NCBI GenBank assembly: GCA_948567375.1 | Contig: OX419759.1 | Span: forward strand, 5,362,744-5,426,743 | DNA: 64,000 nucleotides | Source: Lunularia cruciata | Lineage: Eukaryota; Streptophyta; Marchantiopsida; Lunulariales; Lunulariaceae | Reading direction: 5' to 3' | Part shown: positions 1 to 64,000 of the stretch, in pieces | Layout of the letters: each line of letters begins with the position of its first letter | Numbering within the stretch: the stretch's first letter is position 1 | Notes under the pieces: generated by a model | What the model was told of the DNA's origin: nothing | What the model saw: only the letters and a program-made list of their open reading frames with translations | Database searches by the model: none | Program-made: the position numbers and the translations under genes

Positions 1-792
1 ATGTCATATTTATGAACACTTGATCTACTCACATTAAAAGAGGAAGAAAAAAAACCCAATGCTTAGCAGTCTAGACCCATCAGACCACTACAGCTTTAAC
101 CCAAATGGCCAAGAGAGCCACTCCTAGGAAGGAAGAACCTAACAAAGTCATGTTATACCAGCTATGAACCTCACTCAAACCCAAACCATACCCACTATGG
201 TGGATTTGTGCCAATTAAAGGATAGAGAAGACTATGAGGAGGAATTGGATTTCAAAGCTTATGCTATTTACCTTGCAAAATATTTAAATGAAATTCATAG
301 AGCTCTTTCCCAAGCCCATCCAATATTCTCTATGATTTTCAATTTGATATAGTACGAGACCAAGTCTACTTCATACAATGAGGATGTTGAAACTGTAATG
401 CACACAACCTAGAAATAAGTGCTCAATACCAAGAGAACAAGTTACTATAGGCTACCCTCTTCATAAAAGCTAAAAAAGGAGACTAGTGTGAGACCTCACT
501 CAAGTGACAAAGGAGTTGGAATTAGCAAAGAATAAAGTTAAGCTCCATATCAATTCCAAGTAGTGGACATATATTTTTTGTCCTATACCCACACATATTA
601 AGACTCCTAATGTAATTTAGATGATGCAACTGTGAGGAGAAAAGAGAAGTAGAAAAATCAACTAATTCTTAATCATGATCTAGAAAGTTGTAGTACATAT
701 TTCAGTAAATTCAAGATGAATTGTTGCTTGAGGTACTCAATCAATGAATACCCAAGATCCAATTAACTTTAAAGGGAGAAAAAGGCATGTAA
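1..792. repeat. Left part of direct duplication DUP1
   Basis: This stretch is closely similar, base for base over its whole length, to 58703-59480, in the same orientation. The homology resumes at 18451 after the insertion of element A, so 1-792 and 18451-19608 were once contiguous. A short open frame (164-352) begins MNLTQTQTIPTM, but its counterpart in the second copy is broken, so I do not call it a gene. The left limit of the duplicated unit is not visible because the window starts inside it. Confidence 0.85.
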
Positions 793-1375
793 TGTAACAC
801 CCATTTGTGTATGTGTGTTGTATTGTGATATTTAGCTTGGTATTACAAGTACTTGAGAGACATTATTTATATAAAGATAAAGGATCGTTCTACATTAGTC
901 ATGATTAGCTTGAGTTAGTCATAGCTAAGATAGAAGGCACCTTACTTTAGAGGAAGTGGAAAAGATGAGCACCACTATTTTAGATTCTAGTGTGTTGACT
1001 TGGTATTATTCCTAGGTGTTTGGCTTTGAGGAAAGAGTTGAGAACTCTTGGGCATGCAAACCTTTTTGTTTTGGATTCTTCTATAGTCCAAGGATAACCC
1101 ATGTGAAGGAATCCTTGACTTAGTGGTTGGGTCAAGATAAGATCACATGCTAGTGGAATATGCCCATGTGAATGGATATTCCTTTTTACTTTTTGACTTT
1201 ACTCAACTTTTAGTCTAGTAACTTGAGTCACTACGGTAATTAGTAACTTTGGTGCATAACTATTTCCCAAGTATATAAACAAGGGGTGAGGAGGTACTCA
1301 TCATCCTTTCATTTGCAACTATCTCTCTCTCATTGAGTTCTCTAGTGAGAAATATCTTGAGTCTTAGAGTGTTAG
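793..1375 (+). repeat. 5' LTR of element A, first part
   Basis: Matches 17801-18345 of the 3' LTR. It contains a TATA-like gtatataaac at 1271-1280. The matching TATA is missing from the 3' LTR because of a deletion of about 40 bp near 18258, but it is present in the solo LTR at 41233-41922. The last five bases (gttag, 1371-1375) are the left target-site duplicate of element B. Confidence 0.9.
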
Positions 1376-1756
1376 TGTAACAATATGGAGTTTAGTGACA
1401 AAGTTAGTTGGGTTTACAAAGTAGCACATAAGACAAATTAGCCTAGAATATTCTGGAAGTATCTAGGAAGCTTCTTGGGAAACTTACCGGCTAGCTTAGC
1501 TTGCACCTCAAGTAAGTAGCTTCTAGAAGGAAGCTTCTAGAAGCTTCCAAATAGGTTAGCTTGCATGAAAAGTAGACGGCTTCTAGAAGGAAGCTTCTAG
1601 AAGGAAGCTTCTTGAGAACCTTCTCAAGGGCCTTGTATGCTACCTATAAATACCAAAGCCAAAGCTCAAGCTAAGCATTTGGAGTTTTCCCACATTCAAG
1701 TGTCCCAATGTGAGTTTCTATTCTCTTATTTCTCTCCTTGGTCTTGGTCTTTTACA
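1376..1756 (+). repeat. 5' LTR of element B
   Basis: TG...CA bounded. It contains an array of TTCnnGAA units between about 1519 and 1625 (a perfect three-unit TTCTAGAAGCTTC at 1535-1547), immediately upstream of a TATA box, tataaata, near 1644-1651. Transcription start and 5' leader would follow the TATA box. Confidence 0.9.
1519..1625 (+). promoter_or_regulatory. Heat-shock-element-like TTC/GAA array in LTR of B
   Basis: The segment contains repeated ttctagaagg and ttctagaagcttc blocks. The canonical plant heat-shock element is alternating TTC and GAA spaced by two bases; 1535-1547 is a perfect three-unit example and several two-unit TTCtaGAA palindromes surround it. The array ends about 20 bp before a TATA box. 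The same organisation occurs in all four LTRs of elements B and C. Heat responsiveness is an inference from motif and position. Confidence 0.6.
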
Positions 1757-1757
1757 T

Positions 1758-1768
1758 TGGTATCAGAG
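1758..1768 (+). other. Primer binding site of element B (initiator tRNA-Met)
   Basis: tggtatcagag begins two bases after the LTR end and matches the standard plant LTR-retrotransposon primer site complementary to initiator tRNA-Met. Confidence 0.9.
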
Positions 1769-2026
1769 TAGGAATGAGATGGATGGAATTTATGGACCAC
1801 CAAATCCACTTCCACAAACCATTGGGCTTTTTATGTCCAAATATTACCCAAGCAATGCTTCACACAATTCATCACCTCACGCTTTGTGTAGGATTTTCTA
1901 CATATGATCACCGTGTTTGAGGAACCCTTGATACTTCCGATTGTCACTTATGGAGAAAGGTGAATGTGCTATATCTATGTGTTAATTAATTAGATAAATT
2001 GTGAGTAATAGGATAGAGTAGTAGCT

Positions 2027-2929
2027 ATGGCGGCAATAGTGAACGTTATCTTTGCAATGCAGCAACAAATTGAGTACCTTACTAGATTGTTGGATGAACA
2101 AGACCAACAACAACAAGAACATATAGAGAGAGTGCCAATCCGAGATAGAGAAGATCGTATTCAATTTCCAAAACCCAAGGTGTTTGAAGGCAAGAATCTT
2201 TTAGGCACAATGGAGAATTTTGTAGTTGATTGCAAATGTTACTTCAAAGCCACCAATCTTCAAGATGAACAAAAATAGATTCTCTTGGCTTCTAGCCAAT
2301 TGGATGGTATGGCAAAACTTTGGTGGCAATTCCAAGTTAAGCGAGCTGAACAACAGATTGTTGCACCAATCTTGACATGGATAGAATTCAAGGATGCAAT
2401 ACTTGATTGATTTCAACCTATAAATGCCACCCAAGCTGTACAAGATAAATTGGTAGAGTTGAAGCAGATTGGCTCTATAAGAGGCTACATCACACAATTT
2501 CAAAACATCATCATTAAAATTTTGGATATACAAGAAGGAGAAGTTCTGGATTGATTTGTACGAGGATTGAAGTCACAAACCAAATTGGAGGTGACCATGC
2601 AAGAACCACAAAACATAGAAGAAGCCATACAATTGGCTGAGCGCTTTGACTCCTAGGTTGCAACAACTTGGTCTCGACCTCGACTTACACCAAGCTTACA
2701 AGTACAATATGCACGGGTGGAAGAACCAGCACTAATGGAGATTGATGCTATCCAACGGAGGCCACTTGGTGCAGTAGATAGAGAAAGTTTGCAACAAAAT
2801 AGTGGTTGTTTTTATTGTCTCCAAGTTGGACATTACACTGCTAAATTTCCACTTAAGAATGGGCGACCTCAAAAAGTTGCCCTCATGGAGTTTGTGGAAC
2901 CAAATGATAAGGGAAACGAAGAATACTAG
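2027..2929 (+). pseudogene. Element B gag (degenerate)
   Basis: The frame at 2027 (MAAIVNVIFAMQQQIEYL...) runs through a capsid-like region that includes KLWWQF and ends in a zinc-knuckle-like CFYCLQVGHYTAKF near 2803-2846. In-frame stops occur near 2276, 2408 and 2553. The fourth knuckle ligand (Cys) is Phe, so the knuckle is damaged. Gag would form the virus-like particle and bind the element RNA. The orthologous region of element C is at 14165-15297 on the minus strand, which confirms the reading frame. Confidence 0.8.
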
Positions 2930-3029
2930 TAGGAGATTTGAGCCGCCTACTGGGAGCTTGATTAGTTCCAATGGGATTGAAGGCTTGATCTATGCAAGTT
3001 TGCTTCACTTGCAAAGTACAATATCTAAT

Positions 3030-4330
3030 TGGGGTTGTAGGATTTTGGTTGATTTTGGAAGTTCAGAGAATTGCATCTCTATGCAAGTATAAGGTATTCC
3101 TATCAAGCCAATGATTGAAAGTAGTTTGATGATGGTGGATGGTAGAAAGGGTTCTGCATTTTGCACCTTGCATCCTATTACTTTCAAGATTGGGAAGGAG
3201 TATTTGGAGTATGAGGTTTGTAGTGGCACCTTGACACTATGATATCATTTTGGATCTACCTTGGCTTGAACATCATAAGGTTCAATTTGATTGGACCTGA
3301 TGCCACATTAAGTATAGTACCAAGGTAGGAATTTCCGATTAGGTTGTCTGGCACCTCTGAGTAAGATACCTAAGAATAGTCAATCCAAGATGGAAAGTTT
3401 GTCAAGAAGGTAGCCATAGAGCAAACCTTGAAGGGAGTGGAGTCCCAAAATGGGAAGTTGGCCAAGAAGGCAACCATAGAGCAAGCTTGGAAGAGAGATG
3501 AGTCCCTAGAAGGGAAGTTGGTTAGTAAAGCAGCCATAAAGCAAGCTTTGGAGGACGATAAGTCTATATTTGCTGTGTGGATCAAGCCAATTGCACAAGA
3601 ACAATTGGAAGAGGGCCAAGAGCCTCATCAAGCAATGGTTGATTGGATAGTTCAGGAGTTTGTAGACATGTTTCTGGATGATCTGCCAAGGGATTATCCC
3701 CCGATCAAGGTATGCCCTTCAAGATCAAGTTATTGCCAAGAAGTACTCCAGTGAGTAGACCAATCTATCGGCTCTCACCAAAGGAGTTGGAGGAGTTGCA
3801 AACAACACTTACAAAGTTGTTGAGAAGGACTTCATACAACATAGTACCTCTCCTTGGGGAGCACCGGTACTATTTGTTGCAAAGAAGGATGGAGGACTTC
3901 ATTTTTGTATTGATTACCGTGGGCTCAATAAGCAAACCGTGAAGAATGCATACCCTTGCCTTGGATCGATGACTTGCTTGATCAACTAAGCGGAGCATGC
4001 TATTTTTCCAAGTTGGATCTTTGCAGTGGCTATTGGAAAATTCCCATTGATAGAGAGGATGTGCAAAAGATTACCTTTCTTACAAGGTATGGGCATTTTG
4101 AGTGGAGAGTTATACCTTTTGGACTCACTAATGCTCCAACAGTCTTCATGGATCAGATGCATTGAGTGTTGGATGGACTGTTGGATCGGTCTGTGGTGGT
4201 ATTCTTGGATGATATCTTAATTTATAGTAAGACAGAGGCAAAACATGTGAATCACATGTGAGAAGTCCTAAGACAACTACAACAATGGAAATTTTATTGC
4301 AAGAAGTCAAAGTGTGCCTTTTGGCAAAAG
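3030..4330 (+). pseudogene. Element B protease and reverse transcriptase (degenerate)
   Basis: A retropepsin-like motif is seen at about 3040-3080 (LVDFGSSENCIS, where the family usually has DSG). A tandemly repeated linker follows (GKLAKKATIEQ-type repeats, 3390-3560), then RT fingers and palm: [16 protein letters not shown] near 3750, [13 protein letters not shown] near 4010 and the catalytic FLDDILIYS with codons at 4202-4213. Several frameshifts separate these blocks. The YLDD-type active site itself is intact. Confidence 0.85.
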
Positions 4331-4342
4331 GAGGTTACCTTC

Positions 4343-5068
4343 TTGTGTCATAAGATCTCATCAGAGGGAATCAAGATGGAAGAAGAGAAAATCAAGGCCA
4401 TTATTGATTGGCCTACCCCAAATGATGCTACACAAGTATGGGCATTCAATGGATTGGCCAATTTTTACCGACTATTCATCCATTATTATGCTTATGTGGC
4501 TGCACCATTGATTGACCTCTTGGGAAAGAGCTCGAGCTTCAAGTGGATCACCAAGCATGAAAAAGTATTCCAAAAGTTAAAGCATATGGTGTCTTCAAGA
4601 CCCATTCTTCAACTATATGATCCTCAACTACCCTATGTGGTTGATTTTGATGCTTCTAACTTTGCAATTGGAGCCGTGCTACAACAAGAATTCCTAAATA
4701 GACTCCATCCCATTGCCTTTGTGTCTCACCGACTCAATACGGCTGAACAAAACTACTTTGCTCAAGATCAAGAGCAACCTGCAATGGTATACGACACCAA
4801 GGTATGGAGGCATTACCTTTTGGTGAAACAAGTGATCATGCAAATTGATCACAAACCATTGTTGCAAACCTTACACTTGGAACACATGAAGAGTCGACAT
4901 CATCAATGGGAGGAACAACTCCAACTGTATGATATCAAACTCGAGTACAAATTAGATCAATTCCATGTCATCCATGATACTTTATCACGCCAACCTGATT
5001 TGAAGTCTCTTCCTCTCATCACAATGGCAATTTCAATAGTGTCGATTGACTCCAAGGTCCAAAACTAG
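4343..5068 (+). pseudogene. Element B RT connection and RNase H
   Basis: The longest open stretch of element B (241 codons). It carries the thumb/connection (IDWPTPNDATQVWAFNGLA, NFYRLFIHYYAYVAAPL) and RNase H, with VVDFDASNFAIGAVLQQ holding the first catalytic Asp, IDHKPLLQTL, and a C-terminal VIHDTLSRQPD block typical of Gypsy RNase H. It should degrade RNA in the RNA:DNA hybrid. It is open here but separated from upstream RT by frameshifts. Confidence 0.85.
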
Positions 5069-5229
5069 TTTTAGTCAACTCTACATCAAGATCCCTTCTT
5101 CCAAATGGTACATGGTCACCTTACGGCATGCAATAAGGAGTACAACACCTTCTCCATCAAGGAGAGCCTTTTATTCCATGAAGGCTTTCCATGAAGACCG
5201 GATCTATGCTCTAGCCAAAGGTGATCTTT

Positions 5230-6000
5230 GACTTGTGCACCTTCAAAAAGCCTATGATTTACCCATTGCTGGTCACATGTGTGTAGACAAGACCTTGGGT
5301 ACCCTCCAACACCAATGGTGGTGGCCCAAAATGACACAAGATGTTCAAGAATTTGTTGGATCGTGTGAGAGCTACCAACGTAACAAGGCCAGTAACCAGA
5401 AGCTGAGTGGACTCTTTCAACCACTTGCCGTTCCATCCACTTGCTGGGAGCATGTGAGCTTGGATCTCATCACATCCTTGCCAAAGACAAAACAAGGATA
5501 CACCGCAATCATGGTGTTTATAAATAAGCTTAGAAAGTAAATCAACTTGGCATCAACGTGTGATATCGTGGATGCTCCAACCTTGGTGCAAATCTACTTC
5601 GACAATGTTTTCAAGCATCATGGGATATCACATGTACTCATCTCCGATTGTGATCCTTCATTTACCGGGAAGTTTTGGCAAGCACTCTTCTAGATACTCA
5701 GCACCAAGCTTACTTTGTCCACGGCATATCATCCTCAAACTGATGGCCAAACCAAACGTGCAAATCATACATTGGAGGATATGTTACGTGCCTTTGTCAA
5801 TGTCTACCATACCAATTGGGATGAATGTCTTGCAGTTGCAAAATTTGCCTACAACAATTCCAAACAAGCAAGCACCAAATTTTCTCCTTTCTTTCTCAAT
5901 TTTGGCTAAGATTTGCTTGTTCCAGATTCTCTTCTTGCTCCCCTTCCATCTCAAGTTCCTCATACTTCCACATTCTTGACCACTATATCCCAATCTTTTC
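5230..6000 (+). pseudogene. Element B integrase (degenerate)
   Basis: The H2C2 zinc region reads HLQKAYDLPIAGHM with a CESYQRNK block, where the second Cys of the CxxC pair is Tyr. The core contains WEHVSLDLITSLP (first Asp). A later block reads DGQTKRANHTLE, whereas element C keeps [12 protein letters not shown] at the same place. The catalytic Glu is therefore Lys in B, consistent with a G-to-A change. Frameshifts and a stop near 5694 also interrupt the core. Confidence 0.85.
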
Positions 6001-6309
6001 AACAAGCCAAGTCTCACCTCCTTGTTGCTCAGAATTTCCAAAAACAATATGCAGACCACCATCATTGTGATCTCACCTTTGAAGTTGGTGGTAAAGTCAT
6101 GCTATCCTCTAGTAACCTCCATCTCCCACTTGATACCCAAATTTGTAAACTTGCACCTAATTGGATAGGACCCTTTGATATCACCCAAATTGTCTCTCTT
6201 GTTTCTTATCAACTTGCCGTGCCTTATCACATGCATATCAATCCTATCTTTCATGTTTCCAAGTTTAAACCCTTTGTTCCTAACCCCTCTTCCTTTTCCT
6301 TTTGAGTCC

Positions 6310-6500
6310 AACCTCCTCCTCTTCTTGTCCCTATCAATGATCATGAGGAGTATGAAGTTGATCTTATCCTTGCACGTCGTCATATTCAACAAGGCTGTTG
6401 CCAACATATAGAGTACAAGGTCCTTTGGAAAGGGTATCTCCTTCATGATGCCAAGTGGGAACCTCTTTCTTACCTCTAGAATGCACAGACGGCCATCTAG
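6310..6500 (+). pseudogene. Element B C-terminal chromodomain
   Basis: After the integrase C-terminal region (IGPFDITQIV near 6165), the frame reads EEYEVDLILARRHIQ and then IEYKVLWKGYLLHDAKWEP. This is the classical chromodomain pattern (E-x-I-L-x-x-R followed by Y-x-V-x-W-x-G-Y and W-E-P). In chromoviruses this domain is thought to steer integration through histone marks. It ends at in-frame stops just before the polypurine tract. Confidence 0.85.
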
Positions 6501-6540
6501 GAATTCAAAGTTTTACTGGCGACGAGGACGTCACCAACTA

Positions 6541-6554
6541 GCGGCGGTGGAATA
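6541..6554 (+). other. Polypurine tract of element B
   Basis: gcggcggtggaata sits directly before the 3' LTR. The same purine-rich sequence, in reverse complement, precedes the LTR of element C at 10635-10650. Confidence 0.75.
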
Positions 6555-6966
6555 TGTAACAATATGGAGTTTAGCAACAAAGTTAGTTGGGCTTACAAAG
6601 TAGCACATAAGAAAAAGTAGCCTAGAATATTCTAGAAGTATCTATGAAGCTTCTTGGGAAGCTTCCTGGCTAACTTAGCTTGCACTTCAAGTAAGTAGCT
6701 TCTAGAAGCTTCCAACTAGCTTAGCTTGCACGCCAAGTAGGTGGCTTCTAGAAGGAAGTTTCTTGAGAAGCTTCCTAATTAACTTGGCTTTCACTCTAAG
6801 AAAGTGGCTTGAGGAAGCTTCTTGAGAAGTTTCTCAAGGGCCTTGTATGCTACCTATAAATACCAAAGCCAACGCTCATGCTAGCCATTTGGTGTTTTAC
6901 CACATTCAAGTGTCCCAATATGAGTTTCCATTCTCCTATTTCTCTCCTCGGTCTCGGTCTTTTACA
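6555..6966 (+). repeat. 3' LTR of element B
   Basis: It starts TGTAACAATATGGAG and ends TTTTACA. A perfect three-unit TTCTAGAAGCTTC lies at 6700-6712 and a tataaata box at about 6853-6860. It differs from the 5' LTR by substitutions and by indels within the TTC/GAA array, so the insertion is not recent. Confidence 0.9.
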
Positions 6967-7079
6967 CTTAGCCTTGGAGAAGTATGATGGAGTTGGGGTT
7001 CCTTGCCTTTGTAGTCCATGGTGTGTTACCATAATAGCCATCAGAGGTTCATCTTGAGTGAGAGATAGGTCGGCTCACA
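6967..7079 (+). repeat. 5' LTR of element A, second part
   Basis: Continues the A LTR after the B insertion and matches 18341-18450. It ends GGCTCACA at 7079. The first five bases (cttag) are the right target-site duplicate of element B. Confidence 0.9.
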
Positions 7080-9133
7080 TTTTTGCTTCCATTGTCGAGA
7101 CCTCTCTAGAAGGCAAGATAATGTTCCACGTACAATTTTATATGAGACAAAAGGAGGCTATGAGAGCTCACTTGGAGAGAAATTTAGGGGAGGAGAGTGC
7201 TGAACTTATGTTAGAGAATTTGGACCCATTTGTATACCATGTAGTTCATTATGATGTCTTTGAGGTGATTTTGTACATCTTGTACACTTGAGAGGATTTG
7301 GGGAGATTGTGTGAGGTGGACTAAAGATTTTGGGAATTAAGGTGATTTTGGACAAAATCTCAAGTTTAAGATCCGAACTTGAAATTTATACACATGATAT
7401 TTTGGGTTATCCTTCACTTATCAGACTTGAAATTATTGTGAGATATGCTATGCACATTGGGCTAGAATTTTTGAAAGTTGATAGGGTAAATTGCTCCCAT
7501 AACTACATGCACTCTGGAAAATTGTACAGAGTCTACCAATTTTTCAATTTTTAGTGGATTACGGTGAAACTTTCCAAGAAAGTTAAGTGCATTTTATCCT
7601 ACTTGATGACACAAAATTAGACATAGATAATTCTTGAGCAGGGAATTATAAATCTTTAAAGTGAGAGGGGTGGTTTTCAGACCAAATCTGAAATATGTGT
7701 GCTGAATAGAAAGGTGCCTAGGCCAAATGGCTTAATGAAAACATCTAAAATTTTGTAGGGAGAGATGTCCTAGAGTTTTGATCAAGTGTGAAAAATTTTA
7801 GAGGACTTTTAGATACAAGTTGCAAAACTTGACTGACATTGTGAGAAAGGGTCAATTTTGCAGAGTTTAGATTTCATACATGAGGAGTGTGAGGGCAACA
7901 AAAAGTATATTTGAGTGTTTAGACTCATCTTGAGAACATGGAGGGTCACAAAGAGTGGAAATTGACGCTATGCAAGGTTTCCCAAGGGTTTAAGGTGATT
8001 GTAGAGATGGATGTAAGGAAAAGAGAGTTTAGAATAGAATTTGAAGAGAGTGTTGAGAGGATCCAAAACCTACACCACTTGGAGGAAAGAGTAAGTCTAA
8101 GTGCTTTCTATGTGGAGAGAAGGGACGTAAGGCAAGTTCATGTCCATTGACCTTTGAGCAAGAGATTGAGAGAAAGGAGATGATTACTTGATTTGGGTTT
8201 GCATGTTGGACCTTCTTCACCAAGATTGGGAGGGAGAAAATCTAAGACCAAGGAGTTGTGTGAGGTTTGTGGAGTAGAAGGACTTCCAAAAGGACATGAG
8301 TGTAGTGGAGTAGTGGAGTGCCCAAATTCCACTTACCATGGAGGAAGGGGTTATGAGGGAGCCAATAGAAGGAAAGAGGGAGGTAATGAAACCCAAGTAG
8401 CTCCTAATCCAAACAAAGGTAAGGGGATAGCATCCATAGATGTGGTTGAGAGCAAGTATGAGAAGGGAGAGTGCTCAAACTCCAAGGATCTTCATTTGAA
8501 GCTTTTGGCACAAGAGAAGAAGGGAGCTCTTTTTGCAAAAGATGTTTACTCTTCTCAAGGATTTACTCCAAGCAAGGATTCTCCTTTGTCTACTAGGAGC
8601 ACTTGCACATCAACACCATCAAAAACATAGACTCCAAGGAAGAAGTTGGGGATGGAGTATTTCTTGGTTTCAAAGAAACAATGGAACTACAATGTGTTGG
8701 AAGATGTTTGTAGTCACAAGGCTAACATCACAATGGGCCAATTGATTGCTTTGAACCCTACCTTGAGAAAGGAGTTTAGAGGTGGTTTGATTTCTACAAG
8801 GAGCAAGAGGAAGAAGAAGGCAAAAGCTCAAGTATCAATGGGGGTGGTGGATGCCAAGCCAACACCATGGGAGGCTTGTGAATATACCTCCAAGATTGAT
8901 GTGAGAGTGAATGGTCACATTATCAAAGATGCAATTGTTGATGGGGGATCAGTTCTAAATGCCATGTTAGAAAGGTTGATGAAGAAGTTGGGTATGATAC
9001 CCTCAAGACCTTCAACATTTGTTGTGAACATGCAAAACAAGTAACAAGTTTGGCCAATTAGAGTGATGGATAAGGTGGTAGTTTCAGTTATGGGAGTTCA
9101 AAATCTTATGATTTACTTCTTGGGAGGCCATGG
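7080..9133 (+). pseudogene. Element A gag and protease (degenerate)
   Basis: Fragmented plus-strand frames. A zinc-knuckle-like CFLCGEKGRKASSC lies near 8098-8150 (expected His is Arg) and a second Cys-rich block LCEVCGVEGLPKGHEC near 8258-8305. A retropepsin region follows at 8860-9040 with KDAIVDGGSVLNAM; the Asp codon is 8940-8942 and the usual DSG/DTG is DGG. Stops at 9042 and near 9135 end it. The first 850 bp after the LTR hold only short frames that I cannot assign; they are probably leader and gag N terminus. Confidence 0.7.
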
Positions 9134-10262
9134 TTGAGAGCAGTATGCACAACTGATAGATGGCATAAAGGGTACTTGAGGATTGGGCCATCAAACCATA
9201 GAGTCACAATTCATTTAACTTACACCACCAACACTTCACATTCAGATACACCATCTTCTGATTATTGGGAATCAGATTCTAAAGAAGGAGCTTCAGGTGT
9301 GGACACAAGCACGGAGGAGGAGACTTCCATGAAGGAGGATGAATTTGAATCCAATTTAGATGTGTGTTCCTTGTGTGCTATGGATTTTGCACCTAAGCTA
9401 GAGGTTTTGAGGGACCCAAATAAATCACCATTGACACTTGAGGAGGTAGAGAGAAGGTCAGCTACTCTCAAGTATGGCCCAAATGTTACCAAGGAGGAGA
9501 AGATAAGATTTGAAGAGATTTTCTATAAGTTCATCCATGTGTTTGCTTTCAGTTACAAGGATTTGAAGGAAGTCACCTTGGAGGAGCACAAGATAGAGGT
9601 GGTGTCACATGCAAGACCAATCCACCAAAAATAATGTCGCATTAGCCCACCAATATCTTTGGTTGTGAAGGAGGAGATTGATAAGCTCAAGGAGGCCGGA
9701 TTTATCTTTGAGGTGGAGAATTCAGAATGGGTGTCTCCAATTGTCATTGTGAAGAAAAAGAATGGCAAGCTTTAGGTATGTGTGGATTACAAGAAGCTCA
9801 ATGTTATTACCAAGAAGGACTACTTCCCATTTCCATTCATTGATGAGATCTTGGAGGAGGTTGCAGGTCATGAGAGGTATAGTTTTGGAAATGGTTATAA
9901 TGGATATAACCAAATCAAGATTGTACTAGAGCATCAATAACTCACCTCGTTCACCACACCTTGGGGAACTTATGCTTTCAAGGTCATGCCTTTTGGGCTT
10001 TGCAATGCTCCATCCACATTCTAGTGGTTCATGAACAAGGTATTTGAACCTTTCATTGGGAAATTTGTGAGCAACTTCATTGATGACTTTTGTGTCTATG
10101 GGAGCAAGGGGGAGCACTTTGAGCATCCAATCAAGGTCTTGCAATGCTTGGATGAGGCAAATGCATCACTCAACCTAGAGAAATATATTTTTGGGATGTG
10201 AAGAAGGTCAACTTTTGGGACACATCATCTCCAAGGATGGAAAAGTAGTTGATCTTGAGAAG
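9134..10262 (+). pseudogene. Element A reverse transcriptase, N-terminal part
   Basis: An open stretch at 9134-9634 leads into RT. EEIDKLKEAGFIFEVENSEW lies at about 9670-9730, then SPIVIVKKKNGKL, VCVDYKKLNVITKKDYFPFP, GTYAFKVMPFGLCNAPSTF, and the active site NFIDDFCVYG with the two Asp codons at 10082-10087. In-frame stops sit near 9632, 9774 and 9938. Element C breaks the coding sequence at 10268; it resumes at 15786. Confidence 0.85.
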
Positions 10263-10267
10263 GTGCG

Positions 10268-10634
10268 TGTAAAAGACCAAAACCAAGGAGAGAAATAGGA
10301 GAATGGAAACTCACATTGGGACACTTGAATGAGGGAAAACTCCGAATGCCTAGCATGAGCTTTGGCTTTGGTATTTATAGGAAGCATACAAGACCCTTGA
10401 AGCTTCTCAAGAAGCTTTCTTCTAGAAGCCGCCTACTTGGCGTGCAAGCTAAGCTAGTTAGAAGCTTCTAGAAGCTTCCTTCTAGAATCTACCTGCTTAG
10501 GGCGCAAGTTGACTAGTTGGGAAGCTTCCCAAGAAGCTTCTTAGATACTTCTAGAATATTCCAGGCTATTTTGTCTTTCCAGTCTCTACTTTGTAAGCCT
10601 AACCAACTTTGTCGCTAAACTCCATATTGTTACA
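10268..10634 (-). repeat. 3' LTR of element C
   Basis: Reverse complement of the B-family LTR. It contains a perfect four-unit array GAAGCTTCTAGAAGCTTC at 10461-10478, followed two bases later by a further TTCTAGAA. The TATA box is at about 10371-10383 (reads tataaatacc on the minus strand). Confidence 0.9.
10461..10490 (-). promoter_or_regulatory. Perfect heat-shock-element-like array in LTR of C
   Basis: 10461-10478 is GAA-gc-TTC-ta-GAA-gc-TTC, a perfect alternating four-unit heat-shock-element pattern. The identical 18-mer is at 15616-15633 in the other LTR. Confidence 0.6.
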
Positions 10635-10649
10635 TATTCCCCCGCCGCT

Positions 10650-10880
10650 AGTTGGTGACGTCCTCATTGCCAGTGAAGCTTCAAATTCCTTGATGGCCGT
10701 CTGTGCATTTTGGAGGTGGGAAGGAGGTTCCCATGTAGCATCATGAAGGGGATACCCTTTCCAAAGGACCTTGTTCTCCGTATGTTAGCAGCGGCCTCAT
10801 TGAATATGGAAACACACAAGGATACGATCAACTTCGTACTCCTCATGATCATTGATAGGGACACGAAGAGGGGGAGGTTG
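10650..10880 (-). pseudogene. Element C chromodomain and pol C terminus
   Basis: Minus-strand reading gives EEYEVDRILVCFHIQ, then KVLWKGYPLHDATWEPPSHL, ending just before the polypurine tract. One in-frame stop separates the two halves. It is homologous to the element B chromodomain. Confidence 0.8.
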
Positions 10881-10883
10881 GAC

Positions 10884-12156
10884 TCAAGAGGAAAAGGAAG
10901 AGGGGTTAGGAACAAAGGGTTTCAACTTGGAAACATGAAAGATATGATGGATACGCATGTGACAAGGCAAGGCAAGTGGATAAGCAACAGGAGAGACAAT
11001 GTAGGTGATATCAAAGGGTCCTATCCAATTAGGAGCAAATTTACAAACTTGGGTATCAAGTGGGAGAGGGAGGTTACTAGAGGATAGCATGACTTTATCA
11101 CCAATTTCAAAGGTGTGATCATGACGATGGTGGTCCACATATTGTTTTTGGTGATTCTGAGCAATAAGGAGGTGAGACTTGGCTTGTTGGAGAGATTGGG
11201 ATATAGTTGTCAAGAATATGGAAGTATGAGACACCTAAGAGGGAAGGGGAGCAAGAATCTAGAACAAGCGGATCTTGGCCAAAATTGAGAAAGAAGGGAG
11301 AAAATCCGGTGCTTGCCTGTTTGGAATTGTTGTAGGCAAATTCTGGAGCTGCAAGACATTCATCTCAATTGGTATGGTGGACATTGACAAAGGCCCGTAA
11401 CATATCCTCCAATGTACGATCTGTGCGTTCAGTTTGCCCATCAGTTTGAGGATAATAGGCCGTGGACAAAGCAAGCTTGGTGCCGAGTATCTAGAAGAGT
11501 GCTTGCCAAAACTTCCCGGTAAATCGAGGATCACGGTCGGAGATGAGTACACATGGCATTTGATGATGCTTGAAGACATTGTCGAAGTAGATTTGCACTA
11601 AGGTTGGAGCATCCATGGTATCACAGGTTGGTGCAAGGTGAATTTGCTTACTAAGCTTATCCATAAACACCAAGATTACGGTGTGTCCTTGTTTTGTCTT
11701 TGGCAAGGATGTGATGAGATCCAAGCTCACATGCTCCCAGCAAGCGGATGGAATGGCAAGTAGTTGAAGGAGTCCACTCGGCTTTTGGTTGCTGACCTTG
11801 TTACATTGGCAACTCTTCCATGATCGAACAAAGTCTTGAACATCTTGTGTCATGTTGGGCCACCATCATTTTAAGGTCTTGTCCACTCCCATGTGACCAG
11901 CTATTGGTAAATCATGGGCTTCTTGAAGACGTACAAGTCGAAGATCACCTTTGGATGGAACATAGATATAGTCTGCATGGAATAAAAGGCTTTTCTTGAA
12001 GGAGAAGGTCTTGTACTCCTTGTTGTATGCTGTGAGATGACCGTGTACCATTTGGAAGAAGGGATCTTGTTGTAGAGCTGATTGAAACTCATTATGGATC
12101 TTAGGGTCAATGGACACCGTTGTAATTGCCGCCTTGATGAGAGGAAGAGCCTTCAA
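10884..12156 (-). pseudogene. Element C integrase
   Basis: Minus-strand frames 12156-11866 and 11853-11491 give the H2C2 region (EAHDLPIAGHMGVDKTL) and the core (CWEHVSLDLITSLPKTKQGH, then LISDRDPRFTGKFW). The catalytic Glu is present in [12 protein letters not shown] at about 11400-11460. Both Asp and the Glu of the D,D-E triad are visible, unlike in element B. Frameshifts still split the domain. Confidence 0.85.
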
Positions 12157-12159
12157 ATA

Positions 12160-13324
12160 AGATCGTCATGATAGAGCATCAGGGATGACATGGAACCGGA
12201 ACCGACCTTGTTTGTACTCAAGTTTGATGTCAAACAATAAGAGTTGCTCTTCACATCAATGATGCCAACTCTTCATGTGCTCCAAGTGTAAGGTCTGCAA
12301 CAATGGCTTGTGATCAATTCACAGGATCACTTGTTTCCCCAAGAGATAATACCTCCATACCTTGGTGGCATATACCATTGCAAGTTGTTCATGATCTCAA
12401 GCAGAGTAATTTCTTTCAACTATATTTAGTTGGTGAGACACAAAGGCAATAGGATGTAGTCCATCTGGAAATTCTTGTTGCAACGTAGCTCCAATTGCAA
12501 AGTTAGAAGCATCAAAATCAACCACACAAGGTAGTTGAGGATCATATGGTTGAAGAATGGGTCTTGAAGACACCATATGCTTTAACTTCTGAAATGCTTC
12601 TTCATGCTTGGTGGTCCACTAGAAGCTTGAGTTCTTTCCCAAGAGGTCAGTCAATGGTGCAACCACGTGAGCATAATAATGGATGCACCCTCGGTAAAAA
12701 CTGGCCAATCCATTGAATGCTTGTACCTTTGTAGCATCCTTTGGGGTAGGCCAATCAATATTGGCCTTGATCTTCTCTTCTTCCATCTTGATCCCCTCTG
12801 CTGAGATCTTATGACCCAAGAAGGTAACCTCCTTTTGCCAAAAAGCACACTTTGACTTCTTGCAATAAAATTTCCATTGTTGTAGCCATCTTAGGACTTC
12901 TCGCACACGATTCACATGTTCTACCTCTGTCCTACTATAGATTCAGATATCATCTAAGAACACCACCATGGACTGATCCAATAGTCCATCCAACATCCAA
13001 TGCATCTGATCCATGAAGACTACTAGAGCATTAGTGAGTCCAAAAGTTAGAACTCTCTACTCAAAATGTCCATACCTTGTGCGAAAGGTAGTCTTTTGCA
13101 CGTCTTCTCCTTCAATAGGAATTTGCCAATAGCCGCTATGAAGATCCAGCTTGGAAAAGTAGCGTGCTCCACTTAGTTGATCAAGCTGGTTATCTATCCA
13201 AGGCAAGGGATATGCATTCTTCACAGTTTGCTTATTGAGGTCACGGTAATCAATACAGAAACAAAGTCCTCCATCCTTCTTTGGAACAAATAGTACCGGT
13301 GGTCCCCAAGGAGAGGTACTTTGT
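12160..13324 (-). pseudogene. Element C reverse transcriptase palm to RNase H
   Basis: Read on the minus strand. The active site FLDDI lies at about 12948-12962, followed by KFYCKKSKCAFWQKEVTFLG and DWPTPKDATKVQAFNGLASF (12915-12619), then RNase H motifs (VVDFDASNFAIGAT, DHKPLLQTLHLEHMK) at 12560-12270. Stops and small indels are present. Confidence 0.8.
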
Positions 13325-14043
13325 TATATGAAATCCTTCTTCAACAACTCTGTAAGTGTTGCTTGCAACTCCTCCAACCCCTTTGGTGAGAGCCGATAGA
13401 TTGGTCTACTCATTGGAGTACTTCCTGGCAATAACTCAATCTTGAAGGGCATACCTTGATCGGAGGGTAATCCCTTTGGCAAATCATCCGGAAACACATC
13501 TGCAAACTCCAAAACTATCTGATCAACCATTGCTTGATGAGGCTCTTGGTACTCCTCAGATTGTTCTTGTGCAATCAGCTTGATCCACACCGCAAATACA
13601 GACTTATCTTCCTCCAAAGCTTGCTCTATGGTTACCTTCTTGGCCAACTTCCCATCTTGGGACTCATTTCCCTTCCAGATTTGCTCTATGGATACTTTCT
13701 CAAGAAACTTCCCATCTTGGGATTGACTATTCTTAGGTGTCTTACTCAGGGGTACTTCACAACCTAATTGGAAATTTTTACCTTGGTGTTGTACTTGAAT
13801 TTGTCGTCGGGTCCAATCAAATTGAACCTTATGACGTTCAAGCCAAGGTAGACCCAAAATGATATCATAGTGTAGAGGTGTCACAACAAACCTCATACAC
13901 TCCAAATACTCCTTCCCAATCTTGAAGGTAACAGGATGTGAGGTGCGGAATACAGAACATTTTCTACCATCCGCCATCATCAAACTACTTCCAAACACTG
14001 GCTTGATAAGAATACCCAATTCCTTTGCTACTTGCATAGACAT
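13324..14043 (-). pseudogene. Element C protease-RT N-terminal region (long open stretch)
   Basis: An uninterrupted 239-codon frame beginning MSMQVAKELGILIKP. It covers the post-catalytic half of the retropepsin domain (YDIILGLPWLERHKVQFDW), a linker with short repeats, and the RT start ([19 protein letters not shown]). The apparent Met start is probably only the first Met after a stop that separates it from gag. Confidence 0.8.
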
Positions 14044-14164
14044 GCAATTCTCTGAACTTCAAGAATAAACCAAAATCCTACAACCCCAATTAGATATCGT
14101 ACATTACAAGTGAAGCAAACTTGCATAGGTCAAGCTTTCAATCCCATTGGAACTAATCAAGCTC

Positions 14165-15297
14165 TTAGTAGGCGGCTTGAAATCTCCCCCTGGGATTCTT
14201 TGTTTCCATGATCATTCTGTTCCACAAACTCCATCTTGGCAACTTGTCGAGGTTGCTCATTCCTAAGTGGACATTCAGCAATATGATGTCTAACTTGGCG
14301 ACAATAAAAGCAACCTCTATTTTGTTGTAATTTTTCTCTATCTGTTGTACCAAGTGGTCTTTGTTAGATAGCATCAATCTCCATTGGTACCGGTTCTTCC
14401 ACTCTTGCGTAGTGTATTGGTAGGCTTTGTGGAGGTTGAGGTCAAGACCAAGTTGTCGCAACCAAGGAATCAAAATGCTTAGCCAATCGCATGGCTTCTT
14501 CTACATTTTGTGGCACCCGCATGGTCACCTCCAATTTGGTTCGTGACTTCAATCCTTGCACAAATCAATCCAGAACTTCACCTCCTTGGATATCTTGAAT
14601 TTGCATGATGATGTTTTGAAATTGTGTGATGTAGCTTCTCACTAAGTCAATCTGCCTCAACTCTACCAATTTATCTTGGGCGGCTTGGGTGGCATTTATA
14701 GTTTGAAATCGACCAAGTATTGCATCATTGAATTCTGTCCATGTCAAAATTGGTGTAACAATTTGTCGTTCAGCTCTTGCTACTCGGAATTGCCACCAAA
14801 GTTTTGCCACGCCATCTAATTGGCTAGAAGCCAAGAGAATTTATTTCTGTTTGTCTTGAAGATTGGTGGCTTCAAAGTAACATTCACAGTCAAACACAAA
14901 ATTCTCCACTGTGCCTGGAAGATTCTTGCCTTCAAACACCTTGGGCTTTGGAGATTGAATGTGATCTTCTCCATCTCGAACTGGCACTCTGTCTATCTAT
15001 TCTCGTCGTTGCTGGTCTTGTTCATCCAACAATCAAGTAAGATGCTCAATTTGTTGTTGCATTGCAAGGATAACATCTGGTATTGCCGCCGTTGCTACTA
15101 CTCTATTCCACTACCCTCAATTTATCTAGTTGATTAACACATAGATACAACACATCCATCGTTCTCCATAAGTTACAGTTGGAAGTATCAAGGATTCCTC
15201 TGACACGATGATCATATGTAGAAAATCTTGCCCAAATTGCAAGGTGATGAATTGTGTAAAATGATGCTTTGGTAATATCTGGACATGAAAGTCCCAA
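14165..15297 (-). pseudogene. Element C gag
   Basis: Minus-strand frames include LDGVAKLWWQFRVARAERQ and FNDAILGRFQTINATQAAQDKL (14834-14565), and a zinc-knuckle region near 14260-14330 whose first Cys pair is replaced. It is homologous to element B gag. The primer site lies just upstream (15355-15363). Confidence 0.8.
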
Positions 15298-15363
15298 TGG
15301 TTTGGTGGAAGTGGATTTGGTGGTCTATAAATTCCATCCATCCCATTCCTACTCTGATACCAA

Positions 15364-15785
15364 TATAAAAGGCCAAAACCGAGGAGAGAAATAAGAGAAT
15401 GGAAACTCACATTGGGACACTTGAATGAGGGAAAACTCCGAATGTTTAGCATGAGCTTTGGCTTTGGTATTTATAGGTAGCATACAAGACCCTTGAAGCT
15501 TCTCAAGAAGCTTCCTTGAGCTGCTTTCTTGGAGTGAAAGCCAAGTTAACCAGGAAACTTCTCAAGAAGCTTCCTTCTAGAAACCGCCTACTTGGCGTGC
15601 AAGCTAAGCTAGTTAGAAGCTTCTAGAAGCTTCCTTCTAGAAGCTACCTGCTTAGGGTGCAAGTTAACTAGTTGGGAAGCTTCCCAAGAAGCTTCTTAGA
15701 TGCTTCTAGAATATTCTAGGCTATTTGTCTTATTCTCTACTTTGTAAGCCCGGCCAACTTTGTCTCTAAATTCCATATTATTATA
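15364..15785 (-). repeat. 5' LTR of element C
   Basis: Reverse complement of the family LTR. The end dinucleotides have mutated (tataaaag for tgtaaaag, ttata for ttaca). The four-unit TTC/GAA array is at 15616-15633 and the TATA box at about 15467-15478. Confidence 0.9.
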
Positions 15786-16683
15786 GTGCAAAAAATCTCA
15801 GACCTTCCATTCCCTTCAAGCTTGACAAAGTTATGCCAATTCTTGGGATGGTTGGATAACATAAGAGGTTCATCTTCTCATTTTATTAACAAGGCTTATG
15901 CATTGACCATCTACATAAAGAAGGGTGTAGATTACATGGTGATTTTGGAGGACAAGGAGGCTCTCAAAGCTTTTGAGGAGCTCAAGCAATCCCTTGTTGT
16001 AGCTCCAATTCTTGCTAAACTTGATTGGAGTAAGCCTTTCATCCTCTACATGGATGCTTCTAATGTAGCTATAAGATGCACTCTTAGTCAATTAAACCAA
16101 GATAGTCATGATCATCCAGTAGCTTATGCTAGTAGGAAAATGGTTTCAATAGAAAAGGACTACTCTATCAAAAAGAGAGAAGGTGGCAGTGATCTTTGGT
16201 CTCAAGAAGTTGAGACACAACTTGATTGGAGTGAAAGCCACCATTGTCACGGATCACAAGGCTTTGAAGTACATCTTCAACAAGCCTAATGTTGAAGGGA
16301 GACTAGCAAGGTGGATGATACTCTTGTCTGAGTATGACTACACCATTGAGGAAAGGCCATGAAAGAAACATGCAAATGTTGATTTGTTATCTAGAGCCTA
16401 TGATCATGATGGAGATAAGCCAGTGGATGATTCCATCCCAGATGAGGAGCTCATGACAATCTCAGTCACTCAAGAGGTTCCAATGGAGTACAAGGAGATT
16501 GTGGATTTTTTGACAAGAGGTAACTATCTAGAAAGGATACATGCTAGGGAGAGGAAGGCCCTTGTAGCAAGATCTAGACCTTACACAATGGTTGAGTATA
16601 TTTTTTTCACCAAGGAGCAGATGGTCTACTTCAAAGAGCAATGGGTAAGAAGAGTCTCTCCTACTTATAAAGGAGTTTCATGA
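15786..16683 (+). pseudogene. Element A RT connection, RNase H and linker
   Basis: Continues the RT of element A after the C insertion: KISDLPFPSSLTKLCQFLGW, then SKPFILYMDASNVAIRCTL (RNase H with its first Asp), then PVAYASRKMVSIEKDYSIKK. A frameshift near 16190 follows, and the DHKALKYIF-type motif continues in another frame. A 100-codon open stretch (16384-16683) represents the RNase H-integrase linker. Confidence 0.8.
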
Positions 16684-17760
16684 AGGTTTAGTGTGTGGAG
16701 AACACTTTGCAAGAAAGGTGATTGCTTTCAAGATTCTAGATGCAAGTTACCATTGGGGAGGGATTTTCAAGGATTGTATTGATTATTGCAAAACTTGTCA
16801 TGTTTGTTAAGCTTTTGCTAAAAAGTCTACATCCACTCCACCACTTAGATCAATTCCATTGCTAGGACTTTTTGAGAAGTCAAGAATTGATTTTGTAGGT
16901 CCTCTCAATAGAAATCCAAGGAATAGTTGGTATATTGTGATAGTTACTGATTATCTTACCAAGTGGGTTGAGGCTAGACCATTGAGGGACAAGAATAAAG
17001 ATGAGGTTGGTAGATTTCTTTATGAACACATTATCACTAGGTTTAGATGCCCTTTGGAGTTGGTTTTTGATAGAGGAGGAGAGGTTACATGAAGCATTAC
17101 TACAACCATGCTACGGCATTTCTCTATTACACATAGAGTAACTACATCCTATAAGCCAAATTCCAATGGCTTGGCAAAGAGAACCAATCAGACCTTGTGC
17201 ATGATATTGGCCAAATATGCAGAAATGGAGGGGGCTAAACATCATTGGGACAAGAGGATTCATGCATTTTTGTGGGAGTATAGGACAATCGTGAAGACTT
17301 CCACTGGGTATTCTCCATTTCAATTGGTATATAGTATTGAATCTACCTTACCAATTCACTTTGATCTTCTTATGTTCCAAAATATTCATAGGAGATTGAA
17401 GAAAGCATAAGGAGGTGATGTAGAGAAGTCAAGGAAGGAACAACTCATGGAGTTGAAAGAGGCAAGAGCAGTTGCTATGGTTTGAGTGGAGCAAGCCCAA
17501 AGGAAACAAAAGGAGAGCTATGACAAGAGGCAAGGCAAGAAGAAGGTGAAGCCTTTCAAAGAAGGTGATTGGGTAATATTGTTTGATTTTATTTGATTTA
17601 AGAGAGTGCAAAAGAAGTTTTTGCCGAAGTACTTTGGACCTTTCATAGTGGAGAAGGTGTGGGAAAATTCCACCTATGATCTCAAGGAGTTGGGAGGAAG
17701 ACGCTTTGATAGGATTTACCATGATAAGTTGAAGATGTATCATAGAAGGTAGAGAGACCT
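16676..17760 (+). pseudogene. Element A integrase and pol C terminus
   Basis: The zinc region contains DYCKTCHVC near 16785-16808. The core reads RIDFVGPLNRNPRNSWYIVI (first Asp), then LVFDRGGEV (second Asp). NSNGLAKRTNQTL has Lys where the family has the catalytic Glu. A C-terminal block VQKKFLPKYFGPFIVEKV (GPF motif) lies near 17605-17660 and DRIYHDKLKMYHRR ends the frame. No chromodomain follows. Confidence 0.85.
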
Positions 17761-17800
17761 TCACTTTGAGGACAAAGTGAAAACTTAATCCGGGGGTAAA

Positions 17801-18450
17801 TGTAACACCCATTTGTGCATGTGTGTGATATTGTGATATTTAGCTTGGTATTACAAGTACTTGAGAGATATTATTTATATAGAGATAAAGGATGGTTCTA
17901 CATTAGTCATGATTAACTTGAGTTAGTCATAGCTAAGATAAAGGGCACCTTACTCTAGAGGAAGTGGAAAAGATGAGCACCACTAGTTTGGATCCTAGTA
18001 TGTTAACTTGGTATTATTCCTAGGTGTTTGGTTTTGAGGAAAGAGTTGAGAACTCTTGGGCCTGCAAGCCTTTATTTTTGGATTCTTCTATAGTCCAAGG
18101 ATAGCCCATGTAAAGGAATCCTTGACTAAGTGGTTGGGTCAAGATAAGATCACATGCTAGTGGAATATGCCCATGTGAATGGATATTCTCTTCTACTTTT
18201 TGACTTTACTTGACTTTTAGCCTTATAACTTGAGTTCCTATGGTTATTAGTAACTTTGTTACTCATCATCCTTTCATTTGAAACTATCTCTCTTTCTCAG
18301 TGAGTTCTCTAGTGAAAAATGTTTTGAGTCTTGGAGTGTTAACCTTGGAGGAGTATGATGGAGTTGAGGTTCCTTGCCTTCTTAGTCCATGATGCGTTAC
18401 CATAATAGCCATCAGAGGTTCATCTTGAGTGAGAGACAGGCCGGCTCACA
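17801..18450 (+). repeat. 3' LTR of element A
   Basis: TG...CA bounded and preceded by the polypurine tract. It lacks the TATA-containing block of about 40 bp found in the 5' LTR and in the solo LTR (deletion near 18258). Confidence 0.9.
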
Positions 18451-19608
18451 ATACTCAAAGGAACTTGCTTTCTAGATGGAATAGAGAGGCAACCAAGAGT
18501 GGAGTAAGAATCACCTATAGGGACCATCAAAGTAAAATCATTTGTTCAAGTATCTTAAGCAACCATGCTTCAGGTCATCGAGGTGGCAAGTACCATTGCC
18601 ACTTTCTAAATAGTGTTGCATCTCAAAGAAGGCTAAGGGGAGAGTGTAGAAAATTTGATTATGAGGAGGAAGATTGACCCACAATGGGTAAATGGGTAAA
18701 ACAAGGGGAGAGAATCATGTAATAGAGACATACAAAATATCCAAGGAAAAACAATGTGCTAAAATTTTCAATCTATTTTGTCAACATTTCTAGCAATATG
18801 TTGCAAAAATCATCTAAATATGTGAAAAATTGCAAAATGAACTCAAGAAAATAAAATTTCATCACAAAATTACTTTCTTCAAACTCAACTTTCAATTTCT
18901 GCCAAAGATTGATCTGAAAAGATTTTGATAACATGTAAGAACAAGTAGATGGCATACAGAAAGCTAAAATCAGGATATTCATGACCTCTACGTTCCGTGT
19001 TGCCATGCAGAAACAATTAGATGCAAGAAACTGCAGACAAGACAAAGAGATGACACCTTTTTGAGGCAACTTTTCACTGTTCAAGCAAGTGATCACCTCA
19101 AATCGTGAGAAAAAGGTCCGGCTCAAACAAGTCCTAGTAGTTTTTTGACATTTTTATGGTGGGTGGAGACGAAAGTCCAAAAAATGAATAAGTAATCATG
19201 AAATAGGTATAACAAGAAACAATGGCATTTATCCTCATTCATTTTCAGATATATGTTGTACATTCTTGTAATGTGAGCAAATCGCACTAATGCGTAATTG
19301 CTAGTTGGAATACTAAATTACCTCCAAGAAGTAATTTTTTAATTGAAGGACTTCAAAAGTGCGTTCCATATCCTTTTGGGTATTTAATTTGAGGTTTTCT
19401 GGCGACAGTAAATTTTATGATAATGAAATCAGAAGTAGAAGATTTCCTCTAGGAGAATCACATTAACCGCTTGACTGAAAAGTTTCCTGGACATAGCTTG
19501 CGGTGTGGTCCCCATGGGGGCTGGCAACATCAGGGGACAGTCCTAAGTCATTGCCAAGTAGACCTGGTCAGTGATTGTCCCAAATGCACGGGTTCCGGAA
19601 CTAACCCA
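18451..19608. repeat. Right part of DUP1 flank
   Basis: Homologous to 59490-60552. It contains no convincing gene. Relative to the other copy it has an extra, GC-richer block of about 155 bp at roughly 19447-19607, directly beside the Copia LTR end. It also has one copy of a unit of about 95 bp that is tandemly doubled in DUP2 (59485-59640). Confidence 0.8.
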
Positions 19609-19919
19609 TGCAAAAATGTTAACCAAAACCATTATGGTCATTTCTAGAATATTACATAAATAAATTACATGTTTATCACAACTCATTCACTCCACCTTAT
19701 GGTCAGAGTATTACGAAATGAGAAATGAGAGCGGAGATACCAAAGTTGACCAAAGAATGGTCCGTAAGACACAAGTCTTATTGCTATATATGTAGGAAGA
19801 GAAAGATATACAAGTATGATAAGTCTCCCTTCACTATAGATTTGAAGTGATGACTAATGCATAAACTGTCTCTCAAACACGAGCCGCTAAGAGTATTAGA
19901 TTGTGATACTCTACCTACA
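19609..19919 (-). repeat. 3' LTR of Copia G1
   Basis: 311 bp, TG...CA on the minus strand, preceded by a purine tract (clear as ttgagagagag in the second copy). It matches 60553-60858. Confidence 0.75.
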
Positions 19920-21560
19920 ATATCTTTCAAGCTACCATCAATATCTTTACGACTAGATGAGATATGAAATATTCAAATTTATCTCTAAGAAATGCTTTGG
20001 TGAAAATATCACCCACTTGCTGATATGTGGGAATATACTGCAGATCTATTTCTCCCGCCATTAATTCTTTCTAATAAAATGATAATGAACCTTGATATGT
20101 TTTTGGCGTGGTATGAACTATTGGATTGCTAGCGAGTTTAATGCTGCTGATGTTAAAATTACATTATAATGAAATGTATATCTAATGTCCCGTAAAAAAT
20201 GTGAAGCCACATTGATTCACATGTAGCATTAATGACACCCCTATATTCTGCTCTCTTGATAATAAAGCAACAATAGGTTGCTTCTTTGATGACCAACTAA
20301 TTGCATAAATTTTAAGGTTAGAAAGATTAATTGATGTTGATCTTCAACCTTGAGCACTTCCTGCCCAGTCTGCAGCAATGAAACCTAGTAAAATGGGTAA
20401 CCCACTGGACTTAATAGTGAAGATCAAATTGGATGGTAAACTTCACATAAGGTAAAATCCTTTTGGCTATGTCAAGATGAGACTACCTTGGTGATCGTAT
20501 AAATTGACTCACTAATCCAACAACCTAGCTTAGATCTGGTTAGTAAGAGTCAAATAAATCAGATTTCCAACAATCTCTCTGGACATATTTGGATCAGCAA
20601 ACACCTCAAAATCTTTGGCATTTAACTTCACAGAAGTGGAGACAGGAGTAGAAACAGGCTTACAAGCTATCATACCAAACTTCTCCAACATGTTGAGAGA
20701 ATATTGATGTTGTAGTAACCAAAGCTCATTGCCATCTTGAATAAACTAAATACCCAAGAAGGATTTGAGTTCTCCTAAGTCCTTCATGTAGACATGACCT
20801 TTCAACTGATCTTGTACTTGCAGAATGGGATCTTGACAATTGCAAGTAATGATCAGGTCATCAACATAGATGAGAAATAAAACCATATTTTAAACCAACT
20901 TGTTGTCTGTATATCAAAGAATCTAAACTGCACACTTGATATCCAATGGATGAAAGATAGGAACTTATCTTTGCATTCCAAGCTTGTGGAGCTTGCTTAA
21001 GTCTATAAAGAGACCTTTTCAATAAAAATTTTTTTTTGGATATATTTGATCTTCATATCCAAGTGGTTAGAGCATGGAGACCTTCTTCTCCAAACGTTCA
21101 TTAAGGAAATTGTTATTAAAGTCCATGTGATAGAGCTTCCACTTATTTAAAGTGCCAAAATGCAGAGAGTATGAATTGGTAGCATCTTGGCAACGTGGCT
21201 AATTGTCTCATCAAAATCAATTTCATATTGTTGTGACTAGCACTTTACTATGAGTCTTGTTTTGTACTTACTCATGGAACCAACAAAATTTCTCTTAATC
21301 TTAAAAATCCACATATAGTGAATTGCCTTCTTATTGAGATGTAAATCCATCAACTCTCATGTTTTTTGGTGATTTAGTGCTTCAACTAACTTCAACTTCA
21401 AGCTTCATGGCTTGAACCAATCTGCATGATGCATCAGTTCCTCATCATTTGGTTTTTGGTCTTGTATAGCCTTTACAATAAAAACAGTTCAACTTGAAAA
21501 TTTCTAATTGGTATTTGACCCTTGAAATTTTTCCTTCTCTATTCAAGTTGAGAAACACAA
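19920..21560 (-). pseudogene. Copia G1 RT and RNase H
   Basis: Minus-strand reading gives SLNMLEKFGMIAC near 20670-20705, ELKSFLGIQFIQDG near 20740-20785 and LFLIYVDDLIITCNCQD near 20835-20885, with the catalytic YVDD intact. C-terminal RNase H is at 19985-20320. Multiple stops and indels. The equivalent of the open 96-codon RT piece of the second copy (61563-61853) is interrupted here. Confidence 0.85.
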
Positions 21561-21699
21561 CTTGTAGAGTCATCTAAATTAAGCAAAATTTCTGAATTAC
21601 ATTGTTGACTAACCATCTATTCTAACAAAGGATGAGAAATATTAGTGGATAAAGTAGGGAGTAAATGTCCAAATGTCTTGTGGGTTGAAGACTTGGAAT

Positions 21700-23000
21700 A
21701 AAGGCTTCTGAATAGCCTTTCTTGACCAAGGGTTTATAAATGGATGAGAACTAGACTTCTCACTAGAAACACCAATGGCACTTGAAGTACTAGCCTATGG
21801 GACAGAAATATAACTTGGACCATTCAAAGGAGTAGAGGGTGTTGTAAGTGGTAAATAAAATGTGCAGCTTAAGGAGACTGATACCAAGATTTTAATTCCT
21901 CAAATAAAATATGTCTATTGATATAAAAGTATTAAAATCAGGATTATAACACCTATATCCTTTTGAATTAGAGACATATCCAAGAAAAAACACAATTTTA
22001 TGCTTTATGGTCTAATTTTTTCCTCCTCTCCTCAAAGAACATAACCAAAGCAAATACAACCAAAAACCTTCAGATTTGATAAATCATGTTTCTTATGTAT
22101 AAGAGCTTGGAAAAGTTTCATTTTATGCACAACTGCAGTAGGAAATTGGTTCATCAAGTAAGTAGCACGATTAAGTGTTTGTGCCTAGTGGCACTTGGGC
22201 ATTGCGTTTTCGTTTTTTTCATTGAGCATGGCTCTTGCAACCTTTGCAGTATGTTTCTTCTTCTGCTCAGCAACTCCATTTCTTTTAGGTGTATAACTAT
22301 AATCAACTTCACACTTGATACCTTGCTCACTTCAAAAATCATCAAAATTATTTGAGATGAACTCTCTCCCTCCATTTGAACATACAGAGGAAGTTATGAC
22401 AATATTACTTCTCCACAAGTAGCTTAAATATTTGGAAAACTGAAAGAAAATCTGATTATGCTTTCAAAAATTAGACCTACATATATTTTGAAATGTCCAA
22501 TAAATGAGACAAAATATTTAGAGCATGTTAGACTCTTTTATGAAGCAGTCCATTTGTCTATATGCATCAATTCTAACACCAGGTGGCCTTGTTCCATGAT
22601 GCTTAATAGGCTATCTAGCTTGCTTACTAGATAAACCTACATATATATTGAAATGTCTTCAATAAATGAGACCAAATATTTAGAGCATTTTAGACTCTTT
22701 TATGGAGCAGTCCATTCGTCTATGTGGATCAATTCTAACACTGGGGGCCTTATACTATGATGCTTAATAGGCTATCTAGCTTGCTTACCAGATTGACAGG
22801 CCTCACAAAGCCATGTAGGCAAAGGATGAGAAAATATTTGTAACCCAATAACCAGATCTGAGGTAAGTGGCATTTTTAATCTTTATAGGTTCATGTGACC
22901 CACGCTTGTATGCCACATCTCAAGATGTAAAAATCAGTCAAGTCATAAATAAACATAACTTTCTAATTTTGGACAGTGGGGATCTTGATGTCTAATTGAA
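21700..23000 (-). pseudogene. Copia G1 integrase
   Basis: Minus-strand reading gives SNGGREFISNNFDDF and then YTPKRNGVAEQKKKHTAKVARAM (22200-22380), the region around the second Asp and the catalytic Glu of Copia integrases, followed by NLKVFGCICFGYVL near 22030-22070. The upstream core is damaged by a tandem duplication of about 160 bp (22473-22791). Confidence 0.8.
22473..22791. repeat. Tandem duplication (about 160 bp x2) in Copia G1 integrase
   Basis: Two adjacent units both run from 'acctacatat' through 'gcttaataggctatctagc' (about 22473-22632 and 22633-22791). The second Copia copy has the same doubling at 63713-63960, with its first unit internally shortened, so the duplication predates the large direct duplication. 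Confidence 0.85.
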
Positions 23001-23397
23001 ACATCCTCCTTTTTTAAGATCCAAATTTGTTCCTTCAAGGATAGCACATTTCTTGTACTTGTTGACAAACACACCAACTTAGTTAAATGTAACCTTAAAA
23101 CCTTTCTCATTAATTTTTAAAATAAAAGCTTAATCCTTGGTGATTGTAGGCATGTGAATGACTTCTCCTAAACCACTCAGATTCCTTGATGGAGATGATG
23201 ATGGGATAGTACTCATATGAGAAATACTGTGTTCAATGTCATCACTTGTATTCATAAATGATAATTCAGACACAACTTCTTTAGAACTAAATATAGTAGC
23301 CTGATGTTTCATGTGGTTTGGCCCCAAAGTCTATGAACCATTCTCTTTCACTCTTGGTCATTGATACAGCAATATGAGTCATCATCACAAGATGATA

Positions 23398-23778
23398 TTA
23401 GGAGTAAGCATCCTTCTCCATATAATTTAGTTGAGGGAGTTTACTTGTTCTAATATTAGCTTGCCTCTTAAAACAACTCTTTTCATAATGAGATTTTGAT
23501 TTGAAGTAATTGCAGAACTTGTCCATCATAGACTTGCTTTGTATTATGTAATGTCTTTGTGAGGATTGAGCTCTACCAACATTGCCTCCCCAAAGTGAAC
23601 TTCCATGTTGTCTGCCTCTTGATTGACCTCTCTCAACAAACATCGCCTTAACTTGAGTGGCGAGACCATTACCACCACCTTGTAGCTGCTACCCATCATA
23701 GACTAAGATCAATATCATCATCTTCAACCTTAACTCCAATGTTATTCAAATTTTCAACCAACCCACAAATGTGATAAA
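23398..23778 (-). pseudogene. Copia G1 gag C-terminal part
   Basis: Minus-strand frame 23643-23398 contains a zinc-knuckle remnant CNYFKSKSHYEKSC (second Cys is Phe). Upstream the frame reads ENLNNIGVKVEDDDIDLSL and stops near 23700. Beyond 23778 the sequence switches to a family-E LTR. Confidence 0.75.
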
Positions 23779-24905
23779 TGTTGTTATGTCTATATACATT
23801 GTTACATAATATATATCATTGTCAACATCTTACATTATAGAAACACAACTCACACATAAGTCATACATGAACTCTAAAGTGCTACAATAATCAGTTTATT
23901 CTTCCACTCAAATCACACTCAAATCAGATTTGTACTCTATCCTTCATTCAATAATTTACCAACAATCAGGCACTAATTGTAGTCAAGCTGCATCCACTCT
24001 AGCTAAAAGACTCCAGGTGACCCTCATTGGCCTCTATCCACCATAGCCAAGAAGGAACTCAAAGGTTCAATATCAAAGAAGTGAGCTTTTTGGAGTTGCA
24101 TTTCAAATTTTACCCCTTTGCTTGACTTAGGTCTTAACACTTCTAGCACCACTGATGGCAGATCCAATGGTGTGAATGGTACAAGTGATGGTGAGTCCCA
24201 TTATGTGATCAATAGCCCTAACATGAAATCTGACCTCCAACAAGTAGTCTATAAGTAACTACCAAAATAATTGTGACTGCCAACACTACCACTCCTCCAA
24301 TGTTTGAGCGAACTAGCTTTTGTATGACAATTGTCATGCATATATACATCATTACACAACATTATATACTATAGAAACAAAACTCACACATAAGTAATAC
24401 ATGAATTTTAAAGTGCCACAATTGCCCCTAGCTAGCAATAAGGTCATTCTAACTCCAAATATCCATCTATTCCATGTATATGAGATGCCCTATGGTGGGC
24501 AAAGATCAAGAGGTTAGGTGTTATCCAGCCCCATAGTTAGTCTGTAGTCTATATCACATAAAGCGTGAACAAGCTATAGACCAAGTACATCTACGACATA
24601 ACCACTATCCTTGAGGAACCATCATGAGGGAGGAGTCAAACATACCATATGTCATCCTTTCAAACAACTATCACACACCAACATAGGAGCAACTTAACCA
24701 AAAGAGCCACATAACATACATCATAAACTTACGCATATAAGTGCCAAGCTTGGGTCCATAGTGCCATTAATGTGCGAGAGGTGGCATGGTGCACAATTGC
24801 ACACATGATCCTTCCAAAAAACACCATTACTTCCATCCACCACAAGGACTCTAGAAGGCAAAATCTCATGCACCCGTTAGGTTAAACCTTACGAACATAA
24901 TTGAA
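23779..24905 (-). mobile_element. Element E2: truncated 3' end of Gypsy family E with PHD finger and LTR
   Basis: On the minus strand a pol C terminus is followed by a polypurine tract (ctaggggcaa, 24421-24432) and an LTR at 23779-24420 starting TGTGGCAC. It is homologous to 48670-49811 of element E. The rest of the element (gag to integrase) is absent beyond about 24905. Confidence 0.85.
24560..24790 (-). pseudogene. PHD finger of element E2
   Basis: Minus-strand frame reads NCAPCHLSHINGTMDPSLAL, then CMLCGSFG, a stop, PMLVCDSCLKG, a stop, HMVCLTPP. The C4 half (CxxC and CxxC) and the following H-x2-C are all present. The stop just before His is TGA where PHD fingers have Trp (TGG). It supports the PHD call made on element E because the two copies have independent damage. 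Confidence 0.8.
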
Positions 24906-25378
24906 AAGACAAGCCAAACCGATGCGCTGAACCTCTTATGAAACTTGTAGTGTAGTTATAGTCTTTTCTATTACATAATCTTTCAAATATATTTAGTAAT
25001 TTTGTATATGAAATATTATTTTTGTAAGTTCCATTTTCTCAATTTATAACATATTTAGGCAATTGAATATCTTTACTTTGTAAAAGATTTATTAATTTCT
25101 TTCAAAGATATTATCTTTTATATCTCATAATTTTTGGAATATAAATTGAGTTTTAGTTCCACCCTTTATAAGTCAAGCTTATCATATTTCGCTGGAGGTT
25201 TTGTGCATTAGCTTAACTTGTAGATTTTTAGTAACATTCGCAAGAGGTTCCAAGTATCTAGTTTTCGGTTTGTAAACATTCCATATTTCTCTTCTTTCTC
25301 CGCATTATTTACTATATGTGTGATATATAAAGCATTGAAACACATGCACACACTTGTTCCACACTGCTATTTTAGTCC
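24906..25378. other. AT-rich spacer without genes
   Basis: About 470 bp of AT-rich sequence between the E2 fragment and the duplicated permease promoter. I see no open frame or repeat that I can name. Confidence 0.6.
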
Positions 25379-26160
25379 CCGTCTAGTTTGTCCACATCTC
25401 AATTGTTATGACCAATCGCTCAGACAAAACCGCACTAAACTGAGCTTGACTTTTGCACGTCTCACCTTTAATCTTCTGGCCACCGTTGGGAAATAAGTAA
25501 GGTGAAACCAAGAATGCAAATGTGCATGTACCAGTATATATGCACTCAATTAACACATTAATAGGCTGCCCATTTCCTGTTTGAATTCCACCGTTAGTTG
25601 TTGTTGCTGACCAGGATTCCATGACGTACCTCAAGAAGAATGGTTGTAACTCGAGAAGAAACCATTCGGCAAACTCCTCACAGATTGAACAGGCTGTTGC
25701 GCATCCCCCTTCAGAGGGTTCTGGAAACGTTGACATACTGGTGGCTTTCATTCCTTCGTATCCTGTATGCAAAGACACATTTTCTTCAAAAGCTTGTACG
25801 AAATGGGAAGGACATAATGTTTCGCCGATCGCCTCCCTTGCGAATAGGTAGATAGATTCCTCCAATTCTTAAGCTCGTCCTAACTCACCCCAAATATCAC
25901 ACCCATCAGAAGCTACGCGAAGGAGGACGTACGTACGGGGGTGATTGGCACATATCACTCAGATGACTATCGGCTCGGATGCTGGCATGAGTGGCAGCCG
26001 AGCCGAGCCCATGAGCATGGAGAACTTCTAAGGCTGCTTAAATGAGTCGCAGCATAAGCATGGATGGAAAACGTATAAAGCGGTTTCTTCTGGGCACACT
26101 GGGACAAGTCTTTTGGTGGGTGTAAACCAAAGGAGTGATTGATTCCGGGACATCGAGTAA
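25379..26160 (+). repeat. Promoter tandem duplication, unit 1
   Basis: Starts tagtttgtccacatctcaat and ends gattccgggacatcgagtaa. It is homologous to 26161-26910. The position of the permease TATA box is tctaagg here (26027-26033), so this unit probably lacks a working core promoter at that site. Open frames on both strands (for example 25383-25865 minus) are not conserved in unit 2, so I do not call them genes. Confidence 0.85.
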
Positions 26161-26288
26161 TCCTGTCTGCTTTGTCCATATCTCAACTTTAATTCCCCAA
26201 TCGCTCAGACAAAACCGCACTGATGCGCCTCTTGTCCACGTCTAAACTTTAATCTTCTTCCAACCGCTAGGGAAATCAAGAGTGCATG

Positions 26289-26312
26289 TATACTGGTGCA
26301 TGCACCAGTATA
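26289..26312. promoter_or_regulatory. 24-bp perfect palindrome with RY core
   Basis: The inner 20 bases are tactggtgcatgcaccagta and the palindrome extends two more bases each side. The centre contains CATGCA, the RY element bound by B3-domain factors in plant seed-expressed promoters, directly followed by tataagg. In unit 1 the matching region is an imperfect tgcatgtaccagtata. Function is inferred. Confidence 0.5.
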
Positions 26313-26770
26313 TAAGGACTCTTGGCGTGTATACCTGCAAGAGTGCACTAAATTAACATATTAATAGGCTGCCCATATCACCGTCGGTTACTGAGCAGGA
26401 TTCCATGACGTAACTGAAGAAACCATTCGGCAAACTGCACACAGATTGAACAGGTTGTTGTGCATCCTTCTTCAGAGGTTTCTAAAAACGACATACTGGT
26501 AGCTTTCACTCCTTCATATCCTGTATGCAAAGACACATTTCCCCGAAAGCTTGTAGGAAATGGAAAGCAGGATCCGGGTGATTAAGGACCTAATATCTCG
26601 CCAGATCGCCCCCGATTATAAAGCTTTTCCTAACTCACCCCAAATATCATACCCAACGGAAGCCATGCGGGGGAGGACGCACGTAGGGGTGCGATCCCCC
26701 CATGTGACTACTCTGGGCTCTGCTGTAGCCATGAGTTGCAGCCGAGCCGAGCCCATGAGCATGGAGACCT

Positions 26771-26777
26771 TATAAAG
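26771..26777 (+). promoter_or_regulatory. Probable TATA box of the amino acid permease gene
   Basis: TATAAAG lies 145 bp before the start codon and just after the conserved GC-rich block, implying a 5' leader of roughly 110 bp. A second TATA-like tatataagg lies at 26309-26316. Confidence 0.55.
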
Positions 26778-26915
26778 CTGCTCACATGAGTCGCAGCATC
26801 AGCGTAGAAAATTTATTAAGCAGGTCCTCCTCGGGACACTGGCACAAGTTTTCTGGTGGGTGGAAGGCAAAGAACTGATTGATTCCAGGACATTGAGTGA
26901 TCTGTAATCTCGAAA

Positions 26916-29205
26916 ATGAAGTCACAGAAGTCAGATGTAGAATTGGCTACGAGTTCAGCACAAGAACCTGTAGAAGATGAGATGGTGGAAGTGGAACTCG
27001 ACGATGATGGACGTCCAAGACGTTCAGGTATGTTGTCTAATTAGCTTTTGGATGCGGTCAGAGACACAATGATTCTTACACATCTCACTCGTTGAACTTC
27101 CAAATGAATAAACTTACAAATGGCCCGTTGTTGAATACAATGAATTCTTGCATCGGAACTCAATGTCCTCTCCTACTTACATACATAATTCGTTTCTCTT
27201 ACTGTACTGTATTGTGGGGCAGGAACGTTCCTCACAGCCTCTGCACACGCTATCACGGCTGTGATAGGATCTGGAGTGCTTAGCTTGGCTTGGAGTGTTG
27301 CTCAACTTGGCTGGGTAGCTGGCCCGCTGGTGAACTTCGGTTTCGCCGTGATTACGTACTTGACATCCATTCTACTTGCCGATTCTTATCGGTATATGGA
27401 TCCTGTATCGGGGAGGAGGCTGTATACTTACATGGATGCTGTTAAAGCATATCTAGGTGCGTCTAGTTTATGTATTGGTGTATACGCTTCTGATACCATC
27501 TGGAGATATCAGATGTGTATTAGAAATCGTGGGAGAGATCACTTAACCTCAAACTGAGGCTCAAGTGTCAATCGCTAGTCATTTGTTTGCTGGCATTCAT
27601 AGGAACTGTCTACAGTCTTCTCGTCCGCTCACCAGAGAGAAATTCTCAGACGGTTAGGATTATCTCTGAGTGATGTCCGATTAATTGAATGGAGTTTGAA
27701 TCTGTTCGCAGGGCGCTTGGAGACGTTTGTGTGCGGCCTCGTTCAGTACATAAATCTTTTCGGTGTTTGTGTGGGATATACAATCACAGCAGCCACCAGC
27801 ATGGCGTAAGGATTCAGATTTTCCTTTCATTGTGCTCTCAGCTCACAAAGCTTTCAATATCAGGTTCAAGGAACTTGACCGCAGATATCGTGTGTCTCTT
27901 TGTGGCAGGGCTGTTAAACGTGCTGTGTGTTTCCACGAGGAGGGACACAACGCGAGCTGCAAAGTGTCCAGCAATATATATATGTTGATGTTTGGGTTGA
28001 TACAGATCGTCTTCTCTCAGATCCCAAACTTGGCAGAGGCCTGGTGGTTGTCGGTTGTGGCCGCTGTGATGTCCTTTTCATATGCAGGCATAGGTTTAGT
28101 TCTGAGTATTGTCAAGACATTCCATGCCGGGCATTCTCATGGAACTCTAGGGGGTTCTCCAATCGGCCCCGAAGAGGGCGAATACTCTCATGCTGAGAAG
28201 ATTTGGAAAACGTTTTCGGCTATGGGCGACATTGCTTTTGCCTATGGCTTCATAATAATTTTGATCAACATCCAAGTGAGTAAATATTTTCATGTTAGAG
28301 TTCAAATAGTATATAAACTCTCAAGGAATATGTCGAGGTGATTTATCAACAAGCTAACTTTTTGTAGTGGACTGACCATCTTTCTGTTTTGCAATAAAAC
28401 CAGGATACACTTAGACGTCCTCCAGCAGAAAATCGAACGATGAGAAAGGTTGCGCTAGTCACCAACGTAACTTGTACTTTATTCTATCTGTCCGTGGGAT
28501 GTTTCGGATATGCTGCTTTTGGAAATGCAGCTCCTGGAAACTTGCTCACGGGTTTCGGATTCTATGAACCGTACCAATTGGTGGTATTCGGGAACTTATG
28601 CATCGTGGTACACCTGTGTGGAGCCTTTCAGGTAACGTACGACTTTCTTTGTTTGGAAGGTCCTTATTCGTAAAGCCGCCTATGTTAAGTTGTTATCCAA
28701 GCAAACTGTATTCTGACACCTTTTCAACTCAACGGGCTTACACCTAACAACTCTTCTTTCTGTGAACGTTCTTCAGGTTTTTGCACAGCCCCTTTATGCT
28801 TTTGTTGAAGTTAAAGCTAGGAGATGTTTCTTTCGACCAGGCCGCAATGTCAAGACTTTTGCTTTCTCCTTGCCTTATGTCGGGTTGGTCAAAGTAAATT
28901 TAGGTATTCTCGTTTGGAGGTCAGTGTTTGTAGGCTTAACCACATTCATCGCGACATTGTTGCCGTTTTTCAACAGCATCATGGGCATATTGGGGGCCTT
29001 AGGATTCTTTCCTCTGAGTGTCTATTTCCCCGTGCGTATATACATGATGCGAGTAGGGATACAGTCTTTCAGTTGGAGGTGGTGGTTCTTGTGGTTACTC
29101 ATGCTAGCTTGTCTTTTAGTTTCGCTTTGCGCGTTCCTAGGATCAGCAGTGGACATAAAAGCTGCAAGTAAGCATTATATACCTTTTGATGGTAATGTTG
29201 ATTAG
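26916..29205 (+). CDS. Amino acid permease (AAP family, AAAP superfamily), six exons, intact
   Basis: Exons: 26916-27027, 27223-27456, 27712-27805, 27909-28275, 28404-28631, 28777-29205. All five introns (103-255 bp) are GT-AG and the joined frame is 1464 bases (487 aa), the usual AAP length. The family performs proton-coupled uptake of neutral and acidic amino acids across the plasma membrane, with about 11 membrane segments. Visible landmarks: acidic N terminus ending DDDGRPRRSG; TM1 with ITAVIGSGVLSLAWSVAQLG; GRLETFVCGLVQYINLFG; SQIPNLAEAWWLSVVAAVMS; GDIAFAYGF; YAAFGNAAPGNLLTGFGFYE; LPFFNSIMGILGALGF; stop after DGNVD. The start is the first Met of the exon and matches AAP N termini. Oddity: the conserved IEIQDT motif reads INIQDT (Glu to Asn). 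It is the only gene here with no lesion. The nearby pseudogene pieces derive from the same family. Confidence 0.95.
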
Positions 29206-30017
29206 CAGAAATGCCTAAGAAACACAACTTAGAGAAGCTACTGTCATATGTTTAGTTCATATGTCCTCGGAGGTGCAATCGTGGAGTCTAATGTATAATT
29301 TTGATTTGTGCTTGTCTCCAATTTAATATAATTTTCGTTCGGAAACATGCCTTCTCTTACTTTCTTGCCATCATGTTTCACCATTGTCTACTCCAAGTAT
29401 GATGTTTCTTACTGTCTGCCACCGGAATACAACTTATCTTCTGAGTACTGTGGATGGACCCAGGTTTGATAGTATTAGTTCGTAAGAAGTGGAGGTGACT
29501 CGCAAGACAAAGAAAGGTTTCGTTCCATATTTTTGTGACATGCCACCGGAGTACAACTTGTACTCTGAGTACTGTGGATGGACCTAGGTTTGCTAGTACT
29601 AGTACGTAAGAAGTGGAGGTGACTCCCAAGGCAAACAAAGATTTTTTTTCATATCCCTGTGACACAGGCACTCTGGATCTAGTGCCTAGTTTTCAGTCGA
29701 TACAAAGTAATGCCCCGGAAGTCAAGCCTTCGAGAATCAAGACGGGACCAGCCACTTCAGTGTTGGGATAGCATTGGCTCTACAGTGAGGAGCATGCTAA
29801 GGATTATTAGCAATAATCTTGCTTCTAATCCGTGCAATAATCTCCCATACTGGACATCCACAGAAACGACAACAATACAGATCGGCGCGTTGTTAGACTC
29901 CCACAATTAAAACTTCTCTAGTACTAGTTAAGACCAGCAAGCAAGATGTCATCACTTATAGGTGTAAGTTTCCATCTGGATTCAAGAGCCTGTTTCAAAA
30001 TTCGTACCAACGGAACT
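29206..30017. other. Permease 3' flank
   Basis: Presumed 3' UTR and downstream sequence. I see no strong AATAAA signal; AT-rich aatataattttcg occurs near 29325. It holds a tandem repeat of 124-bp period (29418-29660). Short open frames here have no recognisable homology. Confidence 0.6.
29418..29660. repeat. Two-copy tandem repeat, 124-bp period
   Basis: Unit 1 starts gccaccggaatacaactt at 29418 and unit 2 gccaccggagtacaactt at 29542. Both continue through tgagtactgtggatggacc and gtaagaagtggaggtgactc, with about ten differences. Confidence 0.9.
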
Positions 30018-30450
30018 CAGTGTCATGAAAGCCTTTAGTATGACCAGGCCAAAGACGATATTTGTAAGAATACACAGAACAAATAGGATTCCTCAAAGAA
30101 TCCACCAAATCCTTCAAGCTGCAGCGAGGCAGAGATACAAACAAAGTTAAGCGCAAGATTTTGCTGTTTTGAAATTGTCAGCAACTTTCGGATCTTGTTG
30201 TACAGTTACGAATTCAGTTCTCAGATTCGATTAAGTAGAGTCATGGCATTTGGAAGACTAAAGTACCAAGTTACTGTCTAGAAGCTTTTATTTCTACAAA
30301 AGACTCAGCCAACGAGATAAGTAGAGAATTATAGTTACTTTATATCTTTACATTGAAAGTGTCCATTACAGAGAAGTTACTGGATTATTGTAAAGAAGAA
30401 ATTTGCAGAACATATGTAAACTGCTGGAGACAATCATTGCATGATAGCCT
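30018..30450. repeat. Left arm of inverted duplication
   Basis: It is homologous to the reverse complement of 38020-38760 over several blocks, for example caaagaatccaccaaatcct and gagaagttactggattattg. The right arm is longer because of an extra segment of about 340 bp at 38100-38440. Confidence 0.85.
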
Positions 30451-31024
30451 CTCTTCATTTAGAAAAGCTAGGTAGTCACCACAGTACAAAATCTGCATTT
30501 TCTGGGAGTTCGGGGGGGCGACGTTTGGATGAGATCCCCGTTTGCAGACGAGCATCATCCATGAAGTACCGACGTCCAGACCTAGCTAATAGGCTGGAGA
30601 TGCAAAGCTCTCGACGGCCCAAAGAATACGAACTACTTTGTGGGTCGGAAGGGCCGGGGACCGTCGAACCACCGCCCCCTGGAGCGGAGTCGAGGCGGAC
30701 TGCTAGACTGGGTTCTTTCACTTGGACAAGCCCGTTGTATACAAATTTTTTTCAACACTTCGAGAGAAAGACCTCCGTTCTCCATTAATCTCATGGTGGA
30801 TTCCTCCTTGGATGTTTTGTTGTGAGAGAATGCAAACCAATAGATTAGTGGTCTCCTATATGGATCTGCTTGAGCATCAAGAACAGCTGATGACGAGCAA
30901 TACTCAGATCTACTATGATTAGCGGTCCGTCCTTGCTCTCTCGTAAGTTTGATCCTCCGCTTTAGAATGACAGTATCACTGTGTTTGATATCATGTTCAA
31001 CTCTGCAGGACAATCTTCTAGAAA

Positions 31025-31190
31025 TGAACGCAAAGGTTGACAACCTCTGATCACGCGAGCACAACAGTGATAGGATCAGGTGTTCTCAGTTTGGCTTGGA
31101 GTGTCGCTCAACTTGGTTGAATGACCACCGGGCCTCCAACCGGGCCGGCCATATTCGCTTTCGTAGCAATTACATAATTACACGATCCTA
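31025..31190 (+). pseudogene. Permease pseudogene fragment, first half of exon 2 (plus strand)
   Basis: The frame reads TTVIGSGVLSLAWSVAQLG then a stop, then AIFAFVAIT, which aligns with the start of permease exon 2. The preceding actctgcag resembles the 3' end of an intron. Homology stops at the ITYL position, exactly where the sequence flips to the minus strand. Confidence 0.8.
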
Positions 31191-31530
31191 GAGCACCTAT
31201 GTAAATATATTGCCTCCTCCCCAACACAAGATCCATATGCTTATAGGAATTCGCAAGAAGAATTGAAATAAAGTCCTCACCTAAATATCCTTTTACAGCA
31301 TCTATATAAGTATGGAACCTCCTCATCAAGAAAAGTTCCATTTATCGATAATCGGGGAGGCTTGAAGTGAAGCAAGTAACTACTATAAAGGCAAAGTTGA
31401 CCATCGGGCTATCTATCCACGTAAACTGACGGGCAGTCCATGACAAACTGAAAACTCCTGATCTTATCACAGTAAAGGCTATCAGAAACGTTCCTGCACC
31501 ATGACAAAGAACAGAGTAGAGAAACGACAC
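31188..31530 (-). pseudogene. Permease pseudogene fragments, exon 2 (minus strand)
   Basis: Minus-strand reading from 31500 gives GTFLIAFTVIRSGVFSLSW and MVNFAFIVVTCFTSSL (first half of exon 2). Then come RRFHTYIDAVKGYLG (exon 2 end) and FISILLANSYKHMDLVLGRR (second half). The order is shuffled and the last piece complements the plus-strand fragment at 31025-31190. At least two exon-2 copies are interleaved in opposite orientations. Confidence 0.75.
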
Positions 31531-31939
31531 ATGAAAATAGAAGATCGATCCAGTGTATTCAACTACAAGCCTTTTAGAAGTTTGAAGTGTGAGATGGGAG
31601 TTTGACGGGTGAGATGTGTAAACATAACCTCCGCTCCCACCGCATCCAAAGAGCAACACAGTCGCATACGTTAACATACCGGTACCTCTAGGACGTCCAT
31701 CACCATTGAATTTTGCAATAATTTGATCTTATCGTGCCGTCAAGACACCAGCGTTTCCCATGGCCAATTTTACATCTAATCCATCTAACTTGTTCATTTT
31801 TGAGATTGCTCAACCTCTAGAAACCAATCACTCATGTATATTTCACCCACAAAAGGACTTGTCACAGTCTTCGAGGAAGGACCTGGTGCAAAAGTTTTCC
31901 ACGCTAATTCGTCTAGTGCAAAATAGATCGTTGGACTGT

Positions 31940-32062
31940 TTGCAAAACGGCCACGAAAGGGTGAGCGGATGGATTTCAAAAACTGATACAAGGGTCTGCC
32001 AAAGGGCCACAAACACGGTGTTCAGATGTATTTCAAAATCTGATACAAGACTTGGAAGGTAG
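31940..32062. repeat. Two-copy tandem repeat, about 57-bp period
   Basis: cggccacgaaagg...tttcaaaaactgatacaag and gggccacaaacac...tttcaaaatctgatacaag follow each other. No function is apparent. Confidence 0.7.
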
Positions 32063-32204
32063 CAGAAGCGCGGGTAAATGAAGAAGACAGAGATGAGTCG
32101 TGAGGTAACCACAGTGGAGAGATTCTACACTTGAGTTAACTACAACTGAAAAGAGATTCTGAAATAAGAACTTACCGAGTTGCAGCGAAGTGCCGAAATC
32201 GACA

Positions 32205-32377
32205 GTCACAGCCGGCCACCAGCCGAAAATAGAACGATGCTAAAAGTTGCTCTAATCACCAATGCAATTTGTAGCTTATTTTATCTTTCCGTCCAATGTT
32301 TTTCATATGCTGCTTTTGGAGATGCAGGTTTTGGATTTTATGAGATTTATGTTATGTTTTGGATTTGATGAGCCTTA
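32205..32377 (+). pseudogene. Permease pseudogene fragment, exon 5
   Basis: The frame reads ENRTMLKVALITNAICSLFY then LSVQCFSYAAFGDAGFGFYE, matching exon 5 of the intact gene but with the APGNLLT segment deleted. It ends in a local duplication of the ttttggattt...tatgttatg block and is cut off by Copia element D at 32378. Confidence 0.85.
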
Positions 32378-32944
<567 letters not shown>

Positions 32945-33034
32945 ATTGGTATCATAGGTTAGTTGGTTCTAAAGAGTGTCTTGAGATTTCAAAGTGCAGT
33001 GAATTGTGTCTAAAAGTAAGTCCACAACAAAGCA

Positions 33035-33780
33035 TTGGCTGGGGTGATATCCATATCAAATGCTAAATTTGTAGTGGAGACGTTTGATGGGAAAAACTAT
33101 TTTGGACTTTGGCAACTGAAGATGAAGGACCTTCTTGTCCAGCAAGGACTGTATAGAGCACTAAGAAAAAGACATGAGGACAAAAGTGATGAGGATGGGG
33201 AAGATGAAGATGTAGATCTCAGAGCTATTAGCACTATTTGGTTGAACCTTGTTGATAAAGTGCAATACAATGTTATGAATGAGGAATCTGCATCACAACT
33301 ACAGGCCAAATTGGAGAATCTTTATATAACCAAGTCATTGACAAATAGACAGTTTTTGAACAGAAGTTATATATGTTACGGATGAAGGAAGGCTAGAATA
33401 TTATGGAACGCCTCAATGCTTTCAACAAAATCATTTGTGAGTTGATGACCATAGAGGTTAAGTTAGAAAAGAAGGATACGGTATTGCTGTTATTGACTTC
33501 ACTTTCTCCATCATATGAGCATCTGGTCACCACTCTTCTATATGGGAAGGATGATATAAACTGTGAGGAGGTCACTTCAGCATTGTTGTCCACTGAGATG
33601 AGAAAAAGACCCAACCAAGAAAAGACAAATTCAGAGGCTCGTTTTATCAGAGGAAGGATAAGAGAGAGAGATTAGATCAGGAGTAAATCAAGATCCAAGT
33701 CTAGAACAGGAGGTTTCAAAGGCAAGTGCTGGATTTATGGGAAGGTTGGACATTTCAAGAAGGATTGTAACAACAAGAGG
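33035..33780 (+). pseudogene. Element D gag
   Basis: Begins MAGVISISNAKFVVETFDGK and carries the Copia gag pattern FDGKNYFGLWQLKMKDLL. A frameshift near 33350 and a stop at 33390 lead into a second open part (MERLNAFNKIICELMTIEVK, 33403-33675). The zinc knuckle CWIYGKVGHFKKDC near 33728-33769 has Tyr in place of its second Cys. Confidence 0.85.
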
Positions 33781-33846
33781 CTTGAGTCCAACAAGGATAA
33801 AGGTCAAATTTCAGATCAAGCAACTAATGCCGAGTCATCTGGTATT

Positions 33847-34395
33847 GTGTATGATGTTCTACGTGTTACCCAAGACAAAGATCAGTTTGAGGAGTCATGG
33901 ATATTGGACTCAAGTTTCTCTTACCATTTGTGTCCGAACAAGGAGTGGTTTCATGAGTTCAAACAATTCAATGGAGGATCTATAACAATGGGGAACAACA
34001 TGGCTTCTAAAGCTATTGGCATTGGTACAATACACATTAATATGTTTGATGGTATTGTGATGACTCTTGCTGATGTGAGGCATGTTACTAAGTTAAGGAA
34101 GAATTTGATATCACTAGGCACTTTGGACTCAAAGGGTTGGAGGTGGGGAGAAAACAATGGAACACTCAAGGTATCAAAAGGAGCATTGGTTGTAATGAAG
34201 AGCAAGAAGATAAGAAATCTTTATGAGCTTGTTGGAGAGACCAATGTTGGAGGAGTGGCAAGTACTATTTCTGAAAATGAAGATCCCAAAGATCTTACAC
34301 AGTCATGGCACCTACGTTTCGGTCATATGAGTGAAAAGGATCTAAGTGAATTGTCCAAGCAACAACTTGTGAAGGGCCTTAAAATTGTAAGTTAA
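33847..34395 (+). pseudogene. Element D protease and GAG-pre-integrase region
   Basis: An open 182-codon stretch. WILDSSFSYHLCPNKEWF is the Copia protease site, with DSG changed to DSS. WHLRFGHMSEKDLSELSKQQ near 34308-34370 is the GAG-pre-integrase block. It ends at a stop before the integrase. Confidence 0.85.
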
Positions 34396-34920
34396 AATTT
34401 TGTGAACATTTTGTGGAAAGAAACAGAGGGTAAGCTTTTCCACGGGGAGTTCATTGCACAAAGGGAATTTAGACTATGTGCATTCTGATGTTTGGGGCCC
34501 TGCATTTATAGCTTAAAAATCTGGAGCATTATATTTTGTATCTTTGGTTGATGATTACTCTAAAAGAGTATGGGTCTACACCATGAAGCAAAAATCAGAG
34601 ATCTTCTCTATCTTTAAACAATAAATGATGGAGAAATAAACTGGAAGAAAAGTGAAGTGTTTGAGATCTGATACTGGTGGAGAATACAAATTTGGAGAGT
34701 TTGATCGATATTGTAAAAGTGAAGGGATAATTCATCACTTTACCATGCCTGGTACTCCTCAACAAAATGGTGTGGTAGAGTGGATAAATCATACACTCTT
34801 GGAGAAAGCAAGAAGTATGTCAAGCAATGCCGGATTGGAGAAGAGTTTTTGGGCAGAATTTGTAATATAGCTTGTCATTTGGTAAATATTTCTCTCTCTA
34901 TTGCTATTGAGTGTAAGACA
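34396..34920 (+). pseudogene. Element D integrase
   Basis: DYVHSDVWGPA near 34468 (first Asp), LRSDTGGEY near 34661-34687 (second Asp), GTPQQNGVVEWINHTLLEKA near 34750-34810 (catalytic Glu retained). Several stops. An AT-rich block (34925-35040) with no coding similarity separates it from RT; it may be a small insertion. Confidence 0.85.
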
Positions 34921-35039
34921 ATGGAAAAAGAAAAGAAAAACATTTATTTATTAACAAAACAATAACTTTATTAAAAAAATTTAATTAATAAAAATTCAAT
35001 AAATTGGAAAAAAGTTAGAAATAAATTATTTATTTAGGC

Positions 35040-36460
35040 ATGTTAATTACTCTTTACTTAGAGTCTTTGGATGTATAGCTTATGTTCATATTCAACAAGA
35101 ACAAAGGACAAAGTTAGATCCCAAATTAGAAAATGTACATTCTTGGGATATGAGACAGATACAAAGGGATATAGATTATGGGATCCAAAAAGGTGTTGTC
35201 TTGTAGCAAGTAGAGATATAGTTTTTGATGATTCTAGTACGATGAAGACTATGACTATAGCATAAGAAAAGAAAAAACAAATTCCGTCAAATTTTGTTAA
35301 GATAGATATTGATCTTAGAAATGAAGACATCTCACCCCTTGTAGATCTACCACGTGAACCATTAGAAGAGCAAAGTCCAGAATTGATTCATGAACATAGG
35401 TATCCAAATAGGGAGAGAAGACCTCCAAAGAGCAATATGATTCATTTGTAGCTTCTGCTCTCCTTCCACAGAATGGTGGGCTTCTTCAAATGAAGAAGCA
35501 GTGCAAGATCAAGAGTGTCAAAAGTGACATTGTGCAATGGAAGAGGAGATGAAGTCTTTGGCCAAAAACCAAACTTGGAGACTTGAAAAATTGCCTATGG
35601 GAGAGAAGCAATTGGTTGCATATGGATATTCCAAAGGAAGGAAGGACTTCCAAAATCAGGTGGAGATCAATGCAAAGCAAGGCTTGTAGCAAAGGGTTAA
35701 AGCCAAAAAGAAGGTATTGACTTCACTGAGATTTTTCACCAATGGTAAAAATCTCTTCAGTTCATGCACTATTGGCAATAGTTGCATTGCATAACTTGGA
35801 GTTGGAGCAACTAGACCTTACAATTTCTTTTTTACATGGAGAATTGGAGGAGGAGATTTACATGCATCAACCTGAAGGTTTTGTGGTACCAAGGAACCAA
35901 AACCCGGTTTGCAGGTTAAAAAAGCATTTATATGGACTAAAGCAAAGTCCAAGACTTTGGTACATTAAATTTGATGCTTTCATGTTGAAGCATGGATATA
36001 ACAGAAGTGGATCAGATTATTATGTGTACCTCAAGAAGCTACATGGACCTAGAGTATTTGATTTAATCATCTTAGTACTATATGTGTGTGATATGCTTAT
36101 TGATGCAGAGGATATGGTTGAGGCGGAGAATTGAAAGCACAACTTGGTAAGGAGTTTGATATGAAGGACTTTGGCTCTTTAAAGAGGGTGCTTGGGATTG
36201 AAATCCACCAGGATAAGAGCAAGGGAAAGTTATGGATATCTCAAAGGAGATATTTGGAAAAATTACTTGCTTGGTTTGGCATGGAGAATGCAAAACCCAT
36301 GAACACTCCAATGGAAAATCATTTCAGGATATCATTGGAGCAATGTCCATCAAATGAGAAGGAGAGAAAAGTAATGTCAAATATTCCTTACACTAATATT
36401 GTTGGGAGCTTAATGTATGTTGTAATCTGCACTAGACCAGACACCTCATATGTTGTGAGT
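35040..36460 (+). pseudogene. Element D reverse transcriptase
   Basis: RVFGCIAYVHIQQ starts the region, and IRKCTFLGYETDTKGYRLWD follows. RT palm: LTISFLHGELEEEIYMHQPE, VCRLKKHLYGLKQSPRLWY. The active site reads YVCDML near 36080-36100 instead of YVDDML, which removes a catalytic Asp. RT thumb: FDMKDFGSLKRVLGIEIHQD (36131-36652). Confidence 0.88.
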
Positions 36461-36589
36461 ATGGTCAGTAGATGTATGGCAAATCCAGGGAAACAACATT
36501 GGGAAGTTGTGAAGTGGATACTTTGTTACTTGAAAGGGACTATAAATATTGACATTGTCCTTGATATGGAGATGAACCAAAAAGGAGGA

Positions 36590-37074
36590 ATTACAGGGTA
36601 TGTATATTATGATTTTTCCAGAGACTTGGATAAGAGGAGGTCTACAACATGATTTGCTTTTACACTTGTTGGTGGTGCAGTAAGTTGGAAGTCTACTCTC
36701 CAATCACTGGTCGCTCTTTCTACTACAGAGATGGAATATATGGCAACAAGTGAGGCTTTCAAATAGGCAAGATGGCTACAAAGATTAGCCAAGGATGTTG
36801 GACTCCCTAACATGAAGTCGATACTTTTTTGTGATAGCCAAAGCACTATTCAATTGGCCAAAAATCAAGTCTATCATTCAAGGACAAAGTATATTAATGT
36901 GGGACATCATTTTATCAAGGAACTGTGACAAATGGTGAGATCAATTTGCAAAAGATTGGCACAGAGGTAAGCACAGTTGATATGTTGAGTAAACTTGGTC
37001 TGTCAAGAAGTTCAAGTTATGCATGAATTTGCTCAATGTTCAATTGCTCTTTGGATGATATGGTGGATACAAGC
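36590..37074 (+). pseudogene. Element D RNase H and C terminus
   Basis: TFAFTLVGGAVSWKSTLQS, then TTEMEYMATSEAFK, a stop where Gln is expected, ARWLQRLAKDVGLP, FCDSQSTIQLAKNQVYHSRT and YINVGHHFIKEL. These are the standard Copia RNase H blocks in order. Confidence 0.85.
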
Positions 37075-37087
37075 AAAAGATGGAGAT

Positions 37088-37373
37088 TGTTATGTTTGGC
37101 TTGTTATAAGGGACTAGACTGATCAAGAGCAAGAGTAAATGTGATTGTTGAAACACTTTGCTGTTTCATGTGGTGAGGACAGGGGTTGTCACTTATTTAG
37201 ATATGTTCAATCATTACCAAAGCTAAGTATTAAAGTGATTAGATATCTTGAGTGGTCAGTACTCATGAAGTCCCCCAAGTCAATAGTCAGGAGTTCAGTC
37301 GGATGAAATTGAGGAGGGACTATTTCTATTTGTGTGTATGTATATATGTGCAATGAGAAATAAAGGTTCAAAG
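37088..37373 (+). repeat. 3' LTR of element D (truncated)
   Basis: Matches the 5' LTR from TGTTATGTTTGGC to ggttcaaag, then diverges. The last part of the LTR, about 170 bp in the 5' copy, is missing. Confidence 0.85.
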
Positions 37374-37431
37374 ATTTCTGTACTTGAAATAAGATTTTGA
37401 TACAAGAACTTACCAAGTTGCAGCAAGGGCT

Positions 37432-37751
37432 GTGGTGCGGGAATCCACAGTCACTGCCGGAATCCTTCGGGCAGCTTTTTCACCTGCAGTTTTGGGTTTT
37501 GTAGCGGCCACTCAATGGCCGCTTGCGGCTTCATTTCGAAACTTAGCGACTCTTGCAGAACCTCAAATCACTATTAATTCATTCAGGTGGCCTCAACGAC
37601 TGCAGGATCTCGAAATCGATTTCTGTGTAACTTTCGAGGCCCTTCCCGCAACTTCGGGATTTCAACCAAGTTGGAGCGACTGCGGTTGATAGATTGTGAT
37701 CAGTGTGAGATTTATTATGTGCTTCGAGGTCTTAAGGATCAGAGAGTCTGA
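37432..37751 (+). pseudogene. Leucine-rich-repeat remnant (NBS-LRR-like)
   Basis: GC-richer than its surroundings. One frame reads FRWPQRLQDLEIDFCVTFEALPA, and after a +1 shift another reads KLERLRLIDCDQCE before a stop at 37749-37751. The LxxLxIxxCxxxxxLP spacing followed by LERLRLIDC is the pattern of C-terminal leucine-rich repeats in plant NB-LRR resistance proteins. No NB-ARC part is present. The N-terminal portion of the frame has no clear repeat. Confidence 0.45.
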
Positions 37752-39280
37752 CAATTTGCTTTGAGCGTTGTTATTTCAAGTCTTATCTTTAATGTTGATG
37801 TAGTTGAAGTTCGATCAAAAGTAGATGAATTCTATGAGTGGACAATCTATGGAAGCTGAGCACATGGAAGAATTCGTATGTACTTTCAGAATGATACTTG
37901 TTCATAAGCTAATCGTATATGAGTTGAATGATAGCATAGAATTCTGAAGATCTATGTAAAATGGTTGTAAAACGTAAAATCAAAAATCCTGAAAGTGTTC
38001 AAGAAAATCATCGAAATTATCTCTAGAAGTTTACATAGGATCTGAAAATTGCTTCTTCACAATAATCCAGTAACTTCTCTATACTGGACATTTGAAATGT
38101 TGAGATATTAGGGGTTTTGACTTAGGCCATCTTCGTATCCGAACAGATAATATGCCGGAGATCTATGGGATGTCCTGTAAATTATGATGGGATGTGGTAG
38201 GAAGGTATGTGTTATTTAAGGGAGGTCCTTCGGTAAGTCTGTAAAGGTTAATAGGTCACGATTTGCCTGCCCCATAAGCTTTGATGGTCTTGTGGACCAG
38301 AAGGCCCGCCAAATGGGGCCGAAATTATATGCTGACCGAAAATAAAACTGAACCTTAGTTTTTACGGGTCTGTTTGTGAATATCCTTAATTCAGTTTCCG
38401 GGATCTCCCGTAAATTCCGAGAGGGAAACCTACTAAGTTACTATATTCCTATTATCTCTTAGGCCGAAAAGATTCTAGACAATAATTAGATACTTTAGTT
38501 TTCCAAATGCCATAATTCTACTTAATCAAATCTGACAAGTTAATTTGTTACGGTACAATAAAAATACGTCCTTGACGGTAGATATATTTGTTACCATAGA
38601 ACAAGATGAGTCCCTGGAGGTCCCAAAACAGTAAAATCTTGCGCTTGACTTTGTTTTCTGCATCGCGGCAATTAAAGGATTTGGTGGATTCTTTGATGAA
38701 ATCCATGTGTTATGTTTGTTCTTCCAAATATCCTTTTGCCTGGTCATATTAACTTTTTCCATGACAATCACTTATGTTGATTACAATATTGAGGGAAGCT
38801 CTTGAATACAAAACGAAATCTCTGGCTGAGTTCTTGTAGAAATAAAAGTTCAGTTTTAGTTTCCAAAAAATCATAATTGTGCTTAAATTTTTTACTTCGT
38901 TTAATTCGCAAAAAGCATTCCGTTCTGTCGGTTACCATTTTGGTAATTGAATCTGTCGGTTACCATTTTGGTAATTGAATCAATGGAACCAAATAACTTC
39001 TTTATTTCTATGTTTCCAATCTATTGTAACAAGAGTTCAAAACAAATTCTTATAATCATGAAAAGGCATAAAATAAATAAAAATTTACGATCTTGTCACT
39101 TTAGGATATTTTATTTTTTGTTTTACATATATCTTCAAAATTTTACACTTAGGTTCAATCTATGTATATGTACCTTATGAAAATATATCATTCTGGATAC
39201 TCACGGTCACCCTCCTTGACCTCCGCCATAAATTGCATTTCCTTGTCATCCGCATTCTAATGCAAGGTTGGATGGAATTG
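37752..39280. repeat. Right arm of inverted duplication and flank
   Basis: 38020-38760 is the reverse complement of 30018-30450, with a unique segment of about 340 bp at 38100-38440. A related block (tttatttctacaa...) recurs near 38830-38870. A 29-bp tandem duplication (gtcggttaccattttggtaa) lies at 38926-38980. No gene is seen. Confidence 0.8.
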
Positions 39281-39740
39281 TGTCACGCCATTTGTAGTGT
39301 CATATCTAGATTGCTCGGACATTGGAGTTCCATTGATAGTAATTAGAGTTATTTAAATAATTTCTTGGAGACTACTTTTCGATGATCAGATTTTTTGTTT
39401 GGGGTATTGACTTCACGGTGAGGCACACCATCACTTTGCACCGTTTGCACCGTTGAGTGTGCCATAAGCAGGACCATTAGGGTTTCAGACCTAGCTCGAC
39501 TCCAGGGAGTATACTTTCCAAGTGCAGCTCCAAAGAGCTCACTTCTCTGATGTTGAGCCTTCAAGTTGTTGGCTATGGTGAATAGAAGCCGACGAGCATC
39601 ACCTGGATTCTCTTAACTAGAGTGGGTATGGCTTGATTGTAATCAATGCTCAGTTGTTTGCAATTTATAGAGTGACAAATCAAGTATTGATCTGAGTTGA
39701 GTTGATTCGAGAGTTTATTCGAGAGTTATATCACAAAAGT
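39281..39740 (+). repeat. 5' LTR-like region of element E
   Basis: Homologous to 49244-49700 (ccatttgtagtgt...gagttgattcgagagtt), with the same gacttcacggtg and gtgtgccat blocks. A possible primer site ttggtatct is near 39783, which is not a strong match. Confidence 0.75.
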
Positions 39741-40164
39741 GAACTGAGGGGGAAATCAAGTGCAAGAACTTTGAGTGTTGTTGGTATCTCCAAGCTCGGT
39801 GGATCGCTGGTAGCTCAATTGAAGTTAATTTTTCCTTGGTGTGCAGAAGCTCGTTGCTTGATGCAGATTTGGCAGTTTTTGAGGCGGACAGTGTGCAAAT
39901 GCATTGGCCAATTTTTGAGCAAAGAAGAAGCAATTTTTGAGTGGTGGATGTGATTTTGAGCTCAAGTGGTGAAGGCATGACCAATTTGTTGCGAGTTGGG
40001 CTTAGAAAGTAAAATTGAAGATGGAGTTAGGAAGTTATTTTTATGAATTTATGATTTGGAGAAACTCGTGTTTTCAATTTGGCTCAAGTGAAGAGTTAGC
40101 AGAGGATTTGGCGGTCAGCCAAATTTAGGGTTTACATCAAATTTTGCTGGAGTTTATGTCAGAT

Positions 40165-40275
40165 TCTGGCCAAATTTGGAGGAGTTTTGCTATTTGGCTA
40201 GATTTGGAGGAGTTTTGCCAACTTGGAGGAGTTTTTCTAGTTTAGAGGAGTTTTGCTAGATTTTGGAGGAGGCTC
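40165..40275. repeat. Short minisatellite, about 20-bp period, about 5 units
   Basis: Imperfect repeats of tttggaggagttttgcta run through this part of the element E leader. Confidence 0.85.
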
Positions 40276-41232
40276 AAAGTGCCAAGAAGAAAGGCCTCAT
40301 TTGGGCGTTTGAAGGCTTCAAGGCATAGGGTTGTGGGCTATGAGAGGCTACAAAGGCCTAGAAGGGCTAACTTGCTCGTGTGAGGCTAGCTAGTTTAGAG
40401 TAAATCTTGGCCATTGGTTGGCAAAATCTGCCCATACTACTAGAGTGTGCGCAATAGGGTTTACCCCTAGATCTCTTGTTCCTAGATTGGTGCCCTAGCC
40501 AATTGGTCCACTCTCACTTGTTGTCGTAGTGATAGTACCACTGTTATCTATACACTTGTAGCTTTGGTTAGGAGGGGCAGTTTGATCACATTACTGGTGA
40601 TCTTGGTAGCTTAGGACTAAAATACAAACTTCTCTTATGTCAAATACCAAATTGTGGTAGAGTCAATCCCATGTTGTTTTATGAAATGGAGTGTTTTTTG
40701 TTTAGATTTCTTGTGATTCAACCCCTTCCATTCTCTACTTCTTGTTTGTGCACCATGTTTGTGTGAGCTGCCTTGACTTTTGAGTGTTGCTACTCTAGTG
40801 TGCTTTTGGTAGTGAGGCTAGAGTGATAACTAGTCCGACTATCTTTGTTTCTCTCCAGTGAGGTAGGAAGTGATGACCTGCAGATCATGAGAGTGCGTGC
40901 TGTGATGGCAGATTACAAGTTGCACTTTCCCCTAGGGTAGTTATCTTTGTTAGAGCTACATTAGTGGGTGGTGTTCCATGGGTATTGGCACTTGTGGTGT
41001 ACTTGCGGTTGCAATTTGTGGTTCCAGTTTGCGGTTGCACTTGTGGTTTCTTTGTCACAATGGAGTTTGTTGGGGATTCTAGAGGAGTAAGCCTTGCAAT
41101 ATATAGTGGGTTTACTTGGAGTGGCTCTCAATATCAGCCTGTTTCTAAGGTCCTAGTGAGGGAGGAGATTGACTTTGAGTTGGAGTTTGACAAAGAGTTG
41201 ATTCAGTGAGAGTGCACTTGGTGTGTATGTAC

Positions 41233-41922
41233 TATGAGCCCGCCTGTCTCTCACTCAAGATGAACCTCTGATGGCTATTATGGTAGTGCACCATGGACAA
41301 AGAAGACAAGGAACCCCAACTCCATCATACTCCTTCAAGGCTAACACTCCAAGACTCAGACATTGCTCACTAGAGAACTCAATGAGAGAGAGATAGTTGC
41401 AAAATGAAAGGATGATGAGTACCTTCTCACCCCTTGTTTATATACTTGTGAAATAGCTACGTACCAAAGTTACTAATTACCACGGTAACTCAAGTTTCTA
41501 TACTAAAAGTCAAATAAAGTCAAAAAGTAGAAAGGAATATCCATTCACATGGGTATATTCCACTAGTAGTGATCTTATCTTGACCTAACCACTAAGTCAA
41601 AGATTCCTTCAAATGTGCTATCCTTGGACTATAGAAGAATCTAAAACAAAAAGGCTTGCGGGTCCAAGAGTTTTCAACTCTTTCCTCAAAGCGAAACACC
41701 TAGGAATAATACCAAGTCAACACACTACAATCCAAAATAGTGATGCTCATCTTTTCCACTTCCTCTAAAGTAAGTTCCCCTCTATCTTAGTTGTGACTAA
41801 CTTTAGCTAATCATGACTAATGTAGAACCATCCTTTATATGTATATAAATAATATCTATCAAGTACTTGTAAAACCAAGCTAAATATCACAATACCACAC
41901 ACATGCACAAATGGGTGTTACA
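41233..41922 (-). mobile_element. Solo LTR of family A inside the element E leader
   Basis: Reverse complement of the element A LTR, full length, ending gggtgttaca at 41922. It retains the TATA-like tatataaac missing from A's 3' LTR. Flanks are gtac (left) and atac (right). No internal region remains, the product expected from LTR-LTR recombination. It sits just before the first recognisable gag codons of element E. Confidence 0.92.
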
Positions 41923-41940
41923 ATACTGTTGTTGTGAGAC

Positions 41941-43480
41941 ATGAATGAGATTTATGGGGTCTCCAAAGGCCCAAGGCGTTACTTTGGTACAATGGGTACC
42001 ATTGAATTGGATGACTTCATCCAAGAGTTCAATAGTTGGTGTGATCTACAGCAGATGCAAAACTCAACTTTGTTTACACCCTTCATGGCATGGAAATGGT
42101 TATTTCAGCACTTTGAGTATCCACCAATGGATGACTACCATGAGTTCAAACAATCTCATTTGGAGGAGATTGAGTTATGGAGACAATATTGGTCTCCAAC
42201 TATATCTTTATCACTTCATGCTCGGTTGCCAAGAGAAGATCGGTTGTACACACAAGTTCTCGCTCAAGTAGTCTTGGCGGAGCTAGTGGAGGTGCACTAG
42301 CTGGAGATAGTGTTACCACGAGTGGAGGTACCGCTGCATGAGGTGGTGTGGTATCCGGGTTAAACTCCATGGTGGAGTTTTTTTAGTGTTTGAGGCAAAA
42401 CGACTAGGGAGTGCGGATTGACAAGTTGAGGAGCTTGCAAGATTTCTAGCGGAAGGCTAGAGAGAGCCTATGCAAGGCATACACTCGCATGAGGCAGCTG
42501 ATCAATTTCACCTGGAGTTACTGAGGCCCAGGAAGTCCTATTTTGGTATGGGATATTGGACAAGGAGTTTCAATGTAGAGTTTGTGATGTTATGTTGTTA
42601 TAGGCTACTTCGCTTACTTTGGTAGTGGTCTTTGGTTTGGTTGAGCGTATTGAGCTCAACATGGAGAGAATGTTGACATCTGGATTTGGTAGGGAGACCT
42701 TGTCCACGGTTGTGACTTCTTCTAGAGTGTAGCAAATTGCACCATGCTTAGTTGTTTTTTGAGGATAGGGTGGACAGCCTAGATCTTATGGAGCGAGTGG
42801 AGTGCCTAGTGGAGCTAGACCTTTACCTTCATTTTGGGTCAACAACACCCAATGAGTAGTGGTGTTGCTTGCTGGACTTGTGGTGGACCTCACCATAGGA
42901 GAGAGTGTACCTGGGGCAACGGACCTGATACCTTTGGTGCATCACAGCCAACATAGAGGTAGTGTGAGCATTGCCACTGATTTGGTCACACTAATGACCA
43001 ATGCTTTGACCTACACCCAAAGTTACGGAGTTGTAGGGCTATTATGACAGGTAGTAGAGGAGCTCCAATTCATGGAGGACAAGGTGGTAGAGGATCTACA
43101 CCTAGTGGAGGTGAAGTACTTGCCCTTACTTTTGATACAACTATGGCTACTCGGATTGAGCAATTGGAGCAGAGATTGGCTAGTACGGCCATTGCTCAGA
43201 GGAGATCAGATTTGGGTGCCAAGGCTTCCACCTCGTATGCTGGTGATAGAGATGCTTTGGACTTCATGTGTGGAGTAGCTCAGGTGAATGCATCTGCATC
43301 AGTGACTAGGAGTGCAGTATGTGCTCCAGAGTCCAGAGGAACATCAATGGAGTTAGGAGAGGATAGATTGGGAGACAGGTTAGACTTCCCCAATCTTTCA
43401 TGTTATTTGAGGCATTGTAGATGACATCCATGGCTCCCAGACGTCCCAATGCAGGTGTGGTAGGTGGTGATGGAGTGCAT
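41941..43480 (+). pseudogene. Element E gag
   Basis: The open stretch 41941-42300 reads MNEIYGVSKGPRRYFGTMGT and PFMAWKWLFQHFEYPPMDDY, a retrotransposon gag-like region. Two zinc knuckles follow: CWTCGGPHHRREC (about 42868-42906), and a second with ligands C-x2-C-x4-H-x4-C ending HTNDQC (about 42967-43010), with one in-frame stop inside. A coiled-coil-like segment, RIEQLEQRLASTAIAQRRSD, is near 43155-43215. Frameshifts separate the pieces. Confidence 0.75.
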
Positions 43481-43558
43481 TATCACCTACTTGCTAGTCA
43501 ACGACCTGCTACTACACTAACTGAGTCTAGCATAGTGTTGGGGGTGGTTTAGCTGATT

Positions 43559-44160
43559 ATGCGATGCTCTTTGTTTTCAGCCACTGATATGTTCACATTG
43601 GGAGTTGACCCAGCCCTAATGTTTTGGTTGGCTGCCATGCTTTATGAGAGTAGGGATGATGCAATTCCTACTACTATAGCAGAGGTGGTTGGTAGTGGAG
43701 CTGACTTGGTTGATGAGCATGGGATTTTTTTAGTGGTTTATGGTAGACTGGAGGAGTTGCCAGTTAGATTAGCCTTTGAGAGAGCACGGTTCACACTTGG
43801 TGTTGTCCTATTGGATAACCAAAGGGGGATTTTCAGCTTGGTGGGACCTTTAGGGAATATCTGTACACCAGAGAAAGTGTTGTTAGACTCTAGTGCGCAG
43901 CCCCTTATGTTGGGGAGGGTTGCAATAGTCGGTCTAGAGTTATGAATGACCGATGTGGAGAGGTGTCCATTTCAAATCCAAACATTTCTAGGTGGTGGTT
44001 TGACATTGTACATCACACGTGAGGAGCTTGTTGTTCATGTTCAACTTGGTCATCCGACTGATAGTTTGATGGTGAGAGCTTAGGCTATTGTGACAATAGC
44101 TAAGTCATATGATGTGCTAGTTGGGGGAGCAGTGTTATACCCCCTGGGTTTCATTACTGA
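43559..44160 (+). pseudogene. Element E aspartic protease
   Basis: VLLDSSAQPLMLGRVAIVGL contains the retropepsin-type LLDSxAQ site, with the Asp codon at 43886-43888 (Ser replaces the usual Gly). CPFQIQTFLGGG and KSYDVLVGGAVLYPLGF follow in another frame or after a stop, consistent with the protease C-terminal half. The upstream 43559-43800 open stretch has no assigned function. Confidence 0.65.
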
Positions 44161-44589
44161 CTATTAGGAGGAGATAGCCTCCTATGGACCAGGTTGGCAG
44201 TCAGGTGAGGGACGGGTATGTCGCCTACTAATATGCTTTAGTTGTGGTAGTCTTGGCTCACTACAATTCAGGACCATGGCAACATTAGTTTTAGCTTTCA
44301 GTGGTGTAGTTACTTGGCCTGATGACTTGTTGGAGTGGAATGCCCATGCAGAGGATACTCCAATACCAAAGGAGATCAAACTCAGATTTGGAGTACAAGT
44401 AGGATTGTTCCATCCACCTTGGATTTTCCATTGTGGAGTTTGGAGGAGGCATTGCAGCAACATGCGGATCAATTGGTGCAATAGGCTTGGAGTGGAGCCT
44501 TCATACCATCACGAGATGAGTGTGAGGATGAGCCTCTAGAGTCAATAACTTTGACACCTCTGGATACCACACTCATTGTCGAGCAGTAT

Positions 44590-45625
44590 CCAATAGAGGA
44601 GATATGTCTATTGGAGTTGTTTGGTGGGATTAGCACCAAACTAGCTGCGGTATTATAGGTGGGTATACAAGTACAGAGGTACTTGTATGTAGAGAGATAT
44701 GAGACTGCTAGGCGAGTCTCTCTACACCATGTGGCACACTTGGCCTATCGATATCCAGAATTATTACCAATGTCAACAATTAGAGATTACCAGAAGGCCC
44801 TACCATCAAACATTTCCTTATTGGGGGTGCATGATTTAGAGAGACATGGGCCTATTCACTTGGTGATTTTTGGATGGCCATGTTAGGGACTTACACATGC
44901 AGGCCGCGGTCTGGGTCTTTAGGATCCTAGTTTAGATGTGTTTTGGGAGATATTACAGATACTATGACATCTCTAGGTTCATCAGTCCGTTTCAACAACT
45001 TACCTTTTGGAGAATGTTCCTTTGATGGGTGATTCTCACACCAGAGTGGTGGTGAGTACACATCAAGTCCATTCCTGGATGGGACCTATTGTATTGTTAG
45101 ATGCAGCTAGAGTGGGATCACGTGCTCATCATCTTTGTGGACAAACCTTTTACTCAAAGAGGTTCTACAATGTGCTTGTGATGGGATTCAGCAACTTGAC
45201 CACATCCTTGTTGATGATGACTTGGATGTTGGGCGTAAGTCTCAGACAGTGATAGTGGCTGATAGGTTACCTATGGTAGTGGTGAACCTAGTTGGACAAC
45301 CTAGAGCCAGATTTTGCACACTCATGAGTTTCCCAAGCTCTCATGCGTTTCAAGCAAGAGCACGAGGACTTGTTTGGGACTAACGATTATAGCAGTTGGT
45401 GGAGCCCAATGCGGATGAGAGAGAGCGGTGATGGGTTTTTGCACCGGTATTACTGTTGTTCCAGCAATGTTAGAGGTGTCTATGCGTCAAGTGTTAGGTC
45501 AGGCTATGGACCTGAATTATTTGACCTGGATTGTGAGCCTTGGCTTGGCAGAGCAGCGTAGGATGTTCTTGATAGGCATCACCACTCGAAAACTTGTGAG
45601 CCATGTGCCTATCGAGATGATTTAG
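44590..45625 (+). pseudogene. C5-cytosine DNA methyltransferase-like domain of element E
   Basis: The enzyme class transfers a methyl group from S-adenosylmethionine to C5 of cytosine. Motifs appear in canonical order. Motif I: LLELFGGISTKLAAVL (44608-44655). Motif IV: VIFGWPC, catalytic Cys codon 44881-44883, followed at once by TAG where the family has Gln (PCQ). Motif VI: LLENVPLMGDS (Glu codon 45010-45012). Motif VIII-like: LDAARVGSRAHH (45095-45132). A target-recognition-like stretch starts WTNL after a frameshift and ends FPSSHAFQARARGLVWD (45135-45380). Motif IX/X: EPNADERER, then MGFCTGIT, then MRQVLGQAMDLNYLTWIV (45395-45530). It lies between protease and RT. At least five in-frame stops and two frameshifts make this copy non-functional. 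The match is by motif order, not by alignment. Confidence 0.82.
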
Positions 45626-45939
45626 GCACATGCCGGGGGCGATGGACCATGGACATGGTATTCTTGGGACAACTAATAGCTACTAGGGAGAGTGGTCTAC
45701 TTGGAGTCCATCCAAGTGAGCGTGGGCTACTTGGATTACACCCTTGGTCTACTTGGGATGCAGCTAGAGGACGTGTGGATCTTGTAGCCAGGGTGGAGTG
45801 AGTTTTTCACACAAAGCTTGGTACCTCTAGTGGTTGGAGGCATGACACTATTGCTCCCAAGGGCCCAGTATAGCAGCCAGTCAATACATCTTCCACTCCT
45901 ACAACAGTTACAAAGGATACTTGGGAGCCAGATCTTGGA

Positions 45940-46980
45940 CCCAAGCTTAGTAGAGAGGAAAGACATAGGGTTTGGAGGTTCTTGAGGAGCCACATGAGTT
46001 GTTTTGGCTTCAGTATGAAGGATTTGGGTGATCTAAAGGGACCTAATATAAGGATTGAATTGAATAACAATACACCAATTTTCCGACATCCTTATCGATA
46101 TAGTGATATGGAGAAGACATTGATTTAGAGCCAAAGTAGTGACCTTTTTGAGCCTGGTTTGGTGGAGATTTCACATGGAGAGTATGCATCAATGACAATG
46201 ATGCCAACCAAGAACAATATGCATGGCAACTACACATATAAGCGGATGTGTGGAGATTACCGTCCTATCAACCAACTGACCAAGGCTGATCAATATGCCA
46301 TGCCTACACCATAGGAGATTTTTGATGTGATTAGGCATGCAAAGGTCTTTATTACTTTGGATCTTTGAGTGGGATATCGTCAATTACCAATTAGGGAGGA
46401 GGATAAGTCGAAGACAACATTTTGGGTTATTGATCCTCACGGTAAGGATATGTTATATCAGTGGAGGTTCTTACAATTAAGGTTAAAGTACAATCATGAT
46501 GAGTTCCAAAGGGTCATGGATAGGATCCTAATTGGATTGGATTTTGCTTGGTACTATATTGATGACATTTTGGTCTATAGCACTAATGTGGAGGAGCATG
46601 AGAGACAATTGTTGGAGGTGTTTGAGAGGTTGAGATCTCACGGACTCAAATTACATTTGGGAAGTGTAGGTTCTTCCACGAGTAGGTTGAGTATTTGGGT
46701 CACACTATCTATCCTGAAGGACTTGGTGTTCAATAGACCAAGGTGAAGGCTATTGCATGTATTCTTTGGCCTACAGATGTGAGCAGAGGGCAAGCATTTC
46801 TTGGGTTGGCAAACTTCTATCAGCGCTATGTTAGAAGATTTAGTGCCATTACCAATGCCTTGACAAAGCTGACCAAGCTTACATGGGAGTGGTGTTAGGG
46901 AGATGAGCAGGAGAAAGCTTTTGTGGAGCTCAAGGAAAGGTTGACATCTGCTCCTATTTTAAGGAGACTGATCAAAGGAT
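45940..46980 (+). pseudogene. Element E reverse transcriptase
   Basis: RVWRFLRSHMSCF leads into RT. MCGDYRPINQLTKADQYAMP lies near 46235-46310; a stop follows at the position usually Gln. LDL, a stop, then VGYRQLPIREEDKSKTTF near 46365-46425. Active site WYYIDDILVYS with YIDD codons at 46555-46566, intact. After a frameshift near 46660, EYLGHTIYPEG and FLGLANFYQRYVRRFS represent the thumb/connection. Confidence 0.88.
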
Positions 46981-47370
46981 GACCATTTCAGGTTCATATT
47001 GATTAGAGTATGTTGGGGCTTGGAGCGGTGCTCACCCAACATGATGATGAGGGGAGGGAGTTTTTGATGGCCTATGCTAGTTGCTCCAACAATTCAGAAG
47101 AGGCAAAGTATAGTTCATATGAGTGAGAGTGCTTGGTAGCAGTTTGGGCAGTAGCACATTTCTGATGTTACCTATTTGGTAACCCTTTTATTCTCATCAT
47201 TGATCATCAGCCACTGAAGTGGTTGATAGAGTCCGAGAAGCTTTTAGGGGAAGCTTGTAGGATTGGCTCTGATTTTACAAGAGTATGATTTCATGGTTGT
47301 TCACAAACTTGGAGTGGTGAACCATGATGCAGATAGGTTGAGTAGAAACCCATGTCCCATCCATCAAGAT
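46980..47370 (+). pseudogene. Element E RNase H
   Basis: FQVHID (stop) SMLGLGAVLTQHDDEGREF carries the first catalytic Asp. MAYASCSNNSEEAKYSSYE, VAVWAVAHF and IIDHQPLKWLIES follow. This is standard Gypsy RNase H order; stops interrupt at three places. Confidence 0.8.
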
Positions 47371-47689
47371 CAGACCTAAAGCACGTTGGCATGGTGAGAG
47401 AGATGAGGAGATGGTGGTTGGGTGGCATGAATTGGCATTTTTGTGTATATTTTCTTAGGCTTTGGTGGTATCTCTCTCAACCCATACAGGAGGAGTTATT
47501 GAGGTCAGAGATCCAGAGAGTGAAGATATTTGTACAGTTTATGATGGACTATCTTCACATTGGTGTGGGTAGCACAATTGGGGCCAAGGAGAGAGACTGT
47601 GTTCTTCAGTGAGCCAGATGGTTCAGATTGGAGGACAGACACCTTTTGCTTGTATAAGAGGATAGTAGAATGAGAGTAGTACCACTTCC

Positions 47690-48560
47690 ATCTTAGAGAC
47701 TACGGTTGGTCAGTCATGCTCATGAGGAGCTAGGATATTTTGGAGTAAAGCGTACATATAGCTTACTCTAGAGTAACTATTGGTGGCGCGGTATGCAAAC
47801 CAAGGTATAATAGTTTGTTGCCAGATGTGTGGTTTGTGACCAAGTTAGAGCATCATTCAATGCTCCTACATCATAGTTACACCCATTACCCATCATGGGA
47901 TTGGGTTACCGTTGGAGTTTGGACTTTGCTAGACCTTTACCACTGACTGTTAGACATCATTGGTATGTTTTGGTGATGGCGGAGCACTTCTCCAAGTGGA
48001 TTGAGTTGGTGGCACTTCTTGACAAGTCCAGTGAAGGGACCACTTACTCATTCCTAGATCAAGTTCTTAGTCAATTTGGTGCACCAGTTGAGGTTTTGAC
48101 TGATTCGGGTATAGAGTTCTTGGGGGAGTTTCAGGTCTTGTGTGACAAGGCTTTGATTGATCATCATACTACATCCTAAGACCACCTTGAGGCAGATGGC
48201 TTAGCAGAGAGAGTGGTTCAGATGGTGAAGAGAGGACTACAAAAGTATGGTTTGCAAAGAGGCCACTTGGGAGATTGGGATCTCCAATTACCTTGGTTGG
48301 CCATGGGCTATCGGTTCAGCCAGCAAGCCTCCTTGGCATCATTCTCTCCTTTCTTTCTACTCTGTGGATGAGATCCCAATTTACCTATAGCCATTCGTCA
48401 AGATGCTACTATAGTCTTGGACTTGGATGATCCAGATGTGTGGGTGAGCGCATGTTCTCAATGGGCAGAGATCTTTTGGAGAGTGATACCGATGGCCTTT
48501 GAGAACTTGGAAATTGCTCAGCATAAAGATACCTTATGTTACACCACTATTTGTGGATAA
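47690..48560 (+). pseudogene. Element E integrase
   Basis: H2C2-type zinc region: SHAHEELGYFGVKRTYSLL and CVVCDQVRAS. Core: WSLDFARPLPLTV (first Asp, codon 47922-47924), VLTDSGIEFLGEF (second Asp, 48102-48104), DHLEADGLAERVVQMVKRGL (Glu, 48189-48191). The complete D,D-E triad survives despite stops. Downstream FHPGNY near 48585 is the start of the integrase C-terminal barrel. Confidence 0.88.
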
Positions 48561-48669
48561 GGTTATAGACCCTTGATCCACCAATTTCATCCAGGTAACT
48601 ATTTATAACTATAGTAGACAGCACCAATGACACTTGATGTTTCAACACACCGCATTATCTTGAGAGTGC

Positions 48670-48960
48670 ATGAGGTTTTGCCATCTGGAGTCCTTGTGTT
48701 AGGAGGATGTGATGGTGTTGTTTAGAAGGATCATATGTGCAATTGTGCGCCATGCTACCTCCCAAACAATGATGGTACTATGGATCCAAGCTTGGCACTT
48801 GTACATGCAAGCTTGAGGTGTATGTTATGTGGCTCTTCTGGTGGAGTTGCTACTATGTTAATGTGTGATAGTTGTCCCAAGAGGATGGCATATGGCATGT
48901 ATGACTCCTTCACTCACGGCGGTTCCTCAAAGACAATGATTATGTCCTAGATGTACTTGA
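48670..48960 (+). pseudogene. PHD finger at the C terminus of element E pol
   Basis: LRVHEVLPSGVLVLGG precedes CNCAPCYLPNNDGTMDPSLA and then a Cys4-His-Cys3 finger: CMLC (48819-48830), MLMCDSC, a one-base shift, WHMAC, MTPSL, and the final CPRCT with a stop at 48958-48960. All eight zinc ligands in C4HC3 spacing are present and the finger ends exactly at the stop, so it is the true C terminus. PHD fingers read histone H3 tails. In this position a role in target choice, like that of chromodomains, is an inference. One frameshift and one stop break it here. The E2 copy at 24.6-24.8 kb has the same finger. Confidence 0.82.
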
Positions 48961-49128
48961 CCTATATCTAGTTCATTCTTTATACGGTATAGATTGTAGA
49001 CAGGCAACTAACAATGGGGCTCCATAGCACCCGGCCTCTCAATCTTTGCCCATCATAGGGTATACCATATACTTAGAGTAAATGGCTATCTAGAGTTAGA
49101 GGGACCTAACCGCCAACTAGGGGATGAT

Positions 49129-49811
49129 TGTGGCACTTTAGAGTTATGGCACTTTATGCATGACTTATGTGTGAGTTGTGCTTCTATAGTGTATGCTGTT
49201 GATAGCAATGAATGTTGTGTAGTGATGTATATATGTACAACAATTGTCAGCCCATTTGTAGTGTTGCATCTAGATTACTTGGACACTAGAGTTCCAGCTA
49301 TAGTAGTTAGAGTTTCTTTAGCAGTTTCTGAGAGACTACTTTTTGACAATCAGATTTCATGTTTGGGGTACTGACTTCACGGTGGAGCCCACCGTCACTT
49401 TGCACCATTTGCACTATTGAGTGTGCCATTAGCAAGACCATTAGGGTTTTAGACCTAGCTTGAGTCCAAGGGGTATACTTTTGAAGTGCAACTCCAGAGA
49501 GCTCACTTCTTTGATGCTGAGCTTTCGAGTTCCTAGCTATGGTGGATAGAGGCTAACGAGCATCACATACATTCTCTTAGTTAGAGTGGGTGTGGCTTGA
49601 CTGTAATCATTGCTCAATTGTTGGTAGTTTGTAGAGTGATAGATCAAGTATTCTGATCAAGTGATCTGAGTTGAGTTGATTTGAGAGTTGTAAAAAATCT
49701 GATTATTGTGGCACTTTAGAGTTTATGTATGACTTATGTGTGAGTTTTACTTCTATAGTGTATGATGTTGACAATAATTTATGTTGTGTAGTGGTGTATA
49801 TACGCACTACA
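49129..49811 (+). repeat. 3' LTR of element E with an internal terminal repeat
   Basis: Begins TGTGGCACTTTAGAG straight after the polypurine tract and ends about CACTACA. Its first 110 bp or so (49129-49243) recur as its last 105 bp (49707-49811). The same arrangement exists in E2 (start at 24420, repeated start at 23886). Confidence 0.75.
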
Positions 49812-50868
49812 AATGCAATACTATATGCTTCCTCTCCTCAGGGTTGGGTAAATTCAATCCTAAATAGAAATGGGCTGCAAAAGGTACAAAGTAGTAGGAT
49901 GGCCAACCCATCCTCCATTGCCTTATCATCTGCTTCATCCTAATGTAGAAGCACCTTGTCTTATTTACACTCTATGTTGCAAACATGAAGTGGAATAAAA
50001 TGGCTTCTTGCTTTGTTACATATGTAGTCTACTTTGCCTTCATCATCACCCCAAAGCTACTTTGGCTCATCAGGTTGACATATGTATCTACCTTATATCC
50101 ATCTTTCTTGCAAGGTTCACTAAAGGACTTCTTCAGCTCCTCTATTTCTTCCATAGGATCACTCTTCCAATCAAAGGTGATCATGGTAGGCTTCCCTGCA
50201 TCCCATCCTAACACTAACCTCCAATTGGACTTGGGCCATTGGGTCAGGTTTCCTCTCTTTTCTTCCTCCTCAAGACCATCCTCACAATTGCTAGGTGTGA
50301 TTTCTCTCATGAATCCTAGAAAACTAAGATTCTAGTTCCATGCCAAGAAAGAGATTTGAAGTCGGCTCAAGACATTGAATTGGGCCACCATATCAATTTA
50401 CCTAATTACAAGATTTCAGACCAAGATGGTTGAAACCTATCTTCCTTCCTTGAATGACATTGTGCTTCTCTTTTCACTCGGCTTTGCACACAAAAAAATT
50501 GCAACTTGGCTTGCAATTCTAACATGATTAGGAAACTCTTCAAAGGCATAAGATAATCTTTTAGCATTGCAAAATCCCTCCAACAAAATCTTGATTTTAT
50601 AGTCCTCTGTAGCTCAACCATTCTTTACTTGAAACCATAGTCAAAGATCATGCATAATGCATGTGTTATTCTTGTCACTTTCAACTTTATCCTCATACAA
50701 AGTATATGTTCTTGTTATTTGTACCTTCTTGGCTGGTACAGCCCGAGTCATAGTTATTAGGGATCTTTGGATTGGATTATTCATTCCAATGCAAAGTATC
50801 ATCACTTTGGATCATCCGTCCTTCCAAGTCTGATCTGATTCTTCACCTTCTCTAATAAAAATCTGACC
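49812..50868 (-). pseudogene. Unassigned decayed coding sequence
   Basis: Minus-strand frames 50621-50406 (MVELQRTIKSRFCWRDFAML) and 50310-50029 (MREITPSNCEDGLEEEEKRG) lie in series with another frame reading SYAFEEFPNHVRIASQVAIF across 50580-50450. The sequence looks like decayed protein-coding DNA, possibly gag-like, but I recognise no domain. Confidence 0.3.
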
Positions 50869-51148
50869 ATCAATACGTAGTCTATGAGTAACTACCAAAA
50901 TACTTTTGATTACCAACACTGCTACTCCAAAGTCCAAGCAATCTAGGTGCAATGCTACAAATGATATGACAACTATCATGTGTATATACATCATTACACA
51001 ACATACATCAATGTCAACATCACACACTATAGAAGCACAACTCACACATAAGTCATACATGGACTCTAAAACTAGGAAGTGCGGATTGACAAGTCCAGGA
51101 GCTTGCAAGAGTTCCAATAGAAGGTTGGAGAGAGCCTACACTATTGAA
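50868..51148. repeat. Mosaic of two family-E fragments
   Basis: 50868-51064 is a minus-oriented piece of the E LTR (acttatgtgtgagttgtgct on the minus strand). 51065-51148 is a plus-oriented piece of E gag (gaagtgcggattgacaagt, as at 42412). The junction of opposite orientations shows rearrangement. Confidence 0.75.
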
Positions 51149-53033
51149 CTTTTCTTTTATTTTTTAAAGAACACATAGGGTGGCTAGCTATGAAGCTTAT
51201 GGATCAGATATTGTGCATAACTTGTCGCTACTAACCTGAGTGTTTGTGGTACCCAACCAATAGAACCCTCCACTTTTATTTCTAAGATTCCTTCTACCGG
51301 GTAGGGAAATAAAGAGTAACCTAACTTGTCATCATAACACAAACTCTTGGTCTGTTGGTTGTTACTTCCAACATTACCAAAGGAAAAACATAGCACACCT
51401 AGAAGGAAGGAACCTAAGCACAATGCTCACACACCAATCCAAGCCAACTTGGTATACAAGCAAGCATGCAAGAACAAAGAGGATCTGATCACAATATTTA
51501 ACAATAACTCTTTCTAATTTTTGTTGGGAAAGAGCTTCAAAGCCTTCTTGCTGTGTCATCAAGTGAATTTCAACTTGTACTCCAAGCCTCCTCCAATCTT
51601 TACTTCAACTTTTAACCAACTTCTAATCCACATGGGGAATTTCTATGTCTTTTTGATGGGGAAAAGTTTGTAAAAATCATATGGATATAACCTTTTTTGT
51701 GTAACTTGGATTCAAGTTTTTTAAAATTAAATAAAGAGCTTGTGAAATAAGCTTTCTAGTGGTATAAAATATTCTACAATTTGATCAAAACAGCTCCTCT
51801 AACAAGCTCTCAAACTTGGTTAGTTTTTTGTAATTTTCACCCTAATTTCAAAATCCCTAATTTAGAGTTTTCTCTTTGTTCATGGCAAATTTTCCTCAGA
51901 TTTATAAATCAAAGGTACACTTGATCTTTTGAAACACTCCAAAAGTCTAAAATTCTCAATCATAGTCACAAAAAATAAGAGAATTGCTAGTCATTCATGA
52001 TTGAAGAAAGAATCTCTCTATCGAGCTTACAACAATATTTCAAAAACACTTGTTGCATCAACTCTCACTCTCAATTGACCCTAAACCAACCAAATTTTCT
52101 CCAGTTGCATATTGTGCTCTTGTCTAACCCTTTGTAGAGTTTGATGGCCTAATCCATACTCAATTCCTAGATATAATCAATTCATGAGTTGGGTTAACTT
52201 GTGAGCTCTACAAACCCAAGTATACTTGATCCAAGACCCTGAATTATCCTTTTGAGGATTTCACATGAAACCTACACATAACAATGAAAAATCTAACCAC
52301 CAACAAAACTAGAGATTTTCATAAGGTTACTTAAACCGCAACTTGGAGAGTGAGCAAAATTCCAAACCTGATCATCAACTCTTCTCCAACACCTTACATC
52401 CCAAAAGCATCAACTTCAATCAACCAGATTTGATTTAAGATTGAACCAAAACTAGAATTTCTTGCATTCAACACTATAAGCAGTTTTTATACTCCTTAAC
52501 CCGACTAAAAGATGACAAAAATTTTGCAAGAAGCTTTCAAAATTGCCTACTTTTTGCTCCTTGGTATGGATTCTACCCCCCTCCCCCCTTGGTTCAATCA
52601 ATGGTATCCCTCTTAAAATCTACCCAAATCATCTGATTTCTATCTCCAACTTGTAGCTTATTAGTGCTTCTCTCCAATTGTGGTCTTTGATTCTTGGATG
52701 CTATCCTTGAATTTTCTTGATGTTCCAAAAACTCTTGAGTTTTCCTCTTGGGACCCAATCTCTTACAAGTTTATCATTTGGTCCTCTTCATTTTTGACAA
52801 ATGGACCCCGCAAATCCACCTTGAAACTCGTGAAAAAAAATTGAGTTGTTCTCCATCTATAAGAGCACATAAATTGTTAGATCCCATACTTGCTCATAAG
52901 TAAGCATTGGAAGGATGACACAATCTGGATTTCCCATGATAGATTCTATGAATGTCACCATAATATATCACCATCTAATCTCGTAAGCTATCACGGTGTA
53001 GAATCTGAAGCCTGATGAGAAAAGGATTCAAGA
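51149..53033. other. Non-coding sequence, nothing identified
   Basis: About 1.9 kb of AT-rich sequence with only short open frames on both strands. I see no repeat family, gene or regulatory feature that I can support. Confidence 0.5.
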
Positions 53034-54150
53034 GTGGCAGATCAAGAGCATGGGACATCTCCTACTCAATTTCTCTCTTTGCCACCTAGTCTCCATGCTT
53101 TGCTAAAAGAAGTTGGCTTCATGTTTGATTTAGAACAACTTAGGTCGGACTTACAAGATGAACCCAAAGTAAGGATACTTTGCAAGATTGTCTATCCCTT
53201 GTTATTTCAGTTAAAGAAGAGGAAGGAGGACTTGAATAGAGATCATCTTGAAGTGAAGGATGAAACATGTGCAATGAAGTACTAGAGTGAAGAAATCTCA
53301 AAGTTAAAGAAGAAGTTAACCCAAAGAGAGGAAGAAGCCAAAGAATTTTGGGTTGATCTTGTACTTGGAGGAAGAGCTTTGATAATCTTCAAGAGAATCT
53401 TGTGAAGCATGGCGGTGAACTTGAATAACAAGCCAAAGAATTGAAGAATTAGAAGGTAGTGTTCAAGAAGTTGTAGGGAGAATTCATTGAAGTGAAAATT
53501 GAGTTATACACTCAAAGGCCATAGCAGCAGAAATGGAGCAAGAGTTGGAGAGTTTAAAATTGAGTGTAGTGGAGAAGGATCAGGCTTGGCAGTAGGAGTT
53601 GACAAATAGAAGTTGTGAAGAAGAGAGATTGCAAGGGCTGATTAGTAGTGTGAAGGCTCAACTTATCCAATACATGGAGGAGAAAGAAGCATTGAAAGCT
53701 GAATTTGAGGATGAGTTGAAGATATATCATGATGAGTTGAAGGTGGAAAGAACTCATGGGTATGCATCAGAATCAATAGGAGAGATCATTGGGAGAGTCA
53801 AGGCAATGTTGAGTACTGAAGCTTAAGTTAGAAGGGAAGAAGCAAGACTGCATGAATTGAAGTTGTTAGTGTATGAGACAAGGAAAAGAAAAGCAACGGA
53901 TGTTGATATCAATGAATTGTTGATTCAATTGAGAGATGTAGATAGGACAATGTTAGAGATAGGAGACAATGTGAGTCTCAGATTAGATTTATTTATATCC
54001 AAATTAGATAAACTTTGGAATAGTGTGAAAGAAGTAGAAACCCAATGCAAAGCAACTGATGTAGGAGTGCAGGTGTCTTAGGGTGAGTTACCTAAGGAGA
54101 CTAAAGAAATAAAACTAGAGAAGGAGATGAAGTTAGTGCATTGATGAGTT
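53034..54150 (+). pseudogene. Decayed coiled-coil protein frame, unidentified
   Basis: Open stretches in series: 53034-53285 (MADQEHGTSPTQFLSLPPSL...LLFQLKKRKEDLNRDHLEVK), 53599-53826 (LIQYMEEKEALKAEFEDELK) and 53857-54081 (RKRKATDVDINELLIQLRDV). The predicted product is rich in Lys, Glu and Leu with heptad-like spacing, suggesting a coiled coil. Two or more frameshifts and stops separate the parts. It could be gag of an unrecognised retroelement or a host pseudogene. Confidence 0.4.
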
Positions 54151-55400
54151 TGATTTCAGTTTAGACTAAAGTCATGATAGTAGAAGAGATTGTAGATAAG
54201 TCCAAAGTGCAAGAAGTGACTAGAGGAACTTTGGGTGCAAAAGCCAAAGTCAAGGTAAATATCAGATCAAATTGGGATTAGTTTTGAGATCTATAGAGGC
54301 AAATATGAAGAAGTGGATTGTCATTTTGGATCTGCAGGTTGGTAAAGTAGTAGTTGAAATGGTATGTAGTTAGATAACTATCAGATTGCTCTGCCTATTT
54401 AAAAGAGTCACTCATTGTGAGGATTTTTATTCAGTTCAATTCAATTCAGTTCAGTTCAGTGTTACAATTTTTGAAGTTGAGTAAAGCAAAGTGTTGTAAC
54501 TCAATGCTCATCATTTCAACTTAATTCCAAGTTTCAATCATACGTGTACGTTTGTAAATGTTTGGAGAATTTCAAATTGCAAGTCTAAGTGTGTTGGATG
54601 TTGGATTTTGTAGCTTGATTAAAGAGTGTGTTTGTAGCTTGATTTCCATTGTGTGTTCTAAGTGGAGTGCAATCAAGGCAATGCCTTGATGAATCTGTGA
54701 AGAATTGTAGTGTTGGTAGTATTTTACTTTTGTGAGTGCAACACTAGAATTATGCAAGTTAAGGTACACCTTTGATTGAGGAAGTTGTGCCTTTAGTGGA
54801 GGAGTGGAACACAATTCTGAGGTAAAGTCATTTCACGATGAAGTAGCCTACTTTGGGAAGAATTGACTCATCACAATCAAGATTGGATTGGAGAGATTTG
54901 ATAAATTGTGATTATGGGTGTTGTGATTTATGACAAGACTATGATCTAGTGTTTTTGACTCTCTTTTGGGTGTGGTTTCCACCCAAGAGATTAAAGATGA
55001 AATCAAGAAGGACTATTTGGTTACTAATTGATTCATATTTGACTCATTTTTTACCATTATCTCTATGGGAACAATATTTATGATTATTTGCTAATTACTT
55101 CAAAAGTGATACTTGTTGGGTTGTCACAACCTACCCCACTTATCCCTAATCCTACCTGTTGATCTTATCCTAGTGCAATTAAGAAGTGATTTCATAACAA
55201 CTACCAATTGCAGCTACTTGTTGTTTGCTTCACAAGTATCTACACTCTCATTTGCTAATCCTCAACTTATCATTGGCTACAAAATTGGTTCTAAGTCAAA
55301 AAGTATTTTTGAGCAAAGATGTATATTTGGACCAAGATAGAGTTTATGGCCAAAGAGAATTTTAAGCTGAGGGTGCATTTCTACCCTTAATAGATTTCTA
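54151..55400. other. Non-coding sequence with a short ttcag/ttcaa repeat
   Basis: Contains a run of ttcagttcaattcaattcag-type pentamers at about 54428-54460. No gene is supported. Confidence 0.5.
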
Positions 55401-56771
55401 CCTATTTCCCTTGGGACAAAAATTGACTTCTTCCTAAATGCTACTAAAATGAGTTTACCTTTGCCCTTACAAACCATGATCAACAATTCTACCTATTCTT
55501 TGTACCATGGAATCTCCTCCTATAGCACTTGTGTGGATTCCTTGAACTTCTTCAAGGAATTTTTGATGAGCTTCTTGGGTAGTTTTTATAGGCCCTCATC
55601 CATGTACACTTTTGCTATAAGCACATGCACCTAAGATCTAGATTCCAAGCCTTTAATTCTTCCAAGAAGGCCTCTATTGCTTCCATTGCAATTTCTTCAA
55701 GATGTTTTTGCACCATCCTCACCAAAATCACAATCTTCTTCAGGTTGAAATAAGTCCAACTCTCCTCCATCTCAACCACAATCTCTCCTTGAATGGTTGC
55801 CCAATCCTTCTTGCATTCATTGCTCATTCTTTATCCTTTCATGCATTCATTGCTCATGTGCAATGAATGCAAGAAAGGATCCTCTTCTATGTCCTTTTTT
55901 CTCAAATTTCTTTCTCCAGTGCAGAAAATTCATTGCTTCACTTATCCATCTCCAAGTGCTAAGCATGAACTTCCTTTAGTTCATCTCTCATCTTCATCCT
56001 TTCCAAATCTACTCCTTTTGCCACGTCATGAAGATGAGTGATGAGGGTAACATAATCTATAATTGCTCCATGAGATTCTGTGTATGTGGGAGGAGTTGCT
56101 CCATCAATTCTAGTGCAAGGCTGACCTTGTACACCACCAATTGAGAAAGTTGTACTACCACTACTGGCCTGGTCTCCTTCTTGCTCAAGCTCTCCTCTCT
56201 TATAATTTGAAACAAAACCAAGATTCCATTCTCCTCCCTCTTGATCTTGATGAAGATAATAGGGTCCCTTGCTTAGATACCAATTTTGTTGTGGTTGGTA
56301 CCTTTGTCTTGGATGACCCTTCATCCTACTTGTTGTATTCTCCTCAAACTCCACCTTTGACCCGATGTCCTTTTTTCTAGCAAGAGCTTGCATCTTCTAC
56401 TTTGAGCACCTCTTCTACACAAAGTACTCCTTCTTCCCTTAGTTCCACTTCTCCTATGGGTGGAAACAGACTAGATTTCATCATCTATTATACTCTTCTT
56501 AGGACTAGAAGATCAAGCTTCTCCACCATATTGTCCAAGAGTGGGCATTTGTTCTTTCTCCTAGAAATCTTTTGTTCTTGGAAGGTTGGGCTAGGGTAGA
56601 TTGTAATTCTACACGCTGATCTTTAGCTATGTCCTTGCTCAATGATGTTTGAATCCTTGTGAATGATTGTAAATTGGTTGTTAGGGTGGGATTTAGTTGT
56701 GGCTCAATATTGCCTTCATTTTGGACTTCTTCTTCATTGTTCTCTTCTTCTTCCATGAGGATTATGACCAC
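55400..56771 (-). pseudogene. Decayed minus-strand coding sequence, unidentified
   Basis: Frames in series on the minus strand: 56771-56505 (MVIILMEEEENNEEEVQNEG), 56393-55959 (144 codons, ...RQRYQPQQNWYLSKGPYYLH, then VDLERMKMRDELKEVHA) and 55827-55615 (EECKKDW-like, ...EEIAMEAIEAFLEELKAW). Low-complexity acidic and glutamine-rich parts followed by helical parts resemble a decayed structural or gag-like protein. No family recognised. Confidence 0.35.
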
Positions 56772-58702
56772 CCAATGTTGGCATACTAATACTATTAACA
56801 GTAGGAACCGGTTGTTGCTATAAAGAGAAGGGTTGGAGTTGACTAGAAATGAAGACCAAGATCACTAAATATCTTTTCTTGCTTGTGTAACCTCTTGGCA
56901 AAAACCACTCCTAAGAGAGGATAGGGATATCCACTATCACATCCTACAAAAAAGGGAAATTAGCAACTACTCAATTGAAAGATATAATCTTACAAGCCCT
57001 TGCTAATGGTGGTACACTTCACACTGAAGGCCCCTCCTACCTAAAGAGCCTCAAAGGCTAGTCCCTTCCCACAAGGATTTTTCACTCCAAATGTTGGTTT
57101 TCAAGCTGAAGCTTTTTTCACTTTGTCCCCCGTGCTAATTGTGCGCATCTTCTCCCAAAAATTGCAATCCCAATCAATTACCAATCAACAACTTGGCTTT
57201 TCTATTATGTGGTCCTCTCAATGCTCCATCATTCTCATAACCTTTCTTCACATTGACTCACTTGTTTAGATTGTCAGGGGTAACTTCATTGATAATGTAC
57301 TAATTTCTTGCCTAAGTATTTAAGTGCTCATTCATGCTGAATAGCAAGGGTAACTTCCTCCATTCAACACAATATGTCTTAGGAATATTAGGAAGCCCTT
57401 ATAAGGATTTCTCAAACATATTGCTACCAAAAAGTGAAAATTTTGGTCACAAGATTTGGGTTCAAATATTTCTCTATGCATTGTGTCCCTTTTTAATTAA
57501 TTAGAGGGATCATTTGCTCTTGCATTGGAGAAAAATTTCAAGGACAAAGGACAATATATATGAATTACAACCATATATCCATATCTAATGAATACTAAAA
57601 AATTTTATTTACCAAGGAGTAGAGGTAATACCATTATAGCTTACCCCTAGGTATGGACTGCCATTGTAGAGTTTTCTTTGCCATAATCCTAAATTGAGAA
57701 AGGTACTTCTAGTGTTGTAACTCAACTCTCAACTTATCTAAATCCAAAAGTTTTGGTAGTATAAAGTTGCAATATCTGTATCACATAAATTTATTGAAAG
57801 AAAGGCTGTAATTGATAAAGATCAATTTGTTTGAAACATTGGTTTATAATTGGATATGACCATAGGTATTTTGTTGGTTTGCATCAATATTAATGCAGAT
57901 ATGATTATGATGTATGACCAACCCACATTTGGCAAAAAACAACCTATCCTTGTATCCAAAGGTACACACAAAAGAATGCAGACTGTACAAAAGGGTAAAT
58001 TTTATCAACTAAAAAGTCCTTGTGAATCATTGTGGGTTGCAAGATTTACAGCATAATTCATGAGAGCCAGCCAATCCTCTTATAAATTGGAGATTAGTCT
58101 GAAGAACTATGACAAGATCAAAGCAACCATGCAAGCTCTTGCTTTAGATGCTAGATCTAAATTGCATATATTTGCATCCATTGCTATAAATTTGATTATT
58201 TGCTAGATGTTCCATGGGAATTTAGAGAAGATAGGATGATAAAATTAGTGAATAAGTGTGAATTTTCACCCTAGAATATACTTTACCATTCAAGGACTTA
58301 CCCATATTTAGGATTTATACTTATTATAGACATAACAAACTAAAGAAGGTAGGAAAATGATTACCACCAAGGGAGGGAGAGTTAGATTCCACCACTCTTA
58401 ATTTGCTTGAGGAAGATTCTTACAATTGAAGAGAAGGATAAAGATTTAGTGGGATTGTCAACAATAAGGTTAGAGTGGTTTTCAAGTTCCTTCTCTCAAT
58501 ATTCCACATTTATCACCCAAATTTTAGCAAGACTTGGGTAGATGTAATAGTGGGTGCAATAATTGATACAGGAAGGTTAACTGGGCTAGATCACAAGAAA
58601 TGCTAAGTAAGCTACCAAGACTCTAGGCCACTACACAAGACTCCACAAAAACTAGCCACTAGTGATGGGAGAGGTAGATTTACTAGAATTTACTTCTACC
58701 TA
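56772..58702. other. Mostly non-coding sequence
   Basis: One short plus frame (57850-58056, MDMTIGILLVCININADMIM) has no recognisable domain. The rest shows no gene or repeat that I can support. It ends where DUP2 begins. Confidence 0.45.
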
Positions 58703-60552
58703 TATCATATTTATGAACACTTGATCTACTCACACCAAAAGAGGAAGGGAAAAAGACCAATGCTTAGCAGTCTGGACCCATCAGACCACCACAGCGCTAA
58801 CCCAAATGGCCAAGAGAGCCACTCATAGCAAGGAAGAACCTAACAAAGTCATATTATACCAGCTATGAACCTCACTCAAACCCAAACCATACGCATTGAG
58901 GTGGATTTGTGCCAATCAAAGGATATAGGAGACTATGAGGAGGAATTAGATTTCAAAGCTTATGCTATTTACCTTGCTTAATATTTTAATGAAATTTATA
59001 GAGCTTCATTCAAAATTCTCTATGAATTTCAATTTGATATAGTAGGGGACCAAATCTAGTTCATATGATGAGGATGTTGAAAGTGTAATGTACACAACCT
59101 AGAAACAGGTGCTTGATACAAAGAAAAAAAAGTTACTTTAGGCTACCCTCTAGATTGCAAAAGCCAAAAAAGGAGATTGGTGCAAGACCTCATTCAAGTG
59201 GCAAAGGAGTTGGAATTAGCAAAGAATCAAGTTAGGCTCCATATCCATTCCAAGTAGTGGAAATATACTTTTTTTCCTATACCTACACATATTAAGACTC
59301 CCAATCTAATTAAGATGATGCAATTGTTAGGAGGAAAGAGAAGTAGAAAAATCAACTAACTTCTTAATAATGAACTAGAAAGTTGTAATACATATTTCAA
59401 TAAATTCAACATGAATTGTTGCTGGAGGTACTCAATCAATGAATACCCAAGATCCACTTACCTTCAAAGGGACAAGGAAGCATGCACTTGAAGGAACAGC
59501 TTTCTTGGTGTAATTGAGAGGCAACCAAGAGTGGAGTAAGAAGTACCTATGGAAGTGAGTACTGAAAGGGACTAGCCTTCTAGGTGTAATATAGATTTGA
59601 CCAAGAGTGGAGAAAGAATCACCTACAGGGACCATCAAAGTAAAATTATCTGTTCAGGTATCTTAAGCAGCCATGCCTCAGGTCATCAAGGTGGCAGGTA
59701 CCATAGCCGATTTCTAAACAGTGTTGCATCTCAAAGAAGGCTAAAGAGGAGTGTAGAAAATTGGAGTGTGAGGAGGATTGAGCCACAATGGGTAAAACAA
59801 GGGTAGAGAATCATGGAGTAGAGATATACAAATATCCATGGCAAAATAACATGCTAAAAATTTCTATTGAGTTTTTCAACACTTCTAATGATATGTTGCA
59901 TGAATCGCCTAAATATGTGAAAAATTGCAAAAATTAACTCAATAAAATAATATTTCATCACAAAATTACTTTCTTCAAACTCATCTTACAATTTCTGCCA
60001 AAGATTAATCTGAAAATCTTTTAATAACATGATAACATGTAAGAACAAGAAGATGGCATACAGAAAGCTAAAATCAGTATATTCATGACCTCTACATTCT
60101 GTGTCGCCATGCAGATATAATTAGATGCAAGAAACTGCGGACAAGATGAAGACAAAGAACTAACACCTTCTTGAGGAAACTTTTCATTGTTTAAGCAAAT
60201 GATCACCTCAAATCGTGACAAACAAGTCTAGCTTAGAAAGTCCTAGTAGTTTTTTGACATTTTTATGGTGGATCGAGCCTAAAGTCCAAAAAATGAATTA
60301 GTCCTAAAATAGGTGTAACAAGAAAAATGAAATTTATCCTCATTCATTTTAAAATATATGTTGGACATTTTTGTAATGTGAGTAAATTGCACTAATGCGT
60401 AATTGCTAGTTGAAATACTAAATTACCTCCAAGAGTTAATTGTTTAATTGAAGGACTTTGAAGGTGGGTTCCAGATCCCTTTGGATACAATTTAATTTGA
60501 GGTTTTTTGGCAATGTTGAATTGTATGATAATGAAGTTAGAAGTAGAAGACT
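58703..60552. repeat. DUP2 flank: uninterrupted copy of 1-792 plus 18451-19608
   Basis: Collinear with DUP1 and without element A, so it preserves the pre-insertion site of A near 59480-59500 (catgcacttgaagg). It contains a tandem doubling (59485-59640) of a unit that is single in DUP1. Confidence 0.88.
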
Positions 60553-60858
60553 TGCAAAAATTTTAACCAAAACTATTCTGGTCATTTATAGAATATTACA
60601 TAAATGAATTACAGAGTCATCTCACTCACTTCAACTTATGGTCGGAGTATTATGAAATGAGAAATGAGAGTGGAGATACCAAAGTTGACCAAAAAATGGT
60701 CTGCAGGATACAAGTCATGCTGCTATATATGTAGGAAGAGAAAGATATACAAGTATGATAAGTCTCGATTCACCATAGATTTGAAGTGGTGACTAATGCA
60801 TAAACTATATCTGAAACACTAGCCGCTAGGAGTATTAGATTGTGATACTCTACCTACA
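60553..60858 (-). repeat. 3' LTR of Copia G2
   Basis: 306 bp, TG...CA on the minus strand. Homologous to 19609-19919. Confidence 0.75.
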
Positions 60859-61562
60859 CTCTCTCTCAAGCTAACATCAATATCTTTACAACTAGATGAG
60901 ATATGAAATATTCAAATTTATCTCTAAGAAAAGCTTTAGTGAAAATATCACCCACTTGCTGATATGTGGGAATATATTCCAGGTCTATCTCTCACGCCAT
61001 AACATTCACTCTAATAAAATGATAATGAACCTTGATATGTTTTTGGTGTGGTATGAAATACTGGATTGCTAGCAAGTTTAATACTGCTGATGTTTAAATC
61101 ACATTATCATGAAATTTATAACTAATGTCCTTTAAGAAGATGTGAAGCCAAATGGATTCACATGTAGCATTAATCACATCCCTATATTCTTCTCTCTTGA
61201 TAATAAAGAAACAATAGGTTGCTTCTTTGATGCCCAACTAATTGCATAACTTCTAAGGTTAGAAACATTAACTGATGTTGATCTTCAATCTTGAGCACTT
61301 CCTGTCCAGTCTGCAGCAATGAAACCTTGAAAAATGGGTAACCCACCGGGCTAAATATTGAAGACCAAATTGGATGGTAAAATTCACATAAGGTAAAATT
61401 GTTTTGACCATGTCAAGATGGGGCTACCTTGGTGCTTGTACAAGTTGACTCACTAATCATACAACATAGCTTAGATCTGATTAGTAAGAGTCAAATAAAT
61501 CAGATTTCCAACAATCTCTCTAGACATATTTGAATCAGCAAAAAAATCAAAATCTTTGGCAT

Positions 61563-62273
61563 TTACTTACCAGAAGTTGAGATAGGAGTAGAAATATTAC
61601 AAGCTATCATACCAAACTTGACCAACATGTTGAGAGAATATTGATGCTGTAGTGACCAAAGGTCATAGCCATCTTGAATAAACTCAATACCCAAGAAGGA
61701 TTTGAGTTCTCCTAAGTCCTTCATGTAGACATGACCTTTCAACTGATCTTGTACTTGCAAAATGAGATCTTGACAATTGCAAGTGATGATCAGGTCATCA
61801 ACATAGATGAGTAATAAAAGCATATTGTCACCAGCTTGTAGTCTATATAGCAAAAAAATCTAAACTGCACACTTGAAACCCAATGGATAAAAGATATAAA
61901 TTTATCTTTCCAGTCCAAGCTTGTGGAGCTTGCTTAAGTCCATAAAGAGACTCTTTCAATAAACAAACTTTGTTTGGATATATTTGATCTTCATATCCAA
62001 GTGGTTAGAGCATGGAGACCTCCTTCTCCAAATCTCCATTAAGGAACATGTTATTAAAGTCCATCTAATAGAGCTTCCACTTATTTAAAGTGCCAACATG
62101 CAAAGAGTATGAATTGATAGCATCTTGGCAACATGGTTGACTGTCTCATCAAAATCAATTCCATATTGTTGTGAACAGCACTTTACCATGAACCCTATTT
62201 TATACTTACTCATGGAACCATAAAAATTTCTCTTAATCTTAAAAGTCCACATATAGTGAATAACCTTCATCAA
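61563..62273 (-). pseudogene. Copia G2 reverse transcriptase
   Basis: The open piece 61853-61563 holds the YVDD active site and the conserved ELKSFLGIEF block. Piece 62273-62085 is the RT N terminus. A frameshift and stops lie between them. Confidence 0.85.
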
Positions 62274-62792
62274 GATTTATATCTACCACCTCTCATGTTT
62301 GTTGGTAATGTATTGCTTCAACTTCAACTTCAAGCTTCATGGCTTGCACCAATCTGCATGATGAGTCAGTTCCACATCATCTGGTTATTGGTCTTGTATA
62401 GCCTTTACAGTAAAAACAGTTAAACTTGAAAATTTCTAATTGGTATTTGACCCTTGTAGTTTTCCTTCTCTATTGAGACACGCAACTTGTAGCCTCATCT
62501 AAATTAAGCAGAATTTCTAAATTACATGGGCAAGTAACCATCTATTCTGATAAAGAATGAGAAATATCAGTGGATAAAGTAGGGAGTAATTTTCCAATGT
62601 CCTATGGAATGAAGACTTGGACTGAAGGCTTCTGAATAGCCTTTCTTGACCAAGGGTTTAAAAATGAATGAGAACTAGACTGCTCACAAGAAACACCAAT
62701 GGCACTTGGAGTACTAGCCTATGGGACAGAATATAACTTGGACCAATCAAAGGAGTAGAGGGCTTTGTAAGTAGTAAATCAAATGTGCAGTT

Positions 62793-63116
62793 TTCCAAAC
62801 ATTAAAGCTACTTGTGGAGAAGCAATATGGTCATAATTTCTTTTGTTTGTTCAAATGGAGGAAGAGAGTTTATCTCAAATAATTTTAATGATTTTTGAAG
62901 TGAGCAAGGTGTCAGAGTGAAGTCTATTATAGTTATACAGCTAAAAAAATGGAGTTTCTGAGCAGAAGGGAAAACATATTGCAAAGGTTGCAAGAGCCAT
63001 GCTCAATAAAAAGAATGAGAAGGCAATTCCCAAGTGCATCGGGCACAAACATTTAATTGTGCTACTTACTTGATGAACCAATCTTGTCATGCAGCTGTGC
63101 ATAAAATGAAACCAGA
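62793..63116 (+). repeat. Inverted copy of Copia G2 integrase segment (fold-back arm)
   Basis: This segment is the reverse complement of about 63360-63685 (both arms encode FHFMHSC..TRLVHQVSSTIK on opposite strands). In G1 the flanking bases gtgcag and gactgatacc are nearly adjacent (21868-21890), so the arm was inserted in G2 after the duplication. Confidence 0.88.
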
Positions 63117-64000
63117 CTGATACCGATGCCAAGATTTTAACTCCTCAAATACAATATCTCTACTGATAATAAAAATATTAAAATCAGGATTATAACACCT
63201 ATATCCTTGAATTAGAGACATATCCAAGAAAAATACAATTTTATGCTTTATGGTCTATTTTTTCCTCCTCTCCTCAAAGAACATAACCAAAGAAAATACA
63301 ACCAAAAACCTTCAGATTTGATAAATCAGGTTTCTTATGTATAAGAGCTTGGAAAGGTTTCATTTTATGCACAGCTGCACGACAAGATTGGTTCATCAAG
63401 TAAGTAGCACAATTAAATGTTTGTGCACGATGCACTTGGGAATTGCCTTCTCATTCTTTTCATTGAGCATGGCTCTTGCAACCTTTGCAATATGTTTTCC
63501 CTTCTGCTCAGAAACTCCATTCTTTTTAGCTGTATAAATATAATAGACTTCACTCTGATACCTTGCTCACTTCAAAAATCATTAAAATTATTTGAGATAA
63601 ACTCTCTCCCTCCATTTGAACAAACAAAGGAAATTATGACCATATTGCTTCTCCACAAGTAGCTTTAATGTTTGGAAAACTGAAACAACATCTGATTATT
63701 CTTTCAAAAATTAGACCTACATATATATTGAAATGTCTAACACCCAGTGCCCTTGTATCATGATGCTTAATAGGCTATATAGCTTGCTTACTAGAGAGAC
63801 ATACATATATATTGAAATGTCTTCAATAAATGATACACAATATTTAGAGCATGTTAGACTCTTTTATGAAGCAGTGCATTTGTCTATGTGGATCAATTCT
63901 AACACCTGGTGGCCTTGTACCATGATGCTTAATAGGCTATCTAGCTTGCTTACAAGATTGACAGGCCTCACAAAACCATGACGGCAAAGGATCAGAAAAT

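Follow-up and report, generated by a model that had tools for sequence, protein, structure and literature searches.

Within a 64,000-nucleotide stretch of the Lunularia cruciata genome (contig OX419759.1; hereafter the window), positions 44605-45550 are, almost beyond doubt, a dead C5-cytosine DNA methyltransferase (MTase) domain that belongs to an old copy of a Ty3/Gypsy-type retrotransposon abundant in this genome. Plants silence transposons through cytosine methylation; here the transposon itself is predicted from its sequence to bring the methylating enzyme, and to do so in thousands of copies. Retrotransposons bearing DNA methyltransferases (DNMTs) are already known, and what is new is a predicted DNMT-bearing Gypsy-type element in land plants that is present in thousands of copies, has its MTase on the Gag side of a conserved TAG and carries a PHD finger on its integrase. 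Searches of open-licence PubMed Central papers listed no report of a DNMT-bearing retrotransposon from a land plant, though one may still be in print.

The methyltransferase domain and the element around it

Compared by tblastn with the MTase domain of genomic copy L010, the window matches in three pieces (44605-45135, 45138-45428 and 45419-45550) at 77-82% identity. The motifs LLELFGG, GWPC, LLENVP, ERER and LGQAMD lie in the three-frame translation where the initial annotation had placed them, its catalytic cysteine codon is borne out by the sequence, and tblastn agrees with its placement of the segment between protease and reverse transcriptase (RT) (Table 1). The Pfam DNA_methylase profile (PF00145), which it had proposed as a check, recognizes the open frame of L010 (E 3.4e-7, 30.5 bits against a cut-off of 22); the stop-free window piece 44977-45252 searched by itself gave no Pfam match. 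The window copy is broken, with 14 stops across the second half of ORF1 when read in the L010 frame with insertions ignored and a stop immediately 3' of the catalytic Cys, and its motif VIII reads AHH in place of AHRLR. Because it is 87.7% identical to L010 over ~3.5 kb (the 59 other alignable copies reach 92.8-98.8% over their longest piece) and its A1 and A2 repeats are only 81.6% alike, we regard it as an old insertion.

Table 1. Features of the retrotransposon copy, in window positions
Feature	Positions	Strand	Basis
Terminal repeat A1, element 5' end, TGTCACG start	39281..39712	+	85% to A1 of L016; 81.6% to window A2 (445 columns)
~700 bp missing from copy L016, probably a later insertion	41227..41924		gap between blastn pieces (end 41226, start 41925)
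Decayed Gag, to second CCHC knuckle	41941..43004	+	tblastn 73-85%, four pieces
Decayed aspartic protease	43784..44206	+	tblastn 77%
Decayed DNMT3-type C5-cytosine MTase domain	44605..45550	+	tblastn 77-82%, E 1.9e-130; motifs by eye
Motif IV (GWPC) catalytic Cys codon, stop codon next	44881..44883	+	sequence
Conserved in-frame TAG separating ORF1 and ORF2, then CAG-CCA	45871..45873	+	TAG in 58/60 copies, window included
Decayed reverse transcriptase	46024..46742	+	tblastn 78-89%
Decayed RNase H	46878..47252	+	tblastn 81%
Decayed integrase	47646..48245	+	tblastn 84%
Decayed PHD finger, internal frameshift	48756..48957	+	tblastn 81%, two pieces
Terminal repeat B1	49127..49233	+	blastn
Terminal repeat A2	49245..49679	+	blastn 83%
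Terminal repeat B2, element 3' end	49705..49811	+	blastn 90%

The element reads A1, Gag-protease-MTase, TAG, RT-RNaseH-integrase-PHD and B1-A2-B2. In L009 and L010 the protease and MTase share a single 1,428-aa ORF with a Gag in which two CCHC knuckles are visible by eye, and in L012 and L013 a 1,037-aa ORF follows the stop in the same frame and encodes RT, RNase H, integrase and a PHD finger, the last of these recognized in L013 by PF00628 (E 2.2e-10) and resembling the fingers of CHD4, KMT2D and KDM5 among the best 60 of 102 PDB matches. The domain order, with RT-RNaseH before integrase, and the Pfam matches in L010, L011 and L013 are those of Ty3/Gypsy elements; in place of the tyrosine recombinase of DIRS elements L013 has Integrase_H2C2 and rve. 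Gag stays under its Pfam cut-off (E 0.2), and the protease is recognized by its motif and by PF13650 in the relatives P0015 and P0017. Of 60 copies, counting the window with the 59 others, 58 have TAG at the end of ORF1, one has TAA and in one the stop is missing, and the stop lies in the context TAG-CAG-CCA in 51 of the 60 and TAG-CAG-YYA in 55. UAG-CAR-YYA is the tobacco-mosaic-type read-through context. Since the MTase lies upstream of the conserved TAG and ORF2 continues in frame, the MTase would be made together with Gag, and RT only after read-through. The earlier description of the domain as part of the polyprotein thus holds, with one refinement: the domain sits in the Gag-protease ORF and would be produced at the level of Gag besides being made within Pol.

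Two identical long terminal repeats were not found, and the ends of the family are instead split in a DIRS-like manner (A1...B1-A2-B2), with A1 (447 bp) at the left and B1 (107 bp), A2 and B2 at the right. The B1-A2-B2 arrangement is present in all four readable right ends (L015, L016 with L079, L017 and the window), and A1 stands without a nearby B in all three readable full left ends (L009, L016 and the window), a count from which L015 and L017 were left out on account of their rearranged left ends. The outer ends are TGTC...GACA, conforming to TG...CA, and are flanked by exact 4-bp target-site duplications in L015 (TAGC) and L016/L079 (GAGG); the duplication of the window copy is inexact. 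L015 and L016 carry the junction word GACA-GC-TGTC letter for letter, unlike the window. From the G-rich run upstream of B1, ordinary reverse transcription would be expected to yield B-A ends, and we infer that A...B-A-B ends would result if a circle carrying two repeats were opened at the GACA-GC-TGTC word. The expected primer-binding site, at about 700-730 of L016 and after A1, lacks TGG but has ATCAGAG, which resembles the complement of initiator-Met tRNA. The left ends of L015 and L017 have a different leader in common, and in L017 the sequence 3' of B2 is 81% identical to that of the left region; these features may point to a subfamily or to a nested insertion.

The domain belongs to the DNMT3 type, as its motifs I, IV, VI, VIII, IX and X are unpermuted and its best match is DNMT3. 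A PDB search at E <=0.01 returned 30 sequences, 29 of DNMT3 type plus HaeIII, and a 40-sequence profile matched 54 PDB sequences at E <=0.001, including DNMT3A (5e-21), the plant DRM enzyme 4onj (1.7e-10), DRM2 (2.9e-8) and HhaI (1.7e-6); none of the 54 was labelled DNMT1 or CMT. The best PF00145 matches outside the retrotransposon family are five host loci, which by their motifs are DNMT3-like (L001, L004), DRM-like (L002, L029) and CMT-like (L003). Ten retrotransposon MTases (retro-MTases) cluster together (100/99) in a tree that also holds host DNMT3-like and DRM-like sequences, DNMT3A and five phage MTases, and they stand apart from all of these; the four cellular rows are under half filled and the order outside the retro group is not fixed. 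BLAST against L010 ranks phage MTases (73-85 bits) above the DNMT3A stretch (56 bits), a retro-MTase HMM scores the best phage protein (65 bits) and DNMT3A (60 bits) about equally, and only one of 355 phage records at E <=1e-3 covers 80% of the domain. Candidate sources of the MTase are therefore, on these comparisons, a host DNMT3 and a phage or bacterial-type gene. Among full-length retro-MTase domains, the catalytic Cys is present in 67 of 69 and the ENV asparagine in all 69; in motif IV, EC takes the place of PC in 19 of the 69, a feature noted for environmental retro-MTases.

Copies, conservation and relatives

From a PF00145 search of the 565.8-Mb genome, which yielded 2,161 candidates at first look, 123 were scored. 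A search with the MTase protein gave 13,265 candidates, the best 125 of which, once scored, proved 96-100% identical, with 123 spanning all 318 residues and two spanning 317; in 13 of these 125 the match is free of stops within an open frame of at least 1,428 aa. Genome matches are spread over nine contigs. A 26-mer just 3' of the MTase, which 54 of the 59 sampled copies carry without a mismatch, occurs 2,224 times in the genome (its reversed control, 0), which puts the family at no fewer than 2,224 copies; an earlier 30-mer that held one TAG variant gave five matches and was discarded as too specific. The sample itself was drawn from the 123 PF00145 places, of which 80 were listed from the fifth on and 60 fetched, 59 of them aligning to L010; L029 was rejected as a family copy, being a host DRM-like gene.

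A filling of at least 90% is reached in all 59 aligned copies for the protease, in 58 for the MTase and in 56 for RT, and 55 copies reach it for every one of the three; as the copies were chosen by their MTase match, the share of copies without an MTase cannot be read from this sample. The protease-MTase-RT order, for which the initial annotation had proposed a search elsewhere in the genome, is thus present in many further copies, and together with the single ORF joining Gag, protease and MTase it upholds the view that the domain is part of the element and not a host gene. With an MTase in the coding region of so many copies (55/59; 2,224 matches), the family is a DNMT-bearing retrotransposon. 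The motif IV Cys is intact, with PC kept, in all 59 sampled copies, and just six of the 59 are stop-free across the second half of ORF1. Transitions among copies amount to 8.6% at CG, 6.3% at CHG, 1.5% at CHH and 0.8% at A/T sites, an excess at CG and CHG that fits methylated copies and would be left by host silencing and self-methylation alike.

The window holds further repeats and host-like sequence. On its minus strand, 23791-24867 is the decayed 3' part of a second family copy, with a PHD piece (24783-24628) and pieces of the A and B repeats, and 50857-51139 contains small B and A pieces in inverted orientation plus a short Gag-region match. Other Gypsy-type relics lie at 3935-5789, 9590-10165, 13458-12772 (minus) and 15957-17215, their RT, RNase H or integrase being 27-35% identical to the MTase-bearing family. 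By eye, Copia-like open frames occupy 33676-34395 and 36122-36652, and open frames resembling host amino-acid permease exons occupy 25383-29205.

Of the ORF1 segments, the MTase is conserved best in each of the six relatives compared. In Marchantia P0001 it is 75% identical, against 68 for Gag, 61 for the protease, 47-55 for the linkers and 40 for the tail, and in environmental P0013 it is 53% identical, against 28, 41, 29-30 and 23, respectively. Within the genome, counts of replacement to silent changes, limited to changes outside CG and CHG sites, stand in the MTase at 140:50 for singletons (1.12 of expectation), 26:21 for changes in 2-5 copies and 9:16 for those in at least 6 copies (0.22 of expectation; p 3e-4). 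The linker upstream gives 53:42, 10:5 and 5:7 in the same classes, and the protease segment gives 263:83, 101:29 and 1:11, figures disturbed by misaligned ends. This selection test is not uniformly positive, because neither the ORF1 tail (63:22, 7:3, 5:2) nor the start of ORF2 (57:25, 8:3, 4:1) shows an excess of silent shared changes.

A protein search with the whole ORF returned 46 proteins, namely 14 from Marchantia polymorpha (59-72%), one from Sphagnum fallax (47%) and 31 environmental sequences, and a search with the MTase domain matched 271, of which 120 were listed. Names among these listed matches include Calypogeia fissa, Riccia sorocarpa, Marchantia paleacea, M. polymorpha, Sphagnum troendelagicum, S. 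tenellum and one bacterial MAG; all plant names among them thus belong to Marchantia, Calypogeia, Riccia and Sphagnum, in keeping with the land-plant element that had been proposed. A third search, in which the best 8,000 candidates were scored, recovered one Marchantia protein and three close kin besides the query itself. The best full-length match in the first two protein searches is 74% identical, so proteins of L. cruciata itself are probably absent from that database; no Klebsormidium nitens protein is among the matches listed (the 46, 120 of the 271, and the third search), and no relative was found in the viral contigs searched. P0052 from the moss S. troendelagicum, 72% identical over 84% of the domain, is as close as the Marchantia proteins, which could reflect an old lineage, transfer or contamination; P0068, named from the bacterial MAG, comes from a contig of 2.4 kb and probably represents contamination by eukaryotic sequence.

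Three domain orders occur. Type A, with Gag-protease-MTase before RT, accounts for 21 of the 46 proteins, many of them cut or broken; type B, with the MTase between RNase H and integrase, for 22, 12 of which show the full RT-RH-MTase-IN order; and type C, with the MTase before RT, for three, plus P0167-P0169 from the third search. A PHD-like pattern is present in all six type C proteins and most type B proteins. In the MTase tree, types B (100/98) and C (98/97) each fall on one side of a branch, with domain-only rows among type A, and in the RT tree the same is true of A (100/99, with just two rows), B (83/92) and C (100/100). The MTase may have changed its place in the polyprotein, or else related MTases were acquired separately by sister lineages; such a module, in any event, can occupy different places in a polyprotein. 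Type B environmental proteins P0024, P0025, P0027, P0030, P0033 and P0039 have a conserved C-terminal region past the PHD finger, in which Pfam gave nothing beyond a sub-threshold Tudor match in P0039; an amino-methyltransferase identity for this extension was rejected as unsupported (best PDB E 0.49).

A broader reading, which we put forward tentatively and with considerable doubt, is that these proteins belong to an old Gypsy lineage with a writer and a PHD reader, its MTase in one of three positions (protease-MTase before RT, RNaseH-MTase-integrase, or MTase-RT), which inhabits liverworts, peat mosses, environmental hosts and maybe, as the Klebsormidium element, algae of that genus. Such elements would methylate their own cDNA in the particle, integrate via a two-repeat circle, which would explain both the split repeats and the GACA-GC-TGTC junction, and make up a sizeable part of some bryophyte genomes.

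Proposed role of the methyltransferase

Our explanation as a whole, which takes in element identity, a Gag-level MTase, packaging, self-methylation and PHD targeting, is one on which we are evenly divided. Translation of ORF1 would supply the MTase at the same level as Gag and protease, with RT-RNaseH-integrase-PHD added by occasional UAG read-through, an arrangement that would put the MTase inside the particle. There it could methylate the element's own double-stranded cDNA, or else the fresh insertion, de novo, and the integrase-borne PHD finger would help pick chromatin for integration. Self-methylated cDNA would resemble host DNA; alternatively, new copies would enter a heritable silent state in which damage is limited and copies accumulate. 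That the MTase methylates its own cDNA or new insertions is a step to which we give somewhat less than even weight. Points in favor of the explanation are the DNMT3 class, the conserved catalytic residues, the conservation of the MTase, the TAG context, the at least 2,224 copies and the PHD finger, and in a published test (PMC5890265) a retrotransposon DNMT methylated CG de novo. Points against it are the transition excess at CG and CHG, which host silencing would explain equally well, the lack of silent-change excess in the ORF1 tail and the start of ORF2, and the small number of sampled copies (6 of 59) that are free of stops in the second half of ORF1. Environmental relatives whose MTase lies inside Pol argue against a general need for a Gag-level dose.

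Under the foremost alternative, which we consider unlikely, the MTase is retained because it works in trans on the DNA of the host or of rival elements, for instance to damp competitors or host defence genes, and not because it methylates its own cDNA. Gag-level expression, as deduced from the TAG, would allow a pool of free enzyme and the DNMT3-type class suits such a role, but no trans target is known here and a promiscuous writer in thousands of copies would presumably cost the host. Slightly less likely still is a MTase fold whose activity on DNA has been lost or changed, so that it serves as a nucleic-acid binder or RNA MTase in the particle. Such a change would accord with the EC found for PC in motif IV of 19 of 69 full-length retro-MTases, and RNA methylation has been raised for LINE-borne DNMTs in PMC5890265; against it, the L. 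cruciata copies keep PC, with the motif IV Cys in 59 of 59 sampled. For a functionless passenger, captured once and carried along, speaks the broken state of most sampled copies, 53 of the 59 being interrupted by a stop in the second half of ORF1; this reading is nevertheless improbable, given that the MTase tops ORF1 conservation in six of six comparisons, has fewer shared replacement changes and is kept in three domain orders, and we reject it. A similarity due to chance, or to an independent host gene that overlaps the element, is rejected with near certainty: nothing was found for it beyond the decay of the window copy taken alone, and it is opposed by the window match (E 1.9e-130), the 2,224 exact matches to the neighbouring word, the nine contigs and the one ORF that joins Gag, protease and MTase.

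With its PHD finger the element joins a reader to the writer. Marchantia polymorpha is a model liverwort with methylomes and genetics, and its relatives of the element make retrotransposon self-methylation testable in a land plant. Some Marchantia and Sphagnum entries named DNA (cytosine-5-)-methyltransferase (P0002, P0052) would be transposon products, not host genes; according to PMC5784723, M. polymorpha has five DNA methyltransferases (MET, CMT, DRM).

Comparison with known systems

Chromoviruses are Ty3/Gypsy elements with a chromodomain, a chromatin reader at the integrase C-terminus. The L. cruciata element shares a reader in that position, but its reader is a PHD finger and it adds a DNA-methylation writer. 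With cellular DNMT3 (human DNMT3A/3B and the host DNMT3-like locus L001) it shares MTase class and motif order, whereas the retro-MTases group apart (100/99). Retrotransposon DNMTs in dinoflagellates and charophytes, mentioned in the initial annotation, are indeed reported in PMC5890265, which describes them in DIRS and LINE elements of Symbiodinium and in a Gypsy element of Klebsormidium, and a 2025 paper (PMC12344493) cites them for streptophytes and dinoflagellates; the available passages of PMC10952607, PMC9516144 and PMC9033089 name no such element. SymbioDIRS-Dnmt3 and SymbioLINE-Dnmt of Symbiodinium resemble the present family in being retrotransposons with their own DNMT, de novo CG methylation being reported for SymbioDIRS-Dnmt3 in PMC5890265, but they are dinoflagellate tyrosine-recombinase DIRS and LINE elements and the L. 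cruciata element is a Gypsy with a DDE integrase. The nearest counterpart is KnitGypsy-Dnmt3 of Klebsormidium nitens (de Mendoza et al. 2018, PMC5890265), which likewise has a DNMT3-type MTase in a Gypsy coding region, Gypsy-typical domains within a DIRS-type repeat structure and a streptophyte host. Its MTase is described there as lying within the Pol ORF and its copies as fewer than those of the Symbiodinium elements, whereas the L. cruciata element has its MTase on the Gag side of the TAG, thousands of copies and a PHD finger.
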